Shown one piece after another: positions 1-64,000 of a DNA stretch of 64,000 nucleotides. The position numbers and the translations under genes were made by a program. The stretch lies in NCBI GenBank assembly GCA_950295325.1, contig OX485808.1, positions 18,994,527 to 19,058,526 on the forward strand, read 5' to 3'. The DNA is from Polytrichum commune. Taxonomy: Eukaryota; Streptophyta; Polytrichopsida; Polytrichales; Polytrichaceae. Below the pieces are notes generated by a model. It searched no databases, was not told where the DNA came from, and worked only from the letters and a program-made list of their open reading frames with translations. Numbering within the stretch: the first letter of the stretch is position 1; the number at the start of each line of letters is the position of its first letter.

Positions 1-1295
1 CCTTCCTCCAAGTTGTGGTGTACCATCAATTTCTTAAGGGTGGCGTTGGGGGCGATGGCCCTAGCAAAGAAGAACTCAAGCTTCGTGCTGCTCAACATAC
101 TGGTGACCCCGCTATCCTGCAAAAGGTTCTTCTCGACATGCCTGGCGGAGAGGAATTTTGTACTCGTACTCCCCACCTTGAGGGTGCCGAGGTCTTTGGC
201 TCCCATAAACGCAAGCCTGACACCCCCATTGGAGCTGATGATGAAACCCACCGCCCCGACACCCTAAACTTCTCTCGCCCTCGTGTCGCTCAGAGAACCA
301 CCAGATCTCACGCTTCACCTTTGCCTACCATCGTCGAGGAGTCCTCCCCGACAGTGCTCGAGGTTCCACCACCCCCTCCTACTGGATTGGATTTTCGTCG
401 TGTCACTGCTGTCCAAGAATCCAATGTGGACGAGAAGCTCTGGCATATTGCTCGAGTTCCTTACAATTCCTCCAAAGCATGTTGGGCCATGCATGCTGTC
501 ACCAAGAAGAAATGCACTGCCAAAATCGTCTCCAACTCCAAGAGCACCCCTGCACCGGCATACATTGGAGTTTGGAACTATTACAAATTCACAATACCTA
601 AGGTCGAGAAGTTTTTTTTTTGCCCAGACGACATTGAACGTTGTGTCAAAGGATCCCGTCGCAAGTGGGTCGACAAATTCTCTACAAACCAAGAACGACC
701 TCCAATCCCTCCCGTGTGGCCTGTCAAGATTGGTACCAACCTGACTCGTCCGGAGATCCTTAAGCTTGAGAACGCCGGCTTTCAGCTTCCTCAAAAAGAG
801 CGCATCACGCCCACTCGCCTCTTCAACACATCGGCTCCTCCACTCGACCTCTCTGGAGTGGACGTTCCTGCCAACCCAGACTCGTATCCTTCTTCCAGGC
901 AGTCCAAGACTACGAGACGGTCTGCCACCGCACCATCAACAAAACAAATGCAGATGGTCGCATCTGCCCGAGCTATGGATGTGACCATTTTGAAGGTGAC
1001 CATGATTCCACGACCTGGATTTGGTTGCGTTATCATGTTGCAGTCCAAACCTGCACCTACTCAATCAATTTACCAACTCACAGTCAGTTCCCTGCCCGAG
1101 TGTAATTGCCCAGCCTTCAAGGATATGATATCAAAGTTTGGCTGTAAACAAAATTCGTTCCTGCATTGTAAGCACCTCTACTTCATATTTGTCAAGGTCT
1201 CTAATGTAGACCCCGAAGTTGACTTGTTCATTCACGCTCCTACCTTTAGCTTCAATGAGGTCAAACTCATCCTCGAAGAGGGCCTCTTGACATAG
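1..1295 (+). CDS. SWIM zinc-finger transposase-like protein, C-terminal part (cut by window edge)
   Basis: An open frame enters from the left edge and ends at 1295; the first ATG at 15 is only internal. About 430 residues are visible. Near the C-terminus is a SWIM-type zinc finger: ECNCPAF at about residues 353-359, then LHCKHLYF about 24 residues later (CxC...CxH). A second copy of the unit at 4640-6412 preserves the upstream part missing here. SWIM fingers of this kind are typical of Mutator-like (MULE) transposases and FAR1-type proteins derived from them. The MULE DDE core itself is not visible, so the family call is inference. This copy is intact where visible, while the second is broken. 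Confidence 0.65.
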   Translation, partial: FLQVVVYHQFLKGGVGGDGPSKEELKLRAAQHTGDPAILQKVLLDMPGGEEFCTRTPHLEGAEVFGSHKRKPDTPIGADDETHRPDTLNFSRPRVAQRTTRSHASPLPTIVEESSPTVLEVPPPPPTGLDFRRVTAVQESNVDEKLWHIARVPYNSSKACWAMHAVTKKKCTAKIVSNSKSTPAPAYIGVWNYYKFTIPKVEKFFFCPDDIERCVKGSRRKWVDKFSTNQERPPIPPVWPVKIGTNLTRPEILKLENAGFQLPQKERITPTRLFNTSAPPLDLSGVDVPANPDSYPSSRQSKTTRRSATAPSTKQMQMVASARAMDVTILKVTMIPRPGFGCVIMLQSKPAPTQSIYQLTVSSLPECNCPAFKDMISKFGCKQNSFLHCKHLYFIFVKVSNVDPEVDLFIHAPTFSFNEVKLILEEGLLT

Positions 1296-2550
1296 TCTAC
1301 TTTCTAGAATTACTCTCATCCTAGCACTACATTTTGTCCTCATGGATGTGGTCAGTTCTGGACCGAATGTGAACTCATAATTGATTGCTATAATAAATAT
1401 AATTTCATAGATTATTTTTATTCCCTTCAAAATTTTGTATTACAATATTCAAATGTGTCATGTGTCTCTCTCCCGGTTGAACATTTCATTTTCAATTTTA
1501 AGGTGCTACCTATCTCTATCAAATCTACTTCCGTTTCGCCAACCTTCTAGGTGTTTCGTCATCCCTTCTTGATGGAGGTGGACCCGGTCGAAGAAAATCA
1601 ATGTATGACACCGTTTTATCCCTCATTCGATCCTTCAATGGACAACGATGCGGCGACAATCCTCTCATCCTCTCGCGAAATGACAAAGACCTCGAAGATT
1701 CGCCTACTACCTTCACCTCATCCTCCCCGTTCGTCGTCTTGTCTTCATTCACATCAGCGTCCTTCTCCTGTACATCCGTTCGCGTTTTTTTTTTCTTTGC
1801 ATATTGTTTCTGCTCCTCCTGCATCCTCCACCTCCAGGCTTGTGTGGACTGCGAAAATGGAGTGAGTTCGTAGTCATCACTACATTGCTTTCCAGCACCT
1901 TTGTCATGTTCCGGCGATGGGATCTCCTAGACTCCTAATCTCCTTCTTCCATCCTAGGCCAGCGAACATGTCTTTCTCCTCTCCCATTGTGTCCTTAAAC
2001 ACTTTACATCCGTATTGGATACGAGTCTACCTTATGTCCTTATATATTTTGAGCTGAAGATAATCTCTTCAAACAATAATTGTGCGAGTCCAAGCTCTAT
2101 AGTTGACTCACACATAGGACAAATATAAAAGTGATGGAATAAAAACGAAGCAAGGTGGTCGCCATTTGTATTTTCATTGACTAATTCTTCAATTATACCA
2201 AACTCGATAAAATCATTTTTAAATCTTCTTTTTTGGAATCACCCTTGGTTTAAATCATATACTTATCTATTTTATCATAATTCTTATATCATTTTTGCAC
2301 TTCCCGTATTCTAAATTTAACGACTACATTTCAAATTCAGATCATTTTCATTTAATGTTGGACCTATCCATTCCACGGAAATAGGTCATACATTTTTGCT
2401 ATTTTTGGTAAATTCTGGAATATTCCAGGTATATCCGTTTCTATTTTAAAATTGCTAAATTTAGTCTAACAAGTTTGCTATTTTTTCTTCATCTCCGCTC
2501 TCCGCTCTCCAAATCTCTGCTCTCCACTCTACGCTCACATAGTTGTGTCG
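1296..2550. repeat. 3' flank of the SWIM-transposase unit, repeated at 6413-7917
   Basis: AT-rich DNA without a credible gene. It aligns by eye with 6413-7917. Shared blocks include the AATAAATA-type stretch near 1390/6495, the GATGGAGGTGGACCCGGTCG block at 1570/6648, and the ACGCTCACATAG block just before both copies diverge (about 2532/7890). The two transposase units are therefore tandem copies of one longer element. Short ORFs in this stretch have no recognisable domain. Confidence 0.55.
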
Positions 2551-4106
2551 TCCCTGACCGCTCCGTACTCTTCCGGCGAACTAAGGGTGAGCGGGCCCGT
2601 TCCGAAACAAGGGTCTTCTCCCGATCCGGAACTCTTCCGGATTCCGGTGGATGGGAAGTTCCGGCTGGTTGACTGGGCCCTGCACCCGCCTGTGAGGCCG
2701 GAACCAGTTCCACCTCCCCAATAACCTCGTATAAAGTACCCGTCGGAGATCTGGGTGGACCCGGATAGAGCATTCGCCTGGGGGTACCACCCGGCAGCAG
2801 CTTCTGAATCTCCTTGAGTAAGTCCTTCATGGAGCGAGAGTATTTTACCAGGACAGGGAGCGTTTGCCGGGCGGAAGACGGATCCCGCCGACTCCATCAG
2901 CTGGTCGTAAAGATGTGCCTTGTTGACGATCTCTCCCGGATGGCCCACCAACTTCCGGACTCGGCTCAACACCACAGCTTGTTCCGCCTGGAACTTCCGG
3001 ATCTCCTCGCTCTTCAGGGTGAGCTCCCGGGTCATAGCGGCCACTTGTGCCGCTAGCTGCGCCTTCTCCGTCTCCAGGGCCTCCACCTGTTTCCGGTCTG
3101 TCCGCTTGGCCAACTTCCGGAGGATATTTCCGGGTCCACAATTGCCCAGGGCCTGGTTTACTCCCCGGGTGATGTGCTCCATCCGGAAGTACTGGTTCTG
3201 GAGCTCTGTCAACTCATCCCGGACGCGCTTTAAAAGGGCTTCCGGAAACTCAAAGGTGGAGAGGTCGATGTCTTTCCAAGGAACTTCCCGGCTGGGGCCA
3301 GCTTCCTGTCGAACCGGTGGTGAGGTGGGTTTCCGGACCTTCGGAGGGGACGAAACCGGAGGTGGTTCCAGAACCGCTGTGTCGCTGGAATCTTCTGTTC
3401 CGGTCTCCGGAACTTCGACTTCCGGACTGATCTTGTACACCACCTCGTCTTCCGCTATCGTCAGCATGTCCTCCTCTTCTTCGTTGATGCAGCCGTGGTG
3501 CTGGTAGAGGTGGAGGATGTAAGGGGAAAGAAAGGAGGGTTTCCGGCCAATGTGGGGGATGGATTTCTCTACATATTCCTGAATTAACCTACCCCAATTT
3601 ACAGGCCGGGCTCCGGACATGGCCCCGAACAGGGTGTTGGCCATGGTAATGCTGAGCCGTTTGGGCTTTTCCGGACTAAAGATGGGGAGAATAAATTCTA
3701 TGACTCTCCTCTCTCTCGAGTTCCGGCAATTCCCGGGATGGAATCTGTCCTTAGGATCCGGGTCCGTTCTGAATTTTCCTACGTAGAAACTATCCCTGCG
3801 GCTAGCCCAACCCTCACCCTTTCCTTTCGGAAATCCATAAACTCCCGCCCATACCTCCGGTGTCCATTTCTCCGGTTCCTGCCTCATCGTGCGAATCCAC
3901 TGATTGCCTCTCTCGAACAGGAACTCCCGCAATGTGGCCTCCGCCCGGAGATTCCAGGGTTTGGCGAGCAATCCCTCGCACCCCATCCGACTAAGGTCCT
4001 CTATGAGCTCCTTGAGCTCAGAATCTCTCTTCGGGGTGGCCGGCGATACAAGTTTTACTGGAATCGGAACCTGCTCTCTCTCATCTTCCTCTCGCGCCTC
4101 CGGCAT
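2535..4106 (-). CDS. gag-like retroelement ORF with coiled coil
   Basis: A 523-residue frame starts at the ATG at 4106 (MPEAREEDER). The open frame extends to 4124, but only through a TTG codon. The N-terminal 170 residues form a compact W-rich region (WNLRAEATLREFLFE, WIRTMRQEPEKWTPEVW) like the capsid-region ORFs of plant LTR retroelements. A charged, proline-rich linker follows, then a heptad-rich coiled coil at about residues 280-400. The C-terminus runs into the boundary with the SWIM-transposase unit and is probably truncated or frameshifted. GC content is clearly higher than in both neighbours. No protease, RT or integrase is present. It lies exactly between the two transposase units, suggesting insertion at their junction. 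The family is inferred from architecture, not from a diagnostic motif. Confidence 0.5.
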   Translation of the reverse strand: MPEAREEDEREQVPIPVKLVSPATPKRDSELKELIEDLSRMGCEGLLAKPWNLRAEATLREFLFERGNQWIRTMRQEPEKWTPEVWAGVYGFPKGKGEGWASRRDSFYVGKFRTDPDPKDRFHPGNCRNSRERRVIEFILPIFSPEKPKRLSITMANTLFGAMSGARPVNWGRLIQEYVEKSIPHIGRKPSFLSPYILHLYQHHGCINEEEEDMLTIAEDEVVYKISPEVEVPETGTEDSSDTAVLEPPPVSSPPKVRKPTSPPVRQEAGPSREVPWKDIDLSTFEFPEALLKRVRDELTELQNQYFRMEHITRGVNQALGNCGPGNILRKLAKRTDRKQVEALETEKAQLAAQVAAMTRELTLKSEEIRKFQAEQAVVLSRVRKLVGHPGEIVNKAHLYDQLMESAGSVFRPANAPCPGKILSLHEGLTQGDSEAAAGWYPQANALSGSTQISDGYFIRGYWGGGTGSGLTGGCRAQSTSRNFPSTGIRKSSGSGEDPCFGTGPLTLSSPEEYGAVRDDTTM

Positions 4107-4640
4107 TTTGCTTTGCACCCTCAATCCCCGGCTTCTTCCCTCCAGAGTTCTACCTGCAAATTACTAAAGAATCCCAGCAATCCAACTGCTGGTGACTCGA
4201 AAAACAGCTCACCACTCGTTCTCTCGACAATGCCGCTCGTGCAAATGGCGTGGAGAAGGAGAGAAATTCCTTTAAGTACCCTCTCCCTCTTCCTCTAACG
4301 GGCTTGGGTCCTCAACTGTTTCCGTTGTAACCGCTCCGAGTCCGTTATAACCGTCCGGGTTCCGGTGTAACCGTTTTCCGTTATAACTGTCTTCCGGTGT
4401 AACTGCCCTCGGGTATAACCGCCTTCCGGTCCGGACGCCCCGGACCGGACCGTTTAAAAACGGTCTCCCTGGACTAAGTTCTGGTCCGGCCAAAGTGTCC
4501 GTTCTTACCATTTTAACGCGTAAGGCGGATGCTTAGAACCTTATTCCATAAGACAACTAACCTACCCTAGAGATCCCTACTTTGAGACCAACACCAGGGT
4601 ATTATCCGGATATTAATCCGGTTAGGAAGCCAATCCGGAC
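4107..4640 (-). promoter_or_regulatory. LTR/leader-like region of the gag-like element, with TAACCG-type minisatellite
   Basis: On the minus strand this region leads into the gag-like ORF. At 4318-4430 the plus strand repeats the motif GTTATAACCG / GGTGTAACCG at roughly 15-20 bp spacing (at least seven variants). A TATA-like TACTTAAAGG lies about 160 bp upstream of the ATG on the minus strand. The short repeated motif followed by a TATA-like box is what an LTR U3 region looks like. No second LTR was found, so this is tentative. Confidence 0.4.
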
Positions 4641-6412
4641 TTTCCGTGGATTTTTGGGCTCCCACAGAGGGCCGTGAGCGCACTTGTTATTTTCACTGGA
4701 AACAATTGCTCGAGAAACATACAAAATCGTACATAAAGCATGAGTTACAATACCAACATAGACACCTTTGCCTTCAATATCGGAATGCGTCGTCTATGGA
4801 AGAGGCCGAGACTAGGTACCTAGCTATCAAGGCTTGGTGGGCGTCATCGAATTGTACAAGTGAGGACAGTCTCAAGCACCTCCAGCTCTGGCTTGCTTTT
4901 TGGCACTTCCGCTACCTTCAATGGGGTGGTTTCATGGAACTGGTACATCTCCCTTCTCTTTCTTTCTTGTTTTTTCCTGGATTTAGTTTCCTCTCTCTGT
5001 GCTTCTTCTAATACTTCATTTCTCCAATCAGGAAAAGGTATTGACCCAAGACCAGTTGGCCGAGATGCCGTCGTGCAATCTTGCGGAGTCCGTCCACAAC
5101 AAGTGGCTTCAAGCATCCGGCAAAAAGGGTGGAGATCTATACGTGGCTACGATGGACGACTATATTCGCGCCTTCTTACAAGTTGTTGCATACTACCAAT
5201 TCCTTAAAGGTGGAGTTGGCGGTGATGGTCCAAGCAAAGAAGAGCTGAAGCTCAGGGGAATTTTGCATTCGCGATCCACACCTTGAGGGCGCCAAGGTGT
5301 TTGGATCGCAAAAGCGAAGACCAGACACTCCAATTGGTGATGATGGCGAGACCCACCGCCCCGATACCGTCAACTTCTCTCGCCCTCGCCCCGCTAAGCG
5401 AGTCACTCGATCTCAATCAGTACCACTACCTACTATCGTTGAGGAGTCTTTTCCGTCTGTACAAGAGGTTCAAGTGCCTTCTCTAGCAGGAATTGGTTTT
5501 CATCGTGTCACCGCCGTACAAGAAACCAAAGTAGATGTCTCTCTTTGGCATATTGCCCGCATACCCCATACCTATGGGAAGTCTTATTGGGCTAATCATG
5601 CTGGCACGAAGAAGAAGTGCACCGCAAGAATCATCACCAATAATAAGAGCGTCCCTGCGCCGACCTACACCGGTATGTGGCATCATTACAAACTCCAAGC
5701 AGAGAAGCGTATAGACTTCGTCTTTTGCCCAGACGACATCGAGCGTTGTGTAAAGGACCCTCGTCGGAAATGGGTCATGCCGTTTTCTGCTGATGATCAG
5801 AAACCTCCTATTCCCCAAATCTGGCCCGTCAAGATTGGTACCAACCTCACCCGTTCGGAGATCTTCGCGCTTGAGAACGCAGGTTTTTAACTCCCACCAA
5901 AAGAGCGCATCACACCAACTCCACTCTTCACCAACTCCGCTCCTCCACTGGATATGTCTGGAATCCGTATTCCAGAACACCCTGATTTTATCCCTCCGAT
6001 AAGATTGTCCAAGGTTGTTCGACGATCTAGTAGCGCACCTTCGGCAAAGCAGAGGCAGATGGTTGCCTCTGCTGAAGCTATGTATGGTACTGTTCTGAAG
6101 TTAACTATGATCCCTCAACCGGGCTTTGGTTGCATTATCACTCTGCAGTCCAAGTCAGAACCGCAACCCCCCATCTAACAAGTGACAGTGAATTCTCTTC
6201 CAGAGTGCAATTGCACATGCTACTTGGATATGATTTTCAAGTTCGGCCGCAAATGAAATTCTTATCTGAATTGTAAGCATCTCTATTACATCTTCATCAA
6301 GGTTTCTAATTTGGATGCGGAAGTGAATTTGTTCATTCACGCCCCGACCTTTAACTTCAATGAAGTCAAACTCATCCTCGAAGGGGGTCTTTTGACACAA
6401 TCTACTTCCTAG
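4640..6412 (+). pseudogene. SWIM-domain (MULE-like) transposase, broken second copy
   Basis: The first exon reads from about 4646 (TCYFHWKQLLEKHTKSYI onward) to FMEL near 4937. It is followed by a short intron (donor CTG/GTACAT, acceptor CAATCAG/GAAAAG near 5030, phase 0). The frame then continues through SCNLAESVHNKWLQASG and FLKGGVGGDGPSKEELK. It breaks after KLR near 5253, where about 20 codons present in the first copy are missing and the frame shifts. Further in-frame stops lie after NAGF (5888), after PQPPI (6176) and inside the SWIM finger (near 6254). The finger is still legible as ECNC...NCKHLYYI. This copy supplies the N-terminal sequence missing from the window-edge copy. Confidence 0.65.
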
Positions 6413-7917
6413 AATTCATCTCAGCCTACCAATATATTGTATCCTACTAGATGTGCCAATTGTGGACATCATGTGAACTCATAATTGTTTGCTATAATAA
6501 ATAAAATCCCATGGATTATTTTTATTCCCTTCAAGATGTTTTATTACAATACGGAATTGTGTCAAGCATGCCTACTATGTCTATCAACTATACTTCCGTG
6601 TTTCTATCCTCCTACATGCTTCGGACTTCTTTTTGTCGTCCCTTCTTGATGGAGGTGGACCCGGTCGAAGCAAATCAACGTACGAAACCGTTTTATCCCT
6701 CATTCGATCCTTCAATGGACGACGATGCGGCGATAATCCTCTCATCCTATCGCGAAACGACAAAGACCTCGAAGATTTGCCTACCATCTTGACTTCCTAC
6801 TCCATGTCGATTGACTTGTCTTCATTCAAATCATGCGCATCATTTATCATTGTATTCGTTAATTTGGGATTTTTTTGGCATTTTGAGACAGTTACAAATA
6901 TAAAAACATGGATAAAATCACACAAATTTTGGAAAATGTTGTAAGATGCAAATACTTCGAAGCGGGTGTTCATATCAAGAACCCAATTAAGAACTCATAT
7001 CAAGATGGTTTAGGTAGGACAACCCAAACATTAGACCATGTTGTTGTGGTCCATATATTAATTTGAGACAAGAAAAAGTCTCCAATTAATGAATATAGTG
7101 ATATTTGCATCACTATTCATGCATCTTGTTTCGTCCTTCTCTTGCACATTACCTCGCATTTTATCATTTTTTGCATATCGTTTCTGCTCCTCTTGCATTC
7201 TCCACCTCCATGCTTGTGTGGACTGGGAAAATGGAGTGAGCTCGTAGTCATCACTATGTTGATTTCCAGCAGCTATATCATGTTACGACGATGGATTAAA
7301 GGGAAAATGGGGATCTCCTAGACTTCTAATCTCTTTCTCCCATCCTAAGCCAACAAACATGTCTCTCTCTTCTCCCATTGTGTGCATATGTCTCTACATC
7401 CGTATTGGATACGAGTATAACTTATGTCCTCATTTATATACAGCTGAAGATAATCTCTTCGACCACAAACAATAATTATTGGAATCCAAGCTCTAGAGTT
7501 GACTCACACATAGGACAAAGACAAAAGTGATGGAATAAAAACGAAGCCAGTTGATCGCCCTTTTTATTTTGATTGATTCATTCTTCAATTATACCAACCT
7601 CGATAAAATTATTTTCATTCGTTCTTTCTTGGTTCATCATTGGTTTTATCATATACTTATCTATTTTATCTTAATTTTCTATCATTTTAGCACATGTTTA
7701 CAAATGTAATGAGACCATTTCAAATTCAGGGCCTTTTGATTTATTTTTGGACCTATATATTCCACGAAAATAGGTCACAATTTTTTACTATTTTAGGAGA
7801 ATCTGGGATATTCGAATATATTCATCTTTTTTAAAAAATCTAAATTTTGTCCGAGAAATTTACTAAATTTAATTCCTCGTTGCTCTCCGCTCTACGCTCA
7901 CATAGAAGTGTCGTCTA
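6413..7917. repeat. 3' flank of the second SWIM-transposase unit
   Basis: AT-rich non-coding DNA corresponding to 1296-2550. It diverges from that copy after the shared ACGCTCACATAG...GTGTCGTC block at about 7890-7916. No gene seen. Confidence 0.5.
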
Positions 7918-9600
7918 GTGCACCTAAAGCATTAGTTGTTTTCAAACAAGGGTCACTTTTGACATGATTAGCTATAATTGAAATTATGTAGCTCAAATAC
8001 GTGATTCTTTTGCTTGGAGCAGCATAGTTTGGACCTCTTACATGCTTAGGGGGATAAGGTGTTATTTTCATCCTCTTGGAAGGTGGGCTTTAGAGCAGCC
8101 AAACCCATTTCCGATAAACCCCCCCCCCCGGTCTCAAGTCTTTATACAAAGAATCCTTTAAAGCCGTGAAATTCCACACATGTAGCTATCATTTTCTAAC
8201 ATGATGAAAAAAAACCCGTGAAGAATCACACATGTCGTTATCACAGTCGTCGTAGTGAAACGGTTAAGTTAAAAGGGCACAAATTTGGGTTCCTTGAAAA
8301 GGACAGTGATTATACTCAAGTTTTTGTCTCCCACTTAGCGGAAATAAGTCGACCTATGTTGAAAATATGGGTTGGAAGAAAATATTACTTTTGAAAAATT
8401 ATGAAAAATTAAAAACTTTAAAAATAAATTGTGATTATTTTGTATATACATTGTGATCTAAATTCCAAACCTATGAAAATCCACTCTAATTGACACATGT
8501 ACTTATTACACTAGTGCAAAATTGCTTAAGCTCACCAAAACGGGTTTGGTGGCTCTATATGTAAAAACAAAGGGGGGGAATCATGGCTATGATTCCATTT
8601 CACATACCATAATATGGCTTTCTTTATGTGATTGCACTCTTCTTGTAATGACTAACTTAGGTTAGGCCGCAGCAAAAAATGTTGATGACCATGTGAAGAA
8701 TGATTTTAAGCTTCATGGGATTTATTGATGGACACATTCATGCTCATTATACGTCTTCAAACGTACTTCCCTAGTGCACCCTAAAACCATCATAGAGATT
8801 CCAGAAATTGAAAGAGTCCATCACCACACATGTTAATGTCTTGTCTTTATTATGTGAATGCATGCCTGTCTCAATAATCAACATTAATAAACGAGGAGGA
8901 GGCTTATAGGCCTTTCCCGAAATGCACGCCTGTGAGGCGGCCACATCGCTTTCTTTTTTCTAGTTAACTTTATTTAGTTACATAATTATAGTTGTTTGAA
9001 TTTTTTCTAGTTAACTATAGTTGTTCTTCAATATGGTCTTATATTTCTCTAGTTAAGTATAGTTGTTTTTTTAATTGGTTTGAAATTTTTCTAGTTGCTC
9101 CCTAAACTGTATTGAAAAAAATCTAATTAACTATAATTATTTTGGCAGTTGTCCAAGGTCTGCACTATTGTCATGGGTAATTGAAATTAAGATTAAAACA
9201 CACTTAAAAAATGAAATTTTATGCAACACTAAAAATCTATAATCCCCACAAAAATTTATATGGAATGACAAAAAATGGTTGGGTTAGCATGTAGTGTTCG
9301 TCAAACAAAATAATACCAATGAAAGTGAAGTACAACCATCAAAATTACTCCCAAGCACTTACATCTTGTATTATAGTTGGGCAAGTAAGATTGGTAATGT
9401 GGTCATAATTGTGATCAATATACTTTGTGTTTCCCTCTCCTTATTCCTCTTAAATAAAACCAAAGAAATCAAACCACCAACTTCTGAAACAATAGTTGTG
9501 TGCAAACATACATCAAGAATGACCTAAGGCGGAGACATATACTTAATTTGAGGACAATTTGAAATAAAAAGACGATAAATTCGGTATGCATTTTTTTGTG
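7918..9600. other. AT-rich intergenic DNA, no gene recognised
   Basis: I see no domain-bearing frame on either strand. It contains a C-homopolymer at about 8129 and a repeated ATTTTTCTAGTTAACTATAG-like motif at 8960-9130 (four variants), a simple decayed tandem repeat. The 77-residue frame at 9294 has a hydrophobic stretch but no recognisable family, and I do not call it. Confidence 0.5.
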
Positions 9601-9617
9601 TGGATTTTAGATAATTT

Positions 9618-10256
9618 GTGGGAAATCTAACTCCTCCAGGGCACATAGGTTGTTCGATCCGGGAGGAAACTCCTCCAAAGCCTCACATTCTTGCTTGTCA
9701 AGTTCTCAAAGACTCCTCAACCCACCAAATCCTTCCAGTATGTTCCTCAAAGATTGACGTTGCAACAAATCCAACTCCTCCGAGGGACATAGGTTGCTTA
9801 ATATGGGAGGAAACTCCTCCAAAACTTCACATTCATCCATGTCAAATTCTTGACACTCATCACCCCTCCAAATCCTTTCATTTTCTTCCTCAAAGACTAA
9901 CATTTCAACATATCCAAATCCGCCAAGGCACATAGGTTGCTCAATCCGGGAGGGAACTCAACCAAATCTTAACTATCTTGAATGTAAAGTTTCTTGAGAT
10001 TTACCAACCCACAAAATATTTCCCGTATCTTCCTCAAAGAACCACATCCACACATATTCAACTATTCTGATGCAAACAAGTTCCTCAATCCTTGGGGAAT
10101 CTCCTCCAAAATCTCACATTCTTGCATGATTAGTTTCTTGAGACTCGTCAATCCACCCAATCCTTTCGGTATCTTCTTCAAAGACCGACATAGCGAGAAA
10201 TTCAACTCCTCCAATGCACACAAGTTTGTTAATCCGGGAGGAAACTCCTCCATGCT
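9618..10256 (-). pseudogene. eroded 3' tail of the LRR array
   Basis: Minus-strand fragments still spell the same leucine-rich repeat as the neighbouring large ORF (for example LTNLCALEELNFSLCRSLKK around 10200, and LEEFPPILSNLC near 9820). Frameshifts and stops interrupt them. The large ORF stops at 10259 just before this segment because about 20 nt are missing and the frame has shifted. The array was once at least four units longer. Confidence 0.75.
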
Positions 10257-10258
10257 TC

Positions 10259-13200
10259 CTAGTCAACTTTCTTCAAACTCGTCAACCCACCCAATCCTTC
10301 CGGTATCTTCTTCAAAGGCCGACATCTTGAGATCTTCCACTCCACTGCACTCAAGTTGCTCGGTCCGGGAGGGAACTCCTCCACAGCCTCACATTCCCAC
10401 ATGTCAAGTTTCTTGAGACTCGTCAACCCACCCAATCCTTCCGGTATCTTTTTCAAAGACCGACATAGTGAGAAATTCAACTCCTCCAATGCACACAAGT
10501 TTGTCAATCCGGGAGGGAACTCCTCCAAAGCCTCACATGCTTGCATGGTAAGTTTCTTCAAACTCGTCAACCCACCCAATCCTTCCGATATCTTCTTCAA
10601 AGACCGGCATTTTGAGAAATTCAACTCCTCCAATCCATACAAGTTTGTCAATCCGGGAGGGAACTCCTCCAAAGCCTCACATTCCCACATGTCAAGTTTC
10701 TTCAGACTAGTCAACCCACCAAATCCTTCCGGTATCTTCTTCAAAGACCAACATAGAGAGAAATTCAACACCTCCAATGCACACAAATTTGTCAATCCGG
10801 GAGGGAACTCCTCCAAAGCCTCACATGCTTGCAAGTTCAGTTTCTTCAAACTGGTCAACCCACCCAATCCTTCCGATATCTTCTTCAAAGACCGGCATTT
10901 AGATATATCCAACTCCTCTAATGCACACAATTTTGTCAATCCGACCGGGAACTCCTCCAAAGCCTCACATTCCCACATGTCAAGTTTCTTGAGACTCGTC
11001 AACCCACCAAATCCTCCCGGTATAATCTTCAAAGACCGGCATTTTGAGAAATCCAACTTCTCCAATGCACACGAGTTTGTCAATCCGGGAGGGAACTCCT
11101 CCAAAGCCTCACATTCCCACATGTCAAGTTTCCTGAGACTCGTCAACCCACCAAATCCTTCCGGTATCTTCTCCAAAGACCGACATTTTGAGAAATTCAA
11201 CTCCTCCAATGCACACAAGTTTGTCAATCCGGGAGGGAACTCCTCCAAAGCCTCACATGCTTGCAAGTTAAGTTTCTTCAAACTCGTCAACCCACCCAAT
11301 CCTTCCGATATCTTCTTCAAAGACCAACATTTAGAGATATCCAACTCCTCCAATCCATACAAGTTTGTCAATCCGGGAGGGAACTCCTCCAAAGCCTCAC
11401 ATTCCCACATGTCAAGTTTCTTCAGACTAGTCAACCCACCAAATCCTTCCGGTATCTTCTTCAAAGACCAACATAGAGAGAAATTCAACACCTCCAATGC
11501 ACACAATTTTGTCAATCCGGGAGGAAACTCCTCCAAAGCCTCACATTCCCACATGTCAAGTTTCCTGAGACTCGTCAACCCACCAAATCCTCCCGGTATC
11601 TTCTTCAAAGACCGGCATTTTGAGAAATTCAACTCCTCCAATGCACACAAGTTTGTCAATCCGGGAGGGAACTCCTCCAAAGCCTCACATGCTTGCAAGG
11701 TAAGTTTCTTGAGACTTGTCAACCCACCAAATCCTCCCGGTATAATCTTCAAAGACCGACATTTCGAGAAATCCAACTTCTCCAATGCATACAAGTTTGT
11801 TAATCCGGAAGGAAACTCCTCCAAAGCCTCACATTCCCACATGTGAAGTTTCTTCAAACACGTCAACCCACCCAATTCTTCCTGTATCTTTTTAAAAGAC
11901 CGACATAGTGAGAAATTCAACTCCTCCAATGCACACAAGTTTGTCAATCCAGAAGGGAACTCCTCCAAAGCCTCACATGCTAACATGGTAAGTTTCTTCA
12001 AACTTGTCAACCCACCCAATCCTTCCGAAATTTTCTTCAAAGACCGGCATTTTGAGAAATTCAAGTCCTCCAATGCACACAAGTTTGTCAATCCGGGAGG
12101 GAACTCCTCCAAAGCCTCACATTCCCACATGTCAAGTTTCTTGAGACTCGTCAACCCACCAAATCCTTCCGGTATCTTCTTCAAAGCCCAACATAGAGAG
12201 AAATTCAACACCTCCAATGCACACAAGTTTGTCAATCCGGGAGGGAACTCCTCCAAAGCCTCACATGCTTGCAAGTCAAGTTTCTTCAAACTCCTCAATC
12301 CACCAAATCCTTCCGGTATTTTCTTCAAAGACCGGCATTTTGAGATATCCAACTCCTCCAATGCACACAAGTTTGTCAATCCGGGAGGGAACTCCTCCAA
12401 AGCCTCACATTCCCACATGTCAAGTTTCTTGAGACTCGTCAACCCACCAAATCCTCCCAGTATAATCTTCAAAGACCGGCATTTTGAGAAATCCAACTTC
12501 TCCAATGCACACGAGTTTGTCAATCCGGAAGGGAACTCCTCCAAAGCCTCACATTCCCACATCTCAAATTTCTTGAGACTCGTCAATCCACCAAATCCTC
12601 CTGGAATAATCTTCAAACACCGGCATTTTGAGAAATTCAACTCCTCCAATGCACACAAGTTTGTCAATCCGGAAGGGAACTCCTCCAAAGCCTCACATGC
12701 TTGCATGGTAAGTTTCTTGAGACTCGTCAACCCACCCAATCCTTCCGGTATCTTTTTCAAAGACCGGCATTTTGAGATATCCAACTCCTCCAATGCACAC
12801 AAGTTTGTTAATCCGGAAGGGAACTCCTCCAAAGTTTCACATTCCCACATGTCAAGTTTCTTGAGACTCGTCAACCCACCAAATCCTCCCAGAATAATCT
12901 TCAAAGACCGGCATTTTGAGAAATCCAACTTCTCCAATGCATATGAGTTTGTCAATCCGGGAGGGAACTCCTCCAATGCTTCACATTCCCACATGTCAAA
13001 TTTCTTGAGACTCGTCAACCCACCCAATCCTCCCGGTATCTTCTCCAAAGACCGGCATTTTGAAAAATTTAACTCCTCCAATGCACACAAGTTTGTCAAT
13101 CCGGGAGGGAACTCCTCCAAAGCCTCACATGCTTGCATGGTAAGTTTCTTGAGACTCGTCAACCCACCAAATCCTCCCGGTATCTTCTTCAAAGACCGGC

Positions 13201-16200
13201 ATTTCGAGAAATCCAACTCCTCCAATGCACACAATTTTGTCAATCCGGGAGGAAACTCCTCCAAAGCCTCACATTCCCACATGTCAAGTTTCTTGAGACT
13301 CGTCAACCCACCAAATCCTCCTGGTATCTTCTCCAAAGACCGGCATTTTGAGAAATTCAACTCCTCCAATGCACACAAGTTTGTCAATCCGGGAGGGAAC
13401 TCCTCCAAAGCCTCACATGCTTGCATGGTAAGTTTCTTCAAATTCGTCAACCCACCCAATCCTTCCGATATCTTCTTCAAAGACCGGCATTTTGAGAAAT
13501 TCAAGTCCTCCAATGCGCACAAGTTTGTCAATCCGGGAGGGAACTCCTCCAAAGCCTTACATTCCCACATGTAAAGTTTCTTGAGACTCGTCAACCCACC
13601 AAATCCTTCCAGAATCTTCTTCAAAGACCGGCATTTTGAGAAATTCAACACCTCCAGTGCACACAAGTTTGTCAATCCGGGAGGGAACTCCTCCAAAGCC
13701 TCACATTCCCACATGGTGAGTTTCTTCAAACTCGTCAACCCACCAAATCCTTCCCGTATCTTCTTTAAAAACCGGCATTTTGAGAAATTCAACTCCGCCA
13801 ATGCACACAAGTTTAACAATCCAGGAGGGAACACCTCCAAACCCTCACATGCTTGCATGTCAAGTGTCCTGAGACTCGTCAACCCACCAAATCCTTCTGG
13901 TATCTTCTTCAAGGACCGGCATTTTGAGAAGTCCAACTCCTCCAATGCACACAAGTTTGTTAATCCGGAAGGGAACTCCTCCAAAGCTTCACATTCCCAC
14001 ATGTCAAGTTTCTTTAAAATCGTCAACCCACCCAATCCTTCTGGTATATTCTTCAAAGACCGACATAGCGAGAAATTCAACTCCTCCAATGCACACAAGT
14101 TTGTCAATCCGGCCGGAAACTCCTCCAAAGCCTCACATGCTTGCATGGTAAGTTTCTTGAGACTCATGAACCCTCCAAATCCTTCCGGTATCTTCTTCAA
14201 AGAACGGCATTTTGAGAAATTCAACTCCTCCAATGCACACAAGTTTGTCAATCCGGAAGGGAACTCCTCCAGAGCTTCACATGCTTGCATGGTAAGTTTC
14301 TTGAGACTCGTCAACCCCCCAAATCCTTCCGGTATCTTCTTCAAAGACCGGCATTTTGAGAAATCCAACTCCTCCAATGCACACGAGTTTGTCAATCCGG
14401 TAGGGAACTCCTCCAAAGTTTCACATTCCCACATGTTAAGTTTCCTGAGACTCGTCAACCCATCAAATCCTCCCGGTATCTTCTCCAAAGACCGGCATTT
14501 TGAAAAATCCAACTTCTCCAATGCACACAAGTTTGTCAATCCGAGAGGGAACTCCTCCAAAGCCTCACATTCCCACATGTCAAGTTTCTTGAGACTCGTC
14601 AACCCACCCAATCCTTCCGGTATCTTTTTCAAAGACCGACATAGTGAGAAATTCAACTCCTCCAATGCACACAATTTTGTCAATCCAGGAGGGAACTCCT
14701 CTAAAGCCTCACATGCTTGCATGGTAAGTTTCTTCAAATTCATCAACCCACCCAATCCTTCTGATATCTTCCTCAAAAACCGGCATTTTGAGAAATTCAA
14801 GTCCTCCAATGCACACAAGTTTGTCAATCCGGAAGGAAACTCCTCCAAAGCCTCACATTCCCACATGTCAAGTTTCTTGAGACTCGTCAACCCACCAAAT
14901 CCTCCCGGTATCTTCTTCAAAGACCGGCATTTTGAGAAATTCAACTCCTCCAATGCACACAAGTTTGTCAATCCGGGAGGGAACTCCTCCAAAGCCTCAC
15001 ATCCTTGCATGGTAAGTTTCTTAAGACTCGTCAACCCACCAAATCCTTCCGGAATCTTCTTCAAAGACCGGCATTTTGAGATATCCAACTCCTCCAATGC
15101 ACACAATTTTGTCCATCCGGGAGGGAACTCCTCCAAAGCCTCACATTCCCACATGTCAAGTTTCTTGAGACTCGTCAACCCACCAAATGCTCCCGTTATA
15201 ATTTTCAAAGACCGACATTTTGAGATATCCAACTTCTGTAATGCACACGAGTTTGCCAATCCAGAAGGGAACTCCTCCAAAGCCTCACATGCTTGCATGT
15301 CAAGTGTCTTGAGACTCGTCAACCCACCAAATCCTTCCGATATCTTCTTCAAAGACCGGCATTTTGAGAAATTCAACTCCTCCAATGCACACAAGTTTGT
15401 TAATCCGAAAGGGAACTCCTCCAAAGCCTCACATTCCCACATGTCAAGTTTCTTGAGACCCGTCAACCTTCCAAATCCTTCCGGTATCTTCTTCAAAGAC
15501 CAACATAGAGAGAAATTCAACACCTCTAATGCATCCAAATTAGTCAACCCGCGAGGGAACTCCTCCAAAGCCTCACATGCTTGCATGGTAAGTTTTTTGA
15601 GACTCGTCAACCCACCCAATCCTTCCGGGATCTTCTGCAAAGACCGGCATTTTGAGATATCCAACTCCTCCAATGCATACAATTTTGTCAATCCGGGAGG
15701 GAACTCCTCCAAAGCTTCACATTCCCACATGTCAAGTTTCTTGAGACTCGTCAACCCACCAAATCCTTCCGGTATCTTCTTCAAAGACCGGCATTTTGAG
15801 ATATCCAACTCCTCCAATGCACACAATTTTGTCAATCCGGGAGGGAACTCCTCCAAAGCCTCACATTCCCACATATGAAGTTTTTTGAGACTCGTCAACC
15901 CACCAAATCCTCCCAGTATAATCTTCAAAGACCGGCATTTTGAGAAATCCAACTTCTCCAATGCACACGAGTTTGTCAATCCGGGAGGGAACTCCTCCAA
16001 AGCCTCACATTCCCACATGTCAAGTTTCCTGAGACTCGTCAACCCACCAAATCCTCCCGGTATCTTCTCCAAAGACCGGCATTTTGAGAAATTCAACTCC
16101 TCCAATGCACACAAGTTTGTCAATCCGGGAGGGAACTCCTCCAAAGCCTCACATGCTTGCAAGTTAAGTTTCTTCAAACTCGTCAACCCACCCAATCCTT

Positions 16201-18202
16201 CTGATATCTTCTTCAAAGACCAACATTTAGAGATATCCAACTCCTCCAATCCATACAAGTTTGTCAATCCGGGAGGAAATTCCTCCAAAGCCTCACATGC
16301 TTGCATGGTAAGTTTTTTAAGACTCGTCAACCCACCGAATCCTTCCCGTATCTTCCTCAAAGACCGGCATTTAGAGATATCCAACTCCTCCAATGCATAC
16401 AAGTTTGTCAATCCGGGAGGGAACTCCTCCAAAGCCTCACATTCCCACATGTCAAGTTTCTTGAGACATGTCAACCCACCAAATCCCTCCGGTATCTTCT
16501 TTAAAGACCAGCATTTTGAGAAATCCAACTTCTCCAATGCACACGAATTTGTCAATCCGGAAGGGAACTCCTCCAGAGCTTCACATGCTTGCATGGTAAG
16601 TTTTTTAAGACTCGTCAACCCACCTAGTCCTTCTGGTATCTTCTTCAAAGACCAGCATTTTGAGATATCCAACTCCTCCAATGCACACAATTTTGTCAGT
16701 CCGGGAGGGAACTCCTTCAAAGCCTCACATTCCCACATGTCAAGTTTCGTGAGACTCGTCAACCCACCAAATCCTCCCGGTATAATCTTCAAAGATCGGC
16801 ATTTTGAGATATCCAACTTTTCCAAAGTGGACAAGTTTGTCAATCCGGGAGGGAACTCCTCCAAAGCCTCACATTCCCACATCTCAAATTTCTTGAGACT
16901 CGTCAACCCACCAAATCCTCCCGGTATAATCTTCAAAGACCGGCATTTTGAGAAATTCAAGTCCTCCAATGCACACAAGTTTGTCAATCCGGGAGGGAAC
17001 TCCTCCAAATCCTCACATGCTTGCATGGTAAGTTTCTTGAGACTCGTCAACCCACCCAATCCTTCCGGTATCTTCTTCAAAGACCGGCATTTTGAGATAT
17101 CCAACTCCTCTAATGCACACAAGTTTGTCAATCCGGGAGGGAACTCCTCCAAAGCCTCACATGCTTGCATGGTAAGTTTCTTGAGACTCGTCAACCCACC
17201 CAATCCTTCCGGTATCTTCTTCAAAGACCAGCATTTTGAGATATCCAACTTCTCCAATGCACACAAGGTTGTCAATCCGGGAGGGAACTCCTCCAAATCC
17301 TCACATGCTTGCATGGTAAGTTTCTTCAAACTCGTCAACCCACCCAATCCTTCGGGTATATTTTTCAAAGACCAGCATTTTGAGATATCCAACTCCTCCA
17401 ATGCACACAATTTTGTCAATCCGGGAGGGAACTCCTCCAAAGCCTCACATGCTTGCATGGTAAGTTTCTTGAGACTCGTCAACCCACCAAATCCTACCGG
17501 TATCTTCTTCAAAGACCGACATCTTGAGAAATTCAACTCCTCCAATGCACACAAGTTTGTCAATCCAGGAGGGAACTCCTCCAAAGCCTCACATGCTTGC
17601 AAGTCAAGTTTCTTCAAACTTTTCAAACCACCCAATCCTTGTGGAATCCTCTTCAAGAATTTGCATCCACTGAAATCCAATTCCTCCAACGCCATCAGCC
17701 TCTGTATCCCGGATGGAAATTCTTCCAAAGCATTGCAATCTCGCATGTAAAGTTTCTTCAAAGACATCAAGTTTTCCAATCCTTCTGGAATCCTCTTCAA
17801 GGATTTGCATCCACTAAAATTCAATTCCTCCAACGCCATGAGCCTGCACACCCCGGATGGAAATTCTTCCATAGCTTCGCATTCTTGCATGTACAGTTTC
17901 TTTAAAGACATCAAACCCCCCATTCCTTCTGGAATCCTCTTCAAGGATTTGCATCCACTAAAATTCAATTCCTCCAACGTTACAAGCGTGTGCACCCCGG
18001 ATGGAAATTCTTCCATAGCTTCGCATTCTTGCATGTACAGTTTCTTCAAAGACATCAAACCCCCCAATGCTTGTGGAATCCTCTTCAAGAATTTGCATCC
18101 ACCAAAATCCAATTCCTCCAACGCCGCAAGCGTGCACACCATAGGTAGAAATTCTTTCGAGGCATCGCATTCCAAGGCATTGCATTCGTGCATGTAGAGT
18201 TT
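10259..18202 (-). CDS. giant LRR exon: about 55 double-LRR units, no NB-ARC
   Basis: One uninterrupted frame of about 2,650 codons is built of a 48-residue double LRR, LTNLCALEELNFSKCRSLKK...IPEGFGGL plus LTSLKKLTMQACEALEEFPP. Counting the second half-repeat gives 55 units, or about 110 LRRs. The four N-terminal units (YMQECEAMEEFPSG, FSGCKSLKRIPEG) resemble the LRRs of copy B at 32590-34100. The remaining 51 form a separate expansion in which QAC-type and WEC-type units often alternate. The open frame extends to 18277, but only via a GTG. No ATG lies ahead of the first repeat and no NB-ARC precedes it, so it is not a complete NLR. A possible splice acceptor at 18203-18204 (TGTCTTTGAAG/AAACTC) is in phase with the donor of the preceding hydrolase exon. 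If used, the protein would be about 3,590 residues: pseudokinase, pseudohydrolase, LRR. Otherwise this is an orphaned LRR exon. Confidence 0.7.
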   Translation of the reverse strand, partial: KLYMHECNALECDASKEFLPMVCTLAALEELDFGGCKFLKRIPQALGGLMSLKKLYMQECEAMEEFPSGVHTLVTLEELNFSGCKSLKRIPEGMGGLMSLKKLYMQECEAMEEFPSGVCRLMALEELNFSGCKSLKRIPEGLENLMSLKKLYMRDCNALEEFPSGIQRLMALEELDFSGCKFLKRIPQGLGGLKSLKKLDLQACEALEEFPPGLTNLCALEELNFSRCRSLKKIPVGFGGLTSLKKLTMQACEALEEFPPGLTKLCALEELDISKCWSLKNIPEGLGGLTSLKKLTMQACEDLEEFPPGLTTLCALEKLDISKCWSLKKIPEGLGGLTSLKKLTMQACEALEEFPPGLTNLCALEELDISKCRSLKKIPEGLGGLTSLKKLTMQACEDLEEFPPGLTNLCALEDLNFSKCRSLKIIPGGFGGLTSLKKFEMWECEALEEFPPGLTNLSTLEKLDISKCRSLKIIPGGFGGLTSLTKLDMWECEALKEFPPGLTKLCALEELDISKCWSLKKIPEGLGGLTSLKKLTMQACEALEEFPSGLTNSCALEKLDFSKCWSLKKIPEGFGGLTCLKKLDMWECEALEEFPPGLTNLYALEELDISKCRSLRKIREGFGGLTSLKKLTMQACEALEEFPPGLTNLYGLEELDISKCWSLKKISEGLGGLTSLKKLNLQACEALEEFPPGLTNLCALEELNFSKCRSLEKIPGGFGGLTSLRKLDMWECEALEEFPPGLTNSCALEKLDFSKCRSLKIILGGFGGLTSLKKLHMWECEALEEFPPGLTKLCALEELDISKCRSLKKIPEGFGGLTSLKKLDMWECEALEEFPPGLTKLYALEELDISKCRSLQKIPEGLGGLTSLKKLTMQACEALEEFPRGLTNLDALEVLNFSLCWSLKKIPEGFGRLTGLKKLDMWECEALEEFPFGLTNLCALEELNFSKCRSLKKISEGFGGLTSLKTLDMQACEALEEFPSGLANSCALQKLDISKCRSLKIITGAFGGLTSLKKLDMWECEALEEFPPGWTKLCALEELDISKCRSLKKIPEGFGGLTSLKKLTMQGCEALEEFPPGLTNLCALEELNFSKCRSLKKIPGGFGGLTSLKKLDMWECEALEEFPSGLTNLCALEDLNFSKCRFLRKISEGLGGLMNLKKLTMQACEALEEFPPGLTKLCALEELNFSLCRSLKKIPEGLGGLTSLKKLDMWECEALEEFPLGLTNLCALEKLDFSKCRSLEKIPGGFDGLTSLRKLNMWECETLEEFPTGLTNSCALEELDFSKCRSLKKIPEGFGGLTSLKKLTMQACEALEEFPSGLTNLCALEELNFSKCRSLKKIPEGFGGFMSLKKLTMQACEALEEFPAGLTNLCALEELNFSLCRSLKNIPEGLGGLTILKKLDMWECEALEEFPSGLTNLCALEELDFSKCRSLKKIPEGFGGLTSLRTLDMQACEGLEVFPPGLLNLCALAELNFSKCRFLKKIREGFGGLTSLKKLTMWECEALEEFPPGLTNLCALEVLNFSKCRSLKKILEGFGGLTSLKKLYMWECKALEEFPPGLTNLCALEDLNFSKCRSLKKISEGLGGLTNLKKLTMQACEALEEFPPGLTNLCALEELNFSKCRSLEKIPGGFGGLTSLKKLDMWECEALEEFPPGLTKLCALEELDFSKCRSLKKIPGGFGGLTSLKKLTMQACEALEEFPPGLTNLCALEELNFSKCRSLEKIPGGLGGLTSLKKFDMWECEALEEFPPGLTNSYALEKLDFSKCRSLKIILGGFGGLTSLKKLDMWECETLEEFPSGLTNLCALEELDISKCRSLKKIPEGLGGLTSLKKLTMQACEALEEFPSGLTNLCALEELNFSKCRCLKIIPGGFGGLTSLKKFEMWECEALEEFPSGLTNSCALEKLDFSKCRSLKIILGGFGGLTSLKKLDMWECEALEEFPPGLTNLCALEELDISKCRSLKKIPEGFGGLRSLKKLDLQACEALEEFPPGLTNLCALEVLNFSLCWALKKIPEGFGGLTSLKKLDMWECEALEEFPPGLTNLCALEDLNFSKCRSLKKISEGLGGLTSLKKLTMLACEALEEFPSGLTNLCALEELNFSLCRSFKKIQEELGGLTCLKKLHMWECEALEEFPSGLTNLYALEKLDFSKCRSLKIIPGGFGGLTSLKKLTLQACEALEEFPPGLTNLCALEELNFSKCRSLKKIPGGFGGLTSLRKLDMWECEALEEFPPGLTKLCALEVLNFSLCWSLKKIPEGFGGLTSLKKLDMWECEALEEFPPGLTNLYGLEELDISKCWSLKKISEGLGGLTSLKKLNLQACEALEEFPPGLTNLCALEELNFSKCRSLEKIPEGFGGLTSLRKLDMWECEALEEFPPGLTNSCALEKLDFSKCRSLKIIPGGFGGLTSLKKLDMWECEALEEFPVGLTKLCALEELDISKCRSLKKISEGLGGLTSLKKLNLQACEALEEFPPGLTNLCALEVLNFSLCWSLKKIPEGFGGLTSLKKLDMWECEALEEFPPGLTNLYGLEELNFSKCRSLKKISEGLGGLTSLKKLTMQACEALEEFPPGLTNLCALEELNFSLCRSLKKIPEGLGGLTSLKKLDMWECEAVEEFPPGPSNLSAVEWKISRCRPLKKIPEGLGGLTSLKKVD

Positions 18203-18230
18203 CTTCAAAGACATCAAAAACCCAATCAAA
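10259..18230 (-). repeat. 144-bp tandem DNA repeat encoding the LRRs
   Basis: The LRR exon is itself a tandem array with a 144-bp period. Neighbouring units are close to identical at the DNA level (for example the block AATCCGGGAGGGAACTCCTC recurs through most of the array). Period and frame are preserved throughout, so selection or recent unequal exchange has kept the frame open. Confidence 0.9.
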
Positions 18231-18333
18231 AACCATGTATTTTGAAATTTTGTTATTAGATCCACACCTAAGCACACACCGTTTTAAATATAGGTATCCG
18301 ATCAAGAAAAGTAAATGAGTAAGGCCTGCATAC

Positions 18334-20814
18334 CTTAGTCACAGGAATCATATCTTTCTTAAGGCAATCCAATAACTTCTTGTAGCCAACATGCTCTTTA
18401 GAATGGGGTCGGCAAATTTCAAAATGGTTATCTTCTTCAATTTCCTCAGATATCCACCTGACTGGTCTCACTTTTGAGTTCCCTGAAATCTGGACTTTCT
18501 GCACAGATATTGTTACCAAGTCTAAGGACAAAAGTTCATGATGTCCAAGATGACTGTCAGTTACCAGAAACCCAAGGAGAAAAGTGCATGATATGAGTAC
18601 TAACACATTTCACCTCAATCATGGAAATAAGTGTGAGACCCAAAGAGGATTTTTGACAAATCGGCAAAGAATACTCCTCATTCCTATCAGTACTAAACTT
18701 TTACTAGATGGTTCGCAGCAACCTAAGTAGATGTTCCACATCAACAACTCACTTCACACTACAGGGATCACTGGGTCACATTACTCTTGTTCTCTTCCAC
18801 TAGATGGAGATCACTATGATGTGAGACTCTAAATTCACATTCATTGATTTTAGAAGCATCTAGTGGAAGAAAACCAATGGTAATAGCACACAATTCCAGT
18901 GGTATAAATTAGTACTGAAGCTTGAAGAAAGACAAAACTTGATATGCAGAAACAACCATATTTTGGAAGCAATTTGCTTACCTTGCCCTTCCCTTCCACA
19001 AACGAAAGGATCACCGTCCTTTTGGGCACCGTTTCCTCAAAATCAATACTGAGCTGCTTCATTTGTCGATTAAATGCCTCCTTGTCCTTTGTTAGCCACT
19101 TCAAGAGGCCACTCCTTCGCAACACACGTGACTTGTTGCTTTCCATGATGTAATGCTCAAACTCCCTAGTGCCCTCTACAGTGGAATGAGGGACACTGAA
19201 GAAGACAATGCCTCTCAAGTTTTGCAGAAAATTGTATGCCTCCCGCCATTCTTTGTCTCTTTGTTTTATGTCGTCTTCTTCACCCACATGTTTGTAAGTT
19301 TGGAATATTAGGTTCTTAATTACCAGACCTCCGTACCCATGCCCAACGAGCACAATGGAATGATGAGGGTTAGTAGCACTCCCAGGTGAACTGCATACAA
19401 AGACAACAAGGTAGTAAGCGGGCTTGATTTGGATTCTTATCCTAATCGAACACCTATATTTAAGTAGTTAGGTGTGCATCTAAGAACTGACACCAAAATG
19501 ACGTGTCTTTGAGAGATAAGATTACATGCTCAAAATCGGTTAATTATTCCAGGTTCAAGAGTCAAAATAATTCAAAATTGCGGGGACATATATGTATCAC
19601 CATCACTTAAGAAGAAAGGAAAATTCCCTCTGATAATAAAACAATGAATGAGCTATTCATATGAGCTCGAAATATTATGAGGAAAATGATCACAACCTTG
19701 ATTTGGATTGGCTAATCATCTTGTACTAATCACATGTTTGATAACCTAGGAGAAGTGAGTGCAGACTACGAGTGTATGTTTTAGGTCCAAGTACCTTAGT
19801 GATGATACAGACTACGAAGTGCTGAAATATAATTAATCCTCTGCAGCCTTTCAACAGTGAAAGTGGAAGAGAGGAATTTATTAATACGTAGTAAACAAGA
19901 CCGCTGCCAGCAACTGACAAGTTTGTGGTGGGTCCCACATCGAAACTTCATTCATCAGCACTCGTACCCCCTCCTCTGAAGGATTTACTTCATCCTCTGA
20001 AGGAAAGTACGAAAGAAAGATGACACTGAAAACATTTAGCATAAGGAAAAAGAAAAGAAATAAGCAACCTCTTTTCCAGGGACATGGTTTAAATGCAAAC
20101 TAGTGATCGCACTAGTGCAAAGAAGAAGTCCTCTTGAAGAAGGTTCCTCTTATATGTGTGCACATTAACCGCCTTCCATTTCTCAACCATCTAAGTGTAC
20201 CAGTGACTAACTAACCCAGCTACTTGGGAGTCATTCCAATCGCCTACTCGCTACAACCAATCATTCACATATCGGGTCAAGTTCACCTTCAAGTGGCGCT
20301 TCTTCACTGTGGTTCGCTTAGTTAGATGAACCAACAACCAATATGATCATCTTTTCCACTTCTAGTGCCCCCATTTTTTTTAAAGAACCGTTTTCACATT
20401 GGAACCTGTGTGCACCTTTCATTAACTCTTTTGATCATGTCTACTTTACAAATTACATTACTTCTCAATTTTTTCTACACTGTTTAAGCTCCAAGAATGA
20501 GGAAATCACCTGAAAATTAGGCTTTTCACCAAGTCCTTGCCCAGATGATCAGTCATCTCCTCATTGGGATCAATATCATTATATGAAACAGACAAGACAC
20601 GAACATTCATGCCACCCAGATCCTGGGGCAGCCATGTCTGTGGCCATATTTCCTTGCTATCACGTGTCATCCATGTAGTTTTCCATTCTTCAGAGCCCTT
20701 GGGGAACCCATGGAACAAAATCAAAGTGACATCAGGTTTGGAGGAAACTGGATATGGATCACCCACTTCTGGGTACAACTGATGCACATGATGACTCCTA
20801 AAGGTACTTATTTC
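18334..20814 (-). CDS. copy A exons 3-5: alpha/beta-hydrolase (SERAC1/DUF676-like) with lost nucleophile
   Basis: Exons 20814-20510, 19390-18982 and 18498-18334. Family landmarks in order: oxyanion-hole strand VTLILFHGFPKGSEEWKTTW, WPQTWLPQDLG, the nucleophile elbow LVGHGYGGLV, VFFSVPHSTVEGTREF, and a histidine motif DNHFEICRPHSKEHVGYKKL near the end. In SERAC1-like proteins the elbow is G-H-S-x-G; here the serine is glycine. The His motif is kept. The phase-2 intron before the elbow regenerates a Ser codon (AG+T) in LVKSLIFS-SPGSA, which supports the splice model. Enzyme activity by the normal mechanism is unlikely. In plants this fold is known as the N-terminal domain of the liverwort hydrolase-NLR class. 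Confidence 0.75.
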
Positions 20815-23605
20815 CTGGACAATCAAATCACTTTGTCAGGGAAACATATTTTACTAATTTAATTTATTTAGACTCCATTTATGGTGACAAAAACTAAATA
20901 ATTTGCCATGCTGAATAACCAAACAATTTGAGTACCGTTCACTTTTTCCTGATGTCAAAAACTAGTGGAATTAGGACAGAAACACAAATTCCCCTGTCTG
21001 AGTTGCTGCCTCCGGACTGGCTGTTGAAAATAATAAAAACGTTACGGTCAACAGTCAACAACAGTAACAGTTATAACATGCAGTGCAAGATTTGGAATTC
21101 CTTTCAAGTACCCACCTCTGATGTGTCTGGCCTTGAGTAATTAACAGCACAACCTGTCAGTCACAAGAAATAATTATTAGGTTTTAATCATGGACAACAT
21201 AAACTTAGACTCTTTTGAGGGACTAATAAGGTATGTGGACCTAATGTGCTCACTCTTCTTAAGTGGATGCCTATATTTGCGTGGTATATGGCAAGCCTTG
21301 TAGTCAAGAATGGATATTAGAAAGACATGTGTGACAATGGGATCAGACTATACGCTCAACATACATTAACCATTTTATGTCAAATGTTAACACAATTGGG
21401 AAAGGCTTTGTGATCACTTGAAGAGTAAAAGAATCTTCACTTTGACCTCTTATAACTTTTTCATCTTACCTGTGGTTCTAAAACTTGAAGTGATAATCTG
21501 CGTGATTCACAATTGCTGACTAGATGAGACAATTCTTAGGCCGATCCAACGGCCCAAAATGTCTATGGAGTTGGAACTGCCCAGAATAGGGCCACATACC
21601 TAATGCACATTACATGAAGCATCAAAATTTTGTTATTGGAATGGATCGTAACTCTGCGGAACAACTTACCTCCAAGCAAGATGTTACTCTTGACCAAGCT
21701 TTTGTTTCTGTGAATCTCCTCATCCTCCTTACCCTCTAGCATTTGCAGTTGTGTGAGCAATAGCAGAATAACAACTTCTGAAAATGTGAGTGCCGCACTC
21801 AAGCAATTTTCAATGCAGTATCTCAATGTTGGAGGAGTTCTCTCTGGGATATGATGTTGGATTGAATCCTCAGATTGTACATTTCCAGTGAGTATGTCCA
21901 AGCAAGTTAGCCCAAAGAGGTACACATCACGGCTCCGGTCCTCAGGGTCACACTTCATTGAATTACCAAAGCCGCCAAGCTTTACTACATAAAAGTGATC
22001 AATTTGGTTAGGGCTCCTAATGGTATCAGCTTTTAGTAGGACACTGGCACATTCAAGATGAGGATGTGCGATGCCCATGTCATGCATGTAAACCATACCC
22101 TTGGCTATCTGCAGCATAATATCAACAGCCTCAACCAGGGAGAACGGGGATTTAGTTTTGTCCGACCCTTTTCTTGACTTGTTGGCAATGAGCTCCGCTA
22201 AGTCACCATCCATAAGCTCCATAACAAGAAACAAGTAACTTTGTTCAGTCCAATAATGCATGAGGTCCACTATGTGCGGATGCCATAACCGCGCGAGATC
22301 AGGTGGCTTAACATTAGTGTCATCATATAATTCTGTAGTAGAAATGTCCAGTCTCTTCAGAGCACATTCTTTCTCGGGATACCGCATTCGGATAACCCAA
22401 CCCTTATCCGACACTCCTAGCATATCTTGAAACAAATCAATGGTGATATGATCTTGAATGGGCGATCCTCTTTGCTTGGCTCGGAATATGTCAACAGGTT
22501 CTACCACATTAAAAACACCAACATGTGAAACTCTATCATGCCTATCCCTGATTTCAGTGAGAACCCTACCAAGGTCTGAATCCCATTTCTTGTCACGGAG
22601 CAATTTAATGCCATCCTCAGACACCTTCCTGCACTTGAGGTCAAGCAGGCGTGCTTCATAGGACATGTTTGAAGATTCAGGATTGACGTGAGCTGGTATC
22701 CATGAGGTGGCTTCTGCTGGGTGTTTGCCCACCCTGAGTCGGTCTCTATCAGGAGAGGTGGCACGAGAAATGTCTTGCCATCCACTACCATCGGGATAGG
22801 TTTGCGAGAACGTGCCATGCGAAACATCACTCACTGGAGCTGAATACTCAGGTTCATGATCCTCAGCTATTGAGTGAACATTTACAGAGTTAAGAATCTC
22901 CATTGGATCTCTACCAATTCCACACAACTCTCCCCCAAAGGAGGGAACACTCGGAAAGGAGTTTAAATTGATAGGGTGTAGGTTTTCCACCACAGCGAGG
23001 TCGACATCGACTTCAACATCTTCCGTTGCCGGCTCGTCCCATGGAAACATTAATCTTCTCGTGAACGATCCTTCTCTTTGAATTAGGAGCGCCTGAAGCT
23101 GATATGAGGGGAGGTGCCTCTGCCTCCTCCACGGCGTCTCGCGTCTAGCTAAATTAATCACCCCTGCATGTGGCTCCTTCTTCGAAATATAATCCGCATC
23201 CCTAAGTTGTGTCGCAGCTAATTCTTCAAGTTGTGCTTGCAGTGAGAAATAGGTCAGAGGATCTAGCAGCTGCCCTTCCCCTACCTGAAGTGCAACTACA
23301 CATGTCCACCATTGTAAGTCAAAGAGATTCTCCATAAAATATTCATGCGTTGTGATGCTCCAGTCTGTACTTGAATCCAGTAATGCCTTCGTAGCCGCTA
23401 TTACTCGGTATAGTTCTCGATGAACATTCCCATGTTCCACCAAATGCTCTTCCGGAACACTTTCCAACACTCCCTTGGTGTATTGAAGTTGGCGATCAAA
23501 CACAAGGCCTTGATCCTGAGCTGTATAATGCCACCTTGATTCCACTTGATTGAGGGTTTGGATGCCAAGCTCAACATAGGAGCCTGGCATAGTACTTGTG
23601 CTCAT
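18334..23605 (-). CDS. copy A: pseudokinase-alpha/beta-hydrolase gene (N-terminal module of an NLR)
   Basis: Five exons join in frame: 23605-21670, 21126-21116, 20814-20510, 19390-18982, 18498-18334 (942 codons). All introns are GT/AG with phases 1, 0, 2, 0. Exon 1 encodes an N-terminal region (about 390 residues, no known domain) and a protein-kinase fold. Exons 3-5 encode a SERAC1/DUF676-like alpha/beta hydrolase. The HRD/DFG and nucleophile positions are altered (see exon entries). After the last donor (AAG/GTATGC at 18333) the corresponding NB-ARC exon of copy B is absent. The intron shared with copy B ends at about 18258 and the LRR array follows within about 50 bp. If unspliced, the frame ends after 21 further codons (FKTVCA, stop). 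If the acceptor at 18203 is used, it continues into the LRR exon. Copy B is about 93% identical in exon 1 by eye. Confidence 0.7.
21116..21126 (-). CDS. copy A 11-nt microexon
   Basis: The kinase exon ends in phase 1 and the hydrolase exon starts in phase 0, so 11 nt (mod 3) are needed between them. An 11-nt segment ACACATCAGAG is flanked by AG (21127-21128) and GTGGGT (from 21115). It gives D-T-S-E across the junction and leads into EISTFRSHH. The same segment with the same borders sits at the equivalent place in copy B (40350-40360). Direct joining without it hits a stop within a few codons. Confidence 0.6.
21670..23605 (-). CDS. copy A exon 1: N-terminal domain plus pseudokinase
   Basis: A 645-codon exon from ATG 23605 to a donor at 21669 (GGAG/GTAAGT, phase 1). 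Residues 1-390 have no family I recognise; they are helix-rich at first, then acidic and low-complexity. Residues about 400-620 are kinase-like. The beta-3 lysine is present (ECALKRLD, K417) and the hinge is FLVMELMDGDL. The catalytic loop reads AHPHLECASVLL (H514-L524), where HRDLKxxN is expected, so the catalytic Asp, the Lys and the Asn are all replaced. The metal-binding DFG reads GGF (KLGGFGNS, G545). The subdomain IX aspartate (DVYLFG) is kept. The fold is therefore probably intact but catalysis unlikely. The ATG may not be the true start: a candidate 5' exon lies at 23661-23751. Confidence 0.75.
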
Positions 23606-23660
23606 AATTTTATAAGCTCAAGAGTCACGTCCCAAGCTACTTGTCATCCAAAGCCAACAC

Positions 23661-23751
23661 CTCGGCTGTAATAAGGCACTCCTCTGCACGAATTTCTCCC
23701 AGCTTGTGTCGATGAAGACATCATTGCTTAATTGCTTGATGAGGCCTGCGT
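23661..23751 (-). other. possible additional 5' exon of copy A
   Basis: A 91-nt open segment (AGLIKQLSNDVFIDTSWEKF) is bounded by TTTTTGTAG and GAG/GTGTTG. It would splice in phase into AG/T-ACT-ATG inside the annotated start region, via a 66-nt intron. In copy B the equivalent segment (about 42896-42986) has an in-frame TAA, so either the exon is not coding or copy B starts downstream. Low confidence. Confidence 0.3.
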
Positions 23752-25500
23752 CTACAAAAATTCTGAAGTATGAAAATCTGTCATAGAGCTTGAAATGATA
23801 TTATCCATGTGGGGATGACACATAAGAGCCAGATTATGAACTATGAAGTACGTTGCGTACAGAAGTGCAAAGAATCAAGCCGCTCTTGAAGTTGAGTTCC
23901 CACCAATCATGATGGTTCCCTTTGCCATAACTAGATCAGCGGTTCCCACTCTTTTGGTTTTATAAATTTCTGCAATTCTTTCCCAAAAAGAAAAATCTAA
24001 AACAAAAACATAAATCTGAATTACTCTGTGCCTTTAGTTTGAAACTTCGGAGATATCATCAGCCCCAGTCATCGGCTTAGTTACAAAGTGTTTCCTAAAT
24101 GAGCGGTTATGACCTGATCGTTACAGGGGGAGAAGCCAGTGTTCTGAGCACATAGTGTATTCTAAATCTCTCCTTTTAGCTGTAAAGAATTTTTCCTACG
24201 CACCTACAACCTTTGGGCATCGGCAGAAACTGCTCCTCCAGCATGTAAACAAGAGAACCGACAAATTCAACTAAATGATTCTAAATTTTCAGTGGGTCAG
24301 GAATGCGGGCCACTGTGAACTTATGTAAGTTTCAAAATCAACAACATGGATTTATCATGTTTTAAGTGGGGAAAGCCCATTCTCTCTCCCTGGGATTTGT
24401 CTTTGTTGGCTCCACTACGCAGGATGTTGCATCCTAATTCAGTTCCAACTTGTTCTACTTCTAAACGCAGTAAAAAGCTTATACCCCTCCCTTCCATCCA
24501 CTTGAGATTGAGTCTGGAGGTGAATCAAGATTTTGCATTATGCACTACTTTTGTAGAATCAAAGTGCGGCCAACTAAGATCATTATTAGATGAAAGAGAA
24601 CATGCTATTCCCACTTCGTAATATTATGATTATGGAACTCTGAAAGTATTCACAGTACTTCATGAAAACCTCTTCTCAACTTGCTCCCTAAATTGCACCA
24701 AAGTGTTCCGAACTTACATTTCTCATAAGTCCATCTGTACGCATGGTTCCTCTGAGTACAAGCTTCGAAATTGCGCAACCTTGCTTCCAGCTTGTCCATG
24801 ACTGCATCTCACCGGGTTGCCTTAACAGCCTGAGCCCACACAAAACCAACAATCCGTCTCAGAATTACAAACAGGTAGCTGCCTGTGGGCAGTCACTTCA
24901 ACACACAGGATGCGAGAGATTGGAGTAGTGATTCTTGCTTCGATGCTCCTCTATCTAAGTTAAGTTGTTCCCTACATCACGTGCTATATTCTTGGGTTTT
25001 AATTGCAACAGAAAAGGGACTAAATCGCAACTAAAATCGCAACTAAAAGGAACCCTAATCAGAGCACGACATCCCCCTTCATTTTTGAAAAGCTTTGTAG
25101 GGTTACAGGCATCTCCTTTTGAGAGACAAACTTCATCAGGTCAACATTATCTACTGTACACGTCAATAGCTGTCTATCAGATCATCATCGACATTCAGAC
25201 TGCTATATCCATGGAGGATGTGTAGCAATTCTGCAAACCTCAGAATTTTATTTTTTTTAAAACAGTACTATGAGGAGAGCATTAGTATCCGAGGCTTGAG
25301 CAAATACTGGAAAGGATATTGACATTTCTACCACTTGCGAGTTCCCTCCGGATCCATTGTGTGCGCAAACAGGTGTCATTACCTCGTCTAAACGCACAGA
25401 TTCCTACATATATGCTCACCACACCAAATTCCTCGGCCGTGGTTCTTGATGATCGTGAAAATACCCTCAGACGGACTTGTTTACAATGTTAGGAATGGCA
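23752..25500. other. upstream flank of copy A, no gene recognised
   Basis: Non-coding DNA shared with 42987-44697. Presumably it holds the promoter and 5' UTR of the kinase-hydrolase gene. Small open frames (for example 24346-24621 and 24965-25225) are conserved in copy B only as DNA similarity, not as frames, so I do not call them. Confidence 0.5.
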
Positions 25501-26127
25501 GTGGGTGAAAGCTGCCTCTCTCTATTCTCCCTCCTAAACACAAGGGGTCGCAAGTTGCAACTCCCGGTGGGGTTTTCTGCTGCATAAGGGTAAGTTACAA
25601 AATTTTGCACCTTTGTGAACGTCGGCGACACCTTGCTTCATTTCTGACCTAGTGGTCCACTTCGTAGCGACCCCCGCCGCTAAACTACAGAACCTACATA
25701 GTTGGAACTCGAAATAGGGTTTGAAAGAGGATCTGATCATGCCAACTTTGACATTCATGGACCTTGGTTCTTGATCAACTTTGAATGAGTAAGTTACTAA
25801 GTTCAAATAAATAAAACTCGGACTAGGGTTTGAAAGAGGGGCCAAGGTGGACAAATCGAAAATGGTGAATGATACTGGTGCACTAGAGTAGGGTAGAATG
25901 ACTTTTGTGTGGATCTAAAATGGCTAATTGTAAAAGTGATGGTCCGAAAAGGATGCAATGATACGTGGGATGTAGTGATTGGTTGGTTAGGTGTTGTTTC
26001 ACACCACTTGCGATTACTTTTGGATGCTCTTGCATTAACCATTTTGTTTGTATTCGTATGCATAGTAAAATAATGTGATACTCAAATTAGGGAGACTTTT
26101 ATTATACAAGTAGGGGGTTTGACTTAC

Positions 26128-27345
26128 GGCTAGGGTGAACCAGCACCTACACTCGTACCTTCGGGGGATGAAGGCTACTTGTCCACAAATCCCATATTGA
26201 GTGCACTTCATTTTCAAGGTCTCAAATCCAATATATATGTTCACTTCCATTGAGTAAATAAGCAATTGACTAGATTTCATTTTCAAAGTGAAACCGTCAA
26301 TAAAGCATGCAATTAACTTGGAAGTCAAAAACATTACAAAATCCTCATTAATACTGAGGTTATAATTTTTGTCACTTACAATTGAAAGGGACCTTGTCAT
26401 TCTAAAATGAAACTAAAATTCATGATTTCTTTATTTTGTTTTTAATATTTTATAATGTATTTTAGTATAATATTTTTACTATAGTATTATATTATATATT
26501 TAATACCTTCTACAATCACAAAGTTTTCATACGCATTTAAACTAGTAAAGTAAGATTGAATGCAACTAAGTGTAATAATTTCTGGTTAATCCTAATGAAT
26601 CGTATTCAAGCCCAATTAAATCAGAAAATATGCGTACCAAATTAATTAACCCTAATTAATTATAAAATTTACTTACTGGAATTAGCCATGATTTAAATGG
26701 AATTAATTCCAGTAAATATAATTTATGATTAATTAGGGTTAATTAATTTGGTAAGCATATTTTCTGATTTAATTGGGTTTAATTAGGATTAATCAAAATA
26801 TATTAGACTTAGTTGCATTCAATCTTACTTAACTAGTTTAAATGCATATGGAAACTTTGTGATAGTAGAAGGTATTAACTATATTATATTAAAATATTAA
26901 AAACAAAATAAATAAATCATGAATTTTAGTTTCATTTTAGAATGATAAGGTCCCTTTCAATTGTAAGTGACAAAAATTATAACCTCAGTATTAATGAGGA
27001 TTTTGTAATGTTTTTGACTTCCAAGTTAATTGCATGCTTTATTGACGGTTTCACTTTGAAAATGAAATCTAGTCAATTGCTTATTTACTCAATGGAAGTG
27101 AACATATATATTGGATTTGAGACCTTGAAAATGAAGTGCACTCAATATGGGATTTGTGGACAAGTAGCCTTCAAAAATGCAAGTACACTAGTTTTTTCGA
27201 AATCGGGCGGGCGGGCAGCAGTTTTCGGTCGGGTGCAGAAAAAATGTCGGGGGGCTTTCCCATAAAGAAGGATGACGTTTTCAGTGTCATCCGCGAGCCC
27301 TTCATCCCCCGAAGGTACGAGTGTAGGTGTTGGTTCACCCTAGCC
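26128..27345. mobile_element. foldback MULE-like element with 9-bp target duplication
   Basis: 1,218 bp flanked by TTGACTTAC on both sides (26119-26127 and 27346-27354). Copy B has the empty site near 46706. The ends are long inverted repeats beginning GGCTAGGGTGAACCA and covering about 550 bp each; the right arm has about 130 bp of extra GC-rich sequence (27171-27299). A 9-bp duplication and very long terminal inverted repeats are typical of Mutator-like foldbacks. The frames at 26035-26400 and 26942-27265 are mirror translations of the arms, not genes. Confidence 0.8.
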
Positions 27346-27782
27346 TTGACTTACTTGCCTCTTTGAAAGAATGTAACTACTTATTTACATGAAATACAAT
27401 TATGAAACAACTTGCATACCTCATCTTTTCCTCTACCCCATCACTGGAAAATATTGCGCAAGTTTCAAGCCACTATTTCTGGCCGAATCTCCTCATTCTC
27501 ACCGTTTACCGTATATCTACCTTGATTTATTTATTCAAAGTCAGTCCAAGAATGAAGGTTCTTGAATCAAAGTCTGTGAATGACTGAAGGTCCTTGAATC
27601 AAGATCCATGAATGACTGAAGATCCTTGAATCAAGGTCCAGGAATGAAAGAAGAACCTTGAATCAGGGTCCAAGAATGACTTTGAATAAATAAATTAAGG
27701 TAGATATACGGTAAACGGTGAAAATAAGAAGATTCGGCCAGAAATAGTGGCTTGAAACTTGCGCAATATTTTTTAGAGATGA

Positions 27783-28348
27783 GAGTTATCCGTAAAGTGA
27801 GCTGAAGAGAGGGTTTTGGGCCTGGATTTGAGAAAATTGTGTGATAGGCCCTAAAAGTGGAGCAGGTGTTTGTCGCTATAAAAAAACACAGGCACAAATC
27901 TTTTGAGGGACCGGAAATGGTGAAAAAAAAAATTTGCTCCTGTGTTGCGAGCACGCCCCAGGAATTTAGCGTCGCTTTGTCAGAGGGCCCTCTCCTGTTT
28001 CGCCAACAAAGAAGATCCACTGACAAGGCGGGACGAAGTCCGCAGGGACAACCCCAAATTTGTCGCAGCCTAAATCCGGAGAAACTAAAGGACTGCAGGT
28101 GCATGTACAGTTGTACACGATTTTTGTGAAGCACGCCCAAAATCAGCAAGCACGCATGACGGCCTCAACCACGAATAGGCGGACCCCGATTCTCTCATCC
28201 AAAAACAAGCAGACCAGCTCTGACCCTAAACCCTGGCCTTGTGTATTATGCCCCGGAATTCAAGAGCCTTACTTTGCGTTTCCATGGGTTTGTGTGAATA
28301 GTGCACTCAAAATCTATCAAAACACCAGCTTACTTTACGGATAACTCC
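27783..28348. mobile_element. 566-bp TIR element inside the copy A foldback
   Basis: Ends AGAGTTATCCGTAAAG and CTTTACGGATAACTCC form inverted repeats of about 22 bp with one or two mismatches. The flanks read ATG on both sides. Copy B has the uninterrupted sequence (GCGATGGGGTAGAG near 47098). No transposase. The interior frames (27857-28129 and others) have no recognisable domain. Confidence 0.6.
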
Positions 28349-28376
28349 ATGGGGTAGAGGAAATGGTGAGGTATGC

Positions 28377-29343
28377 AAGTGGCCAGGGATTCGTGGCACT
28401 CATGTATTTTCATTAGTGAGAGTTCATTCATCTTTGTGGATGAGATGAACCACTTTAGATACTTCCATACGTTGTGGGCTCCTTGTCTCAAGGGTTTCAA
28501 AAATACCAAGTTTTAATAGTTTTAAAAATCCTAGTCTAATCTAATACTTAAGGCACCAATATAAAGGGGTGTAGACATTAAAAAAAAAAATGCCTCATAT
28601 AGAAGCAAGTGGGGGCATCTTGTGTTGCCAACCTATCACTACTAATCCGGTTATTTTAAAGAAAAATTAACATGGGTGGACGTTAAATTCCCCCTCACGA
28701 ACTTTCGGAGGTATCAAATCCGGGTTAGGGCAACCTTCTAGAGAAATTCTCTAAACCCGACCGAAAATTGTTGTCCACCTTGCCCAACTTCAAAAAAAAC
28801 ATTGCCCTTGCATTCTTGAAGGCCGCTTGACTACAAATCCCATATTGAGTGCACTTCACCTTGAAGGTCTAAAATCCAATATATATGTGCACTTTTAATT
28901 AGTAAATAAGCAATTGATTGGGATTTCATTCCGGAAGTGAAACCATCAATGAAGCACGTAATTAACTTGGAGGTCAAAAACATTACAAACTCCTCATTAA
29001 CATTGAGGTTATAATTTTGTGACTTACCATTTAAAATTATCTTTGTCATTCTAATGATAGATTAGTGCAAGTGTTCATAAGATGACCAAAACAATGAAGA
29101 TAAAATATAAAACATATAACATAAAATTTTATAAATATCAATTTTATTTTTTAGGTAATATAATATAAGGTATAAATAAATGATATGTTATTTGGAATTA
29201 GACTTGTGGGACAACGTTATGAATGGGGTATACTCAGAAATTCATAAGTTTCTGACTACAACCTATCTGAATTATTGTAATAATTTATTCTCATCCCATA
29301 TTTTATTATCTTAAAAATCACATGGCGTATATTATTTATTTTA

Positions 29344-29375
<32 letters not shown>

Positions 29376-29826
29376 ATTGATTTTGTTAGTTCACCAATTT
29401 ATCATAAGGTGATATATATTAGTCTGACATATTACAAATGTTTAAGCAATCACACCCGTGCAGAATAAATGAATTATGAACAAACAAACAAACAAACAAA
29501 TCTATGACAACACGTCATAATTATATATTGCACATGTTGATATCTTGCGATATTTATCAAAATAACCATGTGGAATTCAAAGCCACATCATGGCCTTGGA
29601 AACAACTCATGGGAGGTTAGAAAATAGGCTTAGAGCATCCAAGGCCACATCATTGCCCCTTGCCAACTAATTAATATTATAAAATAACTTTGAGGGAGAA
29701 AATAGGTCTTACATGCCAACTCGGAGGTGTTTCACTAAAGTAAGCTCCATCCGAGCTTCTTGATGGACTCATCCGATTTTTGTTACCGGATGACTTTACT
29801 TGAGTGCCACGAATCCCCGGCCACCA
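28377..29826. mobile_element. candidate TIR element, about 1.45 kb
   Basis: GTGGCCAGGGATTCGTGGCA near 28379 is matched in inverse orientation by GAGTGCCACGAATCCCCGGC near 29805. The interior has a third, solo copy of the foldback-MULE arm (28830-29050), an (AAT)n run (29346-29373) and an (AAAC)n run near 29480. No clear target duplication and no transposase, so the call is tentative. Confidence 0.4.
29346..29373. repeat. (AAT)n microsatellite
   Basis: About nine consecutive AAT units. Confidence 0.9.
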
Positions 29827-32589
29827 ACCCCTACATTATACCTACACTAGGTATCCATTAGCGCACACCATTACCTTATCTACTCTATTGAGGGCAAAAT
29901 TTCCATTGAGGATTGCACTTTTACTGATGCAAACACTTGGAGGCTTGTACTGGTTATGGTCATTAGTAAAATTCCAGTGAATTTCTTTTCAAATCCTCAA
30001 GAGAGCAGTGGTGCCTACATTCCTTAGAGTGATGAAGTCACATATGGATGATAATATAAAACATTGTCCAAAAATGTACACATGTATTCCAAAAGTGGTG
30101 GTTTCATCTAGTTTTTATGATTTGAAATTAGAATTTTGACAATTTCATCCAAAAATATATGAAAAGCTCACAATTTTTTTATAAAATCAAATTGGCAATA
30201 GATTGTTAGAAAAAATTGTAATTACTTGATTGAAGAGCCATTATAATTCGTGGTGCATGCCATGGGGTGCAGCAAAAAATTTCCCTTCCAAGTTTGTTGT
30301 TGATGTTTTTATAATCGGGTCACATCAAATTGTTTTTTTTTTTAATTTAAAAAATCTTGATTGAGGGTTCAAAATGACAAAAAATTAGAATCCTTGGGAA
30401 AAACATCGAGCATATCAAGATCATACGCGAGTGGTGAGGGACGAAGTGCAAGAGCCTGAAGGTGTGAAAGAGAAGGCGAAGCAAACAATACATACCATTA
30501 GCGATCATAACATTATTTAGATCCATAACAATGTTTTGTGGGACTAACAATATTATGTGGAATATTCCCCACATTTAGATTGAATACAAAGAATATTTTA
30601 CAAAATATTGTCAGTCCCATAGAACACTATCATGAATCTGAATAATGTTATGATAAAGTAAAGAATACATGAAATGCTATTAGAGATGCAACCAATAATG
30701 AAATAGTGGAGAAAGTAGGAGACACTGTCAAAGGCGTTGGAAAGACTATGAAAGAGAATTCTTCCAACAAGCAAGGTCTTGGAAAGCAAGACATTATCAC
30801 ATTGTAGAAATCATGTCATCCTATGATCAAAAGTGACCATCTTCCATGTTGTCAATTTGTAAAATTTTGTAGCTATGATACAACCTTACAATCTATACCT
30901 TTTGCACCTTTGGAGGCCAATCTTGCACCTAGCTGAATTTGGCTATCTAGATCCTGGAGAAAATATTATGTCAGTAAGAGCATTGTTATTGTATATTCAC
31001 GTGATCTAATTCTGGTTATTGTATATTCACGTGATCTAATTCTGATTATTGCATATGTTGCTCTTATCCTCAGCTTGTGAGGCATCTAAGCATCGTAGCA
31101 AGCAAACCTATTTCTAAACATCACATGAGTCCAAATTAGGTATTCTTGAGCTTTGATGGGAAATGATCAATCATCACTTGTTGAATTTTATGATTTTTAG
31201 ACTGCCATTTGTGAAAGCAACCTTGCATTTTTCAACAACTCCACAAGTATAAACCCATCAACAACAAGAAATCAATTTCCAAGAGTAAACATGAAAAGTT
31301 CTCGCATACCTACTTTATTCCAAATTGTATTTGCAAGATCACCATATTTGAAAGCCATGGGACACGTGGAGTCTATTTGACAAGTTTCAATAAATAGTTA
31401 AGAAGTTAAATAGAAAAAATCAATTACTATTTGGAATGATACTATTTGATATATTGAATTAGTGCCAACCACCTTCGCAAGGTTAAGGTGTTTGGTTTGT
31501 AAGAAAGGAACAAGAACAAGAACAAGAACAAGAACTGGGTGATGTTACATGAGACAACTCATGCTTGAGCTCCCCCTTGCTCATTACAAATAACATCACT
31601 TACTTCAGATTGTCATTATAAAACATATAAAACATATTACACAAAAACTCCACTTGGGAAATAATGTACAAGTGACACTAATAAATGCTGGAAAACACTG
31701 CTCAATATTTAACCTCTAGTCAATTCCTGCTTAGAACTTGCCTAACTTTCCTTCCATCTGATTAGTGTCCCTTTATGATTGATTGTGCCTCAACCTCACC
31801 AGTGACACAACGCCGTAAATAAATATAAGTGAGTAATCGGGGGATAGCCAATTTACAGTTCAAATCAATCTTTACTGACTAAAACTATAAGTTTGAGTTT
31901 GTGTTTCCTTGATGATACAGGGTTGTTGTAAACTGCAGGATGTAGATATTCTTAGCATGGTACGAAGTTACCATGAGATCAAGTTCCTCCAAGGCCTCGC
32001 AGATGTGAAGGTGAAGAAGTGCTATCAGAGTTCTCTTTGGGGTGGAATACTTTCAAAATCCATGTCTTGTTACCTTCTCAACCTGCACAGCGAGAAATAT
32101 GTTGGGTATATAAATATAAGGTATGTGGATGTTATAGAGTTCCATTTTTATGCTCTCCAACTTCTACTGATTAGAATGACAACAAAACTTATGTTACATT
32201 AGCAAATTTACGATGAAGCATCAACAAAATTTGAATTGAAGATTAGACTTTCCTTGATTTTGTTATGGCGTATGTTTGTTGATTCCTTAACTGAATACAT
32301 AGGTCCTCCCAATTGTGTCCAATATTAACTATAGCGTAGTTAATCAATTTGAAGACCTTATCCAATTTCTTTGAAACATGTTATCTCTGGTGTTTGTTCT
32401 TTGATCCTCACCTAACCACACATGAATCAAATATGGGTGTCGGATTAAAAACTTAACCAAATAACACCCACGTATCATTAGGTTTGTTTAAAGACAACCT
32501 AATGAGTAATTGTTGAATAGTTTTTTTGAAAGGACTTCAATCCTCCAATGCTCTCTGAAAGCTCCTTCAGAGTCTAACAATTTTTAAGA
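29827..32589. other. AT-rich intergenic DNA between the two loci
   Basis: No firm gene. Plus-strand fragments near 30440-30500 and 30680-30790 read VVRDEVQEPEGVKEKAKQTI and GDTVKGVGKTMKENS, which resemble late-embryogenesis-abundant (LEA) repeats but are split by stops. The 97-residue frame at 31909-32202 follows a CAG and could be an exon; I do not recognise it. An (AACAAG)n run lies at about 31507-31533. Confidence 0.4.
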
Positions 32590-35500
32590 TCAAGGTGCTG
32601 AAGGGACCCAAAACTGCCAATCCTTTTTAGAAGCTTCCCCATAGCCTTTGGAAATCTTCTTCAAGGATTTGCATTCTTTATAATTCAATTCCTCCAACGC
32701 CATGGACTTGCACACCCCTGATGAAAATTCTTCCAAATCCTCACAATCCCACATGGTGAGTTTCTTCAACCATGTCAAACCCCTTAATTCTTCTGGGATC
32801 TCCTTCAAAGATTTACATCCACGAAAATTCAATTCCTTTAATGCCACGAGCGTGCACATTCCGGATGGAAATTCTTCCAAGGCCTCGCAATCCCACATGT
32901 AGAGCTTCTTCAAAGACGTCAAACCCCCTAATCCTTCTGGAATCTTCTTCAAAGATTTGCATCTAGAAAAATTCAATTCCTCTAATGCCACAAGCGTGCA
33001 CACTCCGGGTGGAAATTCTTGCAAGGCCTCGCATTCCCACATATAGAGTTTTTTCAAACATGTCAAACCCCATAATCCTTCTGGGATTTCCTTCAAGGAT
33101 TTGCATCCACCAAAACCCAATTCCTCTAACGCCACGAGTGTGCACACCCCGGATGGAAATTCTTCCAAGGCCTCGCAATTCCACATGCCAAGTTTCTTCA
33201 AACATTTCAAACCCCCCAATCCTTCCGGAATCCTCTTCAAGGATTTGCATCCACGAAAATTCAATTCCTTTAATGTCATGAGCGTGCACACTCCAAATGG
33301 AAATTCTTCCAAGGCCTCGCATTCCCACATGCCAAGTTCCTTCACACATGTCAAACCCTTTAATCCTTCTGGAATCCTCTTCAAGGTTCTGCATCCTCCA
33401 AAACCTAGTTCCTCCAATGCCACGAGCGTGCACACTCCATATGGAAATTCTTCCAAGACCTCACATTCCCACATGTAAAGTTTCTTTAAACACGTCAAAC
33501 CCCCTAATCCTTCCGGGATCTTCTTCAAGGATTTGCATCCATGAAAGTACAATTCCTCTAACGCCACGAGCGTGCACACTCCGGACGGAAATTCTTCTAA
33601 GGCCTCGCAATCCCACATGTAGAGCTTCCTCAAAGACGTCAAACCCCCTAATCCTTCTGGAATCTTCTTCAAAGATTTGCATCTAGCAAAATTCAATTCC
33701 TCTAACGCCATGAGCGTGCACACTCTGGGTGGAAATTCTTGCAAGGCCTCGCATTCACACATATAGAGTTTTTTCAAGCATGTCAAACCCCATAATCCTT
33801 CCGGGATTTCCTTCAAGGACTTGCATCCACCAAAATCCAATTCCTCCAATGCCACAAGCGTGCACACTCCCGAGGGAAATTCTTCTAAGGCCTCACATTG
33901 CCACATGTAGAGTTTTCTCAAATATGTCAAACCCCGTAATCCTTCCGAGATATTTTTCAAACATTTGCATCCACCAAAACCCAATTCCTCCAATGCCACA
34001 AGCGAGCACAAACCTGATGGAAATTCTTCCAAGGCCTCACAATTCCACATGTAGAGTTTCTTCAAACATGTCAAACTTTCTAATCCTTCTGGGATCTTCC
34101 TTAATCCTCCAATCGTCTCTGGAAGTTTCTTTAGTACCCTACACCCTTCAAGATTAAGGTGTTGAAGAGACCTCAATCCTCCAATGCTCTTTGGAAGCTC
34201 CCTTAATGCATAGCAATTTTGAAGATTAAAATGTTGAAGGAACCCCAATCCTCCGATGCTCTTCGGAAGCTTCTTCAATGCTATGCATTCACTAAGATTA
34301 AGATATTGAAGGGACCACAATCCTCCAATCCTCTCCGGAAGCTCCTCCAATCTCCTACAATTACTAAGATTGAGGTGTCGTAGTAATCTTAGTGTTCCAA
34401 TGGTTCCAGGGACAGTTTTCAAATGTATATTTGAACGCATGTTCAAATATCGGACATTGGCCATATTTGTAAAGAAGGAATCTTCTATGACACAATGTTC
34501 AATGGTTGAGAATAGATAATGGCTTGAATGAACATCAAATGATGGATTCAACAAACATATTCTCAATTGAAGAGCTATGAAATTACCAGGATATTTGTTG
34601 ATTATTTTGCCACCCAAGGATATCCTCTTCACCTTCAATGGTGACCCTAACCAAGCATTTGGAAACTGCTCCAAAGTTTTCATTTCTGGCTTGAACAAGG
34701 TCTCACGTACAACCTCATCACCCTTCCTCGTCATGTGTGTTGCAAGATCATGTAAAATGTTATGCATTTTAACACAATTATTCTTGCAATCTTCAATAAG
34801 TGAACGCCTTCTCAGCTCATTCAAAGCAACACACGCTTTATCCATACCATCATTCTCATCAAGGTCGTGTCCAAATAAATCTTCTGCCATCCACATATGA
34901 AATAATTCTTCCCGAGATATTTCCCAATCTTCTGGGTAGGCTGCAAAATATAGGAAACATACTTTTGTGGCTTCATCCAATTGGTCATAGCTGATTTGGA
35001 GGCGAAAGAGTAGTTGTTTTTCAGCATCCTCTTTGTGCATTGCATTCGACTTTTGCAAATCTCGCAATAAAGTTCTCCATTCTGCACCTTCATCCTTGCA
35101 CTTCATTGTTGCCCCAATAACTTTCAATGCCAATGGTAAACGTTTGCAATCCTTGCAAACATCCTTAGCCAATCCTACCAATTCTTGGTTTGAAGGGAGC
35201 CCATTAATACCAAATGCATGAATACAAAACAATTCCCAACTGTGCTCCTCTGACAAGAATAAAATAACTTCCACACTTGCCTTAAGGCAACGTAGGATTG
35301 GCAAAAATCTTGTCGTGACCACTGTTAGACTCCCAAGTCCTGTTGCAATGTTCAACCAATATACCATCTCTTTGTAATCATGAAAATTGTTCCACACATC
35401 ATCCAATATCAACAACACTCTCCGTTTTGAAAACTCATTCATCAAATGTGTGCGTTGGGCTTCAAGAGATGTTTCACTACTAATGTGAACATTTAGATAC

Positions 35501-36180
35501 TCCCTCATTCGTACATATAAAGAGGGCATCGATGCACCACGTCCAACTGTGATCCAAAAAATGGAGGTTCGTCCAAATGATTTTTGGATTTCTTCATCAG
35601 TGTTCACCATTTGAGCAAGCAAAGTTTTCCCAGATCCACCCATGCCGTGAATGCCCACACATATGCTACTTTGACTTGCATTCCCATCAATGATTGTTGA
35701 CTTGACTCTTTTGAAATGATCCTCCATTCCAACAATCATGTGAGGAACCTCTTGTGCCAAGACACAAGGGTGTATGTGGGATTTGCTTTGGATCGTTAAA
35801 TATGCCAAGGGTGAAAGACTTACGATTTCAGTGAACTTTTTCTTGAGCTCCAATATTTGAAGCCCATATTTCGCTTCCATAGCTTTCTCCCAATTAGAAT
35901 TGTCTTGGCATTTGTCCAAAATTTTCTGGGCATCTTCAACACACTTTTGAAATGCATCCAACCATTTTTTTAATGCCTCCTCGGCTTCACACTCATCACA
36001 TTTTTGCAATACCATAGGTTTAATCATCTCCAAATATTCTCGTAAAGTTGTGCATTGTTCATGGCAATGGTAAACAAACTTTAATCCTTCGATTGTCTTG
36101 TCAACTAAGGTCATAACACCTCCAACATCAACACCAAAAACAATGCATGGAGTTGAGTTCACAATGTCCGATCCCACCAC
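32590..36180 (-). CDS. copy B exon 6: helical domain, NB-ARC and LRR
   Basis: 1,196 codons. A helical region of about 125 residues at the N-terminus (TIEGLKFVYHCHEQ..., ALKKWLDAFQKCVEDAQKIL) resembles the RPW8/CC-type bundles of plant NLRs. NB-ARC landmarks, by approximate position: P-loop GIHGMGGSGKT (180-189), Walker B VLLILDDVW (258-266), RNBS-B VVTTR (290), GLPL-like RLPLAL (350), RNBS-D CFLYFAAYPEDW (411), and an MHD-position motif reading VKMHNILHDLA (475), that is MHN. The LRR domain starts near 560 with four classical 24-residue repeats (LPERIGGLWSLQYLNLSEC type). About eleven 48-residue double LRRs follow, of the type massively expanded in copy A. The stop at 32590 follows FWVPSAP. 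Confidence 0.85.
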   Translation of the reverse strand: MVGSDIVNSTPCIVFGVDVGGVMTLVDKTIEGLKFVYHCHEQCTTLREYLEMIKPMVLQKCDECEAEEALKKWLDAFQKCVEDAQKILDKCQDNSNWEKAMEAKYGLQILELKKKFTEIVSLSPLAYLTIQSKSHIHPCVLAQEVPHMIVGMEDHFKRVKSTIIDGNASQSSICVGIHGMGGSGKTLLAQMVNTDEEIQKSFGRTSIFWITVGRGASMPSLYVRMREYLNVHISSETSLEAQRTHLMNEFSKRRVLLILDDVWNNFHDYKEMVYWLNIATGLGSLTVVTTRFLPILRCLKASVEVILFLSEEHSWELFCIHAFGINGLPSNQELVGLAKDVCKDCKRLPLALKVIGATMKCKDEGAEWRTLLRDLQKSNAMHKEDAEKQLLFRLQISYDQLDEATKVCFLYFAAYPEDWEISREELFHMWMAEDLFGHDLDENDGMDKACVALNELRRRSLIEDCKNNCVKMHNILHDLATHMTRKGDEVVRETLFKPEMKTLEQFPNAWLGSPLKVKRISLGGKIINKYPGNFIALQLRICLLNPSFDVHSSHYLFSTIEHCVIEDSFFTNMANVRYLNMRSNIHLKTVPGTIGTLRLLRHLNLSNCRRLEELPERIGGLWSLQYLNLSECIALKKLPKSIGGLGFLQHFNLQNCYALRELPKSIGGLRSLQHLNLEGCRVLKKLPETIGGLRKIPEGLESLTCLKKLYMWNCEALEEFPSGLCSLVALEELGFGGCKCLKNISEGLRGLTYLRKLYMWQCEALEEFPSGVCTLVALEELDFGGCKSLKEIPEGLWGLTCLKKLYMCECEALQEFPPRVCTLMALEELNFARCKSLKKIPEGLGGLTSLRKLYMWDCEALEEFPSGVCTLVALEELYFHGCKSLKKIPEGLGGLTCLKKLYMWECEVLEEFPYGVCTLVALEELGFGGCRTLKRIPEGLKGLTCVKELGMWECEALEEFPFGVCTLMTLKELNFRGCKSLKRIPEGLGGLKCLKKLGMWNCEALEEFPSGVCTLVALEELGFGGCKSLKEIPEGLWGLTCLKKLYMWECEALQEFPPGVCTLVALEELNFSRCKSLKKIPEGLGGLTSLKKLYMWDCEALEEFPSGMCTLVALKELNFRGCKSLKEIPEELRGLTWLKKLTMWDCEDLEEFSSGVCKSMALEELNYKECKSLKKISKGYGEASKKDWQFWVPSAP

Positions 36181-39100
36181 CTGACACAAACAAAAAAATC
36201 AACAAGGTTATTTTTTAGTTCCTTTAACTCTACCATAATTTTTTATTTTCATGTTGATGCAAATTGGGTAGTCAAATTTTGTATCGAGCTTTGATAAAAG
36301 TTGAGTTGACGTTCTAGCGAATTTACATCTAAGGTAACCATTACAATCATTGAAATTAAGGGCTTGTCCTCCCACCAACAATTAATTAACTCATGACATA
36401 CTCATGACCATAGTCCTACACGTTGTATTCCATGTTTAGGTGAAGTATGCAACCTCCGAGTATTCACTAGAGAAATATTAGAAATAGGAAGTGACCTAAT
36501 ATAGGGTACTCTTTATTTGTGCAAACAATTTTTTGAAACATATTGAATGTACTATTGCATCATTTCTATTTATAGATTGTAGTATAAATATTATATGGGT
36601 ACCCTATAATGTCATGTATTACTCCTTTTGTAGACCTAAATATAGGGTACTATGTTTAAGATGGTAGAAACCTTGTAGAAGGTTAGAAGGTTTCTCCACT
36701 CCCAACCTCAACACTTGAGCATTTAATAGTATTCTTGTAGTGGTCAATCATGTATTGTAGTGTTTTTGTGATGTTTAGTAATGTTCTTGTCGTTGTGTTC
36801 TTGCTCATCGTGTTGCATTGTTTGGTGTCTCAATCCTTTGTCATTGTTGTATTCCACCTTTTATCTACAAACTTAGTAACATAAAGCAATCCATATATTG
36901 TGTTGATGGTGCTTTATGTGCCTAAGCATGTAGATAAAAGGTGCCTCAGATGACCACATATATAGTGATGTTAAACAACACAAAAGAGGCATTTCGTAAA
37001 TTACCACAGGGTTGAGTTTGATTAAAAAAACATGAAGTTCAAACTACCAAAGGAAGCAAGATTATAGGGTAAAGTAGAAGTAAAAAAAAAAGGTATTAGA
37101 AAAAGAAAAATATTAGATAAATAGCCCCCTAAAAAAACTTCGACGCACGTATATACATAACTTATGAGATAGTGAAGTACCAATGAGTGAAGATTCTTGA
37201 ACTCATTAAATGGCCTTATAGGTCTCCCCAATTATGTTAACTATTGAACTTAGAATTGCTAGCAAATTTTGAGCACTTAGTCTAATCTCTTTTCAACACT
37301 TTTTGAAATATTTTTTTTAGATCCACACCTAAGCACACACCATTTTAAATATAGGTGTCTGATCAAGAAAAATAAATGAGTAAGGCCCGCATACCTTGGT
37401 CAGAGGAATCATATCTTTCTTAAGGCAATCCAATAACTTCTTGTAGCCAACATGCTCCTTAGAATGGGGTCGGCAAATTTCAAAATGGTTATCTTCTTCA
37501 ATTTCCTCAGATATCCACCTGACTGGTCTCACTTTTGAGTTCCCTGAAATCTGGACTTTCTGCACAGATATTGTTTCCAAGTCTAAGGACATAAGTTCAT
37601 GATGTCCAAGATGACTGTCAGTTACCAGAAACCCAAGGAGAAAAGTGCATGATATAAGTACTAATACATTTCACCTCAATCATGGAAATAAGTGTGAGAC
37701 CCAAATAGTATTTTTGACCAATTGCACAAAGAATTCTCCTCAGTCCTATCCTTACTAAACTTTTACTAGATGGTTCGCAGCAAACTAAGTAGATGTTGCA
37801 CATCAACAACTCACTTAACACTACAGGGAGCACTTGGTCACATTACTCTAGTTCTCTTCCACTAGATGGAGATCACTATGATGGGAGACTCTAAAGCCAC
37901 ATCCATTGATTTTAGAAGCATCTAGTGGGAGAAAACCAATGGTAATAGCACACAATTCCAGTAGTGTAAACTGGTACTGAAGCTTAAAGAAAGACAAAAC
38001 TTGATATGCAGAAACAACCATATTCCGTAAGCAATTTGCTTACCTTTCCTTTCCCTTCCACAAACGAAAGGATCACTGTCATTTTGGGCACCCTCGCCTC
38101 AAAATCAACACTGAGCTGCCTCATTTGTTGACTAAATGCCTCCATGTCTTTTGTTAGCCCCTTCAAGAGGCCACTCCTTCGCAACACACGTGACTTGTTG
38201 CTTTCCATGATGTAATGCTCAAACTCCCTAGTGCCCTCTACAGTGGAATGAGGGACACTGAAAAAGACAATGCCTCTCAACTTTTCCAGAAAATTGTATG
38301 CCTCCTGCCGTTCTTTGTCTCTTTGTTTTATGTCGTCTTCTTCACCCACTTGTTTAAGCACGTGTTCACACACATGGTTGTAAGTTTGGAATATTAGGTT
38401 CTTAACTACCAGACCTCCGTACCCATGCCCAACGAGCACAATAGAATGCTGAGGGTCAGTAGCATTTGCAGGTGAACTGCATACAAAGTCAACAAGATAA
38501 GGTGGTAAGCAGGCTTGATTTGGTTACTTATCCTAATCAGACACCTATATTTGAGTGGTTAGGTGTGCATCTAAGAACTGAAACCAAAAAGACGTGTGTT
38601 TGAGAGATTGGATTACATGCTCAAAATCGGTTAACTATTCCAGGTTCAAGAGTCAAAATAAATCAAAATTGCAGGGACCTATATGAATTACCATCACTTA
38701 AGAAGAAAGGAAAATTCCCTCTGATAATAAAACAATGAATGAGCTATTCATATGAGCTCGAAATATTATGAGGAAAATGATCACAACCTTGATTTGGATT
38801 GGCTAATCATCTTGTACTAATCACATGTTTGATAACCTAGGAGAAGTGGGTGCAGCACTACGAGTGTATGTTTTAGGTCCAAGTACCTTAGTGATGATAC
38901 AGACTACGAAGTGCTGAAATACAAGTAATCCTCTGCAACCTTTCAACAGTGAAAGTGGAAGGAGGAATATATTAAGATGTGGTAAAGAAGACCGCTGCCA
39001 GCAACTGACAAGTTCGTGGCTGGGTCCCACATAGAAACTTAATTCATCGGCACTCATACCCCCTCCTCTGAAAGATTTACATCATCCTCTGAAGGAAGGT

Positions 39101-42100
39101 AGGAAAGAAAGATGACACCAAAAGCATTTAGCATAAAGAAAAAGAAAAGGAAAAAGCAACCTCTTTTCTAGGGACATGGTTTAAATGCAAACTTCTGATC
39201 CCATTAGTGCAAAGAAGAAGTTCTCTCAAAGAAGGTTCCTCTATGAAAAGAAAAGAAAAACCAACGTCGGGCAATCCGACGTGAATTTGAGCCCGTTGGC
39301 CCTATCATGCTCAAGAATTTCCTTGATGCAGGGTGGGGTTTACTACCTACCTTGCGATGGGTGGGCTCGGTTCCTCTCTTATGTGTGTGCACATTAACTG
39401 CCTTCCATTTCTCAACCATCTAAGTGTTGCGGTGACTAACCCAGCTACTTGGGAGTCATTCCAATCCCCTACTTGCTACAACCAATTATTCACATATTGG
39501 GTTAAGTTCACCTTCAAGTGACGCTGCTTCACTGTGGCTCACCTAGTTAGATGAACCAACAACCAATATGATCATCTTCTCCACTTCTAGTGCCCCCATT
39601 TGTTTTTTAAAGAACCGTTTTCACATTGGAACCTGTATGCACCTTCCATTAACTCTTTTGATCATGTCTACATTACAAATTACATGAATTCTCAATTTTG
39701 TCCAAACTGTTTAAGCTCCAAGAATGAGGAAATCACCTGAAAATTAGGCTTTTCACCAAGTCCTTGCCCAGATGATCAGTCATCTCCTCATTGGGACCAA
39801 TATCATTATATGAGACAGACAAGACACGAACATTCATGCCACCCAGATCCTGGGGCAGCCATGTCTGTGGCCATATTTCCTTGCTATCACGTGTCATCCA
39901 TGTAGTTTTCCATTCTTCAGAGCCCTTGGGGAACCCATGGAACAAAATGAAAGTGACACCAGCTTCGGAGGAAACTGGATATGGATCGCCCACTTCTGGA
40001 TACAACTGATGCACGTGATGACTCCTAAAGGTACTTATTTCCTGAACAATCAAATCACCTTGTCAGGGAAGCAAATTTTACTAATTGAATTTATTTAGAC
40101 TACATTTATTGGGGTGACAATAAATTAAGAATTTGCCATGCTGAACAACCAAACAATTTGATTCCGGTTCACTTTTTCCTGATGTCAAAAACTAGTGGAA
40201 TTAGAACAGAAACACAAATTCCCCTGTCTGAGTTGCTGCCTCTAGACTACTGGCTGTTGGAGACAATAAAAAGATGTTATGGTCCACAGTCAACAACAGT
40301 AACAGTTATAACATGAGTGCGAGATTTGGAATTCCCTTTAAGTACCCACCTCTGATGTGCCTGGGCTTGAAAAATTAACAGCACAACCTGTCAGTCACCA
40401 GAAATATTCATTAGGTTGAAATCGTAGACAACATAAACTTAGGCTCTTTTGAGGGGCTAATAAGGTATGTGGATCTAATGTGGTCACTCTTCTTAATAGG
40501 ATGCCTATATTTGAGTGGTATATGGCAAGCCTTGTAGTCAAGAATGGATATTAGAAAGACATGTGTGACAATGGGATCAGACTATACGCTCAACGTATAT
40601 TAACCATCTTAGGTCAAATTGTTAGCACAATTGGGAAAGCCTATGTGATCACTTGAAGAGTAAAACAATCTTTACTTTGACCTCTTAGAAATTTTTCATC
40701 TAAACTCTGATTCTGAAACTTGAAGTGACAATCTGCATGATTCACAATTCCTGACTAGGTAAGACATTTCCTAGGCCGATCCAACAGCCCGAAATGTCTA
40801 CAGAGTTGGAACTGCCCACAATAGGGCCACATACCTAATGCACATGACACGAAGCACCAAGATTTTGTTATTGGAATGGATCGTAACTCTGCAGAACAAC
40901 TTACCTCCAAGCGACATGTTACTCTCGACCAAGCTTTTGTTTCTGTGAATCTCCTCATCCTCCTTACCCTCTAGCATTCGCAGTTTTGTGAGCAATAGCA
41001 GAATTACAACTTCTGAAAATGTGAGTGTCGCACTCAAGCAATTTTCAATGCAGTATCTCATTGTTGGAGGAGTTCTCTCTGGGATATGATGTTGGATTGA
41101 ATCCTCAGATTGCACATTTCCAGTGAGTATGGCCAAGCAAGTTAGTCCAAAGAAGTACACATCACGGCTCCGGTCCTCAGGGTCACACTTCATTGAATTA
41201 CCAAAGCCGCCAAGCTTTACTACATAATAGTGTTCAATTTGGTTAAAGTTCCTAGTGGTATCAGGTTTTAGTAGGACACTGGCACATTCAAGATGAGGAT
41301 GTGCGACACCCATGTCATGCATGTAAACCATACCCTTGGCTATCTGCAGCATAATATCAACAGCCTCAACCAGGGAGAACGGGGCTTTAGTTTTGTCCGG
41401 CCCTTTTCTTGACTTGTTGGCAATAAACTCCTCTAAGTCACCATCCATAAGCTCCATAACAAGAAACAAGTAACTTTGTTCAGTCCAATAATGCATGAGG
41501 TCCACTATGTGCGGATGCCATAACCGCGCGAGATCAGGTGGCTTAACATTAGTGTCATCATATAATTCTGTAGTAGAAATGTCCAGTCTCTTCAGAGCAC
41601 ATTCTTCCCCGGAATACCGCGTTCGGATAACCCAACCCTTATCCGACACTCCTAGCATATCTTGAAACAAATCAATGGTGATATGATCTTGAATGGGCGA
41701 TCCTCTTTGCTTGGCTCGGAATATGTCAACAGGTTCTACCACATTAAAAACACCAACATGTGAAACTCTATCCTCCCTATCCCTGATTTCAGTGAGAACC
41801 ATATCAAGGTCTAATTCCCATATCTCGTCACGGACCGATTTAATGCCATCCTCAGACACCTTCCTGCGCTTGGGGTCAGGCAGGCGTGCTTCATAGGACA
41901 TGTTTGAAGATTCAGGATTGACGTGAGCTGGTATCCATGAGGTGGCTTCTGCTGGGTGTTTGCCCACCCTGAGTCGGTCTCTGTCAGGAGAGATGGCACG
42001 AGAAACTTCTTGCCATCCACTACCATCCGGATAGGTTTGCGAGAACGTGCCTTGCGAAACATCACTCACTGGAGCTGAATACTCAGGTTCATGATCCTCA

Positions 42101-42840
42101 GCTATTGAGTGAACATTTACAGAGTTAAGAATCTCCATTGGATCTCTACCAATTCCACACAACTCTCCCCCAAAGGAGGGAACACTCGGAAAGGAGTTTA
42201 AACTGATAGGGTGTAGGTTTTCCACCACAGCGAGGTCGACATCGACTTCAACATCTTCCGTCGCCGGCTCGTCCCATGGAAACATTAATCTTCTCGTGAA
42301 CGATCCTTCTCTTTGAATTAGGAGCGCCTGAAGCTGATATGAGGGGAGGTGCCTCTGCCTCCTCCACGGCGTCTCGCGTCTAGCTAAATTAATCACCCCT
42401 GCATTTGGCTCCTTCTTCGAAATATAATCCGCATCCCTAAGTTGTGTCGCAGCTAATTCTTCAAGTTGTACTTGCAGTGAGAAATAGGTCTGAGGATCTA
42501 GCAGCTGCCCTTTCCCTACCTGAAGTGCAACTACACAGGTCCACCATTGTAAGTCAAAGAGATTCTGCATAAAATATTCATGCGTTGTGATGCTCCAGTC
42601 TGTACTTGAATCCAGTAATGCCTTCGTAGCCGCTATTACTCGGTACAGTTCTCGATGAACATTCCCATGTTCCACCAAATGCTCTTCCGGAACACTTTCC
42701 AACACTCCCTTGGTGTATTGAAGTTGGCGATCAAACACGAGGCCTTGATCCTGAGCTGTATAATGCCACCTTGATTCCACTTGATTGAGGGTTTGGATGC
42801 CAAGCTCAACAAAGGAGCCTGGCATAGTACTTGTGCTCAT
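32590..42840 (-). CDS. copy B: pseudokinase-pseudohydrolase-NB-ARC-LRR receptor (six exons)
   Basis: Exons: 42840-40905, 40360-40350, 40041-39737, 38476-38044, 37559-37395, 36180-32590, giving 2,146 residues. Every border is GT/AG with matching phases. The decisive join is exon 5 to 6. Exon 5 ends phase 0 at AAG/GTATGC. Exon 6 is preceded by a strong acceptor (TTTTTTTGTTTGTGTCAG) and opens in phase 0 with VVGSDIVNS, and no ATG lies at its start. The product would be an intracellular NLR immune receptor whose N-terminus stacks an inactive kinase and an inactive alpha/beta hydrolase ahead of a helical domain, NB-ARC and LRR. Mosses are known for kinase-NLRs and liverworts for hydrolase-NLRs; both modules in one chain is what makes this unusual. 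The alternative is two adjacent genes, with exon 6 starting at the internal M of GGVMTLVDK and the first gene ending about 21 codons after the exon 5 donor. Confidence 0.65.
36181..37394 (-). other. last intron of copy B (1.2 kb)
   Basis: Donor AAG/GTATGC at 37394 and acceptor TGTCAG at 36181. The first 76 bp are shared with copy A; beyond about 37319 copy A has the LRR array instead. No coding frame is credible. It contains a short inverted repeat around ACCTTTTATCTACA (about 36859) and TGTAGATAAAAGGT (about 36937). If exon 6 is a separate gene, this stretch would hold its promoter. Confidence 0.6.
37395..40041 (-). CDS. copy B exons 3-5: alpha/beta-hydrolase with lost nucleophile
   Basis: Exons 40041-39737, 38476-38044 and 37559-37395. 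Same landmarks as copy A: FILFHGFPKGSEEWK, LVGHGYGGLVVKN (Ser replaced by Gly), VFFSVPHSTVEGTREF, NHFEICRPHSKEHVGY. Exon 4 has eight additional residues (CEHVLKQV-type, near 38350) relative to copy A, in frame. A 126-bp LINE fragment lies upstream in the kinase-hydrolase intron region of the locus, not in an exon. Confidence 0.75.
39243..39368 (-). mobile_element. 126-bp 5'-truncated LINE/SINE copy with 9-bp target duplication
   Basis: Flanked by GGTTCCTCT on both sides (39234-39242, 39369-39377); copy A shows the single empty site near 20140. The interior (TGAATTTGAGCCCGTTGGCC, then a GGTGGGCTC end) matches the 3' region of the LINE at 48345-48490. The tail at the plus-strand left end is an AAAAG-type simple repeat, also as in that LINE. 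Confidence 0.75.
40350..40360 (-). CDS. copy B 11-nt microexon
   Basis: GCACATCAGAG with AG before it (40361-40362) and GTGGGT after it. It gives G-T-S-E across the junction. Ten of 11 bases match copy A, and the length and borders are the same. Confidence 0.6.
40905..42840 (-). CDS. copy B exon 1: N-terminal domain plus pseudokinase
   Basis: 645 codons, the same length as in copy A, with about 45 residue differences by eye, many clustered in residues 320-360 and 405-415. The altered catalytic positions are identical to copy A: AHPHLECASVLL in place of HRDLKxxN and KLGGFGNS in place of DFG. The beta-3 lysine is kept. Shared losses mean they predate the duplication and have been stable since. 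The donor at 40904 is phase 1. Confidence 0.75.
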
Positions 42841-45043
42841 AGTTTTATAAGCTCAAGAGTCACGTCCCAAGCTACTTGTCATCCAAAGCCAACACCTCGG
42901 CTGTAATTAGGCACTCCTCTGCACGAATTTCTCCCAGCTTGTGTCGATGAAGACATCATTGCTTAATTGCTTGATGAGGCCTGCGTCTACAAAAATTTTG
43001 AAGTATGAAAATCTGTCAGAGAGCTGGAAATGATATTATCCGCGTGGGGATGACACATACGAGCCAGATTATGAACTATGATGTACGTTGAGTACAGAAG
43101 TGCAAAGAATCAAGCCGCTTTTGAGGTTGAGTTTGTTAGTATTTGGTGCGCCGGTCATGAAGTGCTTTGTAAGGGTAACTTCTTTCATCTTTGTGGGAAT
43201 TTGTCCCCTCCCTCCACCACCAATCATGATGGTTCCCTTTGCCATAACTGGATCAGCGGATCCCTCTCTTTTGGTTTTCTGAATTTCCGCAATTCTTTCC
43301 TAAAAAGAAAAATCTAAAAATGAGCGGTTGTGACCTGACCGTTTACAGGGGAGAGGCCAGTGTTCTGAGCACATAGTGTATTCTAAATCTCTCCTTTTAG
43401 CTGTAAAGAATTTTGCCTACGAAACTACAACCGTTGGGCATCGGCACAAACTGCTTCTCCAGCATGCGATAATAGAACCGACAAATTCAACTAAATGACC
43501 CTAAATTTCCAGTGGGTCAGGAATGCGGGCCACTGTGAACTTATGTAAGTTTCAAAATCGACAACATGGATTTAACATGTTTTAAGTGGGGAAAGCCCAT
43601 GCTCTCTCCCTGGGATTTGTCTTTGTTGGCTCCACTACGCAGGATGCTGCATCCTAATTCAGTTCCAACTTGTTCTGTATTTAAACGTAGTAAAAGCTTA
43701 GTCCCCTCCCTTCCATCCACTTGAGATTGAGGCTGGAGGTGAATCAAGATTTTGCATTATGCACTACTGTTGTAGAATCAAAGTGCTGCCAAGTAAGATC
43801 ATTATTAGAGGAAAGAGAACATGCTCTTCCCACTTAGAAATAATATGATTATGGAACTCTGAAAGTATTCACAGTACTTCATGAAAAACCTCTTCTCAAC
43901 TTGCTCCCTAAATTGCATCAAAGTGTTCCGAACTTACATTTCTCACAAGTCCATCTGTACGTGTGGTTCCTCTAGGTACAAGCTTCGAAATTGCGCAACC
44001 TTGCTTCCGGCTTATCCATGACTGCATCTCTCCGGGTTGCCTTAACAGCTTGAGCTCACACAAAACTAACAATCCGTCTCAGAATTACCAGCAGGTAGCT
44101 GCCTGTGGACAGTCACTTCAACACACAGGATGCGGGAGATTGGAGCAGTGATTCTTGCTTCGATGCTCCTCTATCTAAGTTAAGTTGTTCCCCAGAATCA
44201 CGTGCTGTATTCTTGGGTTTTAATTGCAGCAGAAAAGGGACTAAATCGCAACTAAAAAGGAACTCTAATCAGAGCACGACATCCCCTTCATTTGTGAAAA
44301 GCTTCGTAGGGTTATTGGCGTCTCCTTTTGAGAGGCAACTTCATCAGGTCAACATTATCTACTGTAAACGTCAATAGTTGTCTATCAGACCATCATCGAC
44401 GTTCAGACTGCTATATCCATGGAGGACGTGTAGCGATTCTGCAAACCTCAGAGTTAATGTAAAAGACAGTACTATGAGGAGAGCATTAGTATCCGAGGCT
44501 TGAGCAAATACTGGAAAGGATATTGACATTTCTACCACTTCCGAGTTCCCTCCGGATCCATTGTGTGTGCAAACGGATGTCATTACCTCATCTAAAGGCA
44601 CAGATTCCTGCATATATGATCACCACTCCAAATTCCTCGGCCGTGGTTCTTGATGATCATGAAAATATCCTCAGACGGACTTCTTTACAATCTTTGGAAT
44701 GAAAGTGTTGGTGTACAAGTTGGCAGGAAGGGTGTGCATTGTTGTTGATCCTCATCAAAAAATACATTTTTCCATTGTTACCAGATTGTGAGCTTTTCTT
44801 CTCAACCTTGGAAATTGCATGCAATCGTTCTTCCTCTTTGTAGCACCCCCAACTAATTGGAATTATGGAGCTAAGACTAAAAGAGTTTCAAGTTCTAAGC
44901 ACTCTTTTGGAGTTGCTTTCGGATTGTAAGCAAATGTTAAAAAATTCATAGAAGTGAAAATAAATACCTTCATGGGGTCTAGAATATGATCTACAAACCC
45001 CTATTTTCTCGACACTCCTGGTGGGGTTTTTTGCTACATATAA
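42841..45043. other. upstream flank of copy B, no gene recognised
   Basis: Parallel to 23606-25500 in copy A as far as about 44697. From there to 45000 is DNA absent from copy A, with no identifiable ends. Small open frames are not conserved between copies. Confidence 0.5.
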
Positions 45044-45526
45044 GGGGCGCTTCACACTATGGCCGAAGGTTTAGAGGCCATCGATTTCCACCAATGAGAT
45101 TGCAAGAAACCAAGAGTTCGGCCTCTCAACCCTTCACACTAAGGCCAAAGTCCAAAGGCTGTGGCAATTTTAAATGATTACTTCTTGAAGAAGGCGACAG
45201 ACTCTCAAAGGAAGTTTGGGTTGGACGGGAATGAAAACCCAAACTATGGTAGAGAGGCCATCTTTTTTTTCATTAAATATTTAATCATTGACAAAATTTT
45301 GGCCATTAGATTGGAGGAGTTATTTTGGGCAAGGAATAAAGTGGGATGCTTCTTTGGATTTGGACTTTGGGCTTGGCCTTTGGAGGCTTCACACTAAACC
45401 CAGCCAAAGGCTCCACTTACTATATTTTATTGGTTATTTTCAACCCATTTCTTTGGACTCTCAACATAGTTTGGCCACTCAATCCCACGGCCTCTCGACT
45501 TGGATGGCCATAGTGTGAAGCGGCCC
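45044..45526. mobile_element. 483-bp Tourist-like (PIF/Harbinger) MITE
   Basis: Terminal inverted repeats GGGGCGCTTCACACTATGGC and, reversed, GGGCCGCTTCACACTATGGC. The target duplication is TAA (45041-45043, 45527-45529). Copy A has the empty site with a single TAAGGG near 25586. A 3-bp TAA/TTA duplication and G-rich termini fit PIF/Harbinger MITEs. Additional internal copies of TTCACACTAAGGCC lie near 45136 and 45389. No transposase. Confidence 0.75.
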
Positions 45527-45642
45527 TAAGGGTAAGTTACAAAACTTTGCACATTTGTGAACGTCGGCGACACCTTGCTTCATTTCTAACTTACTAGTCC
45601 ACTTCGTAGCGATCTCCTAGCGCTAAACTACAAGACCTACAT

Positions 45643-46281
45643 TAATATCCCGCTTAAGTACACATTTTGAACCGGAGTTGTTGGTGCACACTTAGTTGGT
45701 AGGTGCGTACTTTATTCATATCACTTTCTAGTCCTTGTTATTCGATGATTCACAATGGGAAACACATGAAACATGAGGCAACCTGCTTGACCGAAGCCCA
45801 ACGATGTGAAATCATTGCAAAGTTGAGCAAGCTAAACGCACTGAGCAAGTAGGCGCTAAGGTGGGAGTATGAAGTAAATGAAGGTGCCATACAGAAAGTC
45901 TGGGACAATCGAGAGAACATATTGCAACGAAGTCCAGCTTATTGAGACATTTGTTGAATCTGAAAGTGCTACCGACTTCAAAGGCTTTAAAGCTCTACAA
46001 AGCACTGTCCCCGACATCGACAACCAATTGCTTTGCTCCAATGTTCAAATGGAAGTTGCACATATGTATGATGAACTGTGACAATTGTTTGAGATGTTTT
46101 AGCGAAACATTAACAAACTGACATTTAATGTCAAGCATAATAAATTCATGCATTTGCAGCAAATGACTCTGCATGACATGTTCAAACAATAAAGTATAAA
46201 CCCTGATTTTTGTTAAAAAAATTTGCACACTTAACCGGGATGCGTACTTAAACGGGTGCGTACTTACGCGAGAGATTATTG
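45643..46281. mobile_element. 639-bp decayed pogo/Tigger-like element
   Basis: Flanked by TACAT (45638-45642, 46282-46286); joining the flanks regenerates the copy A sequence CCTACATAGTTGG. The ends are imperfect inverted repeats around CGCTTAAGTAC / CGCGTAAGTAC. The plus strand near 45790-45930 reads LTEAQRCEIIAKLSKLNAL and then YEVNEGAIQKVWDNRENIL, like the N-terminal helix-turn-helix of CENP-B/pogo-type transposases. It is broken by stops. The catalytic domain is missing. Confidence 0.6.
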
Positions 46282-46423
46282 TACATAGTTGGAACTGGAA
46301 GTAGGTTTTCAAAGAGGGTCTGATCATGCCAACTTTGACATTCATGGACCTTGGTTCTTCAATTGACATTGAAGAAGTAAGTTCAAATAAATAAAATTGG
46401 AAATAGGATTTGAAAGAGGGACA

Positions 46424-47472
46424 AAGGTAGAAAAATCGAAAACGGTGAATGACCATTATTGGTGCACTAGACTAAGGGTAGAATGATTCTTGTCTAGATC
46501 CAACATGGCTAATTGTAAAAGTGGTGGTCCAAAAAGAATGTAGTGATAAGTGGAATGTAGTGATTGGTTAGTTAGGTGTTGTTTCACACCACTTGCAATC
46601 ACTTTTGGGTGCCATTGCATTAACCATTTTGTTTGCATTCATATGCAGAATAAAATAGTTTGATGCTCAAATTAGGGAGACTTTATTGTACAAATAAGGG
46701 GTTTGACTTACTTGCCTCTTTGGAAGAATGTAACTACTTATTTACATAGAAAAAAATTATGAAACAACTTGCATACCTCAGCATTTCCTCTACCCCATCG
46801 CTGAAAAATCTTGCGCAAGTTTCAAGCCACTCTTTCCGGCCGAATCTCCTTATTTTCACCGTCTACCATATGTCTACTTGATTTATTTATTCAAAGTAAA
46901 TCCAAGAATCAAGGTCCATGAATGACTGAAGGTCCTTGAATCAAGGTCAAGGAATGAATTGACTTCATTCTTGATCCAAGGACCTTCATTCTTGGATCGA
47001 CTTTGAATAATTGAATTAAGGTAGACATATGGTAGACAGTGAAAATAAGGATATTTGGCCAAAAAGAGTGGCTTGAAACTTGCAAAATATTTTTCAGCGA
47101 TGGGGTAGAGGAAATGGTAAGGAATGCAAGTTGTTTCATAATTTTATTCCATGTAAATAATTAGTTATATTTTTTTTAAAGGCATTAAGTCAAACCCCCT
47201 ATTTGTACAATAGAGTCTCCCTAATTTGAGCATCAAACTATTCTACTATGCATGTGAATGCATACAAAACAGTTAATTCAATGACATCCAAAAGTAATTG
47301 CTAGTGGTGTGAAACAACACCTAACCGGCCAATCACTGCATCCCACCTATCATTGTATTCTTTTTGGACCATCACTTTTACAATTAATTATTTTGGATCC
47401 ACACAAGAATCATTCTACCCCTAGTCTAGTGCACCCGTATTGGTCATTCACCGTTTTCGGTTGTTCTACCTT
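46424..47472. repeat. large near-perfect palindrome (foldback), copy B
   Basis: Arms of about 510 bp converge on about 46955. Example pair: GCTCAAATTAGGGAGACTTT (46658) against its reverse complement near 47214. Both ends of the arms stop at the same TTCTACCTT / AAGGTAGAA position (46425 and 47463). The sequence just outside the right arm (CTTGAAAGAGGGGCTAATCA at 47492) is a direct copy of the sequence outside the left arm at 46308. No gene. Confidence 0.75.
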
Positions 47473-47869
47473 AAAAAAGCTCAAAATATGGCTTGAAAGA
47501 GGGGCTAATCATGCCAACTTGACATTCATGGGACTTGATTCTTGGATTGACTTTGAATAAATAAAATCAAATCAAATCAAAATAGGGCATAACATTACTC
47601 AGTTGATGAGTTGTGTTCAATTGGTCTAACTTCATATTATGTTTGAAGGGATGGGATCAGTGTGTATGGTTGACAAATTTCGTGTGACGTTCAACCTCAA
47701 ATCCAAAGTGTCACGTGACGTTTTCAAAAACAAAAATGAATGTCATTTGACATCTACATTTTATTCCAAAATGTCACCTCAATTTTTGGCTTACACAATA
47801 TTTTAGAAAACTAAAATTTTGAATAATAAAAAACAAACTTGATTTGTAACAAAAAGAAACTATCAATCG

Positions 47870-48342
47870 AGCGTAAGTATCCTTCGTTCTCACATGTTTC
47901 TCCAAATGTTGAAGATGGTAGCCCAATCCATTGCATCCACTTCAAGCCCACAATGAGAAACCCGCATAAGAGCATCAAGGGTCTTGAAGTTCAACCTATT
48001 GTGCAAGTGGCTTTTGATTGCATTTTGTTTGGAAAATCCTCTCTCACAAATAGCTATACTTGATGAAATGAGTATAATTTTTTGCCAAAGTTACATAAGT
48101 TTAGGCCAATTTGTGTGCCATTCCAAATTGCTACCACATATGCGTCAAGCCTCAAATATCGTTTTGTTCTCACACTCATGTCGAAGTGTTTTCGTAAATT
48201 CCAAGAGTTCTCCCTTACACATGTCACTCTCTTCTTCAGTGTATTTGAACTTCAACAATATCCTTTCGAGCCATAATTCGGTATTTGTGATTCGGTCACT
48301 ATCATCGCTTGGATAATTACGAAAGCTGAAAAGTTTGGCCAC
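47870..48342 (-). pseudogene. hAT transposase, C-terminal piece (dimerisation region)
   Basis: The minus strand reads FNVAKLFSFRNYPSDDSDRI, ERILLKFKYTEEESDMC and then, through three in-frame stops (near 48147, 48088 and 47890), ICERGFSKQNAIKSHLHNRL and LDALMRVSHCGLEVDAMDW. This is the hAT C-terminal dimerisation signature. The matching N-terminal and central parts lie at 50826-52348, so the gene is split by about 2.5 kb of other DNA. Confidence 0.75.
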
Positions 48343-48344
48343 AT

Positions 48345-49373
48345 TGAAAAGAAAAAGAAAAGATAACGCCCGTATTATGCATACCGGCGTGAATGCGAGC
48401 CCGTTAACCCTATACTGATCTCGGGAATCCGAGATGCAATATTGGGTGTTATGCCTCCTGTGGGAGGTGGGCTCTGATGTAGTGTAAGATAGTATCCACC
48501 CTATGGTGGTGGGATAGGGTTTTGTTTGTTGTCAAGTTTCCTTTTATTTAGGACCAAATAAGTGAGGTATTTAATGGCATTTTGGTGTATGTTTTTCATG
48601 AGGGTTTTGATGTGGGATTTGGGTATTTTCAGGTTGGTTAGTTGTTCGATGGAGTTTTCGTGAATAGCACCTCTTACTCCCGCGGTGATAGTAATTAGGG
48701 GGTTGGTATTCCATCCGTTAGCTCTTAGTGTGGTAATTAGCGGGTCATATTTGTTGTGTTTGTGTGTGCGGGCTTGTTCGGGGAATCTATCGTGGCAGTA
48801 GGTGAATTCAATGAATTGTACGGTGTGGCTTGGGGAAGGTAGTATGGGAGTTTGCGTTTGGTTGGGAGCTCCGATAATGCACATTATGTCTGGTCTTAAT
48901 TTGGCTTGACATTGACATGGTGCTTGCGTGCATATACATTGGAGGAGCCAGTCGGGAATTGTTTGGTCTTGGGGTCGGTTGGGTAAGTTGCCCACATTGG
49001 TCAGGGTGAAGAACCTAGTGTTTTTATTGGCTTGTAGGGTTTGGGCAATGAGGTGGGTTGCTTTATTGTGTCTTGCGATTCGTAGGCCTTTTAGGTATGG
49101 ATGTTTGCATGTGGATAATAGGTGTGGCCATGTGTCTCTATCGTTGGTGCGACATAGTGTGCAGTTGGGGTTTTGGTATTTAAGGGGCCAAAATATATTT
49201 TTCCTATGGTTTCCCATGTATTGGGCATATCTAAATTTAAGAGTTTGGGTAATTTGTGTGTCGGGTATTTTATCATGTTTCCAAAAATGGTTGGAGAGTT
49301 TTTGGTTGATTTCCTCATTCGAGAGCCATTTGGCTACGTATGGGAAATGGTGTGAGCCCAAAATGGTGCCCAC
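48345..49373 (-). mobile_element. 5'-truncated LINE: C-terminal end of the reverse-transcriptase ORF plus 3' tail
   Basis: An open frame of 290 codons (49373-48501) contains the zinc-binding end of a non-LTR retrotransposon ORF (CTLCRTNDRDTWPHLLSTC followed by LRIARHNKATHLIAQ). It then runs to a stop and a 3' region ending in an AAAAG-type simple repeat on the plus strand. The reverse transcriptase core is absent. CCACAT occurs at both borders and may be a short target duplication, with the apparent start codon created at the junction. The frame is still open, so the insertion is fairly young. Confidence 0.7.
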
Positions 49374-50825
49374 ATGTGGTGATTAACTCTTTGAAACCAA
49401 TTTTAGTTAGACTTTGAAGTGTTATGATTGTTCACAAAATATAAAAAGAGTGAAGTGTGGTGTGGATTGAAGTTTAGACATTAGGGGGTGTTGTGTGATT
49501 GTTTTAAGGTTTAAGTTCAATTAGGGAAAGCCTTGACTAGGTGAGCGTGGAGCAAGGTGAGGCAAGGTGAGCTCCGCGGGTTAAATGCCCACATTAGGAT
49601 CCACCTTGTTAGTTTAGGAAGGGAAAGGCCTTGTGGATGGGATGAGTCCCTACTTAGGAGGAAGGGATTAAGGGGTTGTGATTGGAGGTGCTAATCCTCT
49701 CACCCTATCCTTACCTCATGACCTCTCTCTCTCTTTACTACTTAAGGCTTCCCTCTCTCATTTTTGCTCTCTCTCTCAATGCCTCCCAAGTGAGTGAGCT
49801 CTTAGAGCTTAAGATTGCATGTGGTGATTAGGTAGTAGTTAGTGAAAGTAGTGTGTTAGATTAGTTCATGACTTAGGAGCAAAGAAAAGAAAAGAAAAGA
49901 AGAACCTAGAAAACATTTGATTAGTGGATGAGAGGGGTTGTATTAAGGTGTAGCTAGTAGCTGGGTTGACCATGTAGTTACTGGAACTGTGTGGAATTAG
50001 GCTGCTGGGCAGCCGAGACTGCACCAACTAGCTGCTAGAACTATGTGGAATTAGGCTGCTGGGCAGCCGAAACTGCACCAACTAGCTGCTGGGACCCTGT
50101 GTGGGATTAGGCTGCTGGGCAGCCGAGACTGCACCAACTAGCTGCTGGGACCTTGTGTGGGATTAGGCTGCTGGGCAGCCGAGACTGCACCAACTAGCTG
50201 CTGGAACTGTGTGGAATTAGGCTGCTGGGCAGCCGAGACTGCACCAACTAGCTGTTGGAACCCGGGGTAACCAAGGGACTGCCGGTAACCAGGCCGGAGT
50301 TGTACCAATGGGTTAATTAGCCAGTTGGCAGATTTAGCAAGCTAAGGCTAAGATTGTGTAGAGGGTGCCACTAAACTAGCCATGAGGGTGTTAGACCAAT
50401 CGTAGATTAAAATAGTTCCTAGAAAAGTGTTAAGCTCAATAGTATAGGCGATGTGTGTGTGGAAGTCACATGTGAGTGAATGTAACCTTGACTATGGAGT
50501 AAAGTGTTTTTCAACACTTGCACACTCTCAAGTCACCATAAATCACATGCACAGTTAATGGAGAATGTGGAGGATTCTTGCAATAGCAAGAAGAAGGAAG
50601 TAAAGATTAAAAGAGTGAGGGGAGTGTCCTTAAGGGCATGCGTGGCTAAAGCCGCGGGTTGGACTCTTGAGAAAGCCAATTCTACCACAAGCCAAGAGGC
50701 TAACATTAATAAAGCACAATGAGTGAAACAATATGTGTTCCTTTGAACATGAAAATTGCCTTACACATGGTTCAAGGTTGTAGTAGATACATGTGATGCT
50801 CAAAGCCATCACCCGGACTAGGACG
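49374..50825. other. non-coding DNA with a 54-56-bp minisatellite
   Basis: It separates the two hAT pieces. A polypurine AAGAAAAGAAAAG run lies near 49882, and CT-rich DNA with a TACTTAAGGC motif near 49738 could be a retroelement leader. The 72-residue frame at 50504-50722 has no recognisable domain. Confidence 0.45.
49979..50275. repeat. minisatellite, five copies of a 54-56-bp unit
   Basis: GCTGCTGGGCAGCCGAGACT begins at 50001, 50055, 50111, 50167 and 50221. Each copy is followed by GCACCAACTAGCTGCTGG and a GTGTGGAATTAG linker. Each unit contains two short self-complementary motifs (GCTGCTGGGCAGC and ACTAGCTGCT), so single strands could form serial hairpins. Confidence 0.85.
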
Positions 50826-52348
50826 CTAAAGGGTGGTGGATTTGGCCTCACAAATGGTGATATCGATGGTTGCACTAATAGTTGTGATGTCAACCATATC
50901 ATATTGAAATTTGATATTCAATTTATTCAACTCTCGTAAAACATCCACAAGCGAGTTCAAATAAAAATGAAATTTGAAAGAATACATAATTTCATACCAA
51001 TGTGGTTCTTCATCTCTGAATAATTCTAATAATGCCAGCATGCACTGTAGTAAGCGGGTCATAACATTACCTCGAGAAAGCCACCATACTGTATAAATTT
51101 GTAAAACCACTACATAATTTTCTTCAAATACATCTTTCAACAATCGTTTTAGCTCATTGCGTCGATTTGTACTACTGCCCACCCACTCATAAACTTTGTT
51201 GGCAAAATGATCCAACATTTGAAAATCTGGAAAAGATCTAGCTGCATCTCCTGCAGCTAAAGCCTCACGATGTGCAATACAATACACATTTATGAGAGTT
51301 GGAACCTCTACACGCATTCTAGTTGCTAGTCCTGTACGATGTCCCGTCATACTAGAAGCCCCATCAGTGGCTAAAGCTACTTGTTTTAGAGGCATCCAAT
51401 GCATTTTCTCCAATAATCCAGTAACAACCTGATATATAGATTCAGCTGTACCATCTCGAAGAGCCAAAAGCTCAACAAATTTTGTAACATGAGGTCCTTT
51501 CCCATTGATTGATAATAAACAACATAAACAACCAAATGTTGTTCAAGAGTTCGATCAGTGGCTTCATCTATCATCAAAGAAAAAAATGGAGAGGATTGTG
51601 CCTCTGATAAAAATCTATCATTGAGATATTTTGATATTGTCCATAAAATTTCCAATGCTGCATATTCTGAAGTATATGAACCATATTTATCATTGACAGG
51701 CATATTTGGAGTCTATAGTAGTAAAAGCAATTGCCATGTATCTTGATAAGTCAATATTAAACGATCATTCCATACTGTAAAATATAAAACTTTCATTACA
51801 GTAATGATTCTTGATTGTTCTCTATCTACCATGACATTCAACCCTTGAATCACTGGAGGTGCATTTGCACGTTGTGGAAAATGTATATCCTCCCAACGAG
51901 CTACCGAATGTTTGTGATCAACACTCTTTTCATGAACCTTGACAGCTGATTTTTGTAAACTTTTGCAACTAATGTCTGTCCCCCATTTGGATTCAATACG
52001 CGTTTTTTGGCAAGCAACGCATTTAATAAAACTTGTTGTTGGCCCATCATTTGGTCCATAATGTAACAACCATGGCCTACCAATTTTCCATGAAGCCTTA
52101 AGAACTCTTCTATACCTTTGTTGATTGGGAATGACATGAGCAGGTTCTCGAATTACATCATTTCCAACATCATCATCTGATTGAGATTCATTCTCATTAT
52201 CCATGTTGAGAGAAAAAGTTCCATGTTCAAATCCTGGACTTTGTTGAGATGACTGAAATGAAGGTTGAAAAAACACTCTTCCACCAAAAATCTCATTCAA
52301 AAAAAGTTGACGAGCTCTTCCACGGTTGTTGTTACTTTCAGAAGCCAT
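50826..52348 (-). pseudogene. hAT-family transposase (KIAA1586-like), N-terminal and central parts
   Basis: The start is MASESNNNRGRARQLFLNEI at 52348. A TTF-like zinc-finger region follows (CVACQKTRIESKWGTD, then VHEKSVDHKHSVARW), then the transposase core with FFSLMIDEATDRTLEQHLV, VALATDGASSMTGHRTGLAT, NVYCIAHREAL and WWLSRG. An in-frame TAG at 51713-51715 interrupts LLLLL-TPNMPVND. A one-base loss near 51485 shifts the frame before TKFVELLALRDG. The sequence ends at 50826, short of the C-terminal region, which is found separately at 47870-48342. Not functional. Confidence 0.8.
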
Positions 52349-52465
52349 ATGTTATGTCTGCAAAATAATTCAATTCTAATCATATAAATTTAATACACTC
52401 ATCAACAAACAACATTCAAATTTCATTCTTATCCAATAATAAGTCAATGGAAACTCCCTTAAAAT

Positions 52466-52966
52466 TTGTTTCCAACTTCACAAAGGCTTTACATTATAAA
52501 AAGAATCCTGAACAATCTAATTTCAATATGATGTTGGTGACGTGGCTGACGCCTTTGAGTATGTAGAATCACAAAGACAAATTAAAAAAATAATGATTAA
52601 CTTTATTCACAGTCACAAAGACTACGCAATTCAAAGTGGAATTTCGTAAACAATTCATAAATTAAGAAACCTGAATTTCTTAAACAAATCATAAACCCCA
52701 ACTTATATATTGAATCCATGATGAATCTAGTCAAGGAAAAACAAGCTTCAAACAAAAATGGCAACCCTATTCACAAGTTTTGTTTCCAACTTCATGAAGA
52801 CTGGACATTATGGAAAAAAGAAGCCTACTTATGTGAATTTCAATATGCAGATGTTGAGTGAAATCCCGCCAGTGCATCGAATTACAAAGACAAATTAAGA
52901 AAAGAGTGATTAACTTTATTCACAATCACAAAGACTATGCAATTCAAAGTGGAATTTACAGAGAAG
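52466..52966. repeat. direct repeat, two copies of about 180 bp
   Basis: TTCCAACTTCACAAAGGCTT...ATTCAAAGTGGAATTTCGTA (52468-52650) recurs diverged at 52788-52966. It lies upstream of the hAT start codon and may be the element's subterminal region. Confidence 0.6.
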
Positions 52967-54678
52967 CTCCACCAAACCATTTACAACACTGAAGAGGAAA
53001 AACTAGCCTTTCAAGCTTCAACACATATGCCTTTCCACTTATGCAATGCGATTAGAGAGAAATGCACGACATACAGAAAAGAAGTCAAGAGCCTTGAATT
53101 TAGGCATCTTTCTCCATCTTTTGCTTTTGAATCTGCAGCCAGACTCTGCTAGCTCTACCGCCAAAAGCAACGGACAAAAACTCTCAAAGGTGATCAACAT
53201 GGGTGACTCTCTTGCATTTCAGTACGGAGGCTCTGAGGCTCACAATTATGTATGCTCCTCCCTTTGCTTGATTCTAGTTGAATGTATTTATTTATCTATC
53301 TACCTATCTGCTGAACAATCAATATCAACCGATATCTTCTTGAAGCATATTATATCCTTTACTGGTAAAGAAAAAGAATAAAAAGTTGTTCAATTGGTAA
53401 GGTCAGATCTAGGTCTCTGAACTGGAATTGTGAAATATAGAAACACTTCTAGACTGTGCGCTGGACAACAAAAGGTTGTTATAAGAAGGAATACTAATTA
53501 TCATTGGGAATTAATTGGTTCCAGGTGTTTCTAGAGAGGCAGGGGAAGTGGAAAGCAACCACACAATCACAACTTCATAATTACAGGTTAATTATCCCAA
53601 CAGAATAATTCACTCTGGAACAAAGTGCGCTACAATCAATCCTAACCGAAAGCAGGTGCTGATCTTTGTGCCACTTCTGCGTCATTTTTGTAATAAGAAG
53701 CCTCTCCAGCTCCAAGAAAGTTCAAAGGGATTCGGATGCTTTCAACAAGGTAGCTTTGCGATTCAAAGGGAATTGCTCAAAACAACTTTGGTTGAGCAAG
53801 AAAACTCACATTGGTTGGAAGCAAGAAAAAACTCATATGGAGTGGAGGATGTGCAAGCACCATGGTGATACAAACATTTGCCTCGCCATGTTCCTAGTTA
53901 GTCTTGCTCTCCGATCACCGTCTTAGCTCCTGGTTACAAAGGAAATTGCAAGAGCAAAGTTGAACTTAAGTATGTGAGTGAGTGTAGGAAGTTCTCTTAC
54001 TGAGGCCATTCACGATCAGGTAACTACTTTCGGGACAAAGGACTTAAGGACTATGTCACATTGATCTTGGTTTTTATCATGATTTACTATTATTTGATCA
54101 ATAAATTTTACATAAATAAGTAGATAGTTCATAAGATTTATCAAGAAAGATTTTTTTTTTAATAATCACCCTAAACCCTAAACCCTAGGCCACATCAGTG
54201 GCATTTTTTTGCTATTTAGGTGTGCATTGGTGGTCAATTATTTCCTGTTATGTATCTTGGTACCTTGGTAAAAGTGTCATGTGTCCATTCATATAAATGT
54301 TTTTGTCCAATTCTAATACTAGACGTTTCTTTTACGCGTGGCCGTGAGTATATGTATATTTGGACATGTTTGGTGCCACATGTAAAGTTGGGCAATCGCT
54401 ATTCAATACATATTTGGTTCTATTGGTACACACTTGAACGATGAGTGTGAGGAAATTTTTTGGGATCATTTCGATTGATTCTTGTTGTCCTTTTCATTCC
54501 TTGATCCTAAGGTGAAGATAGATAGAATAGATAGAAACTCCGGTCCCTTTTTAGCAAGGGGCCGGCGTGAATAAAGTGTCCGTTCGTAATGCCAATGACC
54601 CGATGCTCACCGGACAAGGGGACATTGGGACAATACTACTCTCCCCTTTCGAGGATGGACACTATAGTGACACACTAT
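52967..54678. other. intergenic DNA, no gene recognised
   Basis: No frame with a recognisable domain. It contains a short (TATC)n run near 53291, CCCTAAA repeats at 54169-54187, and a (GATA)n-like tract near 54515 followed by a GGGGCCGGCGTGAAT segment faintly like the LINE 3' region near 48400. Confidence 0.45.
54169..54187. repeat. short telomere-type CCCTAAA tract
   Basis: Just under three units of the plant telomere heptamer, internal to the window. Too short to indicate a chromosome end. Confidence 0.8.
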
Positions 54679-54759
54679 GACATACAGGAGTGTTGTCTTA
54701 ATTGTCATTAATTGTCATGTGTCCTAAGGTGAACAATTAAGACAACACTCCTGTATGTC
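54679..54759. repeat. 26-bp perfect inverted repeat with 29-nt loop
   Basis: GACATACAGGAGTGTTGTCT (54679) is the reverse complement of AGACAACACTCCTGTATGTC (ending 54759); the stem extends to 26 bp. It could form a stable hairpin or mark the two ends of a collapsed element. Confidence 0.75.
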
Positions 54760-55759
54760 CTTTAAGGAATCAAAAGGATATCTTAGATGACCCTATTCCT
54801 TCTAAATTGACTTTGTCGGTGTACTCGATATGGAGTATGAAATGTAAGTATGATCCAAAATATGCTTCACAATACAAATCTAAGCATACCAAGCATGTGA
54901 AGTTATCCAAAAAAGTCCGTTTTCCGTTAGACGGCCAAAAGTAGTACCCCAACTGTGAATGGCCCTTACTGTTATGGGTTATGTTTTCCGGATACTTGAG
55001 CTGGACTTTATAGTACTCAAGTAATACGTGTCATTTCAATTTCTAGTGTGTCAATTGACGTGTGGTTTTTTTCTTCACAAGTCACAGTACATGTCAATTT
55101 CTAGATTGTGCGTGTCAATTGACGTGCATTTTTTTTTTGTGCAAGTTTTTGCGTGTCAAAAGAGAAAAACTTGCAAAAACTTTGTCAAACATATACACTG
55201 GATGGGATTATGATATCTGAAGTATTTATTCTCAAATCAATGTATGGACCCATGAACATAGCTCATTAATTGAGTAATGTTTATGGGTTTGAAAGAGGGG
55301 CTAATCATGCCAACTTGACATTCATGGACCTTGATTCTTGGATCAACTTTGAATAATTGGTATGGAAGGCTAAAGCTAACTTTAAACTTAGGTAATTTTG
55401 AAAAGGGCTCTCTATTCCAACATAATATATTTATTCTTCCCTTAAGTTTTTCCATGTCAGTGTCAATCTTACATTGGTTGAGACCGATTTGAATCCCACA
55501 AGGAAATTACATTCTAGCACTAGTAAAATGAAATCAAATGGCCTCTATGGTAGTTGAGACTCAAAGAGAACATTATCGTGCTTACGCCTTATGAAGTTAA
55601 GCTTTGCATAACCATTTTCAATATTAAAATCATTGAAAAAATCCATGGCATAGACACTATAGTAGTAGGAAGGCCAATTCCTTTTTGTCCTTAATATAGA
55701 CATTATTAGGACACAAATGACCAAGCATGACATGTGTGGTCCATTGAGACCACCTATGT
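54760..55759. other. intergenic DNA with a dispersed repeat
   Basis: 55288-55357 (GAAAGAGGGGCTAATCATGC, then ACATTCATGGACCTTGATTC) is another copy of a motif found at 25715-25790, 46300-46370 and 47492-47560. No gene seen. Confidence 0.5.
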
Positions 55760-56420
55760 CAAAAATTAATCATCTTGGACTTGTCTTTGTTTTTTTTTAG
55801 ACAGAAAGCCAACTGAGCCAACGCCAAATGAATTGAAACAAAGAGAAAATGCGCCCTCACAAAGGGGAGGCAGGACCCCTTGGGCGCAAGACACTGCCAC
55901 GTAAAAGAGACAAACTGACGACAACCACCAAGGACAACCCACCACGACCGCCCAACCAAGAACAACCCCCAAACCCCCAAACCTCCAAGAAACCACACCA
56001 GAGTCCTACCTATTGCCTAATCGTTTTTTCCAATTCCATTCAATGTGCAGATTGTGTCTCTTACAGAGAACATTTATGGCTCCCCAAGTTTTGTCGAAGA
56101 CTTGAAGCATATTGACCGCCGAGAAAGGGCTAATCTTGATGTGTTTGATCACACGCTTCCACGCCAACTTGGTGTAGATGATAATTTCATCCCAAATCCG
56201 ATGTTTGACCTTAGATTCGTGCCATTGTTAATGGTTAAACACTTTGTCATTTCGTTCAATCCAAATAGTCCAGAGTGTAATGCCTCTAAGGAGATGCCAA
56301 ATTTTGTTCATTTTGCCATATATTTTGGGGATTTTTTCCCCAAACACTGCTTGCTTCCAGTTAAAACGGTCGTAGTTGCCCGATGTTACCCCACATAGTT
56401 GTGGTATATTTGGGCCACCC
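55760..56420 (-). pseudogene. LINE reverse-transcriptase C-terminal fragment
   Basis: The minus strand reads YDRFNWKQAVFGEKIPKIYG, KIWHLLRGITLWTIWIERND and, after an in-frame TAA, WHESKVKHRIWDEII. This is the zinc-binding/C-terminal part of plant LINE ORF2 proteins. The rest has decayed. Confidence 0.6.
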
Positions 56421-57404
56421 CTTTCTGAGGGAGCCTAAAAGTTTCACACAAGCCTTTTAGTGAAGATGGCCTGCACTTGCAAGTGCCCAAGCCGAACCCT
56501 GATGATAGGTGTATAACGTGAGTACTTAGATTTTTAAGGGAAATTAAATATACGTTTTAGTACCTCCGGAGGTTGGATCTTAGTTTTTTACTATTGTGGC
56601 TCTAAACTTCACTAATCAATTTCATATCTAGTTTTAACCTTAACCTACAACTTATTCTAAGTGCAGACACACCAGCCTTGAAACCAAGACAATCCTAACT
56701 TGTGAATTGGGATGGTTCGGATACACACCAACCGGGTATGACTCATACCACCCTAGCTCAATGAACGGAATAACAACGATTTGATGGACCATTCAATTTT
56801 TCTTATTTCTTTACTTAGTTATATTTAATTTCCTAAGCGGTGGGACTTGGCCTAAGTCCCACCCTTTACACAAATTCCTTCTTAATTAGTTAATTTCGTT
56901 TGCACATCCTACCTCACTATATTCATATATTAGGCATCACCCCTTACCTAGTTAATGCACCCCTTACCTCGGAACCTTCTAAGGCCTCATGCAGGTCCTT
57001 TGAAGGTCGAGTGACATCCCAAACCCTTCGGACTTCAACGGTCCGAAGGGTGGTGTCACCCTACCGAGTTAAATTTCCGATTCGGGCTCTTGCCAACAAG
57101 GGTTTACGATTTGTTTTGTATGTTTTAATTGTTAAGTGTGTTTACACTAGATAAACCACGAAATGCAACTTAATGGGACTAGGGTGACGGACAACCTGTA
57201 GGTTTAACCTGTTGCAGGATCTTCACAAATTGGGGCCATCACTCCCAATCTATGGGGCCAACAACACAATAGTAGATTCGCAGGTCATTAATCCCACATT
57301 TTTACCAACAACATTCAGAGTGGTCGTGTTGGTGATTAATCCGACTTACCACATACAAAACTTGCTAATAAATAAAGCTACTACCACAAAACATATCAAG
57401 GGTC
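56421..57404. other. intergenic DNA, no gene recognised
   Basis: AT-rich, with no domain-bearing frame. Near 57010-57060 there is a small self-complementary segment (CTTCGGACTTCAACGGTCCGAAGG). Confidence 0.45.
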
Positions 57405-57953
57405 TGTCGTGTAAATACCAATCGTGTATCACTGCAGCTCGAGTACCAACAACCACTAACGAACAACACTAAAACATAGCAAGGTCACATATGAACAACA
57501 CATCTCGACAGAGAAGGAAGAGAGTAGAACACTCATAATAGCTCTAAATCTCTCTTCAAATGCACATAATTAATCAAGCTATCTCTCACTCCACCAAGGG
57601 AGAATCCAAGAGTGTAAGTAGAGGGAGAAGAACTCAAGATTTATTGCAAAATCATGCAATCTATACCTCACACAAGCTCTCTCCACACATTAACTCACAA
57701 AACTTGACTTGGCAAGAATGCCAAGCCAAGGAGGAGGCTCCTCACTTAGGAGCCTCACTTTCCAAAACTAAGGTTCATCCATCCAACTCTAAATGGGTGA
57801 AGCCCAATGGATAAGGTGCGGCCGCCGACGCCGCATACCGTGACAGCTGTCGTGTAAATACCGATCGTGTGTCACTGCAGCTCGAGTACCAACAACCACT
57901 AACGAACAACACTAAAACATAGCAAGGTCACACATGAACAACACATCTCGACA
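57405..57953. mobile_element. TRIM-like pair of 106-bp direct terminal repeats
   Basis: Repeats at 57405-57510 and 57848-57953 are near-identical, begin TGTCGTGTAAATACC and end CATCTCGACA (TG...CA), and are separated by 337 bp without a gene. This is the layout of a terminal-repeat retrotransposon in miniature. No target duplication or primer-binding site was recognised, so the call is moderate. Confidence 0.5.
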
Positions 57954-57997
57954 TGCCCCCCCTTAGCTGACTATGGAGTCCTGCCAAGCAGCTAGGA

Positions 57998-58935
57998 TGT
58001 CGCGCACCTCTCCATGAGGAGTGCCCGCAACACCATGGGCACAAGGGGGACCCCGGAGTGACACCCGGGACTTGTGGCGCCATTGGTGAGAGGGCCCAAG
58101 TATTCTTAGTGTGGGTGAGGGCCCCGGGCGTTGAGAACGCCTCTCACCCATGGGGACTAAGAGTCATGAGGGTAAGGCCATAAGTTGTGAGTAGCTTATG
58201 GCGGTGGAATTCTAGAATGCTAAGGAACACCTCAATCGGAGGTGCTAGCTAGGAGATATGGCCATTTGAGTGGGGCGCTGTCCCGGGACAGCACCCTGGG
58301 ACAGCAGTGACCTGGGAGTGGTGCCCGGGACTGCCAAGATTTGAAGAGCCATAACTTCCTCAATACTTGCCCGAATGAGGCAAGTGAGGGGTCCATCGGC
58401 ATCTACGCAAAGAGTAGGTGACGATAGAGTGGTCGCTTGAGAGCATCTGACATCATATGTAGAAGTTATTGTGGTCTGAAGCTGCTGGGGGGGTTCCAGC
58501 CCCAGCGGCTAAGGAAAAATGTCCACTTGGCCCCAACCCTTGTAGAGAGACAAAAGGATACTTGATGGTGGGGTAGGGGCCCCGCCCAAAGTCCTAGAGG
58601 CTTATATGGGTGAGGCGGCTTAGCCGACCGACCCCCCCGGAGCATACTTGGCAATGTGCTCCGGGTAGTTGTAGTGTTGTTTTGGCAACACGATGATCAA
58701 CTCAAGAGTGGACTTCCATGGATGGAAGTCCACCTTAGCCATTGGCTACCTATTAAGGGGAGAGTCCCGAATGCATGTGTAGGAGGGTTTGGTGACCTAG
58801 CCATGAGTTTGAAGGTCCACGGTTTTGGGAGCTAACCATGCATGTGCGTGGGATGTGCAGGTTAGCGCTCGTGGCACTTGCTAGGTTGGAAAGGCGGTCA
58901 AGCTAAGTGAAGGAAAACTAGCAAGGGTTGCGACA
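57998..58935 (-). mobile_element. solo LTR (C) with target duplication TAGGA
   Basis: 938 bp starting TGTCGCGCACCTCTCC and ending AGCAAGGGTTGCGACA, flanked by TAGGA at 57993-57997 and 58936-58940. It is the inverse orientation of LTR A (59210-60183); both end in matching TGTCGC.../...GCGACA termini. No internal region, so a solo LTR left by LTR-LTR recombination. It contains the TGTCCCGGGACA palindrome near 58279. Confidence 0.85.
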
Positions 58936-59209
58936 TAGGACCAACGCCAATCCAAGGGTATGGATAATGACGGATTGCTCTACAACCAACTAGCGTGGCG
59001 AACGTCATCCCAAGGAACTGTAGGTTGGGTGCAATGTGAGCCCCATCCTTAATCGCCTCTGATGGTTGGCCATCAGATTCCACAGAATTAATTTCACCGC
59101 CTCATATCGATTGCGTCTCTAAGCCATAACTCCTCATCTTCCATTTGGGCAGGCACAAGATGATGAAAACCACACATGATCATTCAGTACGATTGGTAGA
59201 AGCACCAAG
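58936..59209 (-). mobile_element. 3' region of the interrupted Ty3/gypsy element
   Basis: Internal sequence left between two solo LTRs. On the minus strand the integrase frame, resuming after LTR A is skipped, ends here after a few codons (ASTNRTE, stop). Non-coding 3' DNA follows. Confidence 0.55.
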
Positions 59210-60183
59210 TGTCGCAACCCTTGCTAGCCCCCTTAACAATCTTGCTAACTTTCAATTCTAGCAAAGGTTACGAGTGGCTAACCCTTCGCATACCGCCATG
59301 CTAATGGTTAGCTCCTCTCACCCCGGACCTTGTAGTTCATAGAAGGGGAACCAACCCTCCTACTTTGCTTTCGGGACTCATCCCTTAATCGGTAACCAAT
59401 CCTTAGATGTGGACTTCCATCCATGGAAGTCCAATCTTATGTTGATCATCGTGTTGCCGGAGCAACACTACAACAACCCGAACCATACTAGGCAACTATG
59501 GCCTCACATTAGGCAAATGCCAATGGAGGCCGTGCCGTTCGGCCTCGGGTGGGTGAGGCCACACCACCTCACCCATATAAGCCTCTAGGACTTCACGCGG
59601 GGCCCCTACCCCACCGTCAACCAACCTCTTGTCTTTCTACCAAGAGTTGGGGCCAAGTGGACATTTTCCTTTAGCTGCTGGGCCTAGAACCCCCCCGCAG
59701 CTTCAGACCATCATAACTTCCTTGTATGATGTCTGATCATAACAACCAACCACTCCATCTTCATCTACGCGTCATGTAGATGCCGATGGACTCCTCACTT
59801 GCCCCATTCGGGCAAGTATTGAGGAAGTTATGCCTGTTTGAACCTTGGCAGTCCCGGGAATCACTCCCAGGCACTGCTGTACCAGGGCGCTGTCCCGGGA
59901 CAGCGCCCCACTCAAATGGCCATAACTCCTAGCTCACACCTCCGATTGAGGTGTTCTTGAGCTTTCTAGAATCACCACGCCATGAGCTACGCATAGCTTA
60001 TGGCCTTACCCTTGTGCCTCCTAGTCTCCGTGGGTGGGAGGCGTTCCCAACGCCCGGGGCCCTCACCCACACTAGGATCACTTGGGCCCTTTCACCAACG
60101 GCGCCACAAGTCCCGGGTGTCACTCCGGGGTCCCCCTTGTGCCCATGGTGTTTCGGGCACTCCTCATGGAGAGGTGCGCGACA
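59210..60183 (+). mobile_element. solo LTR (A) with target duplication CCAAG
   Basis: 974 bp, TGTCGCAACCCTTGCTAGCC ... GAGGTGCGCGACA, flanked by CCAAG at 59205-59209 and 60184-60188. It lies inside the minus-strand integrase gene, a few codons from its stop. It carries a 24-bp perfect palindrome GGGCGCTGTCCCGGGACAGC... at 59885-59908. Confidence 0.85.
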
Positions 60184-60641
60184 CCAAGTACCGAAGATCC
60201 TCGACAGCGAGGACAACTCCACTGTCCAGATGGTAGAGAAGTCAAGGGTGGCCTCAAGCATGCCATGTGCCAACCACGTTGACATTGATCACACAAGAGC
60301 ATAGTAACCGCTTCTTTCTTCTCTCCACACACAAAACATGGAAGACCCTCTGGCACGACGGCCAGTTCAGGATGAACTGTACCCTCAATGGGTAGATGAT
60401 ATGGGGCACAGTTTTTGGAATGCTCGCGACATTCCCTACCATCATTGCCTTCCAACAACAACAAACCACTCAGCAACACCTCCTTCACCCGAAGGATAGT
60501 GCGCCCCGCCCTGACATCCAATGTCGTAGGCGCCTTGCGTTGGAGATAAACATAATCCCCTTGCCGGAATCTCCGCAACTGAGGTTGGTAAGCACCACTG
60601 CGAATGCGTGCATAACGCAATGTGTCACGGTGCTGAGCAAT
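60184..60641 (-). pseudogene. Ty3/gypsy integrase C-terminus with PHD finger
   Basis: The minus strand reads IAQHRDTLRYARIRSGAYQP, LRRFRQGDYVYLQRKAPTTL (the basic C-terminal barrel of gypsy integrases), then EGTVHPELAVVPEGLPC and a C4HC3 PHD finger: CFVC, CDQC, GWHMAC, WSCPRC. PHD fingers read histone H3 tails, so the finger may guide integration; that role is inference. The frame begins at LTR B, which interrupts it. The upstream part continues beyond that LTR at 63905-64000. LTR A interrupts the extreme C-terminus. Confidence 0.8.
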
Positions 60642-63600
60642 TGTCGCACCCCTTGCTAGCCCCCCTTGACAATCTTGCCAATTTTCAATTCTAGCAAAGG
60701 TTACGAGCGCTAACCATTCGCATTCCGCCATGCTAATGGTTAACTCCTCCTACCCCGGACCATATAATTAAAAGGAGGGGAACCAACCTTCGTACTTTGC
60801 TTTCGGGACTCACCCCTTAATCGGTAACCAATTCCCAAATGTGGACTTCCATCCATGGAAGTCCAATCCCATGTTAATCATCGCGTTGCCGGAGCAACAC
60901 TACAACAACCCGAACCATACTAGGCAACTATGGCCTCACAATAGGCCAAAGACCATGGAGGCCGTGCCGTTCGGCCTCGGGTGGGTGAGGCATGTTCAGT
61001 AGCAACATTGCAGAAGAAGAAAAGAGACACATCGACATTCAAACGGCACTTAATCAACGAGCATGCAACTTGACAAGAAGGATTCATGGAGAAAGAGAAG
61101 AGCAACACCGAAGAAAAACGCCGAAGAAGCTTTCGACCATAGAGCTCGGCCACGGCCTTAGGGTCCCTTTCCCACGGCTTTACACACCTTACGCGCGGTT
61201 ATAGGTCCTAGTACCCACGGCAATGGGTACTCAGCGGGTTTATGAAGGAAACTTAGGACTTAAGAATAAAAGGACACTAAGTAAGCATGTAAGGACTTAT
61301 AGGGGAAATATATAGGGGTATATAGGGGATTATTAGAGAAGCATATTATGACTTATAGGAAGAATATATGAGGACATATAGGGTATAAGATTTTGAGGAT
61401 CAATGACTATGTGAGAAGACATTAGGAATATAAGATTTTGAGGATCAACGATTATGATAAGAGGCATTATGACGGAGTATATAGGAATGTGGCAATTTTA
61501 AGAACATGATATTAAATGTAGAACAATTTTGAAGATGCATTATGAGCATATAGAACAAAGATAGATTTTACTAGTATGTTTTTAATACAAACCATTTAGA
61601 ATCAATCAATTATGAAGACTTGATTGGATTCTCAAAAGAATTACAATGTAGCCACGACAAAGATATAGTAAAATCTTCATACTACGAACATTAGGGTAGT
61701 GAAACGGTTATAACCGTTTAAGATATAAATCATCTACATATATTGAAGATAGATAGCTATTTAGAAAAGTGGAGATCACAACCACTCTTAATATAGATTT
61801 TAGATTAGGAAGAAAAGACTATATAAGGGAAGAAAATTAGGAGACTTACACCTCATTTTCTACACAACGAAGTTATCTTAAATTTGAATGTCAAGAATCA
61901 CTTGAAGCTTTTGTAACTCTCCTCTCGAGGAACTTTTGCAATACACTTATCTTTTCTACAATATGAGTGATCTCTCTTACCTCTCCCTCTCAATTTGAAC
62001 TACGAGTCGTCAATGGTACTTTGTAGCTTAAGTGATTGATCAACCGAGAGTAGAGTAGATTGAGTAGACTCTTTTGAGAAAGAACTCAAAAGATAGTGTG
62101 AGGGTGAAAACAAAGCGCTCAAGACAATTTGGAGAATCAATGGAACTTTGAGAGAGATTGATATGAGAAAGCAATTGTCAATTTATACAACTTGAGTGAA
62201 GGAAGCACGATTATCTTTCAAAGCGGAACTTATCATTGATCTCCTCAAAAGGGAATTATAAATATATATGTGATTGAATGCTTGAAGAATTATATTGCAT
62301 GAATGATTAAAGTGAAACCTCTTAACGATTACAAACTCCTTCAAAAGAGGAGGAGCTTATTATTATAACTACATAATCGACTTATAAGTATTATACATAT
62401 TATCCTACATATTGATTGTTGAACTTATGATTGACAAGAATGATGAAGACATTAATTCACATCAAAGTTTGAATACATATGAATGAAGTAATATTGATAT
62501 AAGATAATCTACTTATTACATTTGTTATTGAACCTCTTTCCTTTAAGATACTTTGTGAGTTGTTGGATGTCATTAACAATTGAAGAAGAGTTCTTTTCTC
62601 TTGAGTAAATCTCAAGAGTATTATAATTATTTCTCGTCATCAAAACACTTTGAAGTTAAACGTGACATTGCAAAACAATTAATGAAGTGCTCATGAACTT
62701 ATAACTACCATATGTATATTTGTCAAAGTTACAATGTTATAAGTAGTAACACTTGAGCTTAAAAATGAAGACTCAAGAATATGAGATCTTCTTCGTCATT
62801 ATAAGATGACTATCATTTAGGTGATTGATGTTATGAACTACGAATCTTAAGAATTCATACAACTTATTGAAACTATATTGTTATCATGCATATTATACAC
62901 CTCTTGAAACCTTTTCTAATCTAATGATTCTTATTATCGATGATGCCTTACATTGAGGGTGAGAATTAAGATTATGAGATTGTGTTCACTCCAATAATAT
63001 ATTCATATCATAAGGAGAAGAGAAGAATTATTAATTAGAGGACCGAACATATTAATGAGGCACGGTAGTTCTCAAGCGAATATAAATTTACGTGATGTCT
63101 CACCGTGAGTCTTCTTGAACTAAATTACAAAGGAACGACCCACGGGGTGCATCAAGGCCACACCACCTCACCCATATAAGCCTCTAGGACTCTACACGGG
63201 GCCCCTACCCCACCATCAAGAAACCTCTTGTCTCTCTACCAAGAGTTGGGGCCAAGTGTACACTTTCCTTTAGCTGCTGGGCCTAGAACCCCCCAGCAGC
63301 TTCAGACCATCATAACTTCCTTGTATGATGTTTGATCATAACAACCAACCACTCCATCTTCATCTACGCTTCACGTATATGCCGATGGATTCCTCACTTG
63401 CCCCATTCGGGCAAGTATTGAGGAAGTTATGCCTGTTTGAACCTTTGCAGTCCCGGGAATCTCTCCCAGGCACTGCTGTACCAGGGCGCTGTCCCGGGAC
63501 AGCGCCCCACTCAAATGGCCATAACTCCTAGCTCACACCTCCGATTGAGGTGATCTTGAGCATTCTAGAATCACCACGCCATGAGCTACGCATAGCTTAT

Positions 63601-63904
63601 GGCCTTACCCTCATGCCTCCTAGTCTCCGTGGGTGGGAGGCGTTCCCAACGCCCGGGGCCCTCACCCACACTAGGATCACTTGGGCCCTCTCACCAATGG
63701 CGCCACAAGTCCCGGGTATCACTCCAGGGTCCCCCTTGTGCCCATGGTGTTTCGGGCACTCCTCATGGAGAGGTGCGCGACACTCACGCACACTAGGATC
63801 ACTTGGGCCCTCTCACCAACGGCGCCACAAGTCCCGGGTGTCACTCCGAGGTCCCCCTTGTGCCCATGATGTTTCGGGCACTCCTTATGGAGAGGTGCGC
63901 GACA
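60642..63904 (+). mobile_element. solo LTR (B) inserted in the integrase gene, itself interrupted
   Basis: Begins TGTCGCACCCCTTGCTAGCC (60642) and ends GCGCGACA (63904). The flanks are GCAAT and TCAAT, a 5-bp duplication with one mismatch. Removing it rejoins the integrase frame exactly (MENLS-IAQHRD). It is split at 60991/63154 by a 2.16-kb insertion. Its last 122 bp are tandemly duplicated (63661-63782 and 63783-63904). It is otherwise closely similar to LTR A. Confidence 0.75.
60992..63153. mobile_element. 2.16-kb AT-rich insertion inside LTR B
   Basis: LTR A has the uninterrupted sequence GGGTGAGGCCACACC. Here the left flank AGGCA and right flank AGGCC border an insertion whose ends read TGTTCAGTAGC and GGTGCATCA (TG...CA). 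It contains a TATA-like CTATATAAGG at 61811 and no coding frame. It may be a long solo LTR of another family. Confidence 0.55.
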
Positions 63905-64000
63905 TCAATGGACAAATTCTCCATGGCCATAGGCATGGCCCTCTGGAAGAATTGGGCCCGCTCCTGCAAACACTCTGCCCAAATGTTTGGGTCATCCAAG
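63905..64000 (-). pseudogene. upstream part of the interrupted gypsy integrase (runs off the window)
   Basis: The minus strand reads LDDPNIWAECLQERAQFFQR then AMPMAMENLS, in frame with IAQHRDTLRYARI at 60600 once LTR B is skipped. The rest of the element lies to the right of the window. Confidence 0.75.

Follow-up and report, generated by a model that had tools for sequence, protein, structure and literature searches.

One gene of Polytrichum commune was predicted to encode a single chain made up of a pseudokinase, a probable pseudohydrolase, a coiled-coil (CC) domain, an NB-ARC domain and leucine-rich repeats (LRRs). A single transcript probably joins exons 5 and 6, on which the predicted fusion depends, and the chances appear about even that this locus is one fused receptor that works as a sensor, with its N-terminal domains as baits. 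The locus, called A, lies within the stretch of 64,000 nucleotides that was analyzed (the window), which is located on contig C6 of the 407.8 Mb genome that was searched; contigs C1 to C7 are each longer than 40 Mb. All five introns of A begin with GT and end with AG, their phases agree, and the joined exons encode 2,155 amino acids followed by a stop. The borders and phases proposed in an earlier sequence-only reading of the window therefore stood, with a correction to its length of about 2,146 residues. The six predicted exons are:

Exon 1, 40905..42840, minus strand, N-terminal region and pseudokinase
Exon 2, 40350..40387, minus strand, 38-nt microexon, kept in the tandem relatives B, C and D
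Exon 3, 39737..40041, minus strand, first part of the alpha/beta-hydrolase-like domain
Exon 4, 38044..38476, minus strand, hydrolase-like domain, with the nucleophile motif GHGYGG
Exon 5, 37395..37559, minus strand, end of the hydrolase-like domain, with the donor AAG/GTATGC
Exon 6, 32590..36180, minus strand, CC/RPW8-like domain, NB-ARC, winged helix and LRRs, with GTG as first codon

The order kinase, hydrolase, NB-ARC and LRR given by that reading was recovered, the hydrolase weakly, and was found to omit an RPW8/Rx_N-like CC domain, identified with Pfam, between the hydrolase-like domain and the NB-ARC. Pfam analysis of the spliced protein supported the kinase (E 1.9e-13, in exon 1) and the NB-ARC (E 2.6e-37), but the two hydrolase matches (PGAP1, E 0.0029; Abhydrolase_6, E 0.018) were below the curated cut-offs. 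Pfam gave no support for assigning the N-terminal region of exon 1 to DUF1221.

Exons 1 to 5 (the K-H module) appear to encode two altered active centers. The VAIK lysine of the kinase is kept at residue 417 of A, while HRD has become HPH at residues 514-516 and DFG has become GFG at residues 545-547. HPH and GFG were found in all four tandem copies (A to D) and HPL and GFG in two more distant relatives, E and F, so that the HRD and DFG aspartates of an active kinase are missing from all six. PGAP1 was matched in each of the four sequences submitted (A, B, D and E). In place of GxSxG, A to D have GHGYG, in which Gly 778 of A replaces the nucleophile serine, and E and F have GHCFG. His 929 is kept in exon 5 of A, and the corresponding late-motif histidine, which we take to be a catalytic residue, is also kept in the other K-H copies. 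On this sequence evidence, exons 3 to 5 probably encode a pseudohydrolase. Against solved structures, the best profile match of the hydrolase region was only E 0.7, and the predicted structure of exon 4 was unusable (mean pLDDT 39).

The kinase exon and the hydrolase exons were found together throughout the genome. The kinase-exon search, with 69 matches from 524 candidates, identified four near-identical sequences (A to D), two at 49-50% identity (E and F), and then many ordinary kinases. A 92-residue fragment of the kinase exon (61% identity) is present elsewhere on the same contig. Every hydrolase-exon match (6 of 6, from 10 candidates) adjoined one of these K-H kinase exons, which indicates that the two modules belong together as an established pair, with six copies genome-wide.

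The five exons recur with identical borders, including the microexon, in all four tandem copies, which indicates that exons 1 to 5 of A are more than a chance arrangement of open frames. B is within the window (23605-18334), and C and D are further along the same contig. The features of B are:

B exon 1, 21670..23605, minus strand, pseudokinase
B exons 2 to 5, 21153-21116, 20814-20510, 19390-18982 and 18498-18334, minus strand
B LRR array, 10259..18202, minus strand, following exon 5 across a possible 131-nt intron and lacking an NB-ARC

The K-H exons and the LRRs could be joined in phase in B, C and D alike. In the stretches read, A was the only one of the six K-H copies followed by an NB-ARC match. 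No NB-ARC or LRR match was found within approximately 6 kb after the K-H exons of E and F, nor in the next 8 kb of E (best E 0.90), and a search of locus L021 for the same domains gave nothing better than E 0.90. One K-H match in E extends 27 residues beyond exon 5 at 34% identity, which is probably due to chance.

Analysis of exon 6 showed the features of an RPW8/CC-type NLR: a CC/RPW8 domain, NB-ARC and LRRs encoded in one exon, with a winged helix of the WH_DRP type that was also present in L009, the single close relative scanned. The RPW8 match of exon 6 (E 0.00027) starts at residue 29 and scores 21.0 bits against a cut-off of 30.4, while that of L009, the one relative scanned, starts at residue 12 and is above the cut-off at 34.4 bits. 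The CC had no match at E 0.1 among solved structures, and its predicted structure was unusable (mean pLDDT 43). Among the best 86 of 409 candidates, the closest matches other than exon 6 itself were eight relatives on four other contigs (L007 to L014, 64-67% identity), and there were two distant CC-NLR relatives at 40-41%. The LRRs are of two types:

24-aa type LRRs, 34100..34440, minus strand, as in the CC-NLR L007, borders approximate
48-aa unit LRR array, 32640..34099, minus strand, as in the kinase-NLRs L022 and L023, borders approximate

The first type resembles the LRRs of L007, the only relative in which they were read at length. The 48-aa units were found in L022, L023 and many other places among the matches listed, and the best of the listed matches to the array of A were likewise elsewhere rather than in B to D. 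By sequence, exon 6 thus looks chimeric, its first LRRs resembling those of CC-NLRs and its array those of kinase-NLRs.

Exon 6 differs from its relatives at the first codon. In all eight close relatives an ATG immediately after AG opens the CC, and in both distant relatives ATG is the third codon after CAG, whereas A has GTG at the position of the close relatives' start, so that the first helix of its CC is not a free N-terminus with its own start codon. The sequence-only reading had described this exon as lacking a start codon at its 5' end but having a strong in-phase acceptor. The GTG and the acceptor, which ranked 2 of 76 AG sites in the region when pyrimidines were scored ad hoc, agree with that description, but an in-frame ATG does exist at codon 23 (position 36114, with G at -3). 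The first 22 alignment columns had the highest nonsynonymous divergence in the CC (pN 0.32, a plain mean over four relatives; next highest 0.30), ranking 2 of 50 windows by a narrow margin over others. The hydrophobic moment of the first stretch was 0.04 in A, 0.14 and 0.15 in close relatives (n = 2) and 0.22 in a distant one (n = 1).

Comparison with the eight close relatives gave dN/dS values of 0.31-0.38 for exon 6 at dS 0.62-0.80, calculated over about 550 codons for four of the relatives and about 185-225 for the others, and by this measure exon 6 is under purifying selection. This bears on the explanation that A to D are all becoming pseudogenes and that the open chain of A is a recent relic. 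In its favor, C has an internal stop in exon 1, the LRR reading frames in C and D are broken (their joined chains stop after 1,539 and 1,844 codons), dN/dS of the K-H exons is high (0.50-0.82), and exon 6 has MHN where the four close relatives read that far all have MHD. However, in addition to the selection on exon 6, its P-loop and kinase-2 motifs are present, and the chain is open for 2,155 codons in A and, joined to its LRRs, for 3,598 in B. Decay of the whole cluster is therefore considered quite improbable. The MHN motif, the K-H dN/dS and the stop in C also count against a fused sensor, since the first could be decay and the other two allow decay of the cluster. Further points against it are the weak hydrolase matches, the LRR array of A with its best listed matches outside B to D, and the NB-ARC match behind only one of the six K-H copies in the stretches read.

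Exons 5 and 6 are separated by an intron that consists largely of dispersed repeats:

Dispersed repeat 1, 37186..37397, minus strand, with the exon 5 donor at its 5' edge
Dispersed repeat 2, 36456..37188, minus strand, about 730 bp, inside intron 5

Among the best 40 of 2,951 candidates, a sample that favors long copies, there were 36 other copies of repeat 1, and 19 of these start at query positions 41-45, which is the end of exon 5. In eight such copies the border sequence was shared (AGG in eight, AAGG in seven, GTATGC in seven) and the sequence preceding it was not, indicating that the exon 5 donor coincides with the edge of repeat 1. Repeat 2 matched at least 39 other places in full or in part (best 40 of 1,992 candidates scored). 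The part of intron 5 outside both repeats amounts to only about 275 bp.

The arrangement of this intron also bears on whether there are two genes rather than one, the first encoding a K-H protein that ends soon after exon 5 and the second a CC-NLR that has lost the start of its CC and begins either with the ATG at position 36114 or in a short exon further upstream. The ATG, with its G at -3, makes a separate, shortened protein possible; retention of intron 5 would lead to a stop near 37329, soon after exon 5; and the five other K-H copies had no NB-ARC match behind them in the stretches read. Nine candidate short first exons were found in intron 5, as compared with 34 on the opposite strand, which served as a control. 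On the other side, the start codon that all eight close relatives have is gone, the codons ahead of the ATG still align without gaps from the acceptor onward with seven of the eight, and the non-repeat part of the intron is very short. The upstream region that the CC-NLRs have in common, more than 1 kb shared with L007 in six of the seven others and approximately 190 bp in L011, was unrecognizable in the 275 bp (matches of only 13-16 bp, E 1.1). This missing likeness is weak evidence, given that A stands further from the relatives than they do from one another. Two separate genes thus appear unlikely. The lost start, the strong in-phase acceptor, the compact non-repeat spacing and the selection on the NB-ARC exon make one chain the best-supported arrangement, and the single stacked chain proposed in the sequence-only reading is upheld to that extent, which is short of proof.

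The same repeat suggests how A is related to its tandem relatives. Only about 95 bp of repeat 1 is found in B, C and D, where it runs into the LRR array at roughly the same point. All 36 of the other listed copies extend at least to position 251, with 21 spanning from position 50 or earlier to at least position 253. Since repeat 1 was shortened in B to D, and the lost stretch would be hard to regain, the arrangement in these copies appears to be derived; the argument requires only that repeat 1 is naturally longer than their remnant, as it is in A. The simplest reading of these sequences is that a gene resembling A gave rise to B to D through a deletion running from the intron into the LRRs, and we infer that the NB-ARC was in the part removed. 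Insertion of an NB-ARC into a K-H-LRR gene like those of B to D was rejected on the same grounds, the repeat being truncated in B to D and longer in A. No match to repeat 1 was found in the stretches of E and F. Substitution-based rooting of A to D, for which E and F served as the outgroup, was not decisive (11, 9 and 7 sites); in that analysis E and F were represented by concatenated open frames with unverified exons, and only sites at which E equaled F and B equaled C were counted.

Kinase- and hydrolase-containing NLRs are known as separate classes. Xue et al. described a kinase-NLR class (PNL), known from mosses, and a hydrolase-NLR class (HNL), and both types were reported from non-flowering plants by Chia et al. 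(PMC3352924, PMC11218826). Chia et al. also reported integrated domains in several NLR subtypes, including the kinase and hydrolase types, and none in the CC-MAEPL type (PMC11218826). According to Xue et al., the kinase and the NBS are separated by a phase-0 intron in the PNLs of P. patens, while CNLs have no conserved intron between CC and NBS (PMC3352924). A has a phase-0 intron before exon 6 with a kinase upstream, and a hydrolase and a CC in between; the encoding of CC and NBS together in exon 6 fits CNLs, as described there.

The PNLs of this genome, L022 and L023, whose presence fits a moss, resemble A in having an upstream kinase exon and an LRR array of 48-aa units. In contrast to A, L022, the one scanned, has a strong Pkinase match and a Roq1-type winged helix (WHD_ROQ1), and neither a hydrolase nor a CC was seen in its frames. 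The NB-ARC of A is not of the PNL/TNL type, as it has WH_DRP and an RPW8-like CC and its nearest relatives are CC-NLRs; a kinase-NLR that gained a hydrolase was rejected on the winged helix and CC type. HNLs, which were compared by description only, also have an alpha/beta-hydrolase-like domain ahead of the NB-ARC, but A differs in the glycine at the nucleophile position, in the CC in between and in its RPW8/CC-type NB-ARC. By these sequence features exon 6 is not a kinase-NLR nor, as far as is testable, a hydrolase-NLR. The proposal that a kinase- or hydrolase-type NLR had gained the other module is not supported, as the NB-ARC is of the RPW8/CC type, its relatives showed no K-H match in the upstream stretches given below, and the kinase and hydrolase come as a ready-made pair. 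The RPW8/CC-NLRs L007 to L014 are the most similar class, sharing with exon 6 the single exon for CC and NB-ARC, the LRRs, WH_DRP (in L009) and the identity given above. Unlike A, they begin with ATG at the CC. The 2.2-2.6 kb upstream of these eight and of the two distant relatives contained no K-H match, and neither did another 8 kb upstream of three close relatives and one distant one.

In the ZAR1 system, partner pseudokinases (ZED1/ZRK) act as bait. The ZAR1 pseudokinase is a separate protein, while that of A is part of the same predicted chain. It can reasonably be inferred that A is a composite decoy or sensor, in which the dead enzymes at the N-terminus would serve as bait, attracting pathogen molecules directed at kinases or hydrolases. 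A further explanation accepts the fused protein but regards the K-H module as an executioner or signaling module. In N. benthamiana, HR-like responses were obtained with two Marchantia hydrolase N-termini, and the effect of a P. patens kinase was modest and variable (PMC11218826), which would be consistent with such a role, but both active centers are altered in all four tandem copies (HRD to HPH, DFG to GFG, Ser to Gly), and the executioner role is accordingly given very little probability.

For the bait-carrying sensor, the closest parallels are in the CC-NLR division of labor between sensors and helpers, described from flowering plants (PMC6944444). As reported there, a long N-terminal extension precedes the CC in 65 of 117 NRC-dependent sensors, and it was proposed that the MADA helix has degenerated in sensors (PMC6944444). 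The NRC-dependent sensors Prf, Sw5b, R1 and Hero are like A in their long extension before the CC, in a first helix that is neither free nor conserved, and in having relatives with intact starts (PMC6944444). They differ from A in that its extension is a pseudokinase plus a hydrolase-like domain, its CC is RPW8-like, its genome is that of a moss and its helper partner is putative. Helper engagement by A is proposed by analogy with such extended angiosperm sensors (Prf, Sw5b).

A possible history begins with the arrival of a dispersed repeat where the K-H coding sequence ends; this repeat may have supplied a splice donor. This donor would have been spliced to the acceptor at the position where the CC-NLR relatives have AG and a start codon, the AG of the relatives presumably being an acceptor in use. 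In this way the K-H gene would have gained a CC-NLR as its 3' portion, and the CC-NLR would have lost its own start. The first CC helix, buried and diverged, may no longer be able to execute cell death, in which case an intact CC-NLR would be needed as a helper; on activation the NB-ARC might engage one, for example one of the eight relatives with a free first helix. B, C and D would be derivatives that lost the NB-ARC. The complete scenario, in which the donor of a mobile repeat fused a K-H gene to an RPW8-type NLR of the helper class, converted an executor into a sensor independently in a bryophyte and left derivatives without an NB-ARC, is offered tentatively and is on the doubtful side.

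No NLR with both a kinase and a hydrolase was announced in the titles or abstract openings that the literature searches listed; the tables of Chia et al. (PMC11218826) may contain such a gene, and for that reason A is not claimed to be the first reported. If the proposal is true, A would be an unusual and testable sensor made by gene fusion, for which a splice donor carried by a repeat is a plausible route, and an independent origin of sensors in bryophytes would become directly testable, with the intact CC-NLR relatives present in the same genome.

In tandem copy B of the pseudokinase and probable pseudohydrolase pair (K-H), the exons are followed by a long frame made up of approximately 55 similar 48-aa LRR units, and 65 DNA copies of this repeat family were counted in the window.

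Window 10259-18283, minus strand: LRR open frame of ~2,670 codons, after exon 5 of copy B

Two inverted repeats in the window resemble mobile elements or hairpins, and their flanking stretches are similar to one another (85-86%).

Window 26169-27173: inverted repeat, 284 nt, 99%
Window 46424-47472: inverted repeat, 287 nt, 87%

A match to a C17orf113-type zinc finger, a type that occurs in transposon-derived proteins, was barely above the cut-off in a frame at 51713-52348 (minus strand), and an open frame at 60120-60731 (minus strand) encoded a PHD finger (Pfam 5.2e-12).

Downstream of each of the two distant K-H copies, E (stretch L005) and F (stretch L006), lies a frame that contains repeated segments.

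L005 4702-5985: repeat-bearing frame 3' of copy E
L006 6579-7427: repeat-bearing frame 3' of copy F

The repeat period behind copy E was 120 aa, and a Pfam scan of this frame, the one scanned, gave no match above the cut-off. The repeat-bearing frames may represent another C-terminal module of K-H. In the hydrolase exons of both E and F, the nucleophile position is occupied by Cys (GHCFG), a residue that might retain catalytic function, in contrast to the Gly found there in copies A-D.
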